NCBI GenBank assembly: GCA_030142905.1 | Contig: JASJOG010000196.1 | Coordinates: 372,001 to 436,000 of the forward strand | DNA: 64,000 nt | Origin: Heliopora coerulea | Lineage: Eukaryota; Cnidaria; Anthozoa; Scleralcyonacea; Helioporidae | Reading direction: 5' to 3' | Shown here: positions 1-64,000 of the stretch, piece after piece | Numbering within the stretch: the first letter of the stretch is position 1 | How the letters are laid out: every line of letters starts with the position of its first letter | Program-made: the position numbers and the translations under genes | Notes under the pieces: generated by a model | The model's database searches: none | Seen by the model: only the letters and a program-made list of their open reading frames with translations | Told to the model about the DNA's origin: nothing

Positions 1-110
1 CTCTATCCTCAGAAAACCGATGGTGCTCGGTAATCGTTTTTCTGAGGATAGAGCTTGACGAACGTTCATCTATCATCTCACGGTTTCTGATATTTGGTAA
101 ATCGTCCTTC
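1..110. repeat. Hairpin plus tail of a tRNA-SINE-like repeat
   Basis: The first 16 bases are the exact reverse complement of about positions 38-53, giving a 16-bp stem with a 21-base loop. The bases that follow (GCTTGACGAACGTTCATC) recur almost unchanged near 5160-5180 and 4930, where they lie downstream of a tRNA-like module. This is therefore probably the tail end of a dispersed SINE or foldback copy cut by the window edge. Confidence 0.55.
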
Positions 111-3100
111 TGATTAGGGTTATGAATGTCAGGTATTAATGTAATGTATGTATGAGGTGCCATTTATGGCAGGCGATATGTGAACGTTTCTCAAGCTAAA
201 TTCGTGGGAAAATATTTCTAAGCCCCAAACAATATGCCATATTCTCGAACTATGACAATGGTTAAAGTTTCTCGCTGTTCTTCAGTAAGTTACGGGTTCA
301 ATATACGCGTTTGGGGCTCGTAAATATTTTTCTGAGGATCTGAGCTATTCGAACGTTCGTGAATGGTGGGTTTGTTGTAATCTCAAGTAAGATGTGGGCC
401 AAAATGTCTGGTAGTCCGATCAAAGTACAAATATCAGTGCCCACACAACACACGAACTAGAGTCAGCAAACATTAACCCAAAGGAACATAATATTTAGCG
501 TTTCGATGCTTACACTCGAAACGTCCTCAGAGATATTCTTTGCTGTATTCGTAAAATCTAAATATACATGCTGGCAAAGAGAACCGTATTTATACTTTAA
601 GATGTTTTGTATATTCGCTATCAGAAATCGAGTTTACATACAGAGCACCTCCGAATCACGCAAGACGTTTTAGGGGTTAATGTAGGATGCGAACCTGGAA
701 TTACAGATCGTGCTTCTTCACTAGGTTGTTTTGGGGTTTTTTTTTATATTTTCGGCAGGCACGAACTCCCAAGTCTGCTGGGCGAAAACGTTACTGTCTT
801 TTGCCGTGTTGATGCATTCCTCGTATTTCGAAAGAGTCATTTGCCTTTGATAATCAGATTTTATGCTTTTAAAATCCCGAAAGAAGCTCTGGATTGTTTG
901 TGGAAACGTTTCCTGAACAACTTGAGGCGTGTCGTGTTCCACGCACTTCAATTATAACGCAATATATCACGATGTATAGTTTCAGATATTTTAGACTCTT
1001 CCTCCAAGTAACAGGAACAGAAAATACGAAATTCAACTCGAAAAACCGATGTGACTTGAGCGGGTTTCCAACTCTACGTAGACCTGAAGGGGCACTCTAG
1101 ACGAGGGCCCCACGCACTATGTTACCCCTTCCGCCAGTCGTAATCTGGCGTTAGAAACATAAAAAGAAAGTGTTATGGTTGTTTAACACTAGAGAGTTTG
1201 AAGGAAAAATTTGTTGACTGCTGTACTGTGCTATCAATAGAGCAAGGAAGTCAATTTGGGAGAGGATTAAACTCCTACGTTGCTACGAGTGGACCTTTTT
1301 GTGTACGATTTTCTTTCTTTGTTCTCTCCTGTTTTTTCCTTCGCTCTTTTATTTGTTCTGTTGCTGTAGTTTGTTGTTGCGCGACAACCGTCGCCAGGAA
1401 AAGGTTATCTCGAAGTTGTGAGTTCAAGCACCACATGGACCAACAAGTGCTTTGCTTGACTTCCCGCGATAGAACATAAGCACAGGATTTTCACCTGTCG
1501 AATATCCTCGAGTAATTTCACCAAATAATCAGTGGAATTCTTCAAAAGGCTAAAACTCGCTTTTCTATAATGTTCACTAGGTTTCCCTAGCCTTGCATTA
1601 TCAGCGTTTATGTTCGGTATGTAAAAATAACATTGCATGCCGACGTGCATTCATCTTCAACCTCGTTATTGAGGAATTGTTATGATTAATATCTTCAGAC
1701 TCAATACACTTTTTCTAAATCCTTCAAACTTAACTCTAACATTAAAACGTTTAGATTTTCAAGGTCAAACATAAAAAAAGCCACTGACCGTATGTAACTT
1801 TAAAATTTGGTCTTACCAATCCTCTCATTCCCTGTGGTCCATTTGCCGAACTTTGCGTTAACTCTCAGGAAGTTTACACCGGTCCAAAACGTGAAAAAGC
1901 CGGCACAGTGGCCCACTGGCCGGCTTTTAGCTGCATCATTAGTTACTGGCGAACTTCCGCGAAGCCAATACAAAGAAGATTCACTGTTTAATTATAACTT
2001 AGGATTTTCATTTTCTTAACGTCGGCTAGAGTCGTATAGAATATTTGGTCTACGGGATCGTAATTTTTGACACCTAGTACAACATATGAATAAGTGTGCT
2101 GTGACAGAAATCCCAGAAGCAATATTTGATTAAGAACCTTAAGATTTGATCTTTATCTTGCAGTATTTTCTTCATCGCGATTACGTTGACAAATCTTCAG
2201 AGGCAGATGTGCTTATGTTTAATCAAAGATTGCATTATATTGATGTTTTGATGGTTAGTTGTTCAGTGTTTTTACATGGAAATCTTGGGTATCTGATCTC
2301 GCTATCATGTTTCGTGCACAACAGTCTACATTAATATACAAAACTTAAAGATCATCTTTATGTACTCTAAATTCATTGGAAATCGTATTTATATACGATA
2401 TTCCCACTTCATGATCTCCGCTTGAGAATTTACACATAATAAACATGAGATCTAAAACTGATTCCCAGATTGAATCTTAGTCCTAAAGCTCATCTTTGCT
2501 TCATACCTAACCCCAATGGGGGACATGTAATACATTAAGCTATTTATTCCAACAGTTCCGCTAGTCTTCATTTATAAGTCTATTAGACTTCCGTATTTTG
2601 ATTAAACTACCTTAGCATGCGAGAAATCAGAACCACACATATCAGACTGATAGACGGCGGACACTACAAAATAAAGTTGGTTGAATCAGTAATTGAGAAT
2701 AAAAAAAAAACCGAAAAACGCCATCTTGTTAGCTTGATATTCAAATTAGAAACAAGACTAGAAAGTTCCAAAGATGTGGCGATATTTCGACTCTGTTTCA
2801 AAGTCATCGTCAAACCAAATGACGGAGTAATTAATGATTTAAATAAATTTGATAATAAAAATATGAGAGCTCTTATGAAATCAGAACATCAAAAAATCTT
2901 AAAAAAATTAAACCAGCTATCACTAGCGAGAAGATTCAACCATTAAAAACCTTTATTAAACAGTTTTTATACATGTGTTCAACAAACAATAGCGCAATAG
3001 ATCTGTTCAAATTTCAAATAATCCTCATCATCATCTCCGCAGAAATGACCACAACTTTGTGCAAAGTAAATCCAACAGTGAATTTTTTAAGAATTATCAC

Positions 3101-4925
3101 TTGCTCTAGGGTTGTATAATGGAATAATTTACCATTAGTTCTTGAATTAGAAAAAACTTGCTCTTAAGGAACTAATGGTTGTACTGAGAGATATTTACAT
3201 TTAATTATAGTAATTACTAATACCAGGATTACTTCATTAATCTCGTAAAACCCGGTCTTCATATAGCGTTGTCACACTCTCACAGACAGGTGACCGAGCC
3301 AGTCAAGGACTATGTTCTCCAATATATGGAAATACCATGTCGAAAATATTGGCCGGATATAGTCGGAAAAGTTGAACTGAGTTCAACTTTAAACCCGGAG
3401 TCCATATAATGGCGATGGCCTTTCCGAGCGGAAGCTAATTCTCCAGACAAAAATCATTGCCCAGCAGATACCTTTAAGGACACCCATAGAAACACAAATT
3501 TTATGAAGACAATATGGAAATTTTATTTCTGATGTTTCGTTACTACGCAAGCAACATCATCGAGCTGAGTGACCGTGTAATTTTAACCGCTCTGGTGATG
3601 TTGCTTGTGAAGGGCGAAACATTAGAACAAACTTTTCCATTATGTCTTTATCAAATTCGCGTTTCTGTCGGGCTCGTGAAAATAATCTGCTGGGCTATAA
3701 CTTTGATCACGAGAATTGGTTTCGATATGGTCGAAACAATCGCTGATGGCATGCTGGCTGTGCATGAGTAATAGAATATGGAAACTAAGCTTAAAATTTA
3801 AGGGTTTATTATCAGTTCTGAGACTGCTATGTCGCTAGTTGTAGATGCGGCTCTATGAGGAAGCGGGACCCATGTGTGTTTTCCAGGACTGCTATGTTAA
3901 GATATGTTCAAGTAAACTATCTCTAAAACAGAGAACAGTTACGGCTTTAAGCACAACACTTTCCAAACTCAAATTACAAGTGGTAGAAACCTGCAATGTC
4001 AAACCCTTAAAGTTAGCACGCTATGGGCCTCAAAGTTACAGAAGACTCTATAAATTGAAAAATCATACCTTTTCCTTTTGCGTATAAGAAACTCTTCTCA
4101 GCTGGCTGACTTATCAAGAGTCACTGGAGAGAAACTGTAAATTACGTTTCTTTGGAGAACTTTACTTTGACAAGCTTAGCGAAAGACAAGCACTTCTGTA
4201 CTTCAAAACATACGAATATATTATTATTTTACCAACTTATCGAAAGGCATATTCCAGTCCCTTTTTGTTCGCAGATTAACATACACTGTCTACCCTGGAA
4301 ACGGCATCATTTGTTTGTGTTCCTCGTTGGCTCTGCCAAAAAACTTATAACATTTTTTGCTTTAATTATCATTTTAAGAGACACCAACCATTGTGGTTTA
4401 TTTACGTCCTGGTAAAATATTGAAAAAAGCCCTTGACATATGTGATACACGTGATGTTATCGGTCGTTAACATAAACAATGATTCGATTATGATCAAATA
4501 GCCTAAATCACCGCATTAATATTGAGTTCACGCGAATACGTTTCGGTTTAAAATCGTGTCGAATTGACGCGATTACACCTGCCACTTTCGTTACAGCACT
4601 AGTTTGTCGTGACAACACCGACTTATCGAAAGCGCGTCGATTCACAAACACTATCAGAGTGGATCGTCTTAGGAACACTCCGGTTTCGAATTTGATGTAA
4701 AACACTTGAAAAAAAAGTCATCAAACCGAAGGTCATCTACCAATGGCAAGTTTCTTTCTTGTGATCTGACATATGAAAGATTTGTGCGGTCGTGAGATGG
4801 ATTTTTGTCTAAGGTGACTTGACTGCTTCCCGAGACTTTGTGATCAGCCAAGCTAGGTCCTTCACAAAGAACTTCCTCAAGGTCCTCCATCAGTGTTTCC
4901 CAGCCGAAAGGCAATAGCATTAGCT
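111..4925. other. Gene-free AT-rich stretch
   Basis: I see no coding exon with splice-site, codon or homology support. Open frames such as 607-957 and 2617-2946 are short, AT-driven and match no family I know. Another fragment of the repeat tail lies near 330-355. Confidence 0.5.
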
Positions 4926-5235
4926 TACGTTCATCTATCATTTCAAGGTATCTCCAGGCTCCCATATTTCTAACATATATCTCAGTAATATCATTATTAA
5001 CATATAGTGGCCTCCGCTTAGGTTGCACATATGTCGAAATTACACCTTAGCTCACCACTTAAGTCTTGGCAACTCAACGGTTAGAGCGTCTCACTGGTCA
5101 TGAGAAGGTTGAGGGTTTGATCCCCGTCTGGGACTTAGAAATAATTTTTCTAAGGATCGAGCTTGACGACCGTTCATCTATCATTTTAAGAGATCTCCAA
5201 GCTCCTATATTTCTAAAATATATCTCAGCATTAAC
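4926..5235 (+). repeat. tRNA-like SINE copy with flanking tail repeats
   Basis: Positions about 5065-5140 look like a tRNA-derived Pol III head. An A-box-like stretch (GCAACTCAACGGTTAGAG) is followed by a B-box-like stretch (GGGTTTGATCCC). The tail GAGCTTGACGACCGTTCATC follows. A similar tail-like segment occurs upstream at about 4928-4995, so two near-copies of the tail flank the head. It resembles the elements at 14.3 kb and 63.6 kb. Confidence 0.6.
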
Positions 5236-6900
5236 TTGGTTCGGCACGTATTTTAAAAAAACTCTTGCTCGGAAGATGTCTCAGTATTTTGAATTTTAAT
5301 TTTGTGTGTGTGTGTGTGTGATACATAAGATGCGTGAGATTTCCTTAGTTAAAGTGGTTACGAATTAAATAACACCGTTATTGCTCTAAGAGGTGATCAG
5401 AGCGAGGATCCATGCCGGATTTCCTAGCTGACTGAATAAGTTGGGTGATTACGGTAGCGAGGTGACAAACCACAACCACTTATCTATTTACACGGCTGTC
5501 CGGTGCCAATCAGGTAGACTAACAGACCTTCGAAACTCCTCTGGTTTGAAGGTAATGAACCGGCAACATAGAGAGAAAAACAGAAATACCAACATTTTGA
5601 GCTAAAAGCATTGAGGGAAAAATTTCTCTCATTGTGGCAGTTTTACTGTCTGAAGAACTGCCAACGCGGCCTCATTTTTTTTGTTGTATTCGGAAATTCC
5701 TGCCGGATGAGGTGATTTTTAATTTACTTCAAACAACTAGGACAACAAAGGAACCTTTTTGCCAAAGTTATCCAAGTTCACAGCCCTTGGGGCAGCCGCA
5801 TAGGGGGATCGATCCACAGAAAACTTTCTTTGGCCCCGTTCACTCGTATCCGGCGAATACGGGCACCGAAAACGGAACTTTTCAAAAACGCTTCTCAGCT
5901 TGGAAATTATTGAAAACGCTGTTTTCCTACGATTGTGTGCATGGATCATGGTATGTTATCCCGGACGAGATTTAAAATGGCGGACTTTAGTTCTACCTTT
6001 ATGTCGCTTTTGTTTGGGCTTATTTCTAGCCTGATAGGCTGTCTTGAGATCAATCTAGCTTTGCTGAATGTTCAAGCTCACTACGTGAGAAAGAGCCTTA
6101 TACTCCTGATTTCGAAGGCATAGCTGAAGTCGCACATGAGTTACAGTAATGTTCACCTTATGAGGACGCCACGGGAGGAATGGGGAGGACTTGTGATACG
6201 TTTACTTAACATCTCAACTGATAGGGAGGCGATGGAAAGGACTGGGGAGGACTAGATGTAAGTTCTCCTATTCTCTGTCACCATGCCAAGGTCCCACGGC
6301 TATAATATACATCACATCGTTACTAAAAGTAATGTCATTGATATTCACCAGTAAACCAGTACGTCGTTGTAATTTTTGTTCACCCTGTGTCAACAGCTCA
6401 TTGGTTAGGGCGTCACACATGGTATCAGGAAGTTTGGAGTTAGGGAAAAATTGCTCAAGGATTTTAGGTCAACGAACGTTCACTTATCGGCTGTCATAAC
6501 ACCAAGCGCCCACATACATCACGTCGATTCTTAAAATAATGTCTTACAGAGGCTGTGCGTAGACAGCGAATGTGTATAGCAGTCGAATGTGAAAAGAGTT
6601 GCAATCTTCGCTCTCTGTCTGGTTGTCAGTAACTCAGTGGTTTGTTCACCTTCTTGATGATCAAAAGTTCTCGTCGGGGACTCAAAATCATTTTCAGATC
6701 TGAATCAGAGGAACATTTGCGATTGTCCGTTGTGTTACCAATGTCGCACATAGCGTAATATAAGTCACATCAAAGAAATCTTTGTTACACACCCTTCTTA
6801 TGCATTATTCACTGATAAGAGATGTGATACTTGAGCGATTGTTCTCCACCATTGTTTGATGAGTGCCAATCCTTTCTCTATCATCACAATAATGAAGGAT
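5236..6900. other. No gene seen; (TG)n microsatellite
   Basis: It contains a short TG dinucleotide run at about 5303-5320 and a degraded tRNA-like A-box near 6393-6410. No splice-supported coding sequence was found. Confidence 0.45.
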
Positions 6901-6904
6901 AGGA

Positions 6905-7395
6905 CGTGGGTTACTCTCAAGCTCGATCTTATAGCTCGGTTGAATATCAGTTTGTGGATCTGTCTGAACCTTGACATCAAAAAAACGGATTGCTGTATCG
7001 ACAGTTCAGAACGAAGTGGAAGATGTTCGAAGAAAGTACTCTGCTTAAAAACAAGAATACAATGTACTGAAGTTTCGAGCGAGATCGAGCGCCTTTGCTC
7101 GAAACCTTAGTACTTTGCTCTCTCATTTTTCAGGCTTATAATCTAAAGTTCGCGAGTTGTGCTCTCAACTTTGGTTTTATAGCTCAGTTGGGAGAACATC
7201 AGAACTGTAAACCAAAAATTCACCGTCTTTTTCTTATCTCCTATGTGTTAAATGTTGTTGTTTTCAGTCAACTTTGGTCTCATGGTCTGATACGCAGGAT
7301 ATCAGACTTGGGAAGCAAAGAACGTGGGTTGCTCTTAACCTTGGACTGGTGGCTCAGTTGGAAGAACATCACGTTAGCAAAACAAGTACAGTTCA
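6905..7395 (+). repeat. Degenerate cluster of tRNA-like units
   Basis: A motif close to TTATAGCTCAGTTGGGAGAA recurs near 6930, 7175 and 7345, in places alternating with GTGGGTTGCTCT-like stretches. Together they read as decayed A-box and B-box pairs. This looks like an old version of the tRNA-head tandem arrays seen elsewhere in the window. A short inverted pair (GTACTGAAG-type ends) lies at about 7063-7113. Confidence 0.4.
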
Positions 7396-7435
7396 TGCCA
7401 AGACAGGAGTCTTGAAAGAAGAGTCATCCTGAAAA

Positions 7436-7878
7436 CTCGAGATTCGAGTTATAAATCAAGAGACAATTTTCAACAGTTATATTTTGAGTTTATTTCAAAA
7501 TCATCATCAGTCTGAATGTTTACAATTATTTTGCAATGATTTTGAAATAAATTCGAAATATCACTGTTAATTAAAATTGCGTCACTTGATTTATAACTCG
7601 AATTTTGAGTTTTCAAGATGGCTTTCCATTCTTCATTCCTGTTTTGACATGAACTGTACATGTGTTTTATTTCAAAGTCATGGCAAATTTATTGTAAACT
7701 CTCAGACTGATGATGATGTTGAAATAAACTCGAAATATCATTATTTAAAATTGTTTCCCTTAGTTTATTACTCGAATCTTGACTTTTCAAGATGACTATC
7801 CTTTTCGAAATTTTTGTTCTATACTTTCTAAAGTTGTCGGCTGGTCATGGTTTTCAGAATCTTGACAAAGCAATATTT
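7436..7878 (+). repeat. Foldback element, leader family copy C
   Basis: Segments at 7436-7520 (inverted), 7540-7630 and 7690-7800 are related copies of one unit. The plus-strand unit has CTGATGA at 7707-7713 and GAAA at 7732-7735, a hammerhead-like arrangement with a poor middle helix. The inverted copy has CTGATGA at 7504-7510. Each plus unit ends TTTTCAAG-ATG. The ATG at 7792 opens a 29-codon frame beginning MTILFEIFVLYFLKLSAG, which looks like a secretory leader with an S-A-G cleavage context. The ATG at 7618 is followed by a short broken frame. Confidence 0.5.
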
Positions 7879-7879
7879 T

Positions 7880-8590
7880 GAGATCGTCTAATGTTAACCT
7901 AATTATCTCGTAAAGTTTGGTTTACTACACGAAATATTTATTTCGAGACTTGATGTTAAATATCTGGGGAATAATTTTACCACAGATTCACCATGATTTT
8001 GTCCACCGTTCATATTAACTATCATAAAATTAACAGCTGTTATTAAAGTAAAGAAAATTTTAGAAAATAATTCAGTTAATGTTTGGGTCTCATTTGAACG
8101 TGGGAATACTGGCTGTTATAACTTACTGCCAGAACTTTTCTTCGTTGGTTATAGGGCTCGCAAGGTTCCGGAAGACTCTCGGGACTACGAGTAACCACGC
8201 TAGTTTACGGACCAACCAGAAGACCGTGGCGTCATAATTGCCAATGGGGTGGAGATACTATTTTTTAGTCAGGTAATTAATCTTAAACTTTCTGAAAAAA
8301 AACAAACAAAAACAAAACACACCGTTATTTCAGATTTTTCTGGGATATTGCAATTATCAGCGAGGCATACGCGCAAATCTTATGAAGGGAAATGGTTTTT
8401 GTTCTCAGAGAATACCAACGAGTTTTTTTAGCGATAAAAATTCTTACGGTTACTGACATTTAATTTGTGCAGCCGTGGTAATTTCACCTGCCCGGGTTAT
8501 CAAAATTATATCGTTTTTGGAATGGAAAATCAATTGTTTTTTCATTAGTGTGGCGATCTGCAACGCATGAATGTAAGAGTAGACACGTTC
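7880..8590. other. No gene seen
   Basis: AT-rich sequence with no splice-supported exon or recognisable repeat. Confidence 0.4.
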
Positions 8591-9420
8591 AACCCTTATA
8601 TCACTTGTGTAAAACAAGCAGAAACAAAGCACAAAGTGGGTTTAAGTCTGACTCGAAAATGAAAGTTAATTACAAACGCAATCAAGTTATACGATGTTTG
8701 TCCCATGTGTGGAAATTAAGAACAAACACAAGCATTTACATTTTAAAGAACAGTGTCCGATATATCGGGCTGGAAGAACAAAAGAACGAAATCAGAAAAC
8801 AAAGCACCAACAAAAAGAGAATAATGAAGAAAAAAAATCACGCGTTAAAGGGTTATTAAATTGGGAGCTGACTTTGGATAACTTTTATAGTTATTTCAGG
8901 TACCCAGTACGCTACTATATTTACTTTTATATTAAGTAGTAATACATTTACAACGAATTCAAATAAAGTCTGATTGATTAATTGGTTAATTAAGCAAAAA
9001 TTTATGACACAAATTGTCTGATTCGTATCCACATCATATGCATTGAGTATCGAGCTCCGACCCCAAACTGTGTCGAGTCTGATTTAGATGTGTACATCAA
9101 GTACAAATCTAGGCATCAAGAGTGTGAACTGTGACTTACAAGTGTAAATCAAATTCAAATATCACCAGAAGTATACTAAGCTTGACTGGTGCGTAAATGA
9201 AGTTTGTAAACACAAGCACAAACCGTGTGAAGCCTGATTCGTGTGTGTAAATTCAGTTCACGCAAAACGTGTGTGGAGTGAGAAGCCAGGCTCATTTGTA
9301 CAATCAAGTTCAAACGCAAGGAAAAAGTGAGGGAGGTTTGAGTCACACGATGGAAAAACGTGAGGATAAAATACTTGAAGAAGCACTGTTTAAGAAAAAC
9401 GAGCTATTTTACTGGGTGTA
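8591..9420. repeat. Degenerate minisatellite-like region
   Basis: Loose repeats with a spacing of roughly 60-70 bases contain variants of CAAGTTCAAACGCAAG, GTGTGAAGCCTGATTCG and GTGTAAATCAAGTTC. The units are too diverged for an exact period by eye. A frame at 8548-8859 falls inside it and looks like a by-product. Confidence 0.35.
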
Positions 9421-9719
9421 AAACTACGAACATAAGCGTATAGGATCGATTTGAACTAGGGGGACTGAAGCCTGTTGCCCTAAAATTTTCTGCGTCGCCC
9501 GAATTTTTAAAATAAACCAACCACTAAGCCATACTTTCAACAAAACTGCGCTTATTATGTATCTTACGCAATACTAAAGACATCGAAATGGGTACAAACA
9601 AAACAATATCAACTGACAATACGTAAAGTCTAAAAGTGCTGAGCTTTTCCTCTCAGATCCCGGGTTATGAGGAGATAAAGATTTCTCTGCCCGAAAAATG
9701 TGACAATGCCCGAATCTGA

Positions 9720-9738
9720 GGGGGGGGGGGGGGGGGGG
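9720..9738. repeat. Poly-G tract
   Basis: An uninterrupted run of about 19 G residues is followed directly by CTGCAGCCCCTC. The exact length is likely to be unreliable in assembly. Confidence 0.85.
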
Positions 9739-10551
9739 CTGCAGCCCCTCAGACCCCAGGTATGCACGCCTATGACTACGAAGGTTTATTTGAAGAGATT
9801 TTTGACCAGATAAAATGCGAGTTTAGAGGTTTATGGAACGGATTAAAAACACAAATTTTTAGGAACTGAGGCCAGAACCGTTTCAAACAATACGACAATC
9901 TTTTATGTTGTTGTAATTATACTGACTTAGACAGAGCAAGTTCTCCTTGTCAGTTTTCTTAGAAACCTCAATAATCATGCCGAACAAACTTGTTTCATTG
10001 AGAGGGACATTCCATATTACGTAAAGGTTCTATATCATGGCCGCGGTCTTTTAGTGATATATTAAGCCGAGGACGAAGCCCGAAGGTTGATATATCTCTT
10101 AAACACCTCGGTCTAAGGTATATAACCGACTTATATCATCGTGGGTGAAGTTTCGAAAGAAGTATTTAACTTGCCCGACAAGCGTGTAGAAATGGCAAAA
10201 TTTCGGTAGAAAGTTCATGAATACCTTTATGAGGTTTATAGGTTAGTTATAAACCACTCGAGAACAAAAGAAACTGAGCCAACGATGATATAATATGCTG
10301 TCAAAACTGATTGAAAACTAAAAACTTATTGAAAAGCCCTTGTGCGAGAAACGTTGTAGACATCTGAGAAACAAATGTCACCAATTTAGACGTCTGCAGA
10401 GTTTTTAGTTTTAATGTAGTACAAGCAATATTGATCGCTGAATGGTCTTCAGTTTACACATGTCTGGTCCTTTAAAGACCATATCGTAGAGTTCATTCGT
10501 AATTTTTAGATTGTGAGGATACAAGTTGGGGCAAGTTTGTGGACAATGAAA

Positions 10552-10795
10552 TTTGTATGTATGTATGTATGTATGTATGTATGTATGTATGTATGGATCA
10601 ATCAAGGACTTCTTAACTATCATAACTATCATTCGGGGTATCTAACACCCTTTTATCAAGATACAAAGTCAACAGGAAGGTGTGAACTCTTATTTATATG
10701 CTAATCTTCCTTGCATCTTGATGAAGGGGTGCTAGATACCCCAAAACGTTGATAATAAAAGTTTTTTAAGAAGTCCTTATGATTGATCTATATGG
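10552..10795. repeat. (GTAT)n microsatellite and foldback element
   Basis: A GTAT tetranucleotide run at about 10,555-10,594 abuts an inverted repeat. Its arms are about 10,592-10,669 and 10,711-10,795; both carry GATCAATCA, GGACTTCTTAA, GGGGTATCTA and ATCAAGAT blocks. The loop is about 40 bases. It looks like a non-autonomous foldback element, and nothing in it codes. Confidence 0.65.
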
Positions 10796-10799
10796 ATGT

Positions 10800-13090
10800 G
10801 GACTTAATTGTGAGAGATGTTTTATGATAGATTTGTATGTATATATGCATATACATACAAAGATACAGGTTATAAGTTTAGTCACTTGGTCTCACAATGA
10901 CTGTGCCATAAATTTTGTGTTTGCAATTTATGTTTGTATATTTGCTGATATTTGCTTCGAGCCTTAATTGACGCATATTTTAAGTTTCTCAAGATGTTTA
11001 TTTTCAGTTTATGTTCGTCATACGTGACAAACGTCTTCACAAAACCTTTATAAAAAAGGGCACAAATACTTAGATATTAAATTAACTTATCCAAACAAGG
11101 GTACCACGAAGTAGAAATCTTCCGTTACTTTTTTCCCGCTGTTTTATGAGCCAGGCATGAACCAGCTGGTCTCTGACGTAACAAGGCTTGGTTAGAACCA
11201 ATCGGTTTTCCTTTCTCATGTGCCACGCTTGTTAATTTCTGACTCAAATAACGAGAGAGAGAGAGAAAGTCGTTTAGTCCCGAAAGAGCTGCGTCTTGAA
11301 CGATTTACAGATCAACGCCGAAGAAAATATTGAATTTTTCTCCAGCCGAGAGGTAAGCTGATACATATAACTAGTATGCTTTGAATATAACCTAGTAGTT
11401 CTGCTGACTACTCCTTGCTGGCAATGAATTAACTCACAGCAGCAACTCCAGCCACTTAATGGACTTCAAGGTCCAGCTCGAGACGTTGTAGCTTTTGGTG
11501 GCTGAACTTTTGTTGGCTTTCTCCGTTTGTTCTAAGGCAACTGGCTACAAAGGTAAGCCTAAGTTTCAAATCCTAAGCCCGTAATATATGGCTAAAAAGC
11601 AGTGGAGGTCAGATTTAGCAAATTTATTTTCCTTGAAGGAAATTTTAAAATAATCGGACCAAACAAAACTGTCCTCACTTTGTTGGTCAGCGAAATATTT
11701 CCACGTCTTGTTGAACATTAAAATACTTTAAAATCGTTAATATGTACTTATCCTTCTTATTCTTGTTACGATTGTCAAGAACGTCCTAAAATTAGGCTTC
11801 TCCAATTGCGACAGTATTTTTTACAGCTCACTTGGCGACGTATTTTTCGCCATTGTAATCTTGAGCTCGTCTTCGCTTTCTATGAAATCACTCCTAAGAT
11901 AATCAGATCGGACTATAAGTGCTAAGTAAGTTTTAAATGATCAACAGTAACCTTTCATCTTTTACTGAAACAAATTTCTCGTCATGACGTAGCTATTTAA
12001 CTTGTTTCTGTCTGGATAGGTTATCCATTATTATAAGAGTATTTATTGTCTCCATTAGCTAAAAATTGGGAAAAAACCCCAAGCTTTCGGACTATAGTTC
12101 TATCCTTAGGTTTTAAATGACCATGACAATTTTTATATTCGTGGAGACTATTTCAAATGCAACAAATACCTACCGAAGTTATTCTTTATTTCACTCTGGC
12201 TAACTTCAGAGGCCTTTGCTCAGCAAAGGGAGTCTGAGTGTAGTTAATGTTTGATATTTTGTACCATGGCTTCAACGTGGATAAAGATTTGTGCGGAGAA
12301 AAAAACTGAATAATGGGTTGGCAGTGCTTAATTGAAATTCAGCTATAATGCAATATCATCTTGGGCAGCTGCATCAAAGGGCATCAGCTCAATGACAGTT
12401 ACAAAATTATTGGTCATTTTGATTTTTTCATTTATTCTACTTTATATTTGTGGAAACTTACTAAAAGCCTAACGAAAATACAGCAATCTTATTGGCTATG
12501 TTAGCAGACATCTTACAACCTACAAATATTGAATTTAATCACGCGTCTGCCCTATCATATGAAACGCAATAAAGTTTATTGAATTTCTTAAAATATCATT
12601 TGACGAAGACGAAAGATGAACTCGTGACATTTTTTTACTAACGAAATAATATTTATAGTGAAAGCCGTTTTACAAATGTTGCGTGTTTTGCACAGAGAAC
12701 GTAATAAACCGACAAAAACTTATTAATATTTTTTCTAACTCAAAAAAAAAAGTCCAATATTTTATATTGACGCATGTATGATTATTTTAACAGTAGCATT
12801 TTTGCACATGCGGGTGGGTTATGCGAGGTTTGCAATCATGTGTCAGTAAGTACAAATTGTTATTTTTCCCAATAGCTTCTTGAAACTTCATATTTTTGAA
12901 AACAAAACAACGACCTAGATAATCGTCAAAATATGTCAATTTTCCCCCCACAGAAACTGTCAACCTAAATGATGGAATTTTGGTTTGACGAATTTGGTAA
13001 ATTGTCGCAAGAATTTCTTCCCCTCTGACTTTCCCTTTCTGTCTCATCGCTCTCTTGGTCTTTTCTAATTCTCTTCATCTCCAAATCTTT
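10800..13090 (+). other. Upstream region of the GPCR gene
   Basis: No coding exon was identified. Two good 5' splice donors, at about 11,353 (GAG|GTAAGC) and 11,553 (AAG|GTAAGC), are preceded by GC-richer sequence. They could end untranslated first exons of the receptor gene at 13.1 kb, whose own exon is preceded by a clear acceptor. The assignment is inference. Confidence 0.3.
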
Positions 13091-13110
13091 CAGGAAAGTT
13101 CCGTTCTAGC

Positions 13111-14019
13111 ATGGCGTTTGAAGGAAACACACTTTTAAACTACCTCATCTTTTCCTTATTTGCCGTCCTCGCCTTTCTCGGAAACTCCCTAGTCATATAT
13201 GTCCTCGTCACGCGACCCTTGTACCTCAGGCAAGCGTACAACATCTTCATCCTGAACCTCGCTGTCATCGATTGCATCACCGCCATTTTTCTAATCTTCA
13301 GTCGCTTCCTTTATCTTCCTCCGACACCAAAAGACGTCATTGCCGGGGAAGTGTTCTGCCGGACAATTTGGTCAGCGTGGATAGCCTTTTGTCTTGGTTA
13401 CATTTCGATTTATACATGTTTGGTGTTAACCCTCGAGCGGTGGTTAGCCGTGGTTAAACCTCACACGTATCGTGCCGTAAGACCAAGGCACGCCATCTTG
13501 GCCGTGGTCCTCGTCTGGATCTGGGGTCCAACCGTCAACGCTACCACCCTCTTCCGGGCTAAATATATCGTTGCCGAGCAACGTTGCACGTGGACCGCTT
13601 TGGGTGTGGCTAATGACGAACTACCTTGGATGGACTTCACTTTACAATCCATCATCCCATTCACCTCGATGATCTTTCTTTATGCTGACATTTACCGAAG
13701 CATGAAGCTGCTTCCGAATATCTCCACCGATACCAAAAACAATCTCAAGAAGATCACCATCGTCGCTCTCGCTGCGTCTTCGGCATTGATCGTTGGCTGG
13801 TTGCCGGGTCGCATTACGTTTATGCTGACCAAATTTGGTATCTTGGATGCCAACGGTGTGATTAACGTCTCCTGTGTCATGTTAACCTTCTTCAACAGCT
13901 GCGTGAATCCTTTCTTGTATGGGGTCTACAGCTCACAGTTCAGAAGAGAGTACAAGACAATCTTCAACAACCTTCGGACGTGTTTCAGGACCACGGCCGT
14001 TGGGTCGCTCAGTCAATAA
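13111..14019 (+). CDS. Class A (rhodopsin-type) G-protein-coupled receptor
   Basis: An intronless 302-residue seven-helix receptor at the plasma membrane; its ligand cannot be told from sequence. Family marks in order: GNSLV in helix 1 (N25), NLAVID in helix 2 (D54), Cys83 before helix 3 and Cys159 in the second outer loop (the usual disulfide), ERW at 109-111 in place of DRY, two Trp in helix 4 (136, 138), GWLP at 229-232 in place of CWxP, and NPFLY at 266-270 as NPxxY. The outside N-terminus is only about 10 residues and the tail about 30, rich in Arg, Thr and Ser. A 3' splice site (TCTTTCAG) ends at 13,093, just before the start, so an untranslated or short coding exon upstream is likely; no stop lies in frame between acceptor and ATG. 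It resembles peptide or amine receptors that have expanded in cnidarians. Confidence 0.93.
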   Translation: MAFEGNTLLNYLIFSLFAVLAFLGNSLVIYVLVTRPLYLRQAYNIFILNLAVIDCITAIFLIFSRFLYLPPTPKDVIAGEVFCRTIWSAWIAFCLGYISIYTCLVLTLERWLAVVKPHTYRAVRPRHAILAVVLVWIWGPTVNATTLFRAKYIVAEQRCTWTALGVANDELPWMDFTLQSIIPFTSMIFLYADIYRSMKLLPNISTDTKNNLKKITIVALAASSALIVGWLPGRITFMLTKFGILDANGVINVSCVMLTFFNSCVNPFLYGVYSSQFRREYKTIFNNLRTCFRTTAVGSLSQ

Positions 14020-14286
14020 CATCCTGAGGAGAAAACCGCTGCCAAATGTCATGCGTATGCGTCGGCTCAACACTCGTGACTTAGAAAAGCACAGGAGACT
14101 CTAACTCGGAGCGGATCCAGAATTTTGAGAAATGGAGGTGCAAAAGTTTTTCACAAATCCGTGCCACAATGTGGCGTTTTAGTATAAGAATTTTTATGCT
14201 TCTGTCGTTTCCGGTGGTTTTTTTGAATTGGAATTTCTTCTACGAGTTTTTAAATGTGGTTGCTTGGTAGATATAAGATGTTTTAT

Positions 14287-14552
14287 ACACACATTCTTAA
14301 GCTATTCTACTCTGAAAAACTTTCTGCGTCCCTGACGGGAACCGAGCCCGTAACCTTCTGATCGCCGGTAAGATGCTCAAACCATTGAGCTACAAGGACT
14401 CAGATGTACTGGTTCGTATTGACGGACTCACCATCTGAATCCATGTAGCTCAATGGTTAGAGCATCTCACCGGCGACCAGAAGGTTACGTGTTCGATTCC
14501 CGTCAGGGACTCAGACAGTTTTTTTGAGTAGAATAGCTTGAGAACGTGCGTA
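14287..14552. repeat. Palindromic tRNA-SINE pair
   Basis: Two copies of a tRNA-derived module lie head to head. The left arm, about 14,287-14,408, reads as the module on the minus strand. The right arm, about 14,429-14,552, reads as the same module on the plus strand: A-box TAGCTCAATGGTTAGAG, B-box GTTCGATTCCC, then the tail GAGTAGAATAGCTTGAGAAC. Only about 20 bases separate them, so the whole can fold into a hairpin of some 120 bp. No tRNA gene is intact here. Confidence 0.75.
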
Positions 14553-14904
14553 TGGAATTTCTTCTATTCATCCTTTCTTTTTTGCTGTTTGTTGCAATTC
14601 TCTTTGAAAATAATGATCAATCTTCTTGGTGGTCGTTGTGCTTAATGCTTGAGTTTTGCAACCAAACAAAAAGGCGCATGACAACTAACCCAAAAAAAGA
14701 GGGGCGCGCGTCCGATACTCCCTTGCCTAAATCCACACCTGCCAAGAACCAATTTCAACTTTATGATTGTCGTATATAATCATTTGTCCTAAAGTGTGTG
14801 TTTTTATTGTCCTATCAAAGCCACGATTCCTTCTTTAATTCGCTCCCTAAGAGTTGATTTTCAGGAGGTGGGACTTTCCACGCGGGAGAAATTTTGTCTT
14901 TGTC

Positions 14905-15060
14905 TTAGGCTTGATTTCCACTTGGTACAAAATGTCGCGCGCGCGACTGTTGTATTGTTAAAATTGAAAAGATTTCTTCTTGGTTCCACCAGAGAGCTCC
15001 TGAGACAAAAGATAAAAGTCGCGCGCGACATTTTGCACCAAATGGAAATCCACCTTAAGG
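14905..15060. repeat. Foldback MITE 1
   Basis: The left arm includes GGCTTGATTTCCACTTGGTA and a CGCGCGCG run; the right arm repeats these in inverse orientation near 15,015-15,060. It has no coding capacity. It directly abuts another element of the same style. Confidence 0.6.
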
Positions 15061-15203
15061 CTTGATTTCCACTAGACGGAATTTTCCGTGCAGACGAAAT
15101 TTTCTCTTTCTCCTATGGACTTTCAAGTGGAAACTAATAAGAGAAAGACAAAGAAAAATTTTTGTCCGCACTGAAAATTCCGCCTAGTAGAAATCAGGCT
15201 TAA
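15055..15203. repeat. Foldback MITE 2
   Basis: The inverted arms begin TAAGGCTTGATTTCCACTAG and end with the inverse (AGTAGAAATCAGGCTTA). They pair through GACGGAATTTTCCGTGC-like and TTCTCTTTCTC-like segments. The outer TAAGGC..GCCTTA ends resemble those of its neighbours. Confidence 0.65.
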
Positions 15204-15339
15204 ATTAGGAATACTTTTGAAAGACTCCTGTGAATCAATCGGATACAGTAGAAGGGACGACCGTATACGACAATCGTATCCTATAAATGGGCCCTAACGT
15301 GTTTTCTTGAGAGAATTTTCATGAATTGACTTTCACTGC

Positions 15340-15440
15340 TAAAGTCAACTAGAAAAGTTGACTAGAGCGGGATTGGAACTCGCATCTTCGGCATTCTCGA
15401 TCGTTGCTTTACCAATTGAACTGTCGAATCAACTGGGAAC
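15340..15440 (-). repeat. tRNA-like SINE fragment with foldback start
   Basis: AAAGTCAACTAGAAAAGTTGACT is followed by a minus-strand tRNA-like module (inverse B-box GGATTGGAACTC). This is the same layout as the perfect palindrome at 60,974-61,138, but here only part of the element is recognisable. Confidence 0.5.
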
Positions 15441-15474
15441 AGTGTGTCCCCTTAATCGATTTTAAAGACCAATT

Positions 15475-15625
15475 TCCAGTGGATGTAAAAAGTCGCGTGG
15501 GTGACAATTCTATTGTGAAAAAGTTGACTTGAAGTCAAATTTTTTCTCGCGACGTTTTGCGTCAGCCAATCGTCTCAAAGAACAACATTGTCCGCGTGAC
15601 TTTTTACACCCACTGAAAAGCGGCC
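15475..15625. repeat. Foldback MITE 3
   Basis: Inverted segments (CCAGTGGATGTAAAAAGTC and GTGACTTTTTACACCCACTG) flank about 80 bases. The right edge again reads GCGGCCTTAAG. It is the third of this style within 700 bases. Confidence 0.5.
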
Positions 15626-15639
15626 TTAAGAGCGACAAC

Positions 15640-16970
15640 TTAACGCTTTGTCCGTGAGTATGTGTCGTGTTTTGATTCCATTTCAGAATCATCCTCAGGG
15701 AAACATTTAGAGAGAAATTAAAGAAGGCTGACGCCTGATGAACGGGGTCGTCTTGCTTAGACCTCTGGTTATTGAGACCTCTAGTTAGTTTCCTAATCTT
15801 ATGGGTAAACTAAGATAGTATGTAATTAGTTGTGTGCATTAATAGAATTTGCATGCTTTTTGTTTGATTTACGATTGAAATGTGTGCTTAATGAATCCAG
15901 CTTCAAACACTGTGCTTGCGTTTGTGCGTGATAGTTTACACATATCAAACTTCATTCGTTTTTGTGCTTGCCTTTGTTCTTATTTACACCACTCAGTCAA
16001 ACCTGAGATCCTTTGCGGACATGTTTGAACTTAAACTTTCTCACATGAGTCAGATTTATTTCCCTCGTAAGATGCTGTTACAGCAGGTGCCAGGCTAAAA
16101 GTCTCGCTATTTTATCGCACGATAACATTATGAGATATGCGTTAAATAACGTCCCTCACTTACAAAACGAGCCACGCAGCTTCTGTTCCTTGAAGTGCTG
16201 CTGAAAGTTGAGTCGAACTCGTTTTCATACGAATTCACGCTTTGATATGTTGAATTCTGGTCTTTTTCTCTCAATTTTGTAGGGGCTATATAATTGCCAG
16301 CGTTGTTTGATGAAAAATTACCAGGTTCTTATGAAGTGTATGCGGCACTTTGGGGTAAGTGTGACGCCAAGGGGTCATGTGATATATAGGGATATATGTC
16401 ACGCGTAGGGGTGGTGCTGCATGTGACACCTAACTGTACATTACTAGTCTGTAGATTGGTAAAAAATAGTTGAAAATCGTTCACTATTGATTATGAAAGG
16501 AGACTCTTAGTTGGAATTCGAGATGTTTTACAGCTTTGATTCGGCAGAAAAAACTGGGCGTGATTGCAATAGGTTGATATTCGTGTATGGATTGTAAGGC
16601 AATAAGTGATGATCAGTTGCCATTTAGATGATGTAACGTACGGAGTCATGTACGGCGAAGTGAAAAAATGCCTGTTTTTTTGTCACGAATTGACGTGACA
16701 TTGAAATTTGGTTGACCGTATGCACGTGAAATTTGTGCATTTAAACTACGTTTGTTTTTGTGACGAGCTTTTGGAATATTTCGTCATGATCGCAGGGACA
16801 GTTTTGAAGGGCACAGTTTGCGCTATTTTGGGTAGGAAATTCGTTTTTAATGTTTTGAGGCATCTGGCTGTCTTTGGCTCTCATATGGCCCATAACAGCC
16901 AGCCACACCTTAGAACACGTCTCAACTCGTTCCCAGTCAATTACCTCGTAACTAAGGCTTTACCTTAACG
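15640..16970. other. No gene seen; upstream region of GAMT
   Basis: A weak frame at 16,708-16,968 ends just before the GAMT start and matches nothing known. The last few hundred bases probably hold the GAMT promoter and 5' UTR, but I see no clear TATA box. Confidence 0.35.
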
Positions 16971-16975
16971 ACACC

Positions 16976-18574
16976 ATGGCGGAAGTCGCCATCTACCAAG
17001 GAGGCGAAGACCACCAACAGATCTGGCATAATGCGGCTGCGGACTACAACGAAGCAGATACACATTTATCGATTATGGGAAAGCCTGTTATGGAGCGTTG
17101 GGAGACGCCATACATGCACAAATTGGCGAGCATAACAGCTTCAAATGGCGGTAGAGTTTTGGAAGTCGGTTTTGGTATGGGTATATCTGCAAGCAAGTTG
17201 CAGTCCCTGGCAATCCAGGAGCATGTCATTATTGAATGCAACGAAAACGTTTATCAGAGATTGGTGAAGTTTGCTGATGGAGCAGTGCCTAAAGTTGTAC
17301 CATTGAAAGGTATGTACGAAAACTGAAGACATATTTTAAGTTGATATTGACAAACCTTCATAACATAATTATGCTGACTTCACGTTTAGCGAAACGAGAG
17401 AATTTAAATTCAGAGTTAAGAGAATTATTCGTAAAAGAAGTTGTCAGATTATTCAAAGTTTTATTAATTATCTTTTGCTAGGACTGTGGGAGGATGTTGT
17501 ACCAACGTTAGAAGATGAGACTTTTGATGGTATTTTGTACGACACTTACCCTCTTTCCGAAGAAACATGGCATACCCATCAATTTCAATTCATAAAGGAA
17601 CATGCATATAGATTATTAAAACCAGGTAGGAAACGCAAGTGATGCATTTGTTAGAACTAACTCGTTCGATTTATCTAATTTATGTTCAGGTTTGCAGAAC
17701 TTCAAATAATAGGTTTAATTCTTTATTGTGATCGATTTTGATGCTATTATCGGACAAAAAACCGATAGTTTTCATTGATAGCATGAAGAGTTGACCTAAG
17801 AAATGACAGATAAATAAACTTTCCTATTTGCATAATGTCCACACACAGATCATGCATTAGATTTTCATTTGGTAATTTTTTATTTCCACATCTAAGGCTG
17901 TTGCCAAGAGCTTGGTGATGAATTTTGTGCCTACCACTTACATTACCACCATTAAAAACAATGATGGTGATGCTGGCAGTAGATATGAAGTAGCAAACAC
18001 TAGATTTGGAGGGTTGTGGATTTGATTCCTGAGTTGCATTTTTGCAACTGGTTTAAGTTGTGTCTTAATAACAGAAATAACTGGGACTGTTTATACAATC
18101 CCTGACAACAATTAAACCAAGAGGGAACACTCACTGAAAACAGGTCTTTTGCTTCTCAAAGCAGAAATGAATCATGTTGCTTAACATTTCTCGAAGGAAA
18201 TCTCCTTCAATCTTTTTTAAGACAGATAAATACCTTGGGGCCTTCATCCTTTCCAGATGTATCTGGCTTAAATCCTTTGTTCTCAGTGTTTTTCCTATAC
18301 TTGCAGGGATCAAGTGAGCTGTAGAGTTAATGAAACTTCTGTCTCTTTTCCAGGTGGAGTCCTTGCATACTGTAATCTCACATCTTGGGGAGAGTACATG
18401 AGAGGAACCTACTCTGACCTCAATAAAATGTTTGAAGAAACTCAAATACCTAAACTTCTTGAAGCTGGCTTCTCAAAAGAAAACATTTCTACAGAACTAA
18501 TGGACATCACTCCTCCAAAAGACTGCAGATATTACAGTTATGGAAAAATGATTGCACCATGTGTTACAAAATAA
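16976..18574 (+). CDS. GAMT: Guanidinoacetate N-methyltransferase (3 exons)
   Basis: Cytosolic enzyme that transfers a methyl group from S-adenosylmethionine to guanidinoacetate, giving creatine. Exons are 16,976-17,309, 17,482-17,625 and 18,354-18,574; all junctions are GT-AG and the total is 699 nt, or 232 residues, close to the usual length of about 236. The start ATG lies in a strong context (ACACCATGG). Residues 61-70 ([10 protein letters not shown]) are the methyl-donor binding motif I and IIECN at 85-89 supplies the acidic residue after strand 2. Exon 2 encodes the family signature [19 protein letters not shown]; exon 3 encodes CNLTSWGE and ends CVTK. The match is essentially full length. 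It is transcribed toward GATM, the enzyme making its substrate, whose gene lies 4 kb away on the opposite strand. Confidence 0.97.
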
Positions 18575-18643
18575 ATTTCCTCACATATAAACTTCTCGTT
18601 ACCCCTCCGGTTTTGAGTATTGTATAATATTCTGTACATGTAC

Positions 18644-18649
18644 AATAAA
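18644..18649 (+). promoter_or_regulatory. GAMT polyadenylation signal
   Basis: AATAAA occurs 70 bases after the GAMT stop codon in an AT-rich 3' UTR. It is the only canonical hexamer in that short region. Confidence 0.7.
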
Positions 18650-18835
18650 TTTTGTAAAGCTGTCTTAAAACATCTCACAGCTTTAAATACTTGTTTGAAA
18701 CACTTTCTCATCTTGTTCATTCCACTCGTGCGAAGATGGAGCAACATTTCAACACCTTTGGCATTGTTTGTAAAATTAACTTCTGAAAAAATGCACAAGA
18801 AATCTTGAGCATTGAAATTTTTTTCAGCATTAGTA

Positions 18836-19399
18836 CAGGGTGTCCCAAAAAAATGTATACACACTTTGAATGATTATAACTCACTCAAACTTTTCTTTTG
18901 AATGCTGTTCATTTGTGAGCAATTTGAAGATGAGGAGTTTTATTTCCAGCAAGATGGAGTACTTCCCTACTAGCATTGTGATATGAGAGCCTCCTATCTT
19001 ATGAAAATCTGCCGAACAGGTGGATTGGGTGAAGACATAGCATTGAATTCCTCTCACGTTCACCAGACTTCACACCTCTGGACTTTATTTTATGAGGATA
19101 CGTCAAAGGTAAGGTTTATAGCACAAAACTTGCAACAATCAATGAGTTGAGAGCAGCAACTCAAAAAGAATGCACCCAAATACCAAATGAAATGATCATG
19201 ATTTGTAATATTTGCAATTCCATCTGTCCGCGTTATCTGCAGTGCCTGGACCAGAACGGTCATCAGTTTGAACACCTGCGATAACTCAAAAAATCCTACA
19301 TTCGTCTTCTTTAACTTGGGTTATAAAACGTAGATATATCTTAATAAATGTTGTGTTTATAATCATTCAAAGTGTGTATACATTTTTTGGGACACCCTG
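18836..19399. mobile_element. Internally deleted Tc1/mariner-superfamily element
   Basis: Near-perfect terminal inverted repeats of about 44 bp begin CAGGGTGTCCCAAAAA, with TA duplications at 18,834-18,835 and 19,400-19,401, the hallmark of Tc1/mariner insertion. The inside keeps a decayed piece of transposase read on the plus strand: FQQDG near 18,943, then after a frameshift WIG..HSIE, SPDFTPLDF and GYVKGKVY. The N-terminal half is missing and several stops are present, so it is a dead, 564-bp deletion derivative. It sits 190 bases beyond the GAMT polyadenylation signal. Confidence 0.9.
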
Positions 19400-19401
19400 T
19401 A

Positions 19402-20200
19402 TTTTGCTTGGCTTTTTACTATTAGATGTCAACCTGCTGCCAATTCCCAAACTACTGTAACAGTTGGGAACAATGTTGTGCTGTGAACTGTGAACAGCTC
19501 TATGCTTAACAACGTTTTGCAGCTATACCCAGTGAACAGTGGCATTGCTTGGATTTTTACTACTATTTCTAGATGTTTTCACATCAAAGGCAGAAACCTT
19601 TCTTGTCTTTAAACATACAACAAAACATTGTTCTATTGTGTAACACAACATCGCTCACTGTGTGCAACACAACATTTTCCAGTTCCAAGCTGTTTTATGA
19701 TATCATAAGCAAGTCATCACATAAATTATACTACCTCAGAGATGAAGTACAATTTTATGGCCAAGAGAGTTTTCAGTTCTTGTTGTATACTGTAAATGCC
19801 ACATGATTTCAGAACACTTTTATTCCTGGAATCAGTCCCACGTGTACAATCTGTTGTTGGTTCTTTGTAGATTGTAGGTTTAATATAGGTATTTTTGTAA
19901 ATTATATTATATAATATTACCAATCATTGTAAATTATGCAATTCAGCTTTTGGGCGGTGATAAGTTTTTTTTTAATAAATTTATCTAGCAAATCTGTTAT
20001 TTCAGTTGTCTATAGTTTTCAACTTTGCGTAAGGAACAAATGTAGTTCCGAATGCCTTCACAACACCCCATTAAGAAAGGCTCTTGGAGAATCTAAAACC
20101 CGAGGTAGAGGAACCTCATAGTAGCTGATAAGAATACAGTGAACATGTTCACAGTTGTAAGAAGTTAATGACTGGAAAGTGTTTATACAAGTACTGGTAG
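19402..20200. other. No gene seen
   Basis: Ordinary AT-rich intergenic sequence between GAMT and the minisatellite, with no recognisable exon. Confidence 0.4.
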
Positions 20201-20211
20201 TTGTCGGGTGC

Positions 20212-21497
20212 TGTTATGGCACAGTGGTAGTGTTCGTGTCTCTCACCTCTACAACTGGAGTGTTGGTGGTACTGTAGTAGTGTACGTGTCTCTCACCTCT
20301 ATTACTAGAGTGTTGGTGGTACAGTGGTAGTGTACGTGTCTTTCACCTCTGTAACTGGAGTGTTGGTGGTACAGTGGTAGTGTACGTGTCTTTCACCTCT
20401 GTAAGTAGAGTGTTGGTGGTGCAGTGGTAGTGTACGTGTCTCTCACCTCTGTAACTGGAGTGTTGGTGGTACAGTGGTAGTGTACGTATCTTTCACCTCT
20501 GTAACTGGAGTGTTGGTGACACAGTGGTAGTACATGTGTCTCTCACCTCTGTAACTGGAGTGTTGGTGACACAGTGGTAGTGCATACGTCTTTTACCTCT
20601 GTAACTGAAGTGTTGGTGGTACAGTGGTAGTGTACGTGTCTCTCACCTCTGTAACTAGAGTGTTGGTGGTACAGTGGTAGTGTACGTGCCTTTCACCTCT
20701 GTAACTGGAGTGTTGGTGGTACAGTGGTAGTGTACGTGCCTTTCACCTCTGTAACTGGAGTGTTGGTGGTACAGTGGTAGTGTACGTGTCTCTCACCTCT
20801 TTTACTGGAGTGTTGGTGGTACAGGGGTAGTGTACGTGTCTTTCACCTCTATTACTGGAGTGTTGGTGGTACAGTGGTAGTGTACGTGTCTTTCACCTCT
20901 GTAACTGGAGTGTTGGTGGTACAGTGGTAGTGTACGTGTCTTTCACCTCTATTACTGGAATGTTGGTGGTACAGGGGTAGTGTACGTGTCTTTCACCTCT
21001 GTAACTGGAGTGTTGGTGGTGCAGTGGTAGTGTACGTGTCTCTCACCTCTGTAACTGGAGTGTTGGTGGTACAGTGGTAGTGTACGTATCTTTCACCTCT
21101 GTAACTGGAGTTTTGGTGACACAGTGATAGTGCATATGTCTTTTACCTCTGTAACTGGAGTGTTGGTGGTACAGTGGTAGTGTACGTGTCTCTCACCTCT
21201 TTTACTGGAATTTTGGTGGTACAGTGGTAGTGTACGTGTCTCCCACCTCTATCACTGGAGTGTTGGTGGTACAGTGGTAGTGTACGTGTCTTTCACCTCT
21301 GTTACTGGAGTGTTGGTGGTACAGTGGTAGTGTACGTGTCTTTCACCTCTGTAACTGGAGTGTTGGAGGTACAGTGGTAGTGTACGTGTCTCTCACCTCT
21401 ATTACTGGAGTGTTGGTGGTACAGTGGTAGTGTACGTGTCTTTCACCTCTGTAACTGGAGTGTTGGTGGCACAGTGGTAGTGAATGTGTCTCTCATT
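20212..21497 (+). repeat. 50-bp minisatellite made of a SINE head (about 26 copies)
   Basis: The period is 50 bp throughout, with consensus core GGTACAGTGGTAGTGTACGT, then TCTCTCACCTCTGTAACTGG. The unit matches the first ~46 bases of the SINE on the minus strand at 25,640-25,945 (GGCACAGTGGTAGTGCACGT, then TCTCTCACCACTGTGAC). Each unit stops where the B-box would begin. The first copy keeps the native SINE start (GGGTGCTG). Units differ at a few sites, such as TCTCTC versus TCTTTC and GTAACT versus ATTACT. It lies in the 4-kb gap between the 3' ends of GAMT and GATM. Confidence 0.93.
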
Positions 21498-21810
21498 GAG
21501 CAATAGCTTATGTCATCGTGAAAGTTTACTTGTAAAGTTTACCTTTAGTAATGAGTATTTTTCAAAATCTGTTGCTTTAAAGGTTCTAATGGCTTTGTGA
21601 TCGTGACGACAGTTGAAATATAAACTGAAACTGGACTGTGCAGGAATAAGGAGGAATTACGAGGAGACAGAACAACAAAACAAGTTTCAAAACCTGGGCT
21701 TACTGCAAGAAGAGAGGCTTACGGAACAGGAACTGAGGAGGACAAAGGTAAATAGACATATCAAAATAGGATACTGTGAAGACAATGTTAAATAAGGTAT
21801 AAATTAATTC

Positions 21811-21980
21811 AAAGGTTGGTAACTGCTGCTGTAAGTGATCTCAAAGAATTCCAGCGTTTTGAGCAAAGGCCCTTCGTAAGAGAAAGAAACGTGTTCTGAC
21901 ATTTCTTTGTCTGACCAAGGTCTTTGCTCGAAACGTTAGAGTTCTTTGAGATCAGTCACGGCAGTTACCAATCTTTTAAC
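21811..21980. repeat. Foldback element, family 2 (hammerhead-like core)
   Basis: The inverted arms are about 21,811-21,877 and 21,911-21,978, sharing GTTGGTAACTGC, GATCTCAAAGAATTCCA and GAGCAAAGG blocks. The right arm contains CTGACCA (21,911) and GAAAC (21,930); the left arm in reverse keeps GGGCCTTTGCTC. The same element occurs at 41,911-42,070. Confidence 0.65.
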
Positions 21981-22570
21981 TTTTTACTTGAATATTTCAC
22001 TTACTTATTATCCCTTTTTTCGGCACACTTTCGATTTGACAACTTTCTCATTTTACTCTCGCTAACGCCCGCCTGTTAGACCCGTCAAAGGGGAGACGAC
22101 CTCAAAACATGGCATTTAGTGGGTTTAAAACTATCTCGTCTTACCAACAGAGGAAAAGAGCAGACGAGAGCAAGGTAGAACACGAATGTAGGTAGGAAGA
22201 GATTGTCCCAGCCAAATACCCAGGTTACTTTTCCCAACAAAGGAAGAGTGAGCCAAATGATCGAAAGTTTTAAATATATGCGTAAATTAGCCGCGTTTAA
22301 GGTTCGGCCACGAAAGGCGATTAGTGATCAAACGATTAGGGAAAAAAGTTAAAAATTGTTTGAGACAGGAATACGCAGTACTTTTCTGTCCAATTGTCAA
22401 TGGACTTTGGTGTCGTAAGAGCTTGTTACCAAGCAATTGTCCCTCCTGCCGAGTTTCTACTAGTAATCTGACTTCACCATTCATCGATTAGGAGTATTTT
22501 TAATATTTAAAAAGCGTTACAAATGAATTGTTCTAAGGCTACAGGCCGTTTGAAAGGAAATTCAAAATTA

Positions 22571-25177
22571 TCACAAGTTAAAATAACTCTCCAAGGAGCC
22601 GCGTCTTCTGATGTCAGCTGTCCAACAGTGAAATCCTCCTCCAAGAGACATGGCATGGGGAATGTCCACAAGAATGCACCGGATTTCAAGTTCTTCGAAC
22701 ATCTAGAACAGCAGAAAGTTCAATCATAAAATGACTTAGTTATACGTTACTGTCAGATTGGTTAGAGTGTCTCACTGGTCATCAGAAGGTTACAGTTTGT
22801 ACACATATGTAACCTTCACTCACCATCTCAGTCCATGTAGTTCAATGGTTAGAGCGTCTCACTGGTCATCAGAAGGTTACATGTTGTACACATATGTAAC
22901 CTTCACTCACCATCTCAGTCCATGTAGTTCAATGGTTAGGGTGTCTCACTGGTCATCAGAAGGTTACAGTTTGTACACATATGTAACCTTCACTCACCAT
23001 CTCAGTCCATGTAGTTCAATGGTTAGAGTGTCTCACTGGTCATCAGAAGGTTACAGTTTGTACACATATGTAACCTTCACTCACCATCTCAGTCCATGTA
23101 GTTCAATGGTTAGAGTGTCTCACTGGTCATCAGAAGGTTACAGTTTGTACACATATGTAACCTTCACTCACCATCTCAGTCCATGTAGTTCAATGGTTAG
23201 AGCGTCTCACTGGTCATCAGTAGGATGAAGGTTCGACCCCGATACCGATATATCGTCCATAACATTACTAAACTTCCATGTGTCTCTTGTGTCTAACACT
23301 CATCTGGGATACTCAAAGGCCAGTAAGCTCAACAAGTTACCAACAAAAAAATATTGTTCCCCTTTACCTTCTCAACTCTTCTCCTTATCTTTACCACTTT
23401 ATCTGCCTTGTTAAACAGTTTACGTTTGCAATCAGGTGAAGAAGACACAATCTAAAGGTACTACTCTGGTTTGAGATATAGTGCTCCAAACAAGTAATCT
23501 ATTTTAAGTAGGGTCGTCACCTGATGTGGATATCTCCTGAACACTTCTTTTTTTAATTTGTCATGTCTTGTTTTGGGGAGGCACCCACTTTTAGCGGCTG
23601 AACCTGTATAATTCTTATACTCTTTTAATTTCGGGTAGATTCCCACTTTGTACGGTGACCCCATTTCATTCTTTACTAAAATATTTTATATTATATTTAC
23701 ACGCTAGTTTTTGGGAGATGTCCGCATTGAGTGTTGACCCTACTTTAAGCAGGTCACTTGTTTGCAGTACTAAATCTCAAACCAAAGTAACACTTTAACA
23801 TTATCTTTACTAACCTTTTGCGTGGTAAGTTCACTCTTTGCCACGATAACTCTCTTGGGATCAAGCATCAGGACATTCATTGAAAGCCACTTGGATGACA
23901 TCCACAGGGGGTGGTCGTCAGAGAGGAGAGGAGTTGGTGGGTGGACCACATTCCAACCAGCTTTATGGAACATATCTATCTGATGACAGGGACGGTCAGG
24001 GTTAGATAGGACCAATCCGGGACCGATGATGTTAAAGGTGGCATCGATGTGCATTGGATTGGGATCATCGAAGGATATAGTGTGAATGCGATATCCTTTG
24101 GGCTCCAAATGACGTCTTGTCCATTCTATACCAAAGTAATTGGTTACCTGAAAGATAAGTCAAAGGAAGAATTTAATCATTCATTCTATCAGTTTTGTAT
24201 GTAACATAATCCATGTTGATATGTTCATTTACGACACGTCCTTGTTATTTTTTCGTGGCGAGAAATAAAGGACACCACAGCGAATATCTCTGTATCTTCT
24301 TGATCAATCCTGTCGCAGTTGACGTTAATCTTAACATTCAGGCCATTATTGCTGTATCTGTCGCTATTGCTGCTTCGGTTGTTGTTGCTGTTGTTTTTGC
24401 TGTTGTTGATGTTGTTGTTGTTGGTATTGTTGTTGTTGATGATAATGATGTTGTTGTTTTTGTTGTTTTTGTTACTGTTGTTTTTGTTACTGTTGTTTTT
24501 GTTGCTGTAATTGTTGCTGTTGCTGTTGTTGTTGATGATGATGTTGATGATGATGTTGTTGATGACGATGATGTAGTTGACGATGATGTAGTTGACGATG
24601 ATGTAGTTGACGATGATGTAGTTGACGATGATGTAGTTGACGATGATGATGTTGTTGATGATGATGATGTTGTTGATGATGATGTTGTTGTTGATGATGA
24701 TGTTGTTGATGATGATGTTGTTGATGATGATGATGTTGTTGATGATGATGATGTTGTTGATGATGATGATGTTGTTGATGATGATGATGTTGTTGATGAT
24801 GATGTTGTTGATGATGATGTTGTTGATGATGATGTTGTTGATGATGATGATGTTGTTGATGATGTTGTTGATGATGATGATGATGTTGTTGATGATGATG
24901 ATGATGTTGTTGATGATGATGTTGTTGATGATGATGTTGTTGATGATGTTGTTGATGATGATGATGATGTTGTTGATGATGATGATGATGTTGTTGATGA
25001 TGATGTTGTTGATGATGATGTTGTTGATGATGATGTTGTTGATGATGATGTTGTTGATGATGATGTTGTTGATGATGATGATGTTGTTGATGATGATGAT
25101 GTTGTTGATGATGATGTTGTTGATGACGATGATGTTGTTGATGACGATGATGTTGTTGATGATGATGATGTTGTTGT

Positions 25178-25209
<32 letters not shown>

Positions 25210-28200
25210 TTGTTACTGCTGCAGCTATAATATCTCATTTACGAACCTGACTTCTCTGCACAAAAATATCTCTGCCACATCTCATGAAATCTGCTGCATC
25301 AAAACAAATGTCGTGTTCTGTGGTGACAAATTTCCCTTGTTTTGCTAACACGTGACGATCTTCCACCGACTTTATTGGGTAGTCCTGTGGCAAATGAGTG
25401 AAGAATTAGCTACTTAAGAAATGAAGGCAAAGGTGCCTGGCAGTGTTAATACAAACAGATCTACATAATGTTCCACATAAATTTATCATTATTACGTCAC
25501 TTCTTACATTTTCTACCATAACCCTTTAATCCCATCTAGGAAACAGTTTACTAGCTAAAAACTTATTCAAATAAATAGTTTTCAAATCATAACCTCAAAC
25601 ACCCTACCTTTCACCTCGCTTGTACCACTAACCTAATCATAAAGTAAAGGTAAAAGGTAAAGTGCTTTTATTTATACTAGATAACCCTATCAGCTATCTG
25701 AGCTGGTCTCCCTAGAGGTCCAGTAAGGGCCTACCCTCATGGGTCCAGTGTTATGACAGGAGGAAACCGGAGAACCCGGAGAAAACCTGCGATGCTTGGT
25801 AGAGTCAAACTGGGCAACACTCTTCTCACATGTGACTGAGGCAACTTTTAATCAGATTACTGCACGCGGCCGGAATCGAACCCTAGTCACAGTGGTGAGA
25901 GACACGTGCACTACCACTGTGCCACCAGCACCCCTATAAGCACCCTCAGCTAAATCTCGTATCCATTCACTTCCTTTCATAACCTCAAGTATCCTACCGT
26001 TCACCCCTCTTGTTCCTCTCACCTCATCATAAAGTTCATCAGACATCAGACTCCTTGGGGCAGCTGTCCATGTTGCTCCGGCATGAAAATATTCCTTGAT
26101 GAGATCTCTGTAAGCTCGATATTCAAAGAACCTCGATCTCCAGCACATTGGGGCCTCCAAAATCTCTTCACCAACCACTAGTAAGACGTCACGTGGCATG
26201 GCAGCATAGAGCCCGGATGACGAGAAATCAGGAGTAGAGTACGTCTGTAGAGGTAAAGTTTAATGGTCGTTTAGTAAGTGTCATTTTGGGACAATCTTTG
26301 AGATGTGTACGGAATTAACTAAGATTAGTGAGTTTTTGAATTGGAAATGATTCTTCCAAGGTTGCCTGAGAATGTTAGCAGCTACAAAAGCGAGCCAGCT
26401 AACTCGAGAAATCAGAAAACATTGAAAGAATCTTGGAAAGAACTGAAATTAGATATACCAGCGTGGACACATTCTGCAGCCATCATCCTGCCACTGTGGT
26501 TCGCTGTATACTTGTAAAACAGCTGACATCAGACTTAACACAGAACTTGCGTTTTTACCAGTGTAGTTCGGAGGAAACATAGCTTGGAGACAATTTAACA
26601 TTTTACTGACGGTGGCGACCTTTTAGTATTTTACTCTGACTAACGCCAAGGTATTGTACTCGTCAATAGGAGACTTACCGTCAGGAAAAAGTTAAAAACT
26701 ATCTCATTAACCTTTTCTTGACGGTAGCATCCCCTTAGTATTTTACTCTGGCTAATGTCAGACGATTTTACTTGTCAATGGGTGACGTACCAATCAGAAA
26801 AGAGTTAGACGAACAGGAATTCAGACGAGTTGGTATTTTGTAGCAAGCCATATTCTCTTATTCCCATCTGTCTTACCTTGGAGTGATCAATAATGGAGGG
26901 TCGTCGTACAACAACTCCCTCGTGCTCCAGAACCCTGCAAAACTCCTCAATCTCGTTTACTGCTTTGGCCACGCACTCAGAGGGAAAGGGTTTTCCTCCA
27001 TTTTTCTTGAAAAACGGCCAGTTTCTTTGATGGGATGTCGCCTTCACTTCCACAGTAAAAGGCGGAACAGTGGCGTTTTCGGCACGGCCTACAATCACTT
27101 CTTCGAGAGGGTCCCATTCGTTGTACGAACATACCGGACTGAGGAAACATGAAACACAGCAAAATAATAGAAATAACTAATGGTTTTCTCAGTTTGGATG
27201 CGTTAGATTTAAACTCGCCGAATGTTGCGAGACTGGAAAAAAGACGTCTGAACAGAATGAAAACGACTTTTGACGTGTTTTCGACGACGCCCTTTCGATT
27301 TGAATTACTCGTTTTCTTGGTATGTTTTTGCAAGAAAAATTCTATGGAAAGAAAAAACCGTTCGTGAATCAAGAACGCTTATTGCTTAAACTCTCTACTT
27401 AACAAACTTCACCAACCTCTTCTTGGCTTCCACGTTAGACTGTTCGCACTGTACATGGGATGAACGTCGAAAAAAGTATGCCGTGGAAATAGGGGGAAGT
27501 TTCTTGAAGTGTCAAAAGAAGAAAACCATTAAAAAATAAAACCGTTCAGAGATAACAACAGCAGTGTCGCCCGCTATAGGGCTTTGTGGAAGGTTTGCCC
27601 AGTCGACGAAATATATTTCGCTCCTTTTACCGCAGTATGTTGAAGGATCATTTCTGAACAAGTAGTTTACTTGGAAAACGCATTGCAGAAAAAAAAGGTG
27701 GACCTTCTAACTCGATATTCTGTACAAACACGACATGTTTTCTAGTTAAAGTCGCCCTCTAAACATCCCTTTGCCGTTCGATTGTCCCGCCAAATCCGGA
27801 GGTGTGGTGAACTCAGTGTAGTGGAGAGGCGGGGGGATGAGATCGCTCCAGTCCACCATATCCAGTTGGTGTAAAAACCAGAAATAAGATTTGTGGTGGG
27901 GAAGTAAACCTAAATATTTTTAACTATGTCCACCCTAATTTTCAGCAAATGCTTTCATTACTTATTTTTGATCCAGATATTTTGGCTTTCCCTATACCTC
28001 GAAAGGGAACAGTGTTTTTTTTTGCGCGATCTTGTTGGTGGTTCTATCTCAGAGTATTCTGCACTATCCACCTCCGCGCAAAACAAGATGGCGTTCTGTT
28101 TTAAGTTATGGTAGAAGTGTTCTTTTTGTTAATTAACGAAGTCACCGAGTCAGACATTACCAAAAGAGCAACGAAATTTGGCAGTAGAGTATTCAGAGAT

Positions 28201-29266
28201 ATGTAGTTCTTTTACTTTTTAGCGATAAATGAACTCAGGATGTGTTCAAAATGGTTTGTTTCCAAATGATCAGTGGCCGACAAGCCGATGTTCCGTAAAA
28301 TTGTTTAAAAAAGAAAATTATGTAAATAATTAAGCGAGGGATATGTTAAAACGATTATTCACCTCAGTGGATGACGTGAATACAGTAGACACTTCGCGGC
28401 CCAGTTAATATCCACTACAATTCACATCCACTGAGGTGAACAATTGTTCATTTACTACAATTACTCATGTGATTATCGCAAATACGGCGTGGTGGTTGGT
28501 CAGAAAATTACGTAAATCTCGGTGAAAGTTCAGAAACAAGATGGCGGCTATCTTTGCAAACGTTACCAAGATTTTAAATGTGCTAGTTCACTAGTTTCTT
28601 TCAAATAATTACCTGTTTAATTATACTAGAACGACAATTCGACTCAGGCTCTATGAATATTGAATAATCCCCTCGACTTCGTCTTAGGGATTATTAAACA
28701 ACATTCACATCGCCTTTGGAAAATTTTGTACAACTAAAAATACACAGGTTCAGTCCCAGTGCCCCCGACGTTATCCTGACAATTGGCTTTACGTTGTCAT
28801 GGAAACAATTAGTGAACGAAAGTGCCAGTTTATTATCCGTGGTGACAGCAAATTAACGACTTAATAAATGGAAACAGACTAAAATAGCAAAAACAAGCGT
28901 TGCTTATCAAATTTGTGACCCGCGCGAAGACGTGTCACCATCTTGTTTTCATGCAAACGAAGTTTTTAATGACCAAACCTTGACTAGCCTAGTTTCTGAT
29001 CGTCCATATAAAACAGCCAAGATAAACCAATGTTAAAACTCATGTTAGGTTGAATCAGAGTTACTTAAAACAAGAAAATAAACCTTGGCTTCTAAACTAG
29101 GAAGAGATAGGTCGTTAAAATCTCGTTCATACGTTGCTTTCCTTTTTAAAAATACATCCCGACAACGTTTTTGTGCAGAAACAGGGTAACAGGAATTACT
29201 TACCTTTCTAATGAAAGCTGGCTCTCTTCCTCTGCAACCACCACGAAATATACGCGCTAGAAGCAT
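22571..29266 (-). CDS. GATM: Glycine amidinotransferase, mitochondrial (7 exons)
   Basis: Moves the amidino group of arginine onto glycine, giving ornithine and guanidinoacetate, the first committed step of creatine synthesis, in mitochondria. Minus-strand exons in order: 29,204-29,266; 27,417-27,448; 26,877-27,138; 26,023-26,244; 25,247-25,384; 23,815-24,147; 22,571-22,702. Their sum is 1182 nt, an exact reading frame of 393 residues (vertebrate enzyme about 423). All junctions are GT-AG. Exon 1 gives an Arg-rich presequence ([18 protein letters not shown]) like the vertebrate N-terminus. The catalytic triad is present: Asp222 (CFDAADF), His272 ([10 protein letters not shown]), Cys376 (GGGFHCWT). 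Exon 2, 32 nt, is inferred from splice sites and phase, and the presequence is about 30 residues shorter than in vertebrates, so one small exon may be missed or lost. Introns hold an 87-bp tandem array, a GATGTT-type array and a SINE. It converges on GAMT. Confidence 0.96.
22755..23260 (+). repeat. 87-bp minisatellite with tRNA-like A-box
   Basis: About 5.5 copies of an 87-bp unit contain GTAGTTCAATGGTTAGAG, then CTCACTGGTCATCAGAAGG and a small palindrome (GGTTACA..TGTACACATATGTAACC). Only the last copy, near 23,215-23,250, runs on into a B-box-like GGTTCGACCCC. The array therefore looks like repeated copying of the front of a tRNA-derived SINE. It lies in GATM intron 6, antisense to the gene. 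Pieces of the same unit occur at 40,345-40,470 and 63,890-64,000. Confidence 0.9.
23540..23760. repeat. Degenerate short tandem triplication
   Basis: Three loosely similar stretches (TTTTGGGGAGGCACCCACTT, TTTCGGGTAGATTCCCACTT and TTTTTGGGAGATGTCCGCAT) are spaced by 60-75 bases within GATM intron 6. They are probably an old tandem repeat. The minus-strand frame at 23,461-23,664 overlaps it and is not a GATM exon. Confidence 0.35.
24370..25225. repeat. GATGTT/GATGAT trinucleotide array in GATM intron 5
   Basis: About 650 bases of GATGATGTTGTT-type triplets run from roughly 24,540 to 25,170. They are flanked by GTT/GCT-rich triplets, with an inner GTAGTTGACGAT subrepeat near 24,575-24,645. Because every unit is a multiple of three and rarely forms stops, frames stay open for over 1000 bases on both strands, reading as Val-Asp or Asn-Ile runs. 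These are artefacts of the repeat, not genes. Confidence 0.92.
25580..25640 (-). repeat. Diverged duplicate of the GATM exon 4 donor region
   Basis: This stretch resembles about 25,977-26,036 (CATAACCTCAA, CCTACC.TTCACC, TCATAAAGT blocks), the segment spanning the 3' end and splice donor of GATM exon 4. The SINE lies between the two copies. At about 60 bp and clearly diverged, it is too long to be an ordinary insertion-site duplication. Confidence 0.55.
25640..25945 (-). mobile_element. tRNA-derived SINE
   Basis: On the minus strand it begins GGGGTGCTGGTGGCACAGTG (A-box region), then GGGTTCGATTCCGGCC (B-box), a body with CCGGGTTCTCCGG, and a tail near 25,640-25,660 ending in A/T-rich TTTACC-type repeats. 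Pol III promoter layout and length (about 300 bp) fit a SINE. It is inserted in GATM intron 4 in the same orientation as the gene. Its head is the source-like sequence of the 50-bp minisatellite at 20.2 kb. Confidence 0.85.
26600..26815. repeat. Tandem duplication of about 105 bp in GATM intron 3
   Basis: Two adjacent units share TTAGTATTTTACTCTG, CTAA.G.CA and ACTTGTCAAT/ACTCGTCAAT blocks. The second begins near 26,712. Related text (TTTTACTCTCGCTAACG) occurs near 22,055, so this is a dispersed repeat. Confidence 0.45.
28360..28442. repeat. Small foldback element in GATM intron 1
   Basis: TTCACCTCAGTGGATG near 28,360 is repeated in reverse as CATCCACTGAGGTGAA ending near 28,441, with about 45 bases between. 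It is a typical short MITE-like hairpin with no coding capacity. Confidence 0.7.
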
Positions 29267-30360
29267 TTTTTCCGTTTGACTTCGTTTCGAAAAAAAGAGC
29301 TAAACCGTTCAGTAACTTACTGACGACGACAGAGATTGCAGTTACTTACATTTCATCGCCCAAAAGTACATCCGATGACGTCAGATCTGTTGCGATTCCA
29401 AACGATTCATTCCTTATTTTGTTCCAGTATTCGTAAGAAAAAGAATAGCAAGAAAGTGACAATCTTGAGCTATCAAACTTACTTGATTTATTTAGAATTA
29501 TTTTCGTACAGTTACCTTCCTGCCTAAGTAAAAAAGCTTGATATTTTGAAGGCACAGAGCAAACTGAATAATCTGAATCAAAGTCTATCAGAGGGATAGG
29601 ACCGAAAATTTAGAAGTTCGATGAGGATTCTTAAGGGGTTTTTAGTGTTTTGTAGTCTTTTATGCTCGAGACACGAATGCGCACCTATTCATCGAGGAAC
29701 CAACATTTTTCACCGTTTTCTTAATATCATAGTTCAAACATACAAGTAATAACACCTTTTATGAACGTTTCGGGACGCTGCAACTTATTCAGAATATTCT
29801 TGAAAACTTTAAATTGTTCCTGTTTCATGTTTAAAGTAATCTGTGTTCAATAGACCTTTTTCATAACGGCAGCTTGTTTAAATTTTCTTTTGTATGCATC
29901 CTAAATAGTCTTACTAGCCTCGTTTGGGAGCAAGGATTATTTTGAAGTACGAACACCAGAATAAGGCCATTAAGGCTAATTTACATGCACATAAGAGAAT
30001 ATTTTGAACAGCTGCCAATACGACACTTTCATAATGTCAATAGTTTCTCAGATTTTTACATCAGAAAACGACACAACGATAAAAAAAGGTAAAGAAAAAA
30101 TCCTATCATTATCTATCGATCATTAGAAAGTTGTAACTTTCGTCTCAATCTCTCGGTCTTTCAGTCTCTCACCCTGTTCATAGATGCGAAGTAAGACATA
30201 ACAAGAATCCAGAAGCAGCCAACTACTTTAAGTGTAAAACACAGCAAAATCCGAAGAAAAGCGACGTCTTGAAAAACCTACGAATCTACGTTAAAAACAA
30301 CACTAAATGTTGAAGTGGTGAAGTTTCGACTTTATTACAAATAACGTTCACCATTCCAAC
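29267..30360. other. GATM upstream region; no gene seen
   Basis: The GATM promoter and 5' UTR should lie just above 29,266. No TATA box or further exon is evident, and short frames here have no support. Confidence 0.4.
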
Positions 30361-30425
30361 ATTTGACTGAGTCTGAAGATGACTCTGTAATAGAGTTGAA
30401 AATTCACCGTTTTAACATTGAACTT
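30300..30425 (+). ncRNA. Hammerhead-ribozyme-like core
   Basis: CTGAAGA at 30,373-30,379, one base, then a hairpin GACTCT-GTAA-TAGAGTT (five Watson-Crick pairs plus a G-U), then GAAA at 30,398-30,401. This is the order of conserved blocks in hammerhead ribozymes, with the one-base offset after CTGANGA that I recall from Penelope-type copies. An inverse partner with GGTGAAGTTTCGACTTTATT lies at 30,315-30,340. Helices I and III and a cleavage site were not established, so activity is unproven. Confidence 0.35.
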
Positions 30426-30439
30426 AAAAATTATTAATA

Positions 30440-30700
30440 AAATACAAAGGAAAATCATAACCGTCTCTTGTCACGTGATAAAAACACGCTTACCTTTTTC
30501 CTCACGTTTCTGCGGCTTAGAAAAGATCAATTTTCAAACTTTCTAAGCAAATCAACGTATTCAGAGGTGTATTTTTTAAGTCATTTAAAAAACTCGCTGA
30601 ACATGCTTTATCGAACCTAAAACACCCGGCTGTCGCCTTATGTTTTGTATTCAATAAAGCGCTCCTGCTCGTTGTTTAAATATTACACAAAACCTATATC
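30440..30700. repeat. Dispersed repeat, copy 1 of 3
   Basis: Shares a long series of blocks (GGAAAATCATAA, TGTGATAAAAACAC, ATCAATTTTCAAACTTT, CACC.GGCT, GCTCCTGCTCGTT) with 50,585-50,815 and 58,705-58,985. It has no coding capacity. It lies directly downstream of the hammerhead-like core. Confidence 0.6.
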
Positions 30701-30979
30701 TTAGGTTTTTCAAGATGTCCCTTTTCCTTTGGATTTTGCTGTTTTATCCTTTTTAAAGGTTAGACGAGACGGGATACATTCATAACGTTCAAATAACAGG
30801 TCAGCAAGAAGGGCAAGGACGCAAAATTTTTTTCCTGCGTTTTCACTTTATTTAAGCACACAAAGAGCAATATGTGAAGATTTATATATTTCAATGCTAA
30901 AAGAGCCGTTTGCTGTGGAAGCACGTATTCATAAAACGCAGCTGAACATAAAACGCAGCAAAATAATGTTCGCCTACGA

Positions 30980-31285
30980 TAAACTAATGGCATTCCTGGT
31001 GCAGTTGCCTATGTTGGAGTCTATACCGTATAACTTAAGATCAGGCGCTACGCAGCCTACCAAACCACTGAAAAGAACTAAGAGAAGCCAGGACTTTTTC
31101 ACCACCAAATATCATGTGTGATTAGATCGTTATTAGATTCTAACATTATTAGTTAGCAATGTTGGATTGTTATTAGAATTTGTACATTGTTATTATTAGT
31201 AGCAGCAACATTGTAATTATCCTTTGTTAATTCAGTTTATATTTTAACTGCAAAAAAGTGGAATAAACATTATTTGATTTGATTG
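30980..31285 (+). mobile_element. Probable 3' end of a non-LTR retrotransposon
   Basis: A short frame ending at 31,121 contains IPYNLRSG followed by a basic tail. This resembles the extreme C-terminus of LINE-type reverse transcriptases, where YN[TL]R motifs are common. It is followed by a TTATT-rich 3' UTR and AATAAACATTATTTGATTTG, the kind of tail such elements carry. Everything upstream is missing, consistent with 5' truncation. Confidence 0.4.
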
Positions 31286-31289
31286 TTGA

Positions 31290-32600
31290 TAAATAATTCC
31301 ATAACCAATTCAACGTAGTTGCACGCCAATACTGGCGTACATTTGGAAAGTATGGCTGTTCCTTCTATGCAATTCTTAGCGCATACCAGTCACACGAACA
31401 ACTTCAGACAAACATGTGAAGGAGTGAGCTCAAATTGGTTATGCAAATTTTAGCTACGTCCAACTTCATAGAACTACAAGTTTAATAGCTGCTGAATGAA
31501 AGGTTTGTCACGCGGAGGAAGTCAGAATTGGATCGAAAAAAACAAATGATTATTAATCACGAAGTCATTACTCGCCCCTTCCGAAGAAATGAAATATCGT
31601 TCTGAAATAAGCTTTCTGCTAGGATTCTAAGGATGGGAGGTACCTCCCTAAAGACTTTGAGACTGTGACGTGTGAACCTTCTATACTCCCGAAAGTTCGC
31701 CCCTGTGACGTCATTTACGAGCTGTATGACTCAAGCTCGCGGGGTATTATTGACTTTGAGGTCCGCACGGGAAGGTAATTGCTCGAGGTTTTCGTACAGA
31801 CCAAGCGACGAAGGAGCACAGTTTGTGTGAAAAACCCGGAGAAAAATACTTCCCAGTGCCAACCGAGCAAACGTGGTTAATAAGGAATTCCTCGTATGGT
31901 TTCTCGTTCACTACCTTGCCCGTTCTGAACAGTGTTTTCCATCCGCACACGTGGCTGCTTACCATACCCAGTCCACTCATGAGTCAAGCCATTGTAACAA
32001 CAGTAACACAGTACAGCAGTGAATGATACTGAGGGATATCCCACATCTAAAAGTTTACTGGGGATTAATCTTCCCTCTGACGGAAACCCTGTAAAAATTC
32101 TGATATGTAAATCAAGGAAGTTTAAAGATCTTGGAAATTCAAATAACGAAATCATACGCAACGTGTCGTTTTCGCTGTCTTTAGATGCGAAGTTGCCAGA
32201 GCAGCTGGTGGTATTGTGCAGTTGAAGAGGATATAATAGGTGGTCGATCTATGGCTTAAAGTCCATTGATGTGTAACAAAGGATATATGCCGCAGATGAC
32301 TGAAAATTGAGGAAGAACAACCACCAATCAATATATATATATGGAATGAAAGACAGAAAGGTAAGGGAAGAAGAAAACTAGGAAGTTTGACTAAGTCGAT
32401 GAATATAGCAGGATTAAATGTAGGTTTAACTGTGTCAGTGAGATTATGACTAAACTCCAAGGTACACTAGGATAGGCAAGGGTAAGTTAAGCGAAGGAAC
32501 CGGGTACTAGAAAGGGCTAAAGTAAGCTCGGGTGACCATCAAAAAGGACAGGTTCAGCTATGGTAAGCCAGGGTAGGCTAGGGTAAGTTAAGGTACGCTA
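31290..32600. other. No gene seen; one CRE-like palindrome
   Basis: TGACGTCA occurs near 31,705 with GTGACGTG nearby at 31,667, which is promoter-like. No exon with protein support follows on either strand. Confidence 0.35.
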
Positions 32601-32619
32601 AGGAATCTTGGCATATGTA

Positions 32620-33700
32620 GGGGTATATGACTGCATGAGGTATCCAAAAGATTTCTAGGGATGACAACAGTAAGTTGGGGTATAATGAGGTTCCCTAGGG
32701 AAGGTTGGTATAGGCTTGGGTATGCTCAGGGTATATTATGGTGGGTGAGGGTATGTTGTGGATATCAAGGGATGATTACAACAAGCTAGGGTATGTTGAG
32801 GTTCCCTAGGAAAGGTTGGTATAAGCTTGGGTATGCTCAGGGTATATATGGTGAATGTGGGTACTTTGTGGATATTGAGGGATGACTACAACAAGCTTCG
32901 GTATGCTGAGGTTTCCTAGGGAAGGTTGGTATACGCTAGGTTACGTTCGGGTACATACGGCGGGTGAGGGTACCTTGTGGATTTCTAGGTATTACTACAG
33001 CAAGCTAGGGTATGCTGAGGTTTCTCGGGGAAGGTTGGTATAAGCTGGGTACGCACGAGTATATATGGCGGGTGAGGGTACCTGGTGGATTTCTAGGGAT
33101 GACTAAAGCAAGCTAGGGTATATATGGTGGGTGAAGGTACCTTGTGGATTTCTAGGGAGGACTACAGCAAGCTAGAGTGTGCTGAGGTTCTCTGGGGAAG
33201 GTTGGTATAGGCTAGGGTACGTTCGGGTATATACGGTGGGTGAGGGTAACTTGTGGATTTCTAAGGATGATTACTAGTGAGGATATGCTGAGGTTCCCGA
33301 GGGAATGTTGGTATAGGCTGGGGTATGCTCGATTATATATGGTGGGATGACTACAGCAAGCTAGGGTATGGTGAGGTTCCCTAGGGAAGGTTGGTATTGG
33401 CTGGGTACGCACGGGTATATATGGTGGGTGAAGGTACCTTGTGGGTTTCTAGGGGTGACTACAGCAAGCTAGGGTATGCTGAGGTTCCCTAGGGAAGGTT
33501 GGTATACGCTCGGGTATATATTGTACCTTGTGGATTTCTAGGGATGATTACAGCAAGCTAGGGTATGCTGAGGTTCCCTAAGGAAGGTTGGTATATAGTA
33601 GAGTACACCAGGATATATAGGGTTGGTGAGGATACCCCGTGGATTTCTAGGGATGATTAAAGCAAGCTAGGGTAAGCTGTAGTCGGTAAAGTTGGTAAAT
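32620..33700. repeat. Minisatellite of about 110 bp, 9-10 copies
   Basis: The block GAGGTTCCCTAGGGAAGGTT recurs at about 32,687, 32,798, 32,908, 33,017, 33,183, 33,290, 33,373, 33,481 and 33,570. The typical spacing is 108-111 bases; shorter and longer steps reflect deletions and a partial extra copy. Other unit parts are GGTGGGTGAGGGTACCTTGT and GGATTTCTAGGGATGA. Related short repeats (GGGTAAG/GGGTAGG) extend upstream to about 32,470. It lies in the gap between GATM and the 3' end of USP8. Confidence 0.9.
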
Positions 33701-34312
33701 GTTAAGGTAAATAAGCTGGTTAGGCTAGCCTCGCGACTGACGTTGATTAAGGAGAAAACTATGAAATGAAACCATAACTAAGAATGAAACGAAAAACCGA
33801 AGACGGTGCAATCAGTTGTAAACAAACGAAGTCGCATGCTGAGATTTCAACAAGATTTCGGAATAGGAGTTGGGGGTTTATCGAGGGTTAGAGACCCTTA
33901 GGGAGGTGGGACTCGTCTGGAAGCACGTTCTCATCAGAAAAATGTGAAATCTAGCAGTGTAACTCATAAATTCAGAAAAGGATCAACATAACATTTGACT
34001 GAAATCTGAGCATTTATGGCCAAAATAGGTGTTGGAAACACGACGCACAAACGTCGCTTGCGACGGGCGACACCTTAATTTGAAACCTCTGTCACGAAAT
34101 GTCATGAAAAAGTGGAGTGCTGCGTAGGCATTGTTGAACGACGTGTGTTTGAAAAGCCAAAAGGGTGAAGAAACTACCAAAACGAAAGAGAGAATACTGA
34201 TGAAGGGTTTTCAATGGAAACCTCAGAATCTCCTTTTTCAAGCTTCGGCAGTTCCCTTACCCTTTTTTTCGAATATTATATTTACAAAATTAACATAAAC
34301 AAACCAACATAC
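33701..34312 (-). other. Region expected to hold the last USP8 exon
   Basis: The USP8 reading frame leaves exon 15 at 34,313 in phase 0, and the usual final strand of the USP fold (AYILFY-type) has not yet been encoded. I found no exon here with both a fitting acceptor phase and a convincing match. A minus-strand frame at 33,983-34,180 has AYAALHFF, but the phase does not fit. Confidence 0.3.
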
Positions 34313-37300
34313 CCTGAGGCTTGATTCTGACTTTGGCGTTACGTCACTATCGTCGAACTTATACCACTTCTTGTCGTAAATATTTTTACAAAATGCCGTG
34401 TAGTGGCCGCCTTGCATGGAACCGTAATGATTAGAAACGGCGTAAAGATTGTAAGGCGAAGGTTTCTTGGAACCAATGACAAATTTCGACATGTCGAAGT
34501 TGCCAAGCGGGAAATGGACGTTGGTCTGACGCTTCTCGAGCCACGAGCCGTCATAATCTCTGGACAACACAATAAAGGTGGAGGAAAGGAACAGTTTGTT
34601 GAAAAAAATAAACGAAAAAACGAAATGGAACAGCTGACTGCAAAATGATTTGTTAGCTAGGACAGAAATGAGTACTGATCCTAGAACAACAAAAACTATG
34701 CTTTTTGATTTTAAAAAACAGCTGTAACTTCTTTTATCAGTCAAAAAACCTATTTGTATAGATAATAGCGAGGTTTCTCGAGCAGTTTGGCAAAAAACAA
34801 ACTTGACTGAATTTTTCAATGACTGTCAAAAAAACATGAGTCCTATATTATGAAATAAATGGTATATATTAAAAAAGTAAAACAGTACCAAAGAAAAAAA
34901 AAGAAGCTTATTCAACGTAAATTAGTGTTATCTTTTTTACTGCACCCTGTTACCTTGAGATGGCACTGCTCTTAGCCAATTAGAATCAAGAAAATTTTTT
35001 ACGTACATCGTTAAAGAATTAACAGTTCCAATACACTTGTATTTTATCTTTCATTTATTATGAATTTAACTACCGTTTTTTCTGAGATGGGATTTCAAAC
35101 TTCACAGATATCTCACTATATAAGATAGAAAAAGTTTTAATTTACAAATATTTTTACCTTTTGAACCTGTTAAAGTGGACGATCAAGATCGGAGGTAGCT
35201 TCCAAATTTCCATCGTTTTCCAAGCTTCTCTGTGTTGCCTGCATTTTGGGCAAAACCTGTTGGGAAAAAGAACAATGTTTACTGTTGCGTGGTAGCAGGG
35301 AGGCTGGCATAGTTCTACCTTTGAACTTTTCCCACACCATAACAAATTTGCACGCAGTTAAACTTTTTCTTTTTGTTTAAGAGCATGCAAACGAGGCAAA
35401 GGGTTAAAATGCTGGAATGGACCGACTGGGAAAAATAATTCGCAGGAATTTCCCCTTTGTCTCGTCTGTATGTCAAACCAACGAGTTATAACCGCTGTTT
35501 ATTCAATAAATTTCCTATTAAGCACGCAGTGATTGGTCAGTTACCGTGTTTATACCAGGCTATGCAAACACAGTTATGACATCAGAGCCGGTTGACTCCA
35601 GAATTTGTTCTCGGCACGTATGGGAACCTTTGATTGGTCAACGAACTAATACGTAGAGCTTACTATTTGATATTGAAAATAAAGTTCGTTATTCACAATA
35701 ATTGCTTAGTTCTTTGCTTATTTTATAAAAGAAATAGAAACTGTTTCGTCGTGTTTATATAGCCTAATGCAAACACTCGGAGAGGTTGGTACACAGCAGC
35801 TTTCGAGTTCACCCAACCTTCTCGTCGTGTTTGCGTCAGGCAATATAAACACGGCAAAACAGTTTATTTCTTAATTTTGTGTTGGCCTTCACTGGAGAAC
35901 ACCAAACCACGTCCACATAGTCTTCTTACTTCCAGTAACTCGATTAAATCACGTATTGTCCTACAACTACTGAGATTTTATTAATGCAGGGATAAAAATA
36001 AAACCGCTACAGATATCTCTAACAGTTGCAAATGGCCATCAGTTGCTTGTGTGCTACTTTGGTCAGCGGATGTCAAGATCTGACCATTGAAAATTAGTCA
36101 CGTGGCTAATTACGTAATGTCAAAACCCATCTAAAAATAGTTTTCGCGCCCTTTTTCGATTAAGGTTGTATTTGGATTTCCAATTATTTTGGAAAGAATA
36201 ACAAGATGTTTAGCTTCAGTGAACAAAAATGTAATGCTTGATAGTTTTGAAAGACTTCAGGTGAACTTAAACTATATATGGGATTCCTTGCAAGGTAATA
36301 GTGCAATGAATGTTGAAGAATCTCTTAAAGTGAACCGAAAAAATTAGTGGAACAAAGTTCTTTCGGCCACTCTCTTCACTTTGTACATCGACCACATGGC
36401 GGTATCGGATTATCATGGAAAATTTCGGTTCATTAATATCTCTGAGAATGATTCTTAAATTAAAAGTATATAGTATTACATTTTAGTGTGTCGTCTCAGT
36501 ACCAATGAATTAGACACGTTAAATACTTTGTGTGGTTTTCATTCCCTCTTTGCAGCACACTCTTGACGCGTTACAAGCGAGAGTAAAAATTTCGTAGCCT
36601 GTTAATATGATAGGTTCGCAATAAGTTTGCTGTTAATATGCGAACAAGACTCGAAAATGACGTACTTTATCAAACTGCTGCTAAATTATGTTTTATACAC
36701 TGCAGGAACTTGTGTTGACGAATCATGCAAGCAACATCAGACTCTTGGTACATTTTGAAATAAGTACAATGCCGTCGTCAACCTTGCTGGAAGCTTCAAA
36801 CAATCCATTCCAGATTTAGAAAGAGAAGCAGCAGTCCGATTTGGCGTTGATCTCGGTTTGAAGCAACAGCTTTGCAATCACACTGTGGGAGGTTAGTCAC
36901 GAATTGTTCACTTTCATCAGCGAGTGGTCTGTGTACATTGCTCTGAACGAGACATGGAGAATCGAAAGTTGCTTTTTAGATGGCCCTCTTAGCTCGTCTT
37001 AGCGTATTCTCTTTAGGTTTGCTTCAAAAACGCATTAATAATGCAGGAGCAAATAAGCCTATCAGAATTACAGAATCAATCACATGCAGGCATCTTTATA
37101 CCCGGTAAAGCACGCCCATTCACCCGATATGACAATAGCTCCCATAAATATTCAAATGAGATAAAGATTTTTTAGATAAAGACTTTTTAGATAATGGATT
37201 TCTATTCAAAAATTACGTGGCGATACTAGGCTTTCAGAACATGAGGGAACTATCAGTTTGTTTCCGAAGTATAATAATCTTATACATTAATTCTGTGCAT

Positions 37301-38056
37301 AGCTATATTTATTGTCGATATTCGAGATATCTTCCGTTATATTATTTCGATTTGCAGTCCGTATTTCATCTTGCCATCGAAACGCGCAAGAATAATGCCA
37401 GGTTTCCCTCATACATCTTCTGAATAAAACTACCAGAATGCCGTTCGAAATCTTGTTAGTGATGTTAATCGGAGCAATTGTCTTTCCATTTGCTTTGGGA
37501 ATTCACTGTTTGCATGAAAATGAAAAACCGCAAAGTATTCTGGTAGTTGTATTCAGCTGACGTAATAAGGGGAAGCGGCTACTGGGAAATGTGCCGGTAA
37601 ACAAGCTTAAAAAAGGACGGGCACCGGCAAGATCGTGTGCACAGTGGTGCCATAGTGTTCACGTTCAAGGTTTGAAGTAGTGGCCGTACTAAGGCACTGG
37701 TGCCCAGATTATTGATTGCACACCACGATGATAATGTTGCGTTCACACTAGTGCACGTGCCGAGGCGCCGTACCACGGCACACCCATGCAGCTTGCACAG
37801 ACCAAAACACTTCATCCGAAACTACCCCAAATTATAGGATATACTATAAGTATATATTATAAGTATATATATATATATATAAATTAATCGAAAACTTAGT
37901 TTAAAAACTTTATTTCTTAAACAACCGACGTTTCAAAGGTATAGCAAGTGTTCTGCCAACTGGCGTCTTTTGGTTCTTTCATTCTAATACAATTACCATA
38001 TTTACACAAAAGTCTCAATAATTTACATGAAATCTTTTCTATTCAATCCCTTGGGG

Positions 38057-38087
<31 letters not shown>

Positions 38088-38113
38088 GTAGGCCGAAACG
38101 GTTCCGTCTGTAG

Positions 38114-38155
<42 letters not shown>

Positions 38156-41100
38156 TATATATTCTGGCAAAGTACACTTCGTGTTCTCGGTTATATCTCT
38201 TGGAGGTCCTAAAATCCTACATTCCTTTCCTGCTCCTCACTTTTCTTTTCACATCCATGTAACGCACTCAAACGGTGCCCAGTATGTTCTCTAATTAAAC
38301 TTTCCAGCACACATTCGTGAAACAATCTAGCTTCACAAGTTACTCTTAAACTGTGGGATGCTTTTCTTTTCAGGCCAGCCGTATCTAGAATATCAGGTAA
38401 ACTCTTAAGAACTAGAGCAAGAAACAAACTCCGAAAAACAACATCTTGAATACTCATGATTTAAGTAAAAACAAGACGAACGTAAACGGTAAAATTTGTC
38501 TTGTTTTTACTTAAATCTTAAGTCTTCAAGATGATATTTTTCGGAGTTTGTTTCTTGCTCTGTTTCCTTAAATTGTCGGCTGGTAATGGCTTCTTATTAA
38601 GAATATTAATGCCTACTACCGGACACCTGTCATAACCGAATACCTCCTGATCACTTTTTGGCTTAAAACAAAAGGCATTTATTTCCTTATTCAAGTGTTT
38701 GATGTTTAAGATCTATATCGCGTAATAATTTATAAGTCAGGGAAAATGCCGTCTTCATTCACATTACAGCAAACATGCTTAACGACACGTGGTGTGTATT
38801 TTAAATCTTTCAGATCCCCATGATAAGTTTTAGACACACCCTCGTCAAATACAACGCAATTTGGCTGAACTTTGAAATTAATGTACCTTAAATTCCTGTG
38901 CTCCTTACTTCGGAGACCAAACTACTTGCCATAGTAAAAGTAAATGGTGTTTAAGAGTGACTTAGATGTTTGACATCCCAAAAGCTTTCTTTGCCAAAGT
39001 ATCTTGTCTTCCTCAATGCCTTCTTTCTTCGCTTTCTTCGTCTTGTTTGCCACACCTTCTTCTAAAGACTGCCTCATTTCTGAATCTAAGGCCCAGCTCA
39101 AACGTCGAACTTTTCATGTGCCGAACCAAATGCAAATCAGTTTGGACAATTATTAACATCAGATTCACCACGTGAAAAGTTCGACGTTTGAGCTGGATCT
39201 GATGCACGCCGAACTGCACTCAATTTAAAACAGCGTTTTATGGTTTGCTATACCTTCAACTATCTTCATCAAATTTCATGACATAGACTAGCACATATAT
39301 TACCTTATCTCATCCTTGTTCACAAGGTTTAATCGCATCACTGCCATTGCTTTCTTCTAAATGCCGTTGAAGTCCACAACATATACTGTACAAACCTCTC
39401 ACAAGACACCACTCTACGTCTCTTTTGCAGACCCCATCAACAAACTTGGTCAACCAAGAGTTCAGCGAGTACGCTAACATCTTAGTAATGTCACTTTTCT
39501 AAGCCTTGTCCAGATCTACTTGAAATCCTTCGTCTTCCTTGTTAGCAATCTTATTTTCCCTGACATGCTGCCACTCAAGATAAATCTTACGTGTCCACTT
39601 CGTTATGTACGGGGTTGACCGTGGCACAGATATCTCAAACAAATCTTTCTCCTCCTCTGCTCCTTTCGGTTTTCGAAATGCTCGCTTCGGAGCCATATCA
39701 CACGCGTTACATAATAAACTTAAAGAAGTAGAATGAAAATGAAAGCCGAAGCGCTAGCACTATTTGAAATTCAAATTCTGATTTTTTGGTCGAAACTACA
39801 TATAATAGCGTAATTCCCAGGAGAACTAATTTTCTTATTAACATGCAGATTTGTCACTAGACGTTTTTGAAGCCGTTCCAAGATCGCACCACGTGTTTCA
39901 TCAGTTGTAAAACCACCAGGGGCTACGCCCTCGTGGTTTTAAACCTGATAAAACACTGTTGCTCGTTTTTAAACATTACTTAAAAAACCTTTTAAATCCT
40001 ACAGTGACTATATGTCTTCTTTCTCGTTAGAAACTTACCATTTATTATCTCTGCTGACTTTTTCTCTGGTAGTGAACAGTCGAATGCATTCCTTTCACAA
40101 AGAAATTTAAAAAACTTAATAATTTACGAAGAAGGAACAAAAGATTTCTGCTCACAATTAGTATGCTGTAAATCGCATACAGAATACTAATTAGAATTAT
40201 GTAGTTTTCACTTGGATTTTCCATGTTAAAATTTATTTAACCTTCAAAATAGGCGGCAAACATGGCCATACAGTTCGGCCACTCATATTGTACCTGTTAC
40301 TTATACGTTAGTCAAAGTGAACGACGAGAAACATAAATATGTCTACTGCAAACAATCTAGTGTCTCACTGTTCATCAGAAGGTTACATGTTGTACACATA
40401 TGTAACCTTCACTCACCATTTCAGTCTATGTAGTTTAATGGTTAGAGTGTCTCACTGGTCAAAAGAAAGTGAGACTGCACACATAGATAACCTACGTACA
40501 ACCTTAAAGTCATTATTGTTCAATGGTGCTGAAGTCTCGATGGTGATTAGGATGTTGATAAACATGTAGCCTTTGCTAATAATCTTGGTTGTAGTAAAAC
40601 CTTGTTAGTGAGGGCATCTCACTGGTCACAAGAAGATTACAGTATGCAGACGTAAGTAAACTTCAGTCATCTTGATCCTTGTAACTCCCTAGTTAGACCA
40701 ACTGATTGACATAATAAGAGAACCTTTAAAGTTTAAACCATACCAAAGAAGCCCATCAGTGTAAACTGATGGATTAATCCAGACTAAGCTCGCACATTAT
40801 GGTATTTCTTACCTCAATTTGACAGCTGCCATTGGTGGGGATCGGCAAAGTCAAGGACATGAAAGCATCAAATGTTACACTTTGTTTGTTACAAACGGAG
40901 CAGGTTAACGTTGACTTAAATTGACCCTGGATAAGAAATGGAATATGATATTTATAGATTAGAAATATCGGTGTTAGTAGAGGGGGAAGGGATGGAATAA
41001 AGCAGAGAGAAGAAGAATTAAAGAGGAAGGAAGGAAGGAAGGAAGGAAGGAAGGAGGGAGGAAGGGAGGGAGGGGGGAAAGGAAGGAAAGAAAAGGGAAG

Positions 41101-44100
41101 GAAAAGAAAGGGAAGGAAAGGAAAGGAAAGGAAGGAAGGAAGGAAGGAAAGAGGGAGGGGGAAAGGAAGGGAAGAAAAGGGAATTAAAGGAAAGGAAAGG
41201 AAAGGAAGGAAGGAGGGAGGGAGGGGGGGAAAGGAAGGAAGGAAGGGAGGGAAGGAAGGAAGGAAGGAAAAAACCAAGGGAGGAAGGGAAGGAAAGGAAT
41301 GAAGGAAGGAAGTCTCTAAGAAATTTACGTCATTTATGTAAACTTTGAGAGTTGAGACATTTTGCAAGCTAAAAACCTCTTAGACAGGATCGTGACCAAC
41401 TGAATATAGACTTCTTAACCTCTTACCTGAAGTAATTCAACAATTATTGACGCGTTTCGCCTTTTGTGGTTTTCCCAAGCCAGCCGTGCGGCGACGGTAT
41501 CAGGGAGACCTTCGTTGCTCTTCTCTTCTATGTAAGCTTTCTTGATCAGCTGTCAAAAATAATGAACACGGCTTGAAAACAAGAATTTTCATCGTACGGA
41601 TTACGGGATTTCACGCAAGAACTTAAAATTTAGCAGTCACTGATGGAGTTATTAAAAAACTCTAGTTTCCTTCCGCACTAACATTGGACCCACACAGCAG
41701 TTGAGGACTTGTGGGAAGACAAGTGTTGTTGTATCTGAAAGGGATGTACAAGTGTCACGGTTTCCTTCGAGAACACATGACCAGGAAGAAATGGTCCTTG
41801 GTAAACCTCTGTAAAGACAAGTTTCGTAGTAACTATCAGAGTTAGCCAGTTGTTCGCTTTCAACTTATAAGAATAGAATACTGCGTAGACAGTGATAAAT
41901 AAGGTAAAAAGTTAAAAGGTTTATAACTGACGTAACTGATCTCAAAGAATTCCAACGTTTCGAGCAAAGTGAAACCTGCTAGAACACGTTTCTTTCTCTG
42001 ACGAAGGGACTTTGCCAGAAACGTTGGAATTCTTTGAGATCAGTCACGACAGTGATCAACCTCTTAACTTTTCACCTTCTTTCAACTCACCCTGTTCGTG
42101 TCCTCATGGAACTGATCTAGCAAAAACAAGAGGAATTCCTGTGAGTCTTGCTGTTGCTGTCCACCGAAGTGAGGCGCAAACCGTCCAATTGTCCTCTTGA
42201 ACTCCACTGGCGACACGTGCTGATAACTCCCCGAATGAGCCACTCTCATCAGGACTGCAAGCTCCTCCGCTATCCGACCCCCCGTTCCCAACGGGTTTGT
42301 CTTATTGATATCCTCCACGTAATACGAGTTGAGGATATACCTTACCAGGGGAGCTGTGGCGAAGAGGCACTGTAACACGGAGTTCATATAGCACGAATTT
42401 CCGAGATTTCTCAGGCCAGTCAACGCTTTACCGCGTCCACCATGTACCGGGGCCAGGTTCGAGAGTTGACTCGCCGTCAGTGGTTTTGTTCTGCGGTTTA
42501 CGGCCGGACGGCTGTTATGCTCGCGAGGCAAATTCTCTTTGTTTTCCACGGAATCTAACTTGGCAAGGTTTGGCGAGGACAACGATCTTTTCAGGGACGA
42601 TTTTTTCGTCTCCGAGCTCTCCACGGTCGAGGGACCATCATTTCGGCCCATAATGCTTTGGTTCATGGACTGCGCTAGACTGGCGGGGAGATTCCAATGC
42701 GTTGTCTTGGTGTTGTGATCAATGAAGTAGTACCTCCCCGTCCGCCGGTCCAAATCACGTGCCCAGCCAGGGGGTAGGCCATGCGTCATTCCTGTACGAC
42801 TCTTGGTAAATCTCTGAGGAACGTTGGAAATAAACAAGTGAGAGGCCGGAGAGTGGGCCGGTTGGGTTGGTTTGTCGGGGACAGAAGTCGGCGTGTTTGA
42901 CGAGCTCGAGGAGGGTGGAACGGGAGCTGTGTTAATTGTCGATGGGGTTGATTTTGACGAAGGATTCAGCCCAACAGACTGGGGCTGATTCACAGAAACT
43001 GGGGGGTTGCTCGAAGGTTGCTTGACGACGGTCGACGAGGGTACACGTGAAGGTACGTTTGAAGGATTTTGAGGGATGGGAAGTTTGGGCTGGGGCACAG
43101 TTGGATCTTGTCGGGAAGGATGCGGTGAGTTGGTTGTGATGGTATTGGCTTGAGCTGGCTTGATTGAGGAGGATGTGTCTGATGATACTGGTGGCTTGCC
43201 GTGGTCAGCGGCTACACCCGGTTTCCCCACCGGCAGAGCTTGGTCGTTAACAATGTTGTTCTCAACCGGCGAGGACTGGGAGGCAGGACCAGGTGCGTGG
43301 ACTGTCGAATTGCCTGCTTGGTTATTTGCCATAGATTTCGGTATGTTCTCCGCGGCTTTCCCCGGTGAAGAACTTCCAACTTGCGGTCGTTCATTAGCAT
43401 TGTTGGAAGGGAAACGTCCTGCTGGTTGATCCAATGACGTTTGACCAGGAGGAATATATTGTCTTACCACGGACGGCGCTTGTCCGTTCGGTAATGGACT
43501 CTGAGGCAATCCAGAGTGTCCGGGCTGCAAAGGCGTTTGGGAAGGATCGGGGCCTTGAGCGCTTCCGTGGCCATGACTCAACACATTTAGACGTGGTCCA
43601 GACTGTGTTGAAACTGGAAGTTGACTACCAGTAGACGGTGTTGACTGGGGAGCTTGGGAAGCTGAGGGATAGAGCTGAGATTGAGGATGATTCAGGAATT
43701 GCGCGGGATTCGTTTGGCCTGGCTCCTTCGGGTTGGACATAGGTTGGCCATTTGAACCACTTGACATGGTTGAAGGTGGTTGGGATGGTTGATGTTGGGT
43801 CGAAGGTACTGTTGGGGGTTGATAAGGGGTCTGATATCCCGTGCTTAACGGGTGGGGATATGAAGTTACGTTTGGAACGGGGCCTCGGCCGTTTACATTA
43901 CTTGGAATGGCGCCGTCGTTTCTGGGAATTACAGCAGGAACAGTCGCCTGATTGGATGTTGGGTAAAACTTGGGAATTTGATTATGGTGGTTGGGAGGTA
44001 GACCATTAGTAATTCCAGGGTCTTTCTTTACGTCAGCTTCAGGACTTACTGCGCGGAGCTTACGATTGCTCTCTTCAGCATTGCCGTTCGAGTATCGTTC

Positions 44101-47100
44101 CCGGAGAGTTGCGCCAAGAGGGTCTTTAACCGGTGAAGGTTGCTCGGGAGCTTTCTCTGGTGACGTTGGCAATTCAGGATAAGTTAAAGAGTCAAGGCTA
44201 AAATCTGGTTCCACTTTCATGGACAATGGTTTCTGCAAATGAACGAGTGATTGACTGACTGATCGACTGATTGATTGACTGAATGATTGATTAATTGACT
44301 GATTGATTGATGGACTGAGTGATAGATTAAGTGATTGAGTGGTTGATTGATCGAGTGAATGACTAATTGATTGATTGAATGATTGTCTAATCCAGTGAAT
44401 GATTAAACGGACTGATGGCCGGATGGATCAACGAATTCATAGATAAATGGATGAAAGGACTGACGGACGATTGACTGACCGATTAACTGATTTATTTATT
44501 TATTGATTGATCAAATGTTTGAATGAATGAATGAATGATTGAATGAATGAATGATTGAATGAGAGAATGAGCGAACGGGTGGGTGAACAAATAGATGAGT
44601 GAACGAGCGAATGAACTAGTGAAGGAGTCAGTGCGAGTAGGTAAGTGTAAATGAGGGTGTGTGTGTGTGTGTGTGCGTGAATGTAAGTGTGTGTGTGTGA
44701 ACGTTTGTGTGTGTAAGCGAGCGGGTGAGTGTGAGTGACTGAGTGTGTGAGTGAGCGTGATTATGTGAGTGAGTGAGGGTGAATGTGTGCGTATATGAGT
44801 GACTGAGTGTAACTTGGTGGATAAGTAGATATAAGTAAATGAAAACACAACTCCATGTCAACAGGTAAAGCAGGAATTATTTCATGATGCTGGTGCTAAA
44901 CTTCATGATTATGAACACCTTGTGAGCAACGAATCGTCCTTGTAAAAACACATCTCAGTTTCAGGGAACCTATAGGACAAGCGGGAATTATTTCAATATT
45001 CATCCTTACCTCTGGTAACCTAGGATTTGTAACCAGGGAGGGATAATGCCACACCCAAGCCTCGAAGCCACCCTCCAGGATTAGCGGCTCGGATTGGAGG
45101 GTGCAGGAAGAGTCGTAAAGATAGATTGCATCTTTCAAACATTGAACTTTACTGTCTGCAGTGACCTCATCGTATTTCATGTTTTGATCAAGGATCACTA
45201 TGTGCTTCTTTTGTCCTCGTTCTATCCATTGATCCCATGTGGTTTTGGGCAGTTTTCGTTCGATGCTGCCAACGGTTACGCTGGAATAGAAGGAAGAGAA
45301 AATTGGCATTAATTAATACAGTTTTGGACAGCTGCACTATAGGTAGTTGGTTGGATGGCTAGTAATTCAGTGAATCCCAAAACTTGTGTACTGGATTGTC
45401 TCGTAGTTCAGTTGGTAGAGTGTTGGATTTGAGTATCAAAGGTTGTGGGTTGGATGGTCTTGTAGTTCAGTTGGTAGAGTGTTGGACTGAAGTATCAAAG
45501 ATTGTGGGTTGAATGATCTTGTAGTTCAGTTGGTAGAGTGTTGGACTGAAGTATCAAAGGTTGTGGGTTGGATGGTCTTGTAGTTCAGTTGGTAGAGTGT
45601 TGGACTGAAGTATCAAAGATTGTGTGTTGGATGATCTTGTAGTTCAGTTGGTAGAGTGTTGGACTGAAGTATCAAAGGTTGTGTGTTGGATGATCTTGTA
45701 GTTCAGTTGGTAGAGTGTTGGACTGAAGTATCAAAGATTGTGTGTTGGATGATCTTGTAGTTCAGTTGGTAGAGTGTTGGACTGAAGTATCAAAGATTGT
45801 GTGTTGGATGATCTTGTAGTTCAGTTGGTAGAGTGTTGGACTGAAGTATCAAAGATTGTGTGTTGGATGATCTTGTAGTTCAGTTGGTAAAGTGTTGGAC
45901 TGAAGTATCAAAGATTGTGGGTTGGATGATCTTGTAGTTCAGTTGGTAGAGTGTTGGACTGAAGTATCAAAGGTTGTGGGTTGAATGGTCATGTAGTTCA
46001 GTTGGTAGAGTGTTGGGCTTGAGTATTAAAGGATGTGGTTGAACGGTCTTGAAACTGAATTGGTAGAGTGTACAATTGGGGTTCCACAGATGGTGGGTTG
46101 GATGGCTTCATACAACAGGTGGTAGAACATTGGACTGGAGAACCAAAGGCTGTAAGTTGCACTGTTTTGTTTAATAGCTCATTTTGAAGAGTTCTCCTTC
46201 AGCCAGAGTATCATGCACTATCATAACAGTATGGTACTGTACACAAAGTGAAACAATCTAAGTTCTGACTTCTTTGTCATTACCTGGTCTTTAAGAGATC
46301 TCCAGGGATGTTAATACAGCATGAATAATTAATACGAGTTGACTCAAAATCTGTCTTGCTTCGGGTGTCCAGGATCAAGATGCTGTTCTGCTCATTCACG
46401 TCGTTCAGAAGTTGATAAAGACCAACTGGATCAATGGTTGGAGAATGGTTAACCCTAGTTGGTGGTTTGTTGTGGTTGAATGGATCTGGAGGAAACCAAA
46501 CATTTTATTAGTTCATTTAATTTTTTGGGTGTGCCAAAATGCTATTCTTACATACCGGTAAGTGTATTCATCTAAGACCAAACCTTTTTGTAGCATTTAG
46601 TAAAAACTGTTCTATTACCTTTGGTGTCGGAGCTGCTATCTTTGGGTGATAATATTGATGAATGATTGACCTAAAAATAACAATAAACAGTCACATGATC
46701 AGGCAGATGATAATGTCACAGTCAGTGAGTGGGTATAAACTGTGTGTATCTTGTACTTTTGAAATATACTGGGAACCTGAAACAAAACTTAATATTGATT
46801 GCCCCAAACTGCCTGAATACAAATAATTGAACAACTGATATTTTTAACAGGAGTTCTTCATCTCTTTACTTAATGTTGTGTCATAAATGCAATTTGTATC
46901 TAGTTTATTTGAATTTGAGATGAGTTCAATTTGTGGGTAGCTACATATAATGTTCTTCGTAATATGGAGGCACCTGTTCCATGAGGTCTGCTCTGTGTTA
47001 GCTTAGCATAATTTGAATTTTTAATCAATTGAATATTCTGTGGCTCCAGTACAAGTAAATCCACTGAAGGAATTACTTACCTGCAGTTTCTTAAAAACTT

Positions 47101-50100
47101 CAGCTGAGGTTTGGGTAGATGGTTTCTTCCCGTTCAGTAAATCATCAATGTCCTTCAATGCATTACTAAATTAAAAAAGGTGGAAGTAAAGTTTTTTAGA
47201 CAGATATGTCCTCCATTATTGAGTGTTGGTTTTTGTCACTGAATTGGAAAAATTTATGATCATTATGACCCAATGTTTTGTTTTATCAGTTAATTTTTAT
47301 ATTTTTTCAAAATGATCTGCTCACTGAATAAGTTACCATAGACAGTAAATTTCATTGAGAATGGGAGTATACTGGCAAGAAAGGTTTACAAGAATTTATG
47401 TCATTGTCAATTTCAGTATTATAAATAGTTTAGGCATGTTCTTTCATTCAGATCGTTGGCCAGTCAAGGCTATACCATGTACTGGTAATTTTCTGATTGC
47501 CAGAGAGATGCTTTAACTATCGAGCTACAAGGTCTCATAGTAAACAAGGGCTACTTGTGTACACAACTTGTAAGTTGATCATGATTAGTGAGATGATTAT
47601 TTTGTCTGCTGAATTATAAAGACCCAGGATCTAAGCCAGTGGACTTAAAAGGTCATTAAAAGGTTAGGGTTTGTCTGTTTCTCTGTGAATCATGGGATTA
47701 AAAAGTTCTTCTGATCAAAACAGCTTGAGATGGCATCACTAAATACTGCAATTATTGATGATATCATCATCCACCATAAAATTAGTATTACCAGTAGGTC
47801 CCCTACCTTGATCCATTCTGACCTTTTACATTCATGTCTGTCTCAGATTTTTCTACAAACAATAGTGAGACATACTTGAAATTATCTTGGCTACTAATGT
47901 CTTCACAACTTAATGTTTTGTTAACATATTAGTGCATATATGTAAGGATGTCATCGCTGGTAAACTCATTTGTGCTTGATATCTCACCCTCAAAACATAC
48001 ACCTCATTGTTTGTTCACATCCATGACTTAATTTTATGACTAAATTCTCATGCCTACTCATACCACTGCTTTATAGCTCTCCTTGCCAATATTTACCCTT
48101 TGCCTCTGCTACACCAAAACTTGAGTGATAAGTCTTGGCCACACTCAAGTCCAAGGCTCGAATTAATAGGAAAATCTTACATGCACAACATGTACCTAAT
48201 TTTTTTAACTACCTGCACCACCAATTATTTATGTGCACAGACATGCTCAAAAAAAATTCTCAAAACACAATTTCACTTCTTTTCAATAATGATTTGGTTT
48301 ACTTGATGTTTTCGAGTGAGACTCCTCAGAATGCAGGCTCACTTGATGATTATGGCAAAAGGATGAGTGTAAGATTGCACAGTGGATTAAGAATCGTTCA
48401 TGATTGAATTATCAGCTAAATAATATTGATATGCTATTTGCTACAAACTACTATTATGTCCCATGTCCAATCGTTACTCTGAAGCTAAGGTAATGATGCT
48501 GATTATGAAGTGCAGCCCATGCAGTCACTGTGTGAAAATTTGTACATGCACGCAGTGCATGTAAGTGACAAAAAGGTACATGCACATCTCAAATCTTATG
48601 TGCATTTGTGCACATGTGCATGTGGTATTTTGAGCCTTGAAGTCTATGTCAAACATCTATTTATACATGTAGATTTTCAACCTCACCTTTTTCCTTTGCC
48701 TTTCTCTCCTTCTCAAGAGCTTCTTTGGCTTCCAGTGCACGCTTTTCATACCTACAGGAAATACATCATTTCTTTACATGGTGTCATCTGTATTCTCATG
48801 TTCACGTAGATGGTTCATTTTTTGGTGTGCTGCATGTGGCAAAGCAAGCCACATTGAATCACCAACTAACAATCTAATTATTGTCATTTTGATGTCATTT
48901 TTGGAATAGGGTGTTTACTTTTCCTTTATACTATCAACTGTTTGCTTTAATACCAAAAACAACTGCATAACACAGAATGAATCATAAGCCAAACACATTA
49001 CCTTGTACTGCAGCATGATATTCAATTTACAACAAAACAAGGCAAAATAAAGTCCTTAATTGAAGTCAAAATATCACAGACTGCTTTTTGTCAACTTATC
49101 TTGTTCTAACCTGAATATCATGCTACTAGATAACACTTTTAATTTATGTTTCTTCACTTTCTGAAATTGTCAGCTGGCTCTGGTTTTTTTACTAAATGAA
49201 TGTAACTTCTTTCAATGTCTAATGGCCTGAAGAAAATACAACAGTGTTGAATAAAGGTGTTGAACACATTTCTTGAAGCAAAATGCACCCAAAATTTGGG
49301 TGACAGTGTGTAGCACAGGTTTTTACAATTTTATGCTTTACTGTGAAGAAAGGCATCAGTTCTTAATTTTTCTTAACTATCACCCATACTATACTTTTGT
49401 TTCAGTTATATTACTGAGATATGGATTATCACAGTTTTTCTTAACAATAGTATTACCGATACTATACTTTTGTGTTTAAGTTTAAATCTTTCCTCTTCAG
49501 ATATTTCCTGTTAGCAAATGAGATCATTTTGCCTTAACCAAAGTAAAGCTATCAAAGATCTATCCAGACAGGATCAATTAAATATTGCAGATATAAGCAC
49601 TAGGCATAAACAATGGGAGTAAGTAAAAAAGATTTTATTATTATTACATTATAACTTTACTGATCAGTACCTTTCTGTAAGACTTGCAGCCAGTTTTTCA
49701 GCTCTATCAATGGCTTTTGTGAGAGCTTTTTTACCAATCAAGTTGCTGTAGAATTTCTTTAAAAAGGCATCAAAATGGGATAAGTTGAATAACTGATTTT
49801 GTTGCAGCAACAAATTTTTCAATGTAAGTTTAATGATCATTCTTCTAAGAATTGCTATCCAACATTACCACCATGGCAAAGTTGTCTAAATATTTGCATG
49901 TTTTAGTTTCTGATTTCCTTTAACTGTTTAAGGCTTGATTTTTTTATTGTTTTGTTTATTGTTCTCTCTTTGTTTTTCCTTTGTTCCCTTGGCAACCCTT
50001 TTGTTATTGGGAGTCTCGTTTATCAGGCACTGGGCATTCTAGGGTTGACGATGTATGATTTGATTCTGGCATACATGTTAGTTAACTGATTTTAAAATTC

Positions 50101-51952
50101 CCATAATTTTATGATATATTACTTATGAAAGCACACAGTACTTAAATAAATCAAAATATTGATCTCTTATGATGCAATTTAGATCTTAATGTCTACCTCC
50201 ATAGCAATCTCCATCTCTACCTCCATAAATACATATCATTTTTCATTTTTGGATTTACATTCATCTCCATATAGTTGTGCTGGTTGTAAAACTAATAAAC
50301 AGAGTTTCTTGGATATAATTCCATACCTTATCTTGCTGATATTTTGCTGTCTTTGTCACTTCCTGCATGATGTTAAAAAATCGCATGTAAAAAACATATG
50401 CATTTTCCTCATCTCCCATGATGTCCTGATGTTCAGCTTTTTTGAAGACTTTATCAGCAGAGTTCAACCATCTGTAAATTTATAAGAATGAAGTTCTAAT
50501 CTGTTACATATAACAATATATGTATCCATACCTATATGTATAAATATACAAATGCATACATATCAACTTATAAAACTCATTAAGAATTTATGAGGAAAAT
50601 ATGAAAAAAAACCATGACCATTCTGTGTCCATAAATGTGACAAATACATGCTTACTTTTCTCCTCAAACTTTTGTGGCTTAAAAAACATCAATTTTCAAA
50701 CTTTGTCTGACAATTAGCATGTTAAAAGCTTCATCTATAAGTCATTAAAAAAACTCATGTCATGTGCACCTCTTTTTCTAAGCACTCCTGCTCATTTTTT
50801 TAAATATTATTTATACACTAGCAGGCATAGGGATAGTTAGGCATTATACAAAATATCTAATATTATATACCTGTCCAATCAAAGTATACCAATATTGTAA
50901 ATGTTATTGATAATATAGATAAAAAAAAATTGTCAATTTTGATTTGTTGAGAGCAATGTAATTTCAAGATAACACAGTGCAAAAAAAAAAAAAGAATAAT
51001 GCTTATTTTCAAAGAATTACCTTTTCTAATTACATTATTAATTGGTTATAGCATGGTTTCTCATTCAATATGGAAAAACAAGCACTCATGAGTTTCTTCC
51101 AAATTGCCCTCAAAACCATGCTATTACACAGAAAATTATTGAGAAAATTAGGAATTGTGACCACAAAGGTTGAAATACATCTACACTTATTGTTGAGAGG
51201 AATACCACTAGTTCAATGGATTGGTAATGCTTAATATGCCATTGCATCTTGATTTATTAATGTACCTCATGCTATGCCAACAGATTAGTACGTGATTTAT
51301 TACCAGAATCAGCAGTATGTTAGTGTTATGATCATGCCTACATGATTGTACAAAACATAACAGACACATATGAACATACAAACACATCTAGCTAAGTGCA
51401 CATGAATATCTACATACTTAAGGAGCATATAATTAGTTTCATATAATAATGCCACCTCAAGCTTTCTAGTATGCAGATTTAACCAGAACTGGTTACGTAC
51501 ATCGACAAAACCATCTTTGACCAACTATTCATGTATTAATGCTAAATTTATACCAGACTCCAAACAATGCCGTTCATTCTTCCAGTTCAAATACTGTGCA
51601 ATATCCAGTAACAAAATCAATTTTAAGAATTGGCATTTGGGTAAACGATGAAACAATCCTGTAAAAAACATCCAGGAACATGGAATGCTTTACATTTAGA
51701 ATATGTCATTCAATGTTACCTTTCCGTACACTAAATCAGTTCAGTATAACGATTTTATTATTCGCCAGTAAACACGAAAATACTACAATAATAGTTTACT
51801 TCAGGAAACCAATAGACACTAGGTTTCTTTTCAAATCCAACTTACGTCCTTGGATTGGCGTCCTTAGTTATCTTGTCTTGAAGCTGAGCAAGACGGTTCA
51901 ATTCACCAACACTTTTAGCAAGAGATAGATCTTTTCTCCCGACACTTGGCAT
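34313..51952 (-). CDS. USP8: Ubiquitin carboxyl-terminal hydrolase 8 (15 exons found, C-terminus incomplete)
   Basis: Endosomal deubiquitinase that controls receptor sorting with the ESCRT-0 protein STAM. Minus-strand exons: 51,846-51,952; 50,327-50,471; 49,671-49,756; 48,687-48,751; 47,807-47,852; 47,081-47,165; 46,619-46,670; 46,284-46,485; 45,010-45,280; 42,091-44,232; 41,427-41,549; 40,813-40,926; 40,039-40,091; 35,158-35,256; 34,313-34,559. They join in frame to 1279 residues. In order: USP8 dimerisation/MIT domain (1-~112), charged coiled coil, rhodanese-like domain (~210-350, LEGGFEAW), a Pro/Ser/Gln-rich linker, a WW domain with both Trp (843, 866), a 14-3-3-type site RSLSSP (902-907), a STAM-SH3 motif PAVNRRTKP (929-937), then the USP domain: Cys967 ([10 protein letters not shown]), zinc pairs CSVC and CPKC, His1249 (GGHYTA) and Asp at 1266/1267. 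The final few residues are unresolved. Confidence 0.95.
35730..35875. repeat. Foldback MITE in a USP8 intron
   Basis: The arms, about 35,730-35,792 and 35,812-35,875, share AAACTGTTT.G.CGTGTTTAT, GC.AA.GCAAACAC and GAGAGGTTGG in opposite orientation. The short segment at 35,535-35,560 (CCGTGTTTATACCAGGC) is a further partial copy. Confidence 0.6.
36706..36891 (+). pseudogene. Orphan exon of an unrecognised protein
   Basis: An acceptor (ACACTGCAG) and a donor (GGAG|GTTAGT) enclose 186 bases that read, in phase 1 to phase 1, as 61 codons with a single TGA at the 18th. The peptide has [16 protein letters not shown] before the stop and [20 protein letters not shown] after it, with a regular coding look and four Cys. 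It lies on the plus strand inside a USP8 intron, and I found no partner exons nearby. Probably a copied or decayed exon; the family is unknown to me. Confidence 0.4.
37840..38155. repeat. AT microsatellites
   Basis: (TA)n runs lie at about 37,855-37,882, 38,059-38,087 and 38,114-38,152 in the large USP8 intron between exons 13 and 14. Confidence 0.85.
38411..38600 (+). repeat. Foldback element, leader family copy B
   Basis: The arms are 38,411-38,477 and 38,499-38,563. Each carries CTTGTTTTTACTTAAATC followed by ATG and TTTTTCGGAGTTTGTTTC. The right ATG at 38,531 opens [18 protein letters not shown], a leader-like peptide matching copies at 7,792, 49,146 and 59,738. The left arm's leader is cut by a stop. 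No hammerhead-like core remains in this short copy. It interrupts the Crypton-like pseudogene next to it. Confidence 0.55.
38603..39696 (-). pseudogene. Decayed Crypton/KIAA1958-type tyrosine recombinase relative
   Basis: Read on the minus strand from 39,696, a frame starts [18 protein letters not shown]. It continues through a [20 protein letters not shown] N-terminal domain, a stop at about 39,499, then [33 protein letters not shown] and another stop. After an inserted palindrome, [17 protein letters not shown] and [10 protein letters not shown] appear near 38,800-38,920, then [20 protein letters not shown] near 38,610-38,670. This order fits proteins related to Crypton recombinases (DUF3504/KIAA1958 group). 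Several stops and insertions show it is dead. It lies inside a USP8 intron in the same orientation. Confidence 0.65.
39094..39195. repeat. Short palindromic insertion
   Basis: CAGCTCAAACGTCGAACTTT at 39,094 is repeated in inverse at 39,169-39,195, giving arms of 27 bp with one mismatch and 48 bases between. It interrupts the recombinase pseudogene. Confidence 0.7.
40345..40480 (+). repeat. Fragment of the 87-bp tRNA-like repeat
   Basis: It contains AAGGTTACATGTTGTACACA, TATGTAACCTTCACTCACCA and GTAGTTTAATGGTTAGAG, about one and a half units of the array found at 22.76 kb. Further decayed pieces continue to about 40,700. It lies in a USP8 intron. Confidence 0.8.
41020..41315. repeat. Polypurine (GGAA)n tract in a USP8 intron
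   Basis: About 290 bases are almost purely A and G on the plus strand, mostly GGAA and GGGA units with few interruptions. The minus-strand frame across it (Pro/Ser/Leu/Phe-rich) is an artefact, except that its far end holds USP8 exon 12. Confidence 0.92.
41911..42070. repeat. Foldback element, family 2, second copy
   Basis: The arms, about 41,911-41,970 and 42,009-42,070, share AACTGATCTCAAAGAATTCC and CGTTTCGAGCAAAGT. The right side holds CTGACGA (41,998-42,004) and GAAA (42,018-42,021), again hammerhead-like. It closely matches 21,811-21,980. It ends about 20 bases from USP8 exon 10. Confidence 0.65.
44240..44800. repeat. Degenerate GATT/GAAT and GT-rich simple repeats
   Basis: ATTGATTGACTGA-like units run to about 44,510, GAATGAATGA units to about 44,570, then GTGTGTGA-rich sequence at 44,655-44,790. 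All lie in the USP8 intron between exons 9 and 10. Thr/His-repeat frames over the GT part are artefacts. Confidence 0.8.
45396..46040 (+). repeat. 59-bp minisatellite of tRNA-Phe-like units (about 11 copies)
   Basis: Each 59-bp unit reads CTTGTAGTTCAGTTGGTAGA, then GTGTTGGACTGAAGTATCAA and AGRTTGTGKGTTGGATGR. This follows a tRNA: D-arm/A-box, an anticodon-arm-like TTGGACTGAAGTATCAA with GAA as in tRNA-Phe, and a B-box-like GGTTGGAT. The acceptor stem is absent. Copies in the middle are nearly identical. It lies in the USP8 intron between exons 8 and 9, antisense to the gene. Confidence 0.92.
47475..47540 (-). repeat. Decayed tRNA-like SINE fragment
   Basis: GCCAGAGAGATGCTTTAACT followed by ATCGAGCTACAAGG reads on the minus strand as a D-arm/A-box similar to the SINE heads at 14.3 and 63.6 kb. 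No B-box is clear. It is intronic in USP8. Confidence 0.4.
49125..49265 (+). repeat. Leader family copy D (partial)
   Basis: The ATG at 49,146 opens [17 protein letters not shown] and a stop, sharing FLKLSAG.GF with copies at 7.8, 38.5 and 59.7 kb. CTGAAGA at 49,227 followed by a short spacer and GAATAAA may be a decayed core. It lies in a USP8 intron. Confidence 0.4.
50585..50815. repeat. Dispersed repeat, copy 2 of 3
   Basis: Shares GAGGAAAATAT, ATCAATTTTCAAACTTT and CACTCCTGCTCATTTTT blocks with 30,440-30,700 and 58,705-58,985. It is intronic in USP8 and non-coding. Confidence 0.6.
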
Positions 51953-52134
51953 TTCTTCGACTTAGTAATCTGAACAAAAGCTTAGAGGATGATATCTCCC
52001 ATGTTAACTATCACTTCGAAAACCTTAACTAAAAACACCAGGCAAATGTGGCAGAAACTCCATATAGTCTTCTTTTATGGATTGTATTTGACTACATTGT
52101 ACAAGACAAATCAATTTCTCGTAACATTGACGTA

Positions 52135-52235
52135 ATTATGGTCACAAAATAAGAAACTGACCCAGAAGTCTCACTCACGTCGGAACCTCTGAAGTTTTTG
52201 TCCTCGCGCATGTCGTGCCGCGCATCTTGACCACC
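52135..52235 (-). other. Segment shared with the 55.4-kb intergenic region
   Basis: On the minus strand it reads ACATGCGCGAGGAC, later GTGAGTGAGACTTCTGG and GTTTCTTATTTTGTG. At 55,453-55,525 on the plus strand the order ACATGCGCACTGG, AAGTGAGACTTCTGG, GTTTCTTATTCTGTG recurs. Both lie upstream of a gene start. It may be a repeat fragment or a shared promoter-proximal piece. Confidence 0.35.
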
Positions 52236-52420
52236 AGGTAACTGTGGACAGGTCAACAACAAAAATAATGGCGAAAAGTGGGTTTGGATCATTTGAACTG
52301 CTGTATCTCAAACGTTTTGCAGCCGATTTTTGTTTTACGGCTGGCACGTGTAGAAGAAAGGTATGTTAGCAATATAATTGTACTTTTAAGGTCAGCTATG
52401 GATTGACCAGGCGGAAAACG

Positions 52421-53043
52421 TAATCTCAAAAGGAATATCAAAGCCCAGCAAAATATCTTTACGAAAACCATCGAGTCGGACACAGAAGTAAATCGTGATA
52501 TTTAATAAAGTTCTAACGCTTCGTTGTATTAATCACAACATCATCAGAGAGTAATTTACATAACTGCCTAAAGCCTAAGTATATAGTTACAAGGTGTAAT
52601 AATATTCATGCATTAACCAATCAGAGGACGTACTAAAAATAAAAGTTACAGGTATGAGAACACAAACAACATGGAAGAGTAAAGAATTATAAAAGGAAAA
52701 GTGGTGCTGAGCCAATATTGGCATTAAACCCTCTTTAAATGCCAATATTGGCTCAGCACCACTTTTCCTTTTATAATTCTTCTTTACTCTTCCATGTTGT
52801 TTGTGTTCTCATACCTGTAACTTTTATTTTTAGTACGTCCTCTGATTGGTTAATGCATGAATATTATTACACCTTGCAACTATATACTTAGGCTTTAGGC
52901 AGTTGTGTAAATTACTCTCTGATGATGTTGTGATTAATACAACAAAACGTTAGAACTGTATTAAATATTACGATTTACTTGTGTCCGACTTGATGGCTTT
53001 CGTAAAGATATTTTGCTGGGCTTTGATGTTCCTTTTGAGATAA
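52421..53043. repeat. Large foldback element E upstream of USP8
   Basis: The arms 52,421-52,728 and 52,734-53,042 are about 308 bp each and roughly 95% alike, with a loop of about 5 bases. Each arm holds CTGATGA plus a perfect hairpin GTTGT-GATTAAT-ACAAC, followed by GAAG on the left and AAAA on the right where GAAA would be expected (right core 52,919-52,947). Each ends in an ATG with a hydrophobic start: MAFVKIFCWALMFLLR then stop on the right, and the same with M-V-F on the left, where the frame continues about 45 residues. The left edge is about 470 bases upstream of the USP8 start. Confidence 0.75.
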
Positions 53044-53049
53044 TAAGAC

Positions 53050-54420
53050 TGCTTTAATTCCTTAAATTAGAACTCCAACTTGCTTTAACACTTGGCCTCT
53101 GTCAACACTCATCTGTATTGAATATGTTTCGAATAACTCCACTGTTTTGATTCAGTGCAAAGGTTTATGTACTTTGTATTCCTAAATTTCCAAGCAGCTT
53201 TTTCATAATAAACAAAAACATCTCTCAGTTTTTTTTAAAACATTCTCACGATTGCCTGTCTAGCAATGGTGCAATCATGAAAGCTTTTCTGAACATGGTC
53301 CCAAATTGCTTGTCTTAATTTATGCCCTGAAAAAATTGTACCTTATATCCTATGCACACGAACTTACATTTATGTCCGTAATCTATGTATTGGTTAACAC
53401 CAGGGCTGGAATACTTTACAAGTAGTGCAACTGCAACTGAAATATTACTGCATTCAATAGCCAGAGGTTGATGTTGGTCATGTTTGTGCTGACATTTTTC
53501 TCTTTTATCACTAGGTTTGATAAGGAGGATTTGACATTAGAAAGAAATTGTTGCCAAGTAGGAATGTCTGTTTCCAAATTGGGGCAGGAGGTTTTCTTCC
53601 ATTATATATTTTGTTAAACAAAAAAGCTGGTTTAAGAAACAATATACTGTGGCTACAGAGAATTAATCTAAATGTCTTCCTTTATACCTTTTCCTTTAAT
53701 ATGTAAATTTTCCCTCCATTATGCTAATTACTTGTAGCACATGTTACCAATGATCTCCTGCCTGAGTTCTTGCATCTGTCCTTTCTTATGAGGAAGAAAG
53801 TGTTGATCTTTAACCCTTTGCCTGTCCTGTGCATCACATATGACACACACTGCATGGTGAGCAATAACATCAAAAAAAGGCTAGACAAGCAAAGGGTTAA
53901 TAAAGTGAGCAGTTATTTCTGTGCAGAAACTGCTGGGGATGTAGCTGAAGTACAGTGGATCATTTTTTCATTATTCTAACAACCAGCCCAGTTCTTCATT
54001 CATTTTTACTGTCAAGCTTCAGTTTTGTAGAATTTTACATATAAATCTACTTGAAGGCATAATCACAAAAAGATGTGAAAACGAACTCACAGGATAGCTT
54101 CACATGAAAAGCTGATAGGCCACTTTGAAATTAATTTTTCTCAGACTGATTTAGATCCTGCATATACATGTAACATGTTTTGCATGCACAGCAATGACAG
54201 AAAAGTGGATACCTATCTAGGTTCACAATTTCCATGCAACGTTGAAATCATTCAAGGCTCTGCCATGCTACAGGAAGGCATACACTAGATATTTTTAAGG
54301 AATAATGGAATGACATTGGGAAGCATGCAGTAGATCACTACAGATGCCTTTAATAATGCATGTTCAAGTTAGTTACAATCTACTGAAAATCAACATGGAG
54401 TTAAACAATCACTGAATTTC
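53050..54420. other. No gene seen
   Basis: AT-rich intergenic sequence. The frame at 53,770-53,979 has no splice or homology support. Confidence 0.4.
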
Positions 54421-54424
54421 ATGT

Positions 54425-55256
54425 TTAAAGAACTGTGATGACTTTTTTAATTAAATATTGCAATATGTAATTTGTATTGTCATCCCTTTCTTCAATGCAT
54501 AAACCTTGCTTCTTCCAAGCAGCCTCCTCATGGAGAGGTTCCAAACACCAGACCAGATTTATCAACTAAAAAGTACAACAAAAACAATTCAATACCATAC
54601 GTTTTCTCTGAATAATTCTATTTGTAATTCTCAGTTGAGGTGAAGATAAGACATGAGTACCAGTTAGACTTTCCAGTTGGTTCAAGACAAGGATGAGCCA
54701 AGGTATTACATGTAAAATGCTATCTCAATTAGTTGCTTTCACATTTAAAGTTCAACCTAAAATAACTCCTTCCACAAATCAATTGTGAAGTTTAAATATG
54801 CATTAAAGTCTGCGGGGCGGCAAATATCTTGAGGCACATTTTTGTCTATCTTTAGGCAAGAAATACAAAATTGTATATGAATAAAGGCTCAAAGCATATT
54901 TTTCTTTGATTTTGAAATTATTTAAAAACCAAAATCAAGGTGACATGCAATCAACAAGCTAGATTTGGTATCAGCAAGAAAATATAGCTGCAATGAACAC
55001 GTAAAAACTGAAATTAATTAGGGCATGAATGTGCTGCAAGCCAATTTCGAGTGTGAAATACAAGTAAACAACAAAGCGAACAAATGACCACTCCTAACTA
55101 AATGAATATGTCACGGAAAATTTCTTTATACGCCTTTTAATTATGATAAAATTGATCTCTTACCTTTCCTCTGAGACATATCAAAGTAAAACGGAAATCG
55201 TCCAAATACTTTTTCAGATAAAGCCGTTTTAGTGATCCAAGCTTGTTTTTCGCCAT
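54425..55256 (-). CDS. Small two-exon hypothetical protein (77 residues)
   Basis: Exon 1, 55,164-55,256, starts MAKNKLGSLKRLYLKKYL and ends at a strong donor (GGAAAG|GTAAGAG). Exon 2, 54,425-54,565, follows an acceptor (TTTTTAG) in phase 0, begins LINLVWCLEPLHEEAAWKKQ and stops with TAA. The joined product is 77 residues, basic at the start, with no signal peptide or clear membrane segment. I do not recognise a family. In favour of a real gene are the Kozak-like context, good splice sites, frame continuity and amino-acid makeup. Against it is the small size and lack of any motif. A further exon in place of the stop cannot be excluded. Confidence 0.5.
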
Positions 55257-55274
55257 TATGTTCCTTGCGCAGCC

Positions 55275-55425
55275 AGGTCGAGACAATTAATTTTGAGACA
55301 CGTTTGTATATATATATATACGTTTGTATATTTATATGTATATAGAAAGCTTGTATATTTAATAAATTTAGTCAGAGAACGTGTCTCAAAATTAATTATG
55401 TTCCTTATTGCCTGGCTGGAGTTAT
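55275..55425. repeat. Palindrome around an AT run
   Basis: AATTAATTTTGAGACACG near 55,286 is repeated in inverse as CGTGTCTCAAAATTAATT near 55,379. CAGCCAGG and CCTGGCTG lie outside and a (TA)n-rich loop inside. It lies directly upstream of the small gene's start codon. Confidence 0.6.
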
Positions 55426-55429
55426 CTGG

Positions 55430-56770
55430 CTGCCAACATGGCGGATCCCGGACATGCGCACTGGAAAACGAGGACACATTGCACCCCCAAGTGAGACTTC
55501 TGGTTGCGTTTCTTATTCTGTGTTACGGTATTTGAGAGACTGGAGTCTAATTCCGAGGAAAGTCCGAGGGAACGCGACAGAACAAATTAATTTCGACGAC
55601 GAAGTATCGCTCATTCACTTTACCGTTTTGATTTTACTCAGATCTCCAGTTTTCAAGATTCTATAATTCGGAGTATGTGTTGCTTTGTATTTTTGACAAG
55701 TTAAGTTCAATAATCCGGGTATTAGCCAGCCGGAAGTAGCCAGATTCAGCTTGATATCTCTCAGGGTACATCATTGTGGACGTAGGCCGGTGGCGGAGGC
55801 TCTGAAATTGTTGACAGGGGGCTTGGTATCTAGGGTAATTTTCAAGGCGAAAATTATTATAAAACACCCCCCCTTCGAACGTTAAGAGCTCACTCAGTAC
55901 ATGTGCTCAGCACACCGAACTGGGAAAACTCTCTGAGACCCCCGTCTCGTTTGGAAAGCGAACCCGGAAAACTTCTTCAAACAGGAACAAAAGAACAATC
56001 CACTTCTGAGCAACCGTACAGGTCTTGACAGGAACAACTCCCTTTTAAGATCGATATTCCTCAATAAATTATAGACATGCCAAGTCTGTTTGAGATGCGG
56101 TAGAAGAAGAAGGAAACGGAATTTTCATCAACAAATTTTTCTACAAATTTCTTTGCCAAATGGCATGAATTTTGCTTCTCAATTCATTTGTTGTGTAAGT
56201 CAAACGTTGCTTTGCACAGAACTGGTCATTAAAAATTATTTTGTGAAGCATTGATTTAAACGTGTCCTCGGCTCTCTCACGCCTTTCTTGCTTCATTAGA
56301 AGGAGCTAGGCTTATTTGGTAGTGAAATAGAGTAAGTTACCTGACCCTCTCATTGTGAAGTCGTCTGCGAAGCAAACAGCTGTGCGTCGAGCAGCGCACG
56401 GGCCGACGCTTTGACCTTCGACCTTCATGACTATACATCTGAAAACGGAAGTTGAAATTGAAAGCCAAAAACAGCGCAGTTTGCACTACATCCATTACGA
56501 AAAAAGAGAGCAATCGAACGGTTAATCACCTCTGTAGTACTTTGAGCGACTATGATAACAAATGTAACACATTGTGCGCAATATATCGATACTTATTGTT
56601 GTTGAATATGTTGTGTTGATTGATATTATTGAATGAGGATATCGTCTTACAAGATTACTGCGTGCGTCAGACTGTTCGCCCAATGTTAGTTTCAGCTTGT
56701 ATCTATTTCCGGCCACTTTGAACTTCCCTGTTGAATACAAAACACACTGGGCACTGTTGCCATCGGACAG
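55430..56770. other. Divergent intergenic region, probably promoters
   Basis: This region separates the start of the small minus-strand gene from the start of the plus-strand sushi gene. It is richer in CpG than its surroundings (for example near 56,385-56,425). ATGGCGGATCCC at 55,438 begins a frame of only 18 codons. No further coding exon was found. Confidence 0.35.
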
Positions 56771-56772
56771 AC

Positions 56773-59700
56773 ATGACTTCGTTTTGCGCAAAGATACTTC
56801 TGTGGTTCGTTTCGCTCACCGTTGCGGTCGAACTCATCCAAGGTAAGTGAAGAATAGATGCGCAAGTGCAACAAGTGAAGAGTTAGACGAATGATGAAGG
56901 AATTCATGTTATCAATATTTAGTAAAAACTGACGAAGACACGCTATAACGCCAACCTTTTTAGTTCAATTGCTTATTTTCACTGGTGTGAGTGGAGGTAA
57001 TAGTATATTGGAGAAACATAAATTGCTGTCGTTGCCCAGTTTGTTCGTCTTTTTAAAGCACTGATATTCACCCTAACACTACTTTTATCACAAGGGAAAT
57101 CTAGGATGCTCTTCCGCAGCACCAATCATGTTCTCATTTGAGAATAAAGTACTGTCTTCGCCGTAAGACCAGAGAATTGAAAGAGTCTTGTGTCTTCCAA
57201 AGTAACCTGGTCAATTACATTTCTCGCATTCCCGAGTTTCCTTTGAGTGGAGCTTCAAAATTTAAATTCTGGAAGGGGAATTGCAGGTAACAGGTCTCAA
57301 CGACTGTCGTCAAATGGCGTCTAAAGCAAGATGTTGCTCTGTGTAACTCAATAAAGTTGTCGTTTAGAATAACGTTCCTCATTCGATTCATTTTGACAAA
57401 TAAAATTATGGACGCTTTTACAGTCTTTCTACACCATCACAGTGACCGCAATTCATCCGCTTTGGAATACTTGCTTCTTTCTTCCAAATCAGTTACCCAA
57501 CTGCAGTGATATATAATGCGTGCATAAGCTAGAAGATTCATTCTTTACTTTTGGATAATTTTTGTTCTTTAGGTTTGGAAGGTTCAAAATTGGAAAGCTA
57601 GTTTATTCTCGAAAATTGGCGCAAATTTAGAATACTTACGCCCGAAGTGGAGTGACCCACAATTGAGTGCCTGTTGCTCGCTACTGTGGTTCAGGGGGGT
57701 AACTAATATCATTTCCCGCCCACATGAAAGAAGAACGAAGAGACGAAATGAAAGAAGTCTTAGTTTTACATATTCCTCAGTATATGAACGTATCTGACGT
57801 GTAGCAAGGTGGAGGAAATTACATTAAGTGTCTCTGGTTCACTGTGCCAAATTTGGCGGGGTGTTTGTCACTTAAAAGTTCTCCGACGACTAAAAACTCA
57901 TCTTTAGAGAGTATTGTTGACAGGTATTTGTAATACTGTTTGCTTTTATTTTGCGCTACTGTAGGTGCTTCCCAGTGCCCCAGGACTAATACCAAGCCAG
58001 CTCAAAACTGTGCCAAAGAATGTCTAGTGGGAACGGGATGTTCTCACCATAGAAAAAAGTGCATTTGTGATGGAGATTGTGGATATAGCTGTATTAATCC
58101 AAGTAGGTAACTTTTTCGGATGTTTAATTTAACCATAATTCATAGGGCAGTTGCATTTTTATTATGCAACTCCCTGTTGTGTGGAGTGGCGAAGCTAAGC
58201 ATAGCAACCAGTCATGCTTTGCAAATTTCACATTACCTGAGCATACCAACAAGTCATGCTATGCAAATTTAAAATTATCTATGATATATGGTATCAGGTG
58301 ATATACATCCACCAGCACAATGGTTACTACATAAAAATGAGAGATTTAGTGGTCAAGGTAGAAGGTTATGTTAAGCATGACTAGGAATTACAACAAAATG
58401 ATGTTATGAATATGTTTTGGTTGATATCTAAATGTTGTATATAATTTTATATTTCCATATCACGATCCAGTTGGTATGCATAGATAATCTTAAATTTGCA
58501 TAGCTGACCAGTTGTTATGCTTAGTTTCATCACTAGTTGTTTCACCAATCAATTAATGCTTCAGTCAATTAGTCTGTCAGTCAGTCAGTCAATCAATCAA
58601 TCAGTAAGTTCAACAAATCAATCGGTCAGTCAATCAATCAATCAATGCCCTATTGGGTTCTGTATTCCCTGTTATCTGATAGTATACCACTCATTAAGAA
58701 GAAAGCTCATTAAGAATTCATGAGGAAAATATAAAGGAAAATCATAAGCATGCCATGTCTTTATATGTGATAAAAACACACTTTTCTCCTCCAATTTTCT
58801 CAGCTTAGAAAACATTAATTTTCAAACTTTTTGCAAATTAGCATATTAAGGGATTTGTTTTTCTAAGCTGTTAAAAAACTTTGCAGTACCTGTTTTATAG
58901 GACCTGAAACACTTGGCTATCACCTTGTATTTTATATTTGATAAAGTCCTGCTTGTTTTTTAAACATTGCTTAAAATACCGTTACAAAGATTTGATCTAT
59001 AATGGGAAAACTGGAATTTAGAACACATTGACAGAACTAAAAATTCAGAAATTTTGAAGGAAGTGTTGTTTCAAGGATTTTGGCTTCTAATCTGGTTTTC
59101 GACTGGGATTCAGGTTGCTGTCTGATTCGTTGTCTGCATGAATGTGACTTTGTTTTGGGACCATGATCAGACTCTTTCATTTGCTGAAATCTTTAGGACT
59201 TGCTATTTACTGCACATAATCATTCTCAAGAAAACATGAAGAAAAAATTTTATGAATATGTTATTTATGGTCTTTTGATGACACAATTTTAATAAATGTA
59301 TTTTGAGCAAATGTTGCAATTTGATCTTGGATGCTTCACTTGTTATGAAGATTACAGAAAAGGAACTGGGTAATGTTAAAGGAATAACATAAGAGAAAGC
59401 AAATTCCAAAAACGAAGGCCATCTTTTAACTTAAGATTTAAGTTAACGAAAGATGAAAACTGTGAAATGGTGATATTTTGATTTTATTGCAAAATCATCT
59501 TCAGGCCAAGTAGAACTAACATAAGTGGACCTAAGGTTTATATATACATGGGAAAAGTGATTACATCATTGATGAACAATGTGGAAGAAGAATGATGCAA
59601 TCACTTTTCCCATGTATATATGAACCTTAGGTCCGCTTATGTTAGTTCACTGGGTCTGAAGATGATTTTGCAATAAAATTGAAATATCACCATTTGACAG

Positions 59701-62700
59701 TTTTCATCTTTCGTTAACTTAAATCTTAAGTTAAAAGATGGCCTTCGTTTTCGGAATTTGCTTTCTCTTATATTTTTTGAAGTTGTTGGCTGGTCAAGGT
59801 TTTAAAGGAATAAGACTTTCAATATTCAACTCCACCGGCTCATAAAAAGCTACATGAAAATAGTAGTACTGGACATGATAATGAATATAATGCTTGCTTA
59901 TTGAGAGCACTACATCCTCAAAAAGATTGTTATTAATAAATTAGTCATTATCAGCAACATCATCATCATAATCATTATAATATTGTTATTATTATCATAA
60001 TTATTACCATTGACAATGTGACAATTAGACATTGTCAAGAAGCATACTCATATGTTAAGTATATTACTGTATCAGGTTATTTCTACCATCACATCAATTG
60101 TCTGTATGATTCTTATCTTGTAAGCCTGTCAATAATACTTTTGTGGTGCCTCGATGTCTTATAGATCGAAAGTGCAGCAAACCAAGTGTTCGAAATGGTA
60201 AAGTAATTTACAAATCGTCCCGCTTTAATGACACTCAAAGAACAATTTGCAAGCCCGGCTTCAAGTTGACTGGCTCAGCTACAAGGAGATGTCGAGGGAA
60301 TGGATTATGGGATGGAAAAAGATCACGCTGTAGTAAGTAGGTTATTCCTAATGATGTAAAACCCAGTTTAATAATAATAATAATAATAAAAAAAATTATG
60401 ATACTGCTCAAAGTGGCTGAAAATTCTTCAATTGTATTTGATTGACACATATCAGAGCAACAAATACACATGCCTTATACACAATATCTCAAGGCAAGTG
60501 TACCCAATATTTTATTGACTTTATTTGAACAGAGAAGTTGGTATTTCTTGTTGAGAAGTTAAGTATGTTGGAAAAGTTGCCAGTGACTCAGTGATACACA
60601 GCTCTCAGAAATCTTGTGGTCACCAGCTTCTAATGAAACACCTGGGAAACAGAAGGCAAGAACATTTACCCTGGGTTACAAGCATATTGACAGAACTTCA
60701 TCTCTCTACTTCATCAAAATTGGGATGTGTGGTGTCATTGATTTGTGGAGAAAGGGAGCCAGACAATTAACTCTTCTCGGGCACTGGAAACAAGTGCTGT
60801 CACTGACACATTGACAACAAACATGCTCACAAAGAATGTGAAAGTAGACCTCCATGTAAATTGTAAACAAACCTACTGAAGGTAAAATGGGCAAATCAAG
60901 TGATTGAATAATTGTGAGAAAAAACACTTGATAATAAATTTTGGACATATTGCCCAGTGACATGAAACGATTACTTCACAATTAACCTACACTGCCAAAG
61001 TCAACTGAAAAAGTTGACTCAAGCAGGATTTGAACTTGCATCTTCACGATACCGATCCCACCGCTCTACCTGTTGAGTTCAAATCCTGGTCGAGTCAACT
61101 TTTTCAGTTGACTTTGGCAGTGTAGGTTAATTGTGAAGTATTCCTTTCATATTACCCAGTCAGGTTTCCTTTGATCAAATAAAATCTCTTCCAGTGTTGA
61201 AAACCACAGAAGTTATATACAATACATAAATTAAGTAATGTTATTCAACTAATTATGACTTTCTATGAAATGTATAAGTGTTCGAAACTGTCCTTTACAT
61301 TGTGCATCCTGTGTTACCTCTCATATCCCTGTTTTCCCATACTTTCACATATGAACCAATGTAGTAACCAAAGCTAATCACACAATAAAATGTTCATTTC
61401 CAGGAAAGCCAAAAAAGCTTTGTAAGGATCCTGGTACCCCAGGCTCAACAATGCGTTTTAGGCCTGCTAGCCCAAATGGATTTAACCCAGGCACAATACT
61501 GCAGTATTACTGCCCACCTAAGTATATACTAAAAGGATCACAATCCTTGAGATGTGAAAGTACTGGAAAGTGGACTGACAATGTACCCACCTGCCATGGT
61601 AAGTTTATCATGGGGAAAGGATTATAGTTTGTGAAGAATGGAAATCACTTTAGTATGATAGGTGTTCCATCCCATGGTTGCAATTAACAACTCTTGTAAT
61701 TCTTATCATAACACACACTCAACTGCTCATTTGCTCACTTGGCATCCACTAAATTAATTGGTACCCACAATTAATGGCAACAATAACTCATACATTCACT
61801 TACTTGCCTACTTAAAGAAATTAGTGAAGTATGATTGCTGTTCCATCCTATAGTAGCAATTAACAACTCTTGTAGTTGTTGTCATAATGCACATTCAATT
61901 ATTTACTCACTCACTTGGCACTTGCCAAATTAATTATCCACAATTGCTGGCTCAGTGGTTTACTAACTCACTCATTCACTTACTAGCCCACTCAGTCACT
62001 CAGGTAACTTTTTACTCATTCACTGACTTACTTGCTCCCTTGTAAACCCACCCACACATCTATTCCCTTGATTAATAACTCATCCACCACACCACCTACC
62101 TATAAATCCACTAACCCGTTCACACCACCTCCCATCTTATTCACCCATGAGCTTGTGAACTAAATCCTACCTTCCACCTTCTCACCCACCTACCGGCTCC
62201 AAAACCCACCAACATAACCTCTAAATTCCCCACCTAGTAGCTCATTCACCCACCATTTATTTATTTATTACTTTATTTGTTGATTAATTATTCATTTGTA
62301 CATCTTCCCACCTATAACAGGTTTTTACTCCACCTCACTCTCTTTGGTGTACTGTGCAAGAACAACATTATACATGAAAATAATGCTGAAACATTTTCAT
62401 TTTTTCCACAGAGCCAAAATGCAATGCAGCAGTTCTGCCTCCTAATTCCTACGTAATTCGTCCAAAGAATTGGAGGAACCTGAAGGATTATGGTGTTCGT
62501 TTTACCCTTGGTTGTAACCCAGGCTACACAACCACCCAGCGTGGAAATTTAGTTTGTGTAACTCCAAACTGGAAATTAGGACCTAGTTCTTTCAAGTGTT
62601 TCCGTGAGTTTGTATTTTTACTGATATCTTAATACGTAGGCGAAAGCGTGGGTAATGAGCAAGAAAAACAAACATGCTGAGAAAGTGAAAGAAATTCAAA

Positions 62701-64000
62701 GTAAAAAATAATATGTGGGCCTGCGGAGATATGGACTTTATCTTCGACTGTTTAATTTGATCTGCCACTTGTTTTGTTTATTTGATTAACACTAACTTAC
62801 AGTCTAAAATGAGGATCAGCCATCTGGAAAGTTTTTTTGTCTGGTTTTGCTCTCAAAAAAGTTTGTTTTGTTCGCAGAAAATGAAAGTCTGGCAAATAAA
62901 CTTAAATGAACAAACCGCCAGCGAGATACGAATTATAAAACATTTGATCTGATTAACCTAATACAATATCCTATGAGGGGTTTCATTGGTTTTGTTGAAC
63001 CAATATCTTTACATGTAAAAATATCGTATCTTCACATGCAAAAATGTCGTATCTTTTACGTGTGATAAAATATGATTTTTCTCAGTGGCCGAAAACGTTG
63101 TATCACCCTAAAGTTTATGAAAGTGTTTTCTCTAATTGTGAATTCTAGCTAAGAGTTGTCCCGATCCAGGAATACCTCGAAATGGCGACAGGAAAGGATT
63201 GTTTGTTTTTGGGGAGAAGGTGTTCTTCAAGTGCGACAAATGCTTCAAGTTGAATGGACCTATTTACAGACAATGTCAGGCAAACCAGAGATGGAGTGAT
63301 ACCCAGCCTACTTGTGATCGTAAGTGCACTTGTTCGTGAGGCTAGACAGCTTGCTTTTCTCAACCAGTAATCACTGTAACAATTATTCATCAAAGTGGAC
63401 GTGAATAGTGGAGGATATGTAACGACACTTAGTTGAATAGGCATTGAACATTTTTTTATACAGTATCGAATGTACTCTTGCACATCGATAGCAGACTTCG
63501 ATATCCGTTCGTCATCCCGTTGAGATATATATTTTTGGAAATGTGTGAGCTGGGAGATACCTTGAATGATAGTTGAACATTGGTCGAGCTCTTTCCTCAG
63601 ATAAACGATTTCTGAGTCCTAGACGAGGATCGAACCCGCAACCTTCTGATAACCGGTGAGACGCTCAAACCATTGAGCTACCAAGCCGCAGATGGTGAGC
63701 AAAGGTGTAAGTTCGAAATATATGCGACCTGAGCGGAAGCCACTGTATCTTTACCATTATTAGCACATTATTACCACATTATTAACATATCGTGGCTTCC
63801 GCTTACGTCGCACATATGTCGAACTTGCACCTTAGCTCACCATCTGTGTCTTGGTAGCTCAATGGTTAGAACGTCTCACCGGTCATAAGGTTACAGTTTG
63901 TACACATATGTAACCTTCACTCACCATCTCAGTCCATGTAGTTCAAAGGTTAGAGAGTCTCACCGATCATCAGAAGGTTGCGGGTTCAATCTCCGTCTGG
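56773..64000 (+). CDS. Secreted multi-sushi (CCP) protein, 3' end outside the window
   Basis: Extracellular protein of the sushi/complement-control type; partner unknown. Exons: 56,773-56,842 (signal peptide MTSFCAKILLWFVSLTVAV); 57,965-58,102 (eight-Cys WAP-like module with CPRTN and KCICDGDCGYSC); 60,165-60,332; 61,404-61,598; 62,412-62,603; 63,149-63,319. The last four are one sushi domain each, with four Cys and the late Gly-x-W pattern (GLWDGKRSRC, GKWTDNVPTC, NWKLGPSSFKC, QRWSDTQPTC). Every intron is phase 1, as usual for shuffled extracellular modules, and exon 6 ends at a good donor (GATC|GTAAGT), so more exons follow beyond the window. Domain order recalls cnidarian SVEP1-like proteins, but the rest is needed to name it. 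Introns hold foldback elements and simple repeats. Confidence 0.9.
58545..58650. repeat. (GTCA/ATCA)n degenerate simple repeat
   Basis: CAGTCAGTCAATCAATCAAT-type units lie in intron 2 of the sushi gene. The Ser/Gln-rich frame over it is an artefact. Confidence 0.75.
58705..58985. repeat. Dispersed repeat, copy 3 of 3
   Basis: Matches 30,440-30,700 and 50,585-50,815 through ATGAGGAAAATATAAAGGAA, TGTGATAAAAACACAC, ATTTTCAAACTTTTTGC and CTGCTTGTTTTTTAAACATT. The same end piece also occurs near 39,950-39,995. It lies in intron 2 of the sushi gene. Confidence 0.65.
59390..59845 (+). repeat. Foldback element, leader family copy A (best preserved)
   Basis: The arms are 59,390-59,571 and 59,592-59,770. 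The right arm holds CTGAAGA (59,656-59,662), one base, a hairpin GATTTT-GCAAT-AAAATT, then GAAA (59,681-59,684); the left arm keeps the same with GAAA changed to AAAA but the closing G-C pair intact. Then AACTTAAATCTTAAGTT and the ATG at 59,738, opening 35 codons that start MAFVFGICFLLYFLKLLAG, a leader-like peptide. The left arm's ATG on the minus strand begins the same way. It lies in intron 2 of the sushi gene. Confidence 0.65.
60974..61138. repeat. Near-perfect palindrome enclosing a tRNA-like module
   Basis: The outer arms 60,974-61,019 and 61,093-61,138 are identical over 46 bp. After a 4-base mismatch, 13 more bases pair (CAGGATTTGAACT with AGTTCAAATCCTG). The 73 bases between the outer arms read on the minus strand as tRNA-like: AACAGGTAGAGCGG (A-box) then GTTCAAATCC (B-box). 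Exact arm identity implies recent insertion or ongoing gene conversion. It lies in sushi intron 3, with a partial relative at 15,340. Confidence 0.85.
61660..62290. repeat. Degenerate simple and tandem repeats in sushi intron 4
   Basis: Two copies of ATCCCATGGTTGCAATTAAC/ATCCTATAGTAGCAATTAAC-type units (61,670 and 61,850) are followed by CACTCACTTG- and CCACCCACC-rich sequence. Non-coding. Confidence 0.5.
63610..64000. repeat. Palindromic tRNA-SINE pair running into the 87-bp repeat
   Basis: The left arm, about 63,640-63,750, is the tRNA-like module on the minus strand, with the inverse B-box just outside at 63,622-63,640. The right arm, about 63,787-63,893, is the same on the plus strand (GGTAGCTCAATGGTTAGAAC). 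They also share GTGGCTTCCGCT and GCACCTTAGCTCACCATCTG blocks. From 63,890 the sequence becomes the 87-bp unit (GGTTACAGTTTGTACACATA), and a last head with B-box GGGTTCAATCTCC ends at the window edge. This places the palindromic element and the minisatellite unit in one molecule. Confidence 0.75.

What the first reader, a model, noticed from the sequence alone, without database searches (positions are those of the whole stretch)
59390..59845. Foldback elements carrying a conserved signal-peptide-like start, in four places
Copies near 7.8, 38.5, 49.1 and 59.7 kb each have an ATG opening a leader ending FLKL(S/L)AG.GF: MTILFEIFVLYFLKLSAG, MIFFGVCFLLCFLKLSAG, MFLHFLKLSAG and MAFVFGICFLLYFLKLLAG. 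Three of the four sit at the end of inverted or repeated arms. The -3/-1 residues S-A suit signal peptidase. Mobile non-coding repeats do not normally preserve a leader peptide, so these may be (a) the N-terminus of a protein made by an unknown autonomous element, or (b) a 5' exon that the element spreads and could donate to host genes.
Basis: partly seen in the sequence, partly recalled or inferred. Interest (0 to 1): 0.75.

Follow-up and report, generated by a model that had tools for sequence, protein, structure and literature searches.

The report
Penelope-like retrotransposon copies, conserved protein start
The foldback repeats are broken copies of a known kind of jumping gene (a Penelope-like retrotransposon), and the shared 'leader peptide' is the first 12 or 22 amino acids of that element's own reverse-transcriptase protein, dragged along because of where copying starts; the less familiar point is that this protein start is greasy and conserved in distant relatives.

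Summary
The foldback at 59.4-59.8 kb is a truncated Penelope-like element (PLE): two inverted pseudo-LTRs, one about 29 nt longer, inside an exact 12-nt duplication. Of 20 related copies read from the same genome, 20 have the long arm, 15 the shorter inverted partner and 14 an exact 11-16-nt duplication. Several longer ones hold reverse-transcriptase and endonuclease-like fragments. A natural 854-aa frame elsewhere in the genome starts MTLFFGICFILYFLKLSAGHGF and runs into the reverse transcriptase. So the leader is the PLE protein's N-terminus. Short arms end after codon 12, long arms after codon 22, as published for Adineta PLEs. Between nine subfamilies the leader changes mainly at silent sites (pS 0.65, pN 0.18). 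A hydrophobic start occurs in 29 of 29 homologues whose alignment reaches it. Option (b), an exon donated to host genes, has no support, though transcripts could not be searched. A new member of a known kind; the conserved signal-anchor-like start, of unknown function, is the only part that might surprise a specialist.

The parts
59376..59387 (.). left target-site duplication TTAAAGGAATAA of copy D
   Evidence: exact 12-nt match to 59802-59813; among 20 sampled family copies (D included) exact repeats of 11-16 nt in 14, against none above 9 nt in 380 mismatched pairings
59388..59570 (-). short arm: inverted pLTR ending at about codon 12 of the ORF
59571..59590 (.). 20-nt spacer between the arms
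59591..59803 (+). long arm: pLTR plus ~29-nt 'tail'
   Evidence: the matching arm reaches the same base in 20 of 20 fetched loci (chosen from the top of the list)
59656..59690 (+). CUGANGA-stem II-GAAA (hammerhead-ribozyme-like core), not confirmed by Rfam
   Evidence: no hammerhead hit
59738..59803 (+). the leader: first 22 codons of the PLE ORF (MAFVFGICFLLYFLKLLAGQGF); codon 12 ends at 59773
59802..59813 (.). right target-site duplication TTAAAGGAATAA (overlaps the last two bases of the leader)
7415..7856 (+). copy A: cluster of divergent PLE pLTR arms, leader 7792-7854
38405..38593 (+). copy B: foldback pLTR pair, leader 38531-38593
49061..49187 (+). copy C: decayed pLTR, frame shifted, homologous ATG lost
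30205..30341 (-). further decayed copy with degenerate leader TSLFFGFCCVLHLK*LAASGF
30373..30758 (+). two short decayed pLTR pieces (30373-30414, 30692-30758)
2695..2812 (-). decayed pLTR piece
55600..55694 (+). decayed pLTR piece
60165..60331 (+). sushi (CCP) exon of a host gene (borders inferred from AG/GT), 361 nt downstream of copy D's leader; not part of the element
   Evidence: Pfam Sushi E 1.8e-9 for 60167-60331; sequence

Best explanation
The foldbacks are truncated insertions of Penelope-like retrotransposons. The element's ORF starts inside the repeated pLTR. Reverse transcription starts inside the RNA at one of two sites, just after codon 12 or just after codon 22 of the next tandem unit, so an insert ends with a pLTR carrying the first 12 or 22 codons. 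Second-strand or self-priming events then leave head-to-head inverted pLTRs, with or without part of the RT-endonuclease between them. Shown here: anatomy, target-site duplications, the two end classes, ORF continuity of the leader, protein-level constraint on the leader. Inferred from published work on other PLEs: the two RT start sites and the self-priming. My best guess for the hydrophobic start is a membrane-binding or dimer-contact helix of the PLE protein rather than a cleaved secretion signal; that step is inference.
For: Arms, spacer and target-site duplications. RT and endonuclease-like frames between inverted arms; Pfam RVT_1 above its cut-off in L045 and found in 40 of 40 aligned homologues. 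Leader in one frame with the RT region in 3 of the 8 upstream stretches fetched by place (L037, L038, L044; L037 and L038 are near-identical) and in the 854-aa frame of L045, the same place as L037. Genome search across that start (leader at query 65-130): of 46 matches listed, 6 at 95-100% identity cover the whole query; 8 more run 80 nt or further past the leader (2 at 96-97%, 6 at 75-78%) and 2 run 37-43 nt past it; 18 start at base 1-2 and stop at 131-147, 11 of them at 131-134; 4 stop at 101-103, just after codon 12; 8 start at base 84 or later. Leader pS 0.65 against pN 0.18, codon-position differences 199/97/353. Published architecture with 12 and 22 aa: PMC3846280 (section 6). Two internal RT starts explaining the tail: PMC11167929 (passages, section 3 part 1 of 2).
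Against: Pfam's GIY-YIG model is only just missed by L045 (21.8 bits, cut-off 22.6, E 2.4e-4) and is matched by only 4 of 40 homologues at E 0.01 or better. Rfam reports no hammerhead ribozyme, a feature reported in other PLEs. No full-length element of copy D's own subfamily with its own leader was seen among the 8 loci: the longest open one, L030 (753 aa), is cut at its 5' end. 6 of 20 sampled copies show no exact flanking repeat over 7 nt, two of them (L011, L017) with imperfect ones by eye; 5 of 20 lack a full shorter partner arm.
Confidence: 0.95

Rival explanations
1. The leader is a mobile 5' exon: promoter, signal peptide and splice donor that foldback copies place upstream of host exons (copy D would feed the sushi exon at 60165).
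For: Copy D lies 361 nt upstream of a sushi exon in the same direction; a GT after GCT-G would give a phase-1 junction that fits that exon. In copy B the same place reads GTAATG, closer to a donor consensus.
Against: In copy D the place reads GTCAAG, a poor donor (consensus recalled), and in copy C it is GGC. Codons past it (G-x-G-F) are conserved, and in natural long frames the protein runs on uninterrupted. A search of the first 40 residues of the PLE protein against public proteins gave nothing, but that test was nearly powerless (1 candidate). No RNA data could be searched.
Confidence: 0.03
2. The leaders are first exons of tandem host gene paralogues.
For: Four similar starts in one window, one upstream of a secreted-domain exon.
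Against: 98 matches at about 39 separate places (arms match on both strands, so matches exceed places), with target-site duplications and RT remnants.
Confidence: 0.01
3. The DNA or RNA of the leader is kept for a nucleic-acid role (endonuclease recognition or RT start), and the peptide is a by-product.
For: The tail was reported as needed for endonuclease recognition in Drosophila virilis Penelope, and to lie between the two RT start sites in Anolis (PMC11167929, passage).
Against: Between subfamilies change is concentrated at third codon positions, and a hydrophobic start is kept in full-length proteins only 42-48% identical over the ORF.
Confidence: 0.08

Closest known systems
Penelope-like elements of the rotifer Adineta vaga (Pen2a_Av; PMC3846280)
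   Same: Single RT-endonuclease ORF, 218-bp pLTRs, an inverted shorter pLTR (181 bp), a 31-bp tail, pLTR holding the first 12 aa of the ORF and 22 aa with the tail, short target-site duplications
   Different: Reported there at very low copy number; here many copies, among them near-empty foldbacks. The paper's main text has no occurrence of 'signal peptide' or 'hydrophobic'
Poseidon of Anolis carolinensis, PAc (PMC11167929)
   Same: Two adjacent internal RT start sites near the ORF start would produce the two end classes seen here
   Different: PAc's hammerhead overlaps its start codon; here the hammerhead-like core lies about 80 nt upstream of the ATG and is unconfirmed
Uncharacterised PLE-type proteins, some named as Clytia hemisphaerica, most from sets without an organism name (P0002-P0101)
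   Same: RT domain; hydrophobic start, in many followed by a W-x-x-LR stretch
   Different: 42-48% identical to L045 over the ORF for those above 800 aa

Membership tests
Penelope-like elements (endonuclease-containing) | reverse transcriptase related to telomerase | tested here: met
   RVT_1 E 2.9e-8, 34.1 bits over a cut-off of 29.6; the model of homologue P0003 has telomerase as its first PDB match, E 2.3e-9, though with a TM-score of only 0.32
Penelope-like elements (endonuclease-containing) | C-terminal GIY-YIG endonuclease in the same ORF | tested here: inconclusive
   Pfam GIY-YIG at residues 729-768 of L045, E 2.4e-4, 21.8 bits against a cut-off of 22.6; 4 of 40 homologues match at E 0.01 or better, best 1.1e-4. 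Probable but divergent
Penelope-like elements (endonuclease-containing) | pLTRs in direct and/or inverted arrangement, with an optional 30-40 nt tail | tested here: met
   inverted pairs, direct repeat of the pLTR start before and after the ORF of L045, two end classes; tail here about 29 nt
Penelope-like elements (endonuclease-containing) | short target-site duplications | tested here: met
   14 of 20 with 11-16 nt exact; none of 380 mismatched pairings above 9 nt
Penelope-like elements (endonuclease-containing) | ORF start lying inside the pLTR/tail (12 and 22 aa in Adineta) | tested here: met
   against PMC3846280 section 6
Penelope-like elements (endonuclease-containing) | hammerhead ribozyme motif in the pLTR | tested here: inconclusive
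   CUGANGA/GAAA core; stem II paired in 120 of 132 cells of 22 distinct rows, reached by 14 of 2000 shuffles, relatedness not controlled; no Rfam hammerhead hit
Penelope-like elements (endonuclease-containing) | clade within PLEs (Penelope/Poseidon, Neptune, Nematis and others; names recalled) | not tested
   no named reference set was used
Cleavable signal peptides | hydrophobic core near the N-terminus | tested here: met
   highest 15-residue hydropathy of L045's protein is at its start, 2.1 against 1.5 elsewhere; 29 of 29 homologues pass a 12-residue threshold of 1.5, though in 5 of 29 a stretch within about 200 residues is more hydrophobic still
Cleavable signal peptides | cleavage by signal peptidase / entry into the secretory pathway | not testable with these tools
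   no predictor, no experiment

The most novel reading that the evidence does not exclude
PLE proteins of this and related lineages carry a conserved N-terminal signal-anchor that tethers the RT-endonuclease and its RNA to a membrane (ER or nuclear envelope) during the transposition cycle, a targeting step that I did not find described for this class.
Probability: 0.15. Interest if true: 0.7.

Novelty: new member of a known kind. Interest (0 to 1): 0.35.

Why it matters
It turns a puzzling 'mobile signal peptide' into a trace of how Penelope-like elements copy themselves: an insert records where reverse transcription began, including the first codons of the protein. If the conserved greasy start really works at a membrane, it would be an unexpected step in the life cycle of a telomerase-related retrotransposon. 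PLE copies would also sow short ATG-bearing hydrophobic leaders through host genomes, which gene predictors may mistake for secreted-protein starts (inference).

Tried and rejected
Host 5'-exon idea: started from the sushi exon and phase-1 compatibility, set aside after the genome-wide copies with target-site duplications and RT remnants appeared. DNA transposon / MITE reading: dropped because the two ends differ by a near-constant ~29 nt and longer copies carry an RT. Hammerhead ribozyme: suggestive core, no Rfam hit; left open. Idea that 5'-truncated copies begin exactly after codon 22 through a circular template: L040 proved to be a head-to-head junction with microhomology, so dropped. Leader-only protein search: 1 candidate, no result, nearly powerless. 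Paper searches for a signal peptide or hydrophobic N-terminus in PLEs: 749 papers hold at least 3 of 4 terms; only 12 listings seen, none evidently on this; 0 papers hold 4 of 5 terms; for FLKLSAG found one paper, unrelated by its title. Searches were listings on related terms. That is no proof that the feature is unpublished. MIR841 and similar matches at copy B lie far below the families' gathering scores and fit its hairpin shape.

Row choices: the pS/pN test used 9 of the 12 rows printed (L016, L037, L038 dropped as near-duplicates). Copy C and L009/3308, L015/5908, L025/5792 and window 30341 were not in it, so it leans towards readable leaders, and its pairs are not independent. In one search, 24 of 35 rows keep the ATG and an open frame by my reading (L019/862 counted as open); the other 11 have a shift, a stop, a lost ATG or, in one case (L018/5590), run out of the arm, as expected for dead copies. 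The 29 of 29 count comes from 120 listed homologues; the 29 are those starting with Met whose local alignment reaches the N-terminal region at a matching offset, so N-terminally short entries such as P0012, P0017, P0025 and P0037 are not in it.
Full report
The window is 372001-436000 of contig C108 in a 430-Mb genome of 769 contigs. Frames in it resemble a GPCR, guanidinoacetate methyltransferase, glycine amidinotransferase and a USP-type hydrolase (names recalled, not searched), and sushi exons, so it is most likely an animal. I took it for a coral, but the species was not determined.

Observation. All four leader strings exist. D (59738-59803), B (38531-38593) and A (7792-7854) sit at or among inverted arms; C (49152-49187) does not, and is a decayed copy whose homologous ATG reads ATA and whose frame is shifted. 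A nucleotide profile of five arms finds further decayed stretches near 2.7, 30.2-30.8 and 55.6 kb.

Anatomy of copy D. The left arm (59388-59570, minus) and right arm (59591-59803, plus) enclose a 20-nt spacer; an exact 12-nt duplication TTAAAGGAATAA flanks them (59376-59387, 59802-59813). The two arms share the pLTR, but the right arm is about 29 nt longer. The leaders point outward.

Genome-wide. The D region has 98 scored matches at about 39 places (each arm matches on both strands); this is a lower bound, since 40 of 1220 candidates were scored. I fetched 20 of those places, 9 kb each, from the top of the list. In these the long arm reaches the same base in 20 of 20, and 15 of 20 have a nearby partner arm ending 18-35 nt earlier. 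The gap between partner arms ranges from under 20 nt to about 2.5 kb. Exact flanking repeats of 11-16 nt occur in 14 of 20 elements examined (19 of these places plus copy D), against none above 9 nt in 380 mismatched pairings.

Identity. Sequences between the arms of longer copies hold reverse-transcriptase and endonuclease-like frames. In the intact frame of L045 Pfam gives RVT_1 above its cut-off and GIY-YIG just below; 40 of 40 aligned homologues match RVT_1 but only 4 of 40 match GIY-YIG at E 0.01 or better, so the endonuclease is probable but divergent. The layout agrees with PMC3846280 (section 6 read; other passages): 218-bp pLTRs, an inverted shorter pLTR, a 31-bp tail, and a pLTR that includes the first 12 aa of the ORF, 22 aa with the tail. 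PMC11167929 (passages, section 3 part 1 of 2) explains the tail by two adjacent internal starts of reverse transcription.

The leader is the ORF start. An RT query found 147 matches (147 of 3894 candidates scored), several in long open frames. Of 8 upstream stretches fetched, three (L037, L038, L044) show the leader in frame with the RT region. The other five do not: L040 begins right after codon 22, L039 shows no leader, and L041-L043 lack this part. L045, the same place as L037, holds a natural 854-aa frame beginning MTLFFGICFILYFLKLSAGHGF. A DNA query across that start (40 of 2348 candidates scored; 46 matches listed; leader at query 65-130) separates clear classes: 6 matches cover the whole query at 95-100% identity; 8 run 80 nt or more past the leader and 2 run 37-43 nt past it; 18 start at base 1-2 and stop at 131-147 (11 at 131-134), just after codon 22; 4 stop at 101-103, just after codon 12; 8 start at base 84 or later.

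Selection. Nine subfamily leaders differ at codon positions 1/2/3 by 199/97/353 over 761 codon pairs; pS 0.65, pN 0.18. Read in shifted frames on the five ungapped rows the contrast weakens (0.36 against 0.27) or reverses (0.17 against 0.33). The rows are readable leaders and their pairs are not independent.

Relatives. Full-length homologues (over 800 aa) from public protein sets are 42-48% identical to L045 over the ORF. A hydrophobic start is present in 29 of the 29 whose alignment reaches the N-terminal region, out of 120 listed; in 24 of 29 it is more hydrophobic than the following ~160 residues examined, in 5 it is not. In the model of homologue P0003 (mean pLDDT 90.1) the start is a helix, residues 2-16, with a pLDDT of about 60, so it is not firmly placed in the monomer model. 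A membrane helix, a dimer contact or a loose end all remain possible.

Mechanism. The most economical account is that a tandem PLE RNA is reverse-transcribed from inside the start of the next unit's ORF, so the end of an insert carries 12 or 22 codons. Self-priming, proposed in PMC3846280 for head-to-head inverted structures, yields the foldback. Neither an unknown kind of element nor exon donation need be invoked.

What stays open: the function of the hydrophobic start, hammerhead activity, the PLE clade, the host species, and whether copy D affects the sushi gene downstream.

Noticed in passing
window 59656-59690, 30373-30414, 7707-7740; L045 1-104: Hammerhead-ribozyme-like core CUGANGA-stem II-GAAA with stem II pairing mostly kept between subfamilies (120 of 132 cells; 14 of 2000 shuffles reach it), but no Rfam hammerhead match.
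   Followed up: partly
window 60165-60331 and 61355-61627: Sushi (CCP) exons of a host gene just downstream of copy D; its first exon was not identified.
   Followed up: partly
window 24210-25250: Long trinucleotide-type repeat open in several frames (poly-D/V, poly-S/T, poly-H/Q, poly-N/I).
   Followed up: no
window 41926-42054: Inverted repeat of about 30 nt per arm with a long loop, matched to a miRNA family below its gathering score; perhaps another foldback element.
   Followed up: no
window 22740-23228: Tandem repeat whose unit stays open in frame (HWSSEGYSLYTYVTFTHHLSPCSSMVRVS).
   Followed up: no
L013 2351-3606: Remnant of a more divergent PLE-type reverse transcriptase (pieces 22-38% identical) beside a copy of this family.
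   Followed up: no
L040 upstream of the ORF: Head-to-head junction joining the inverted 3' UTR to the base right after codon 22 with TTTT microhomology.
   Followed up: partly
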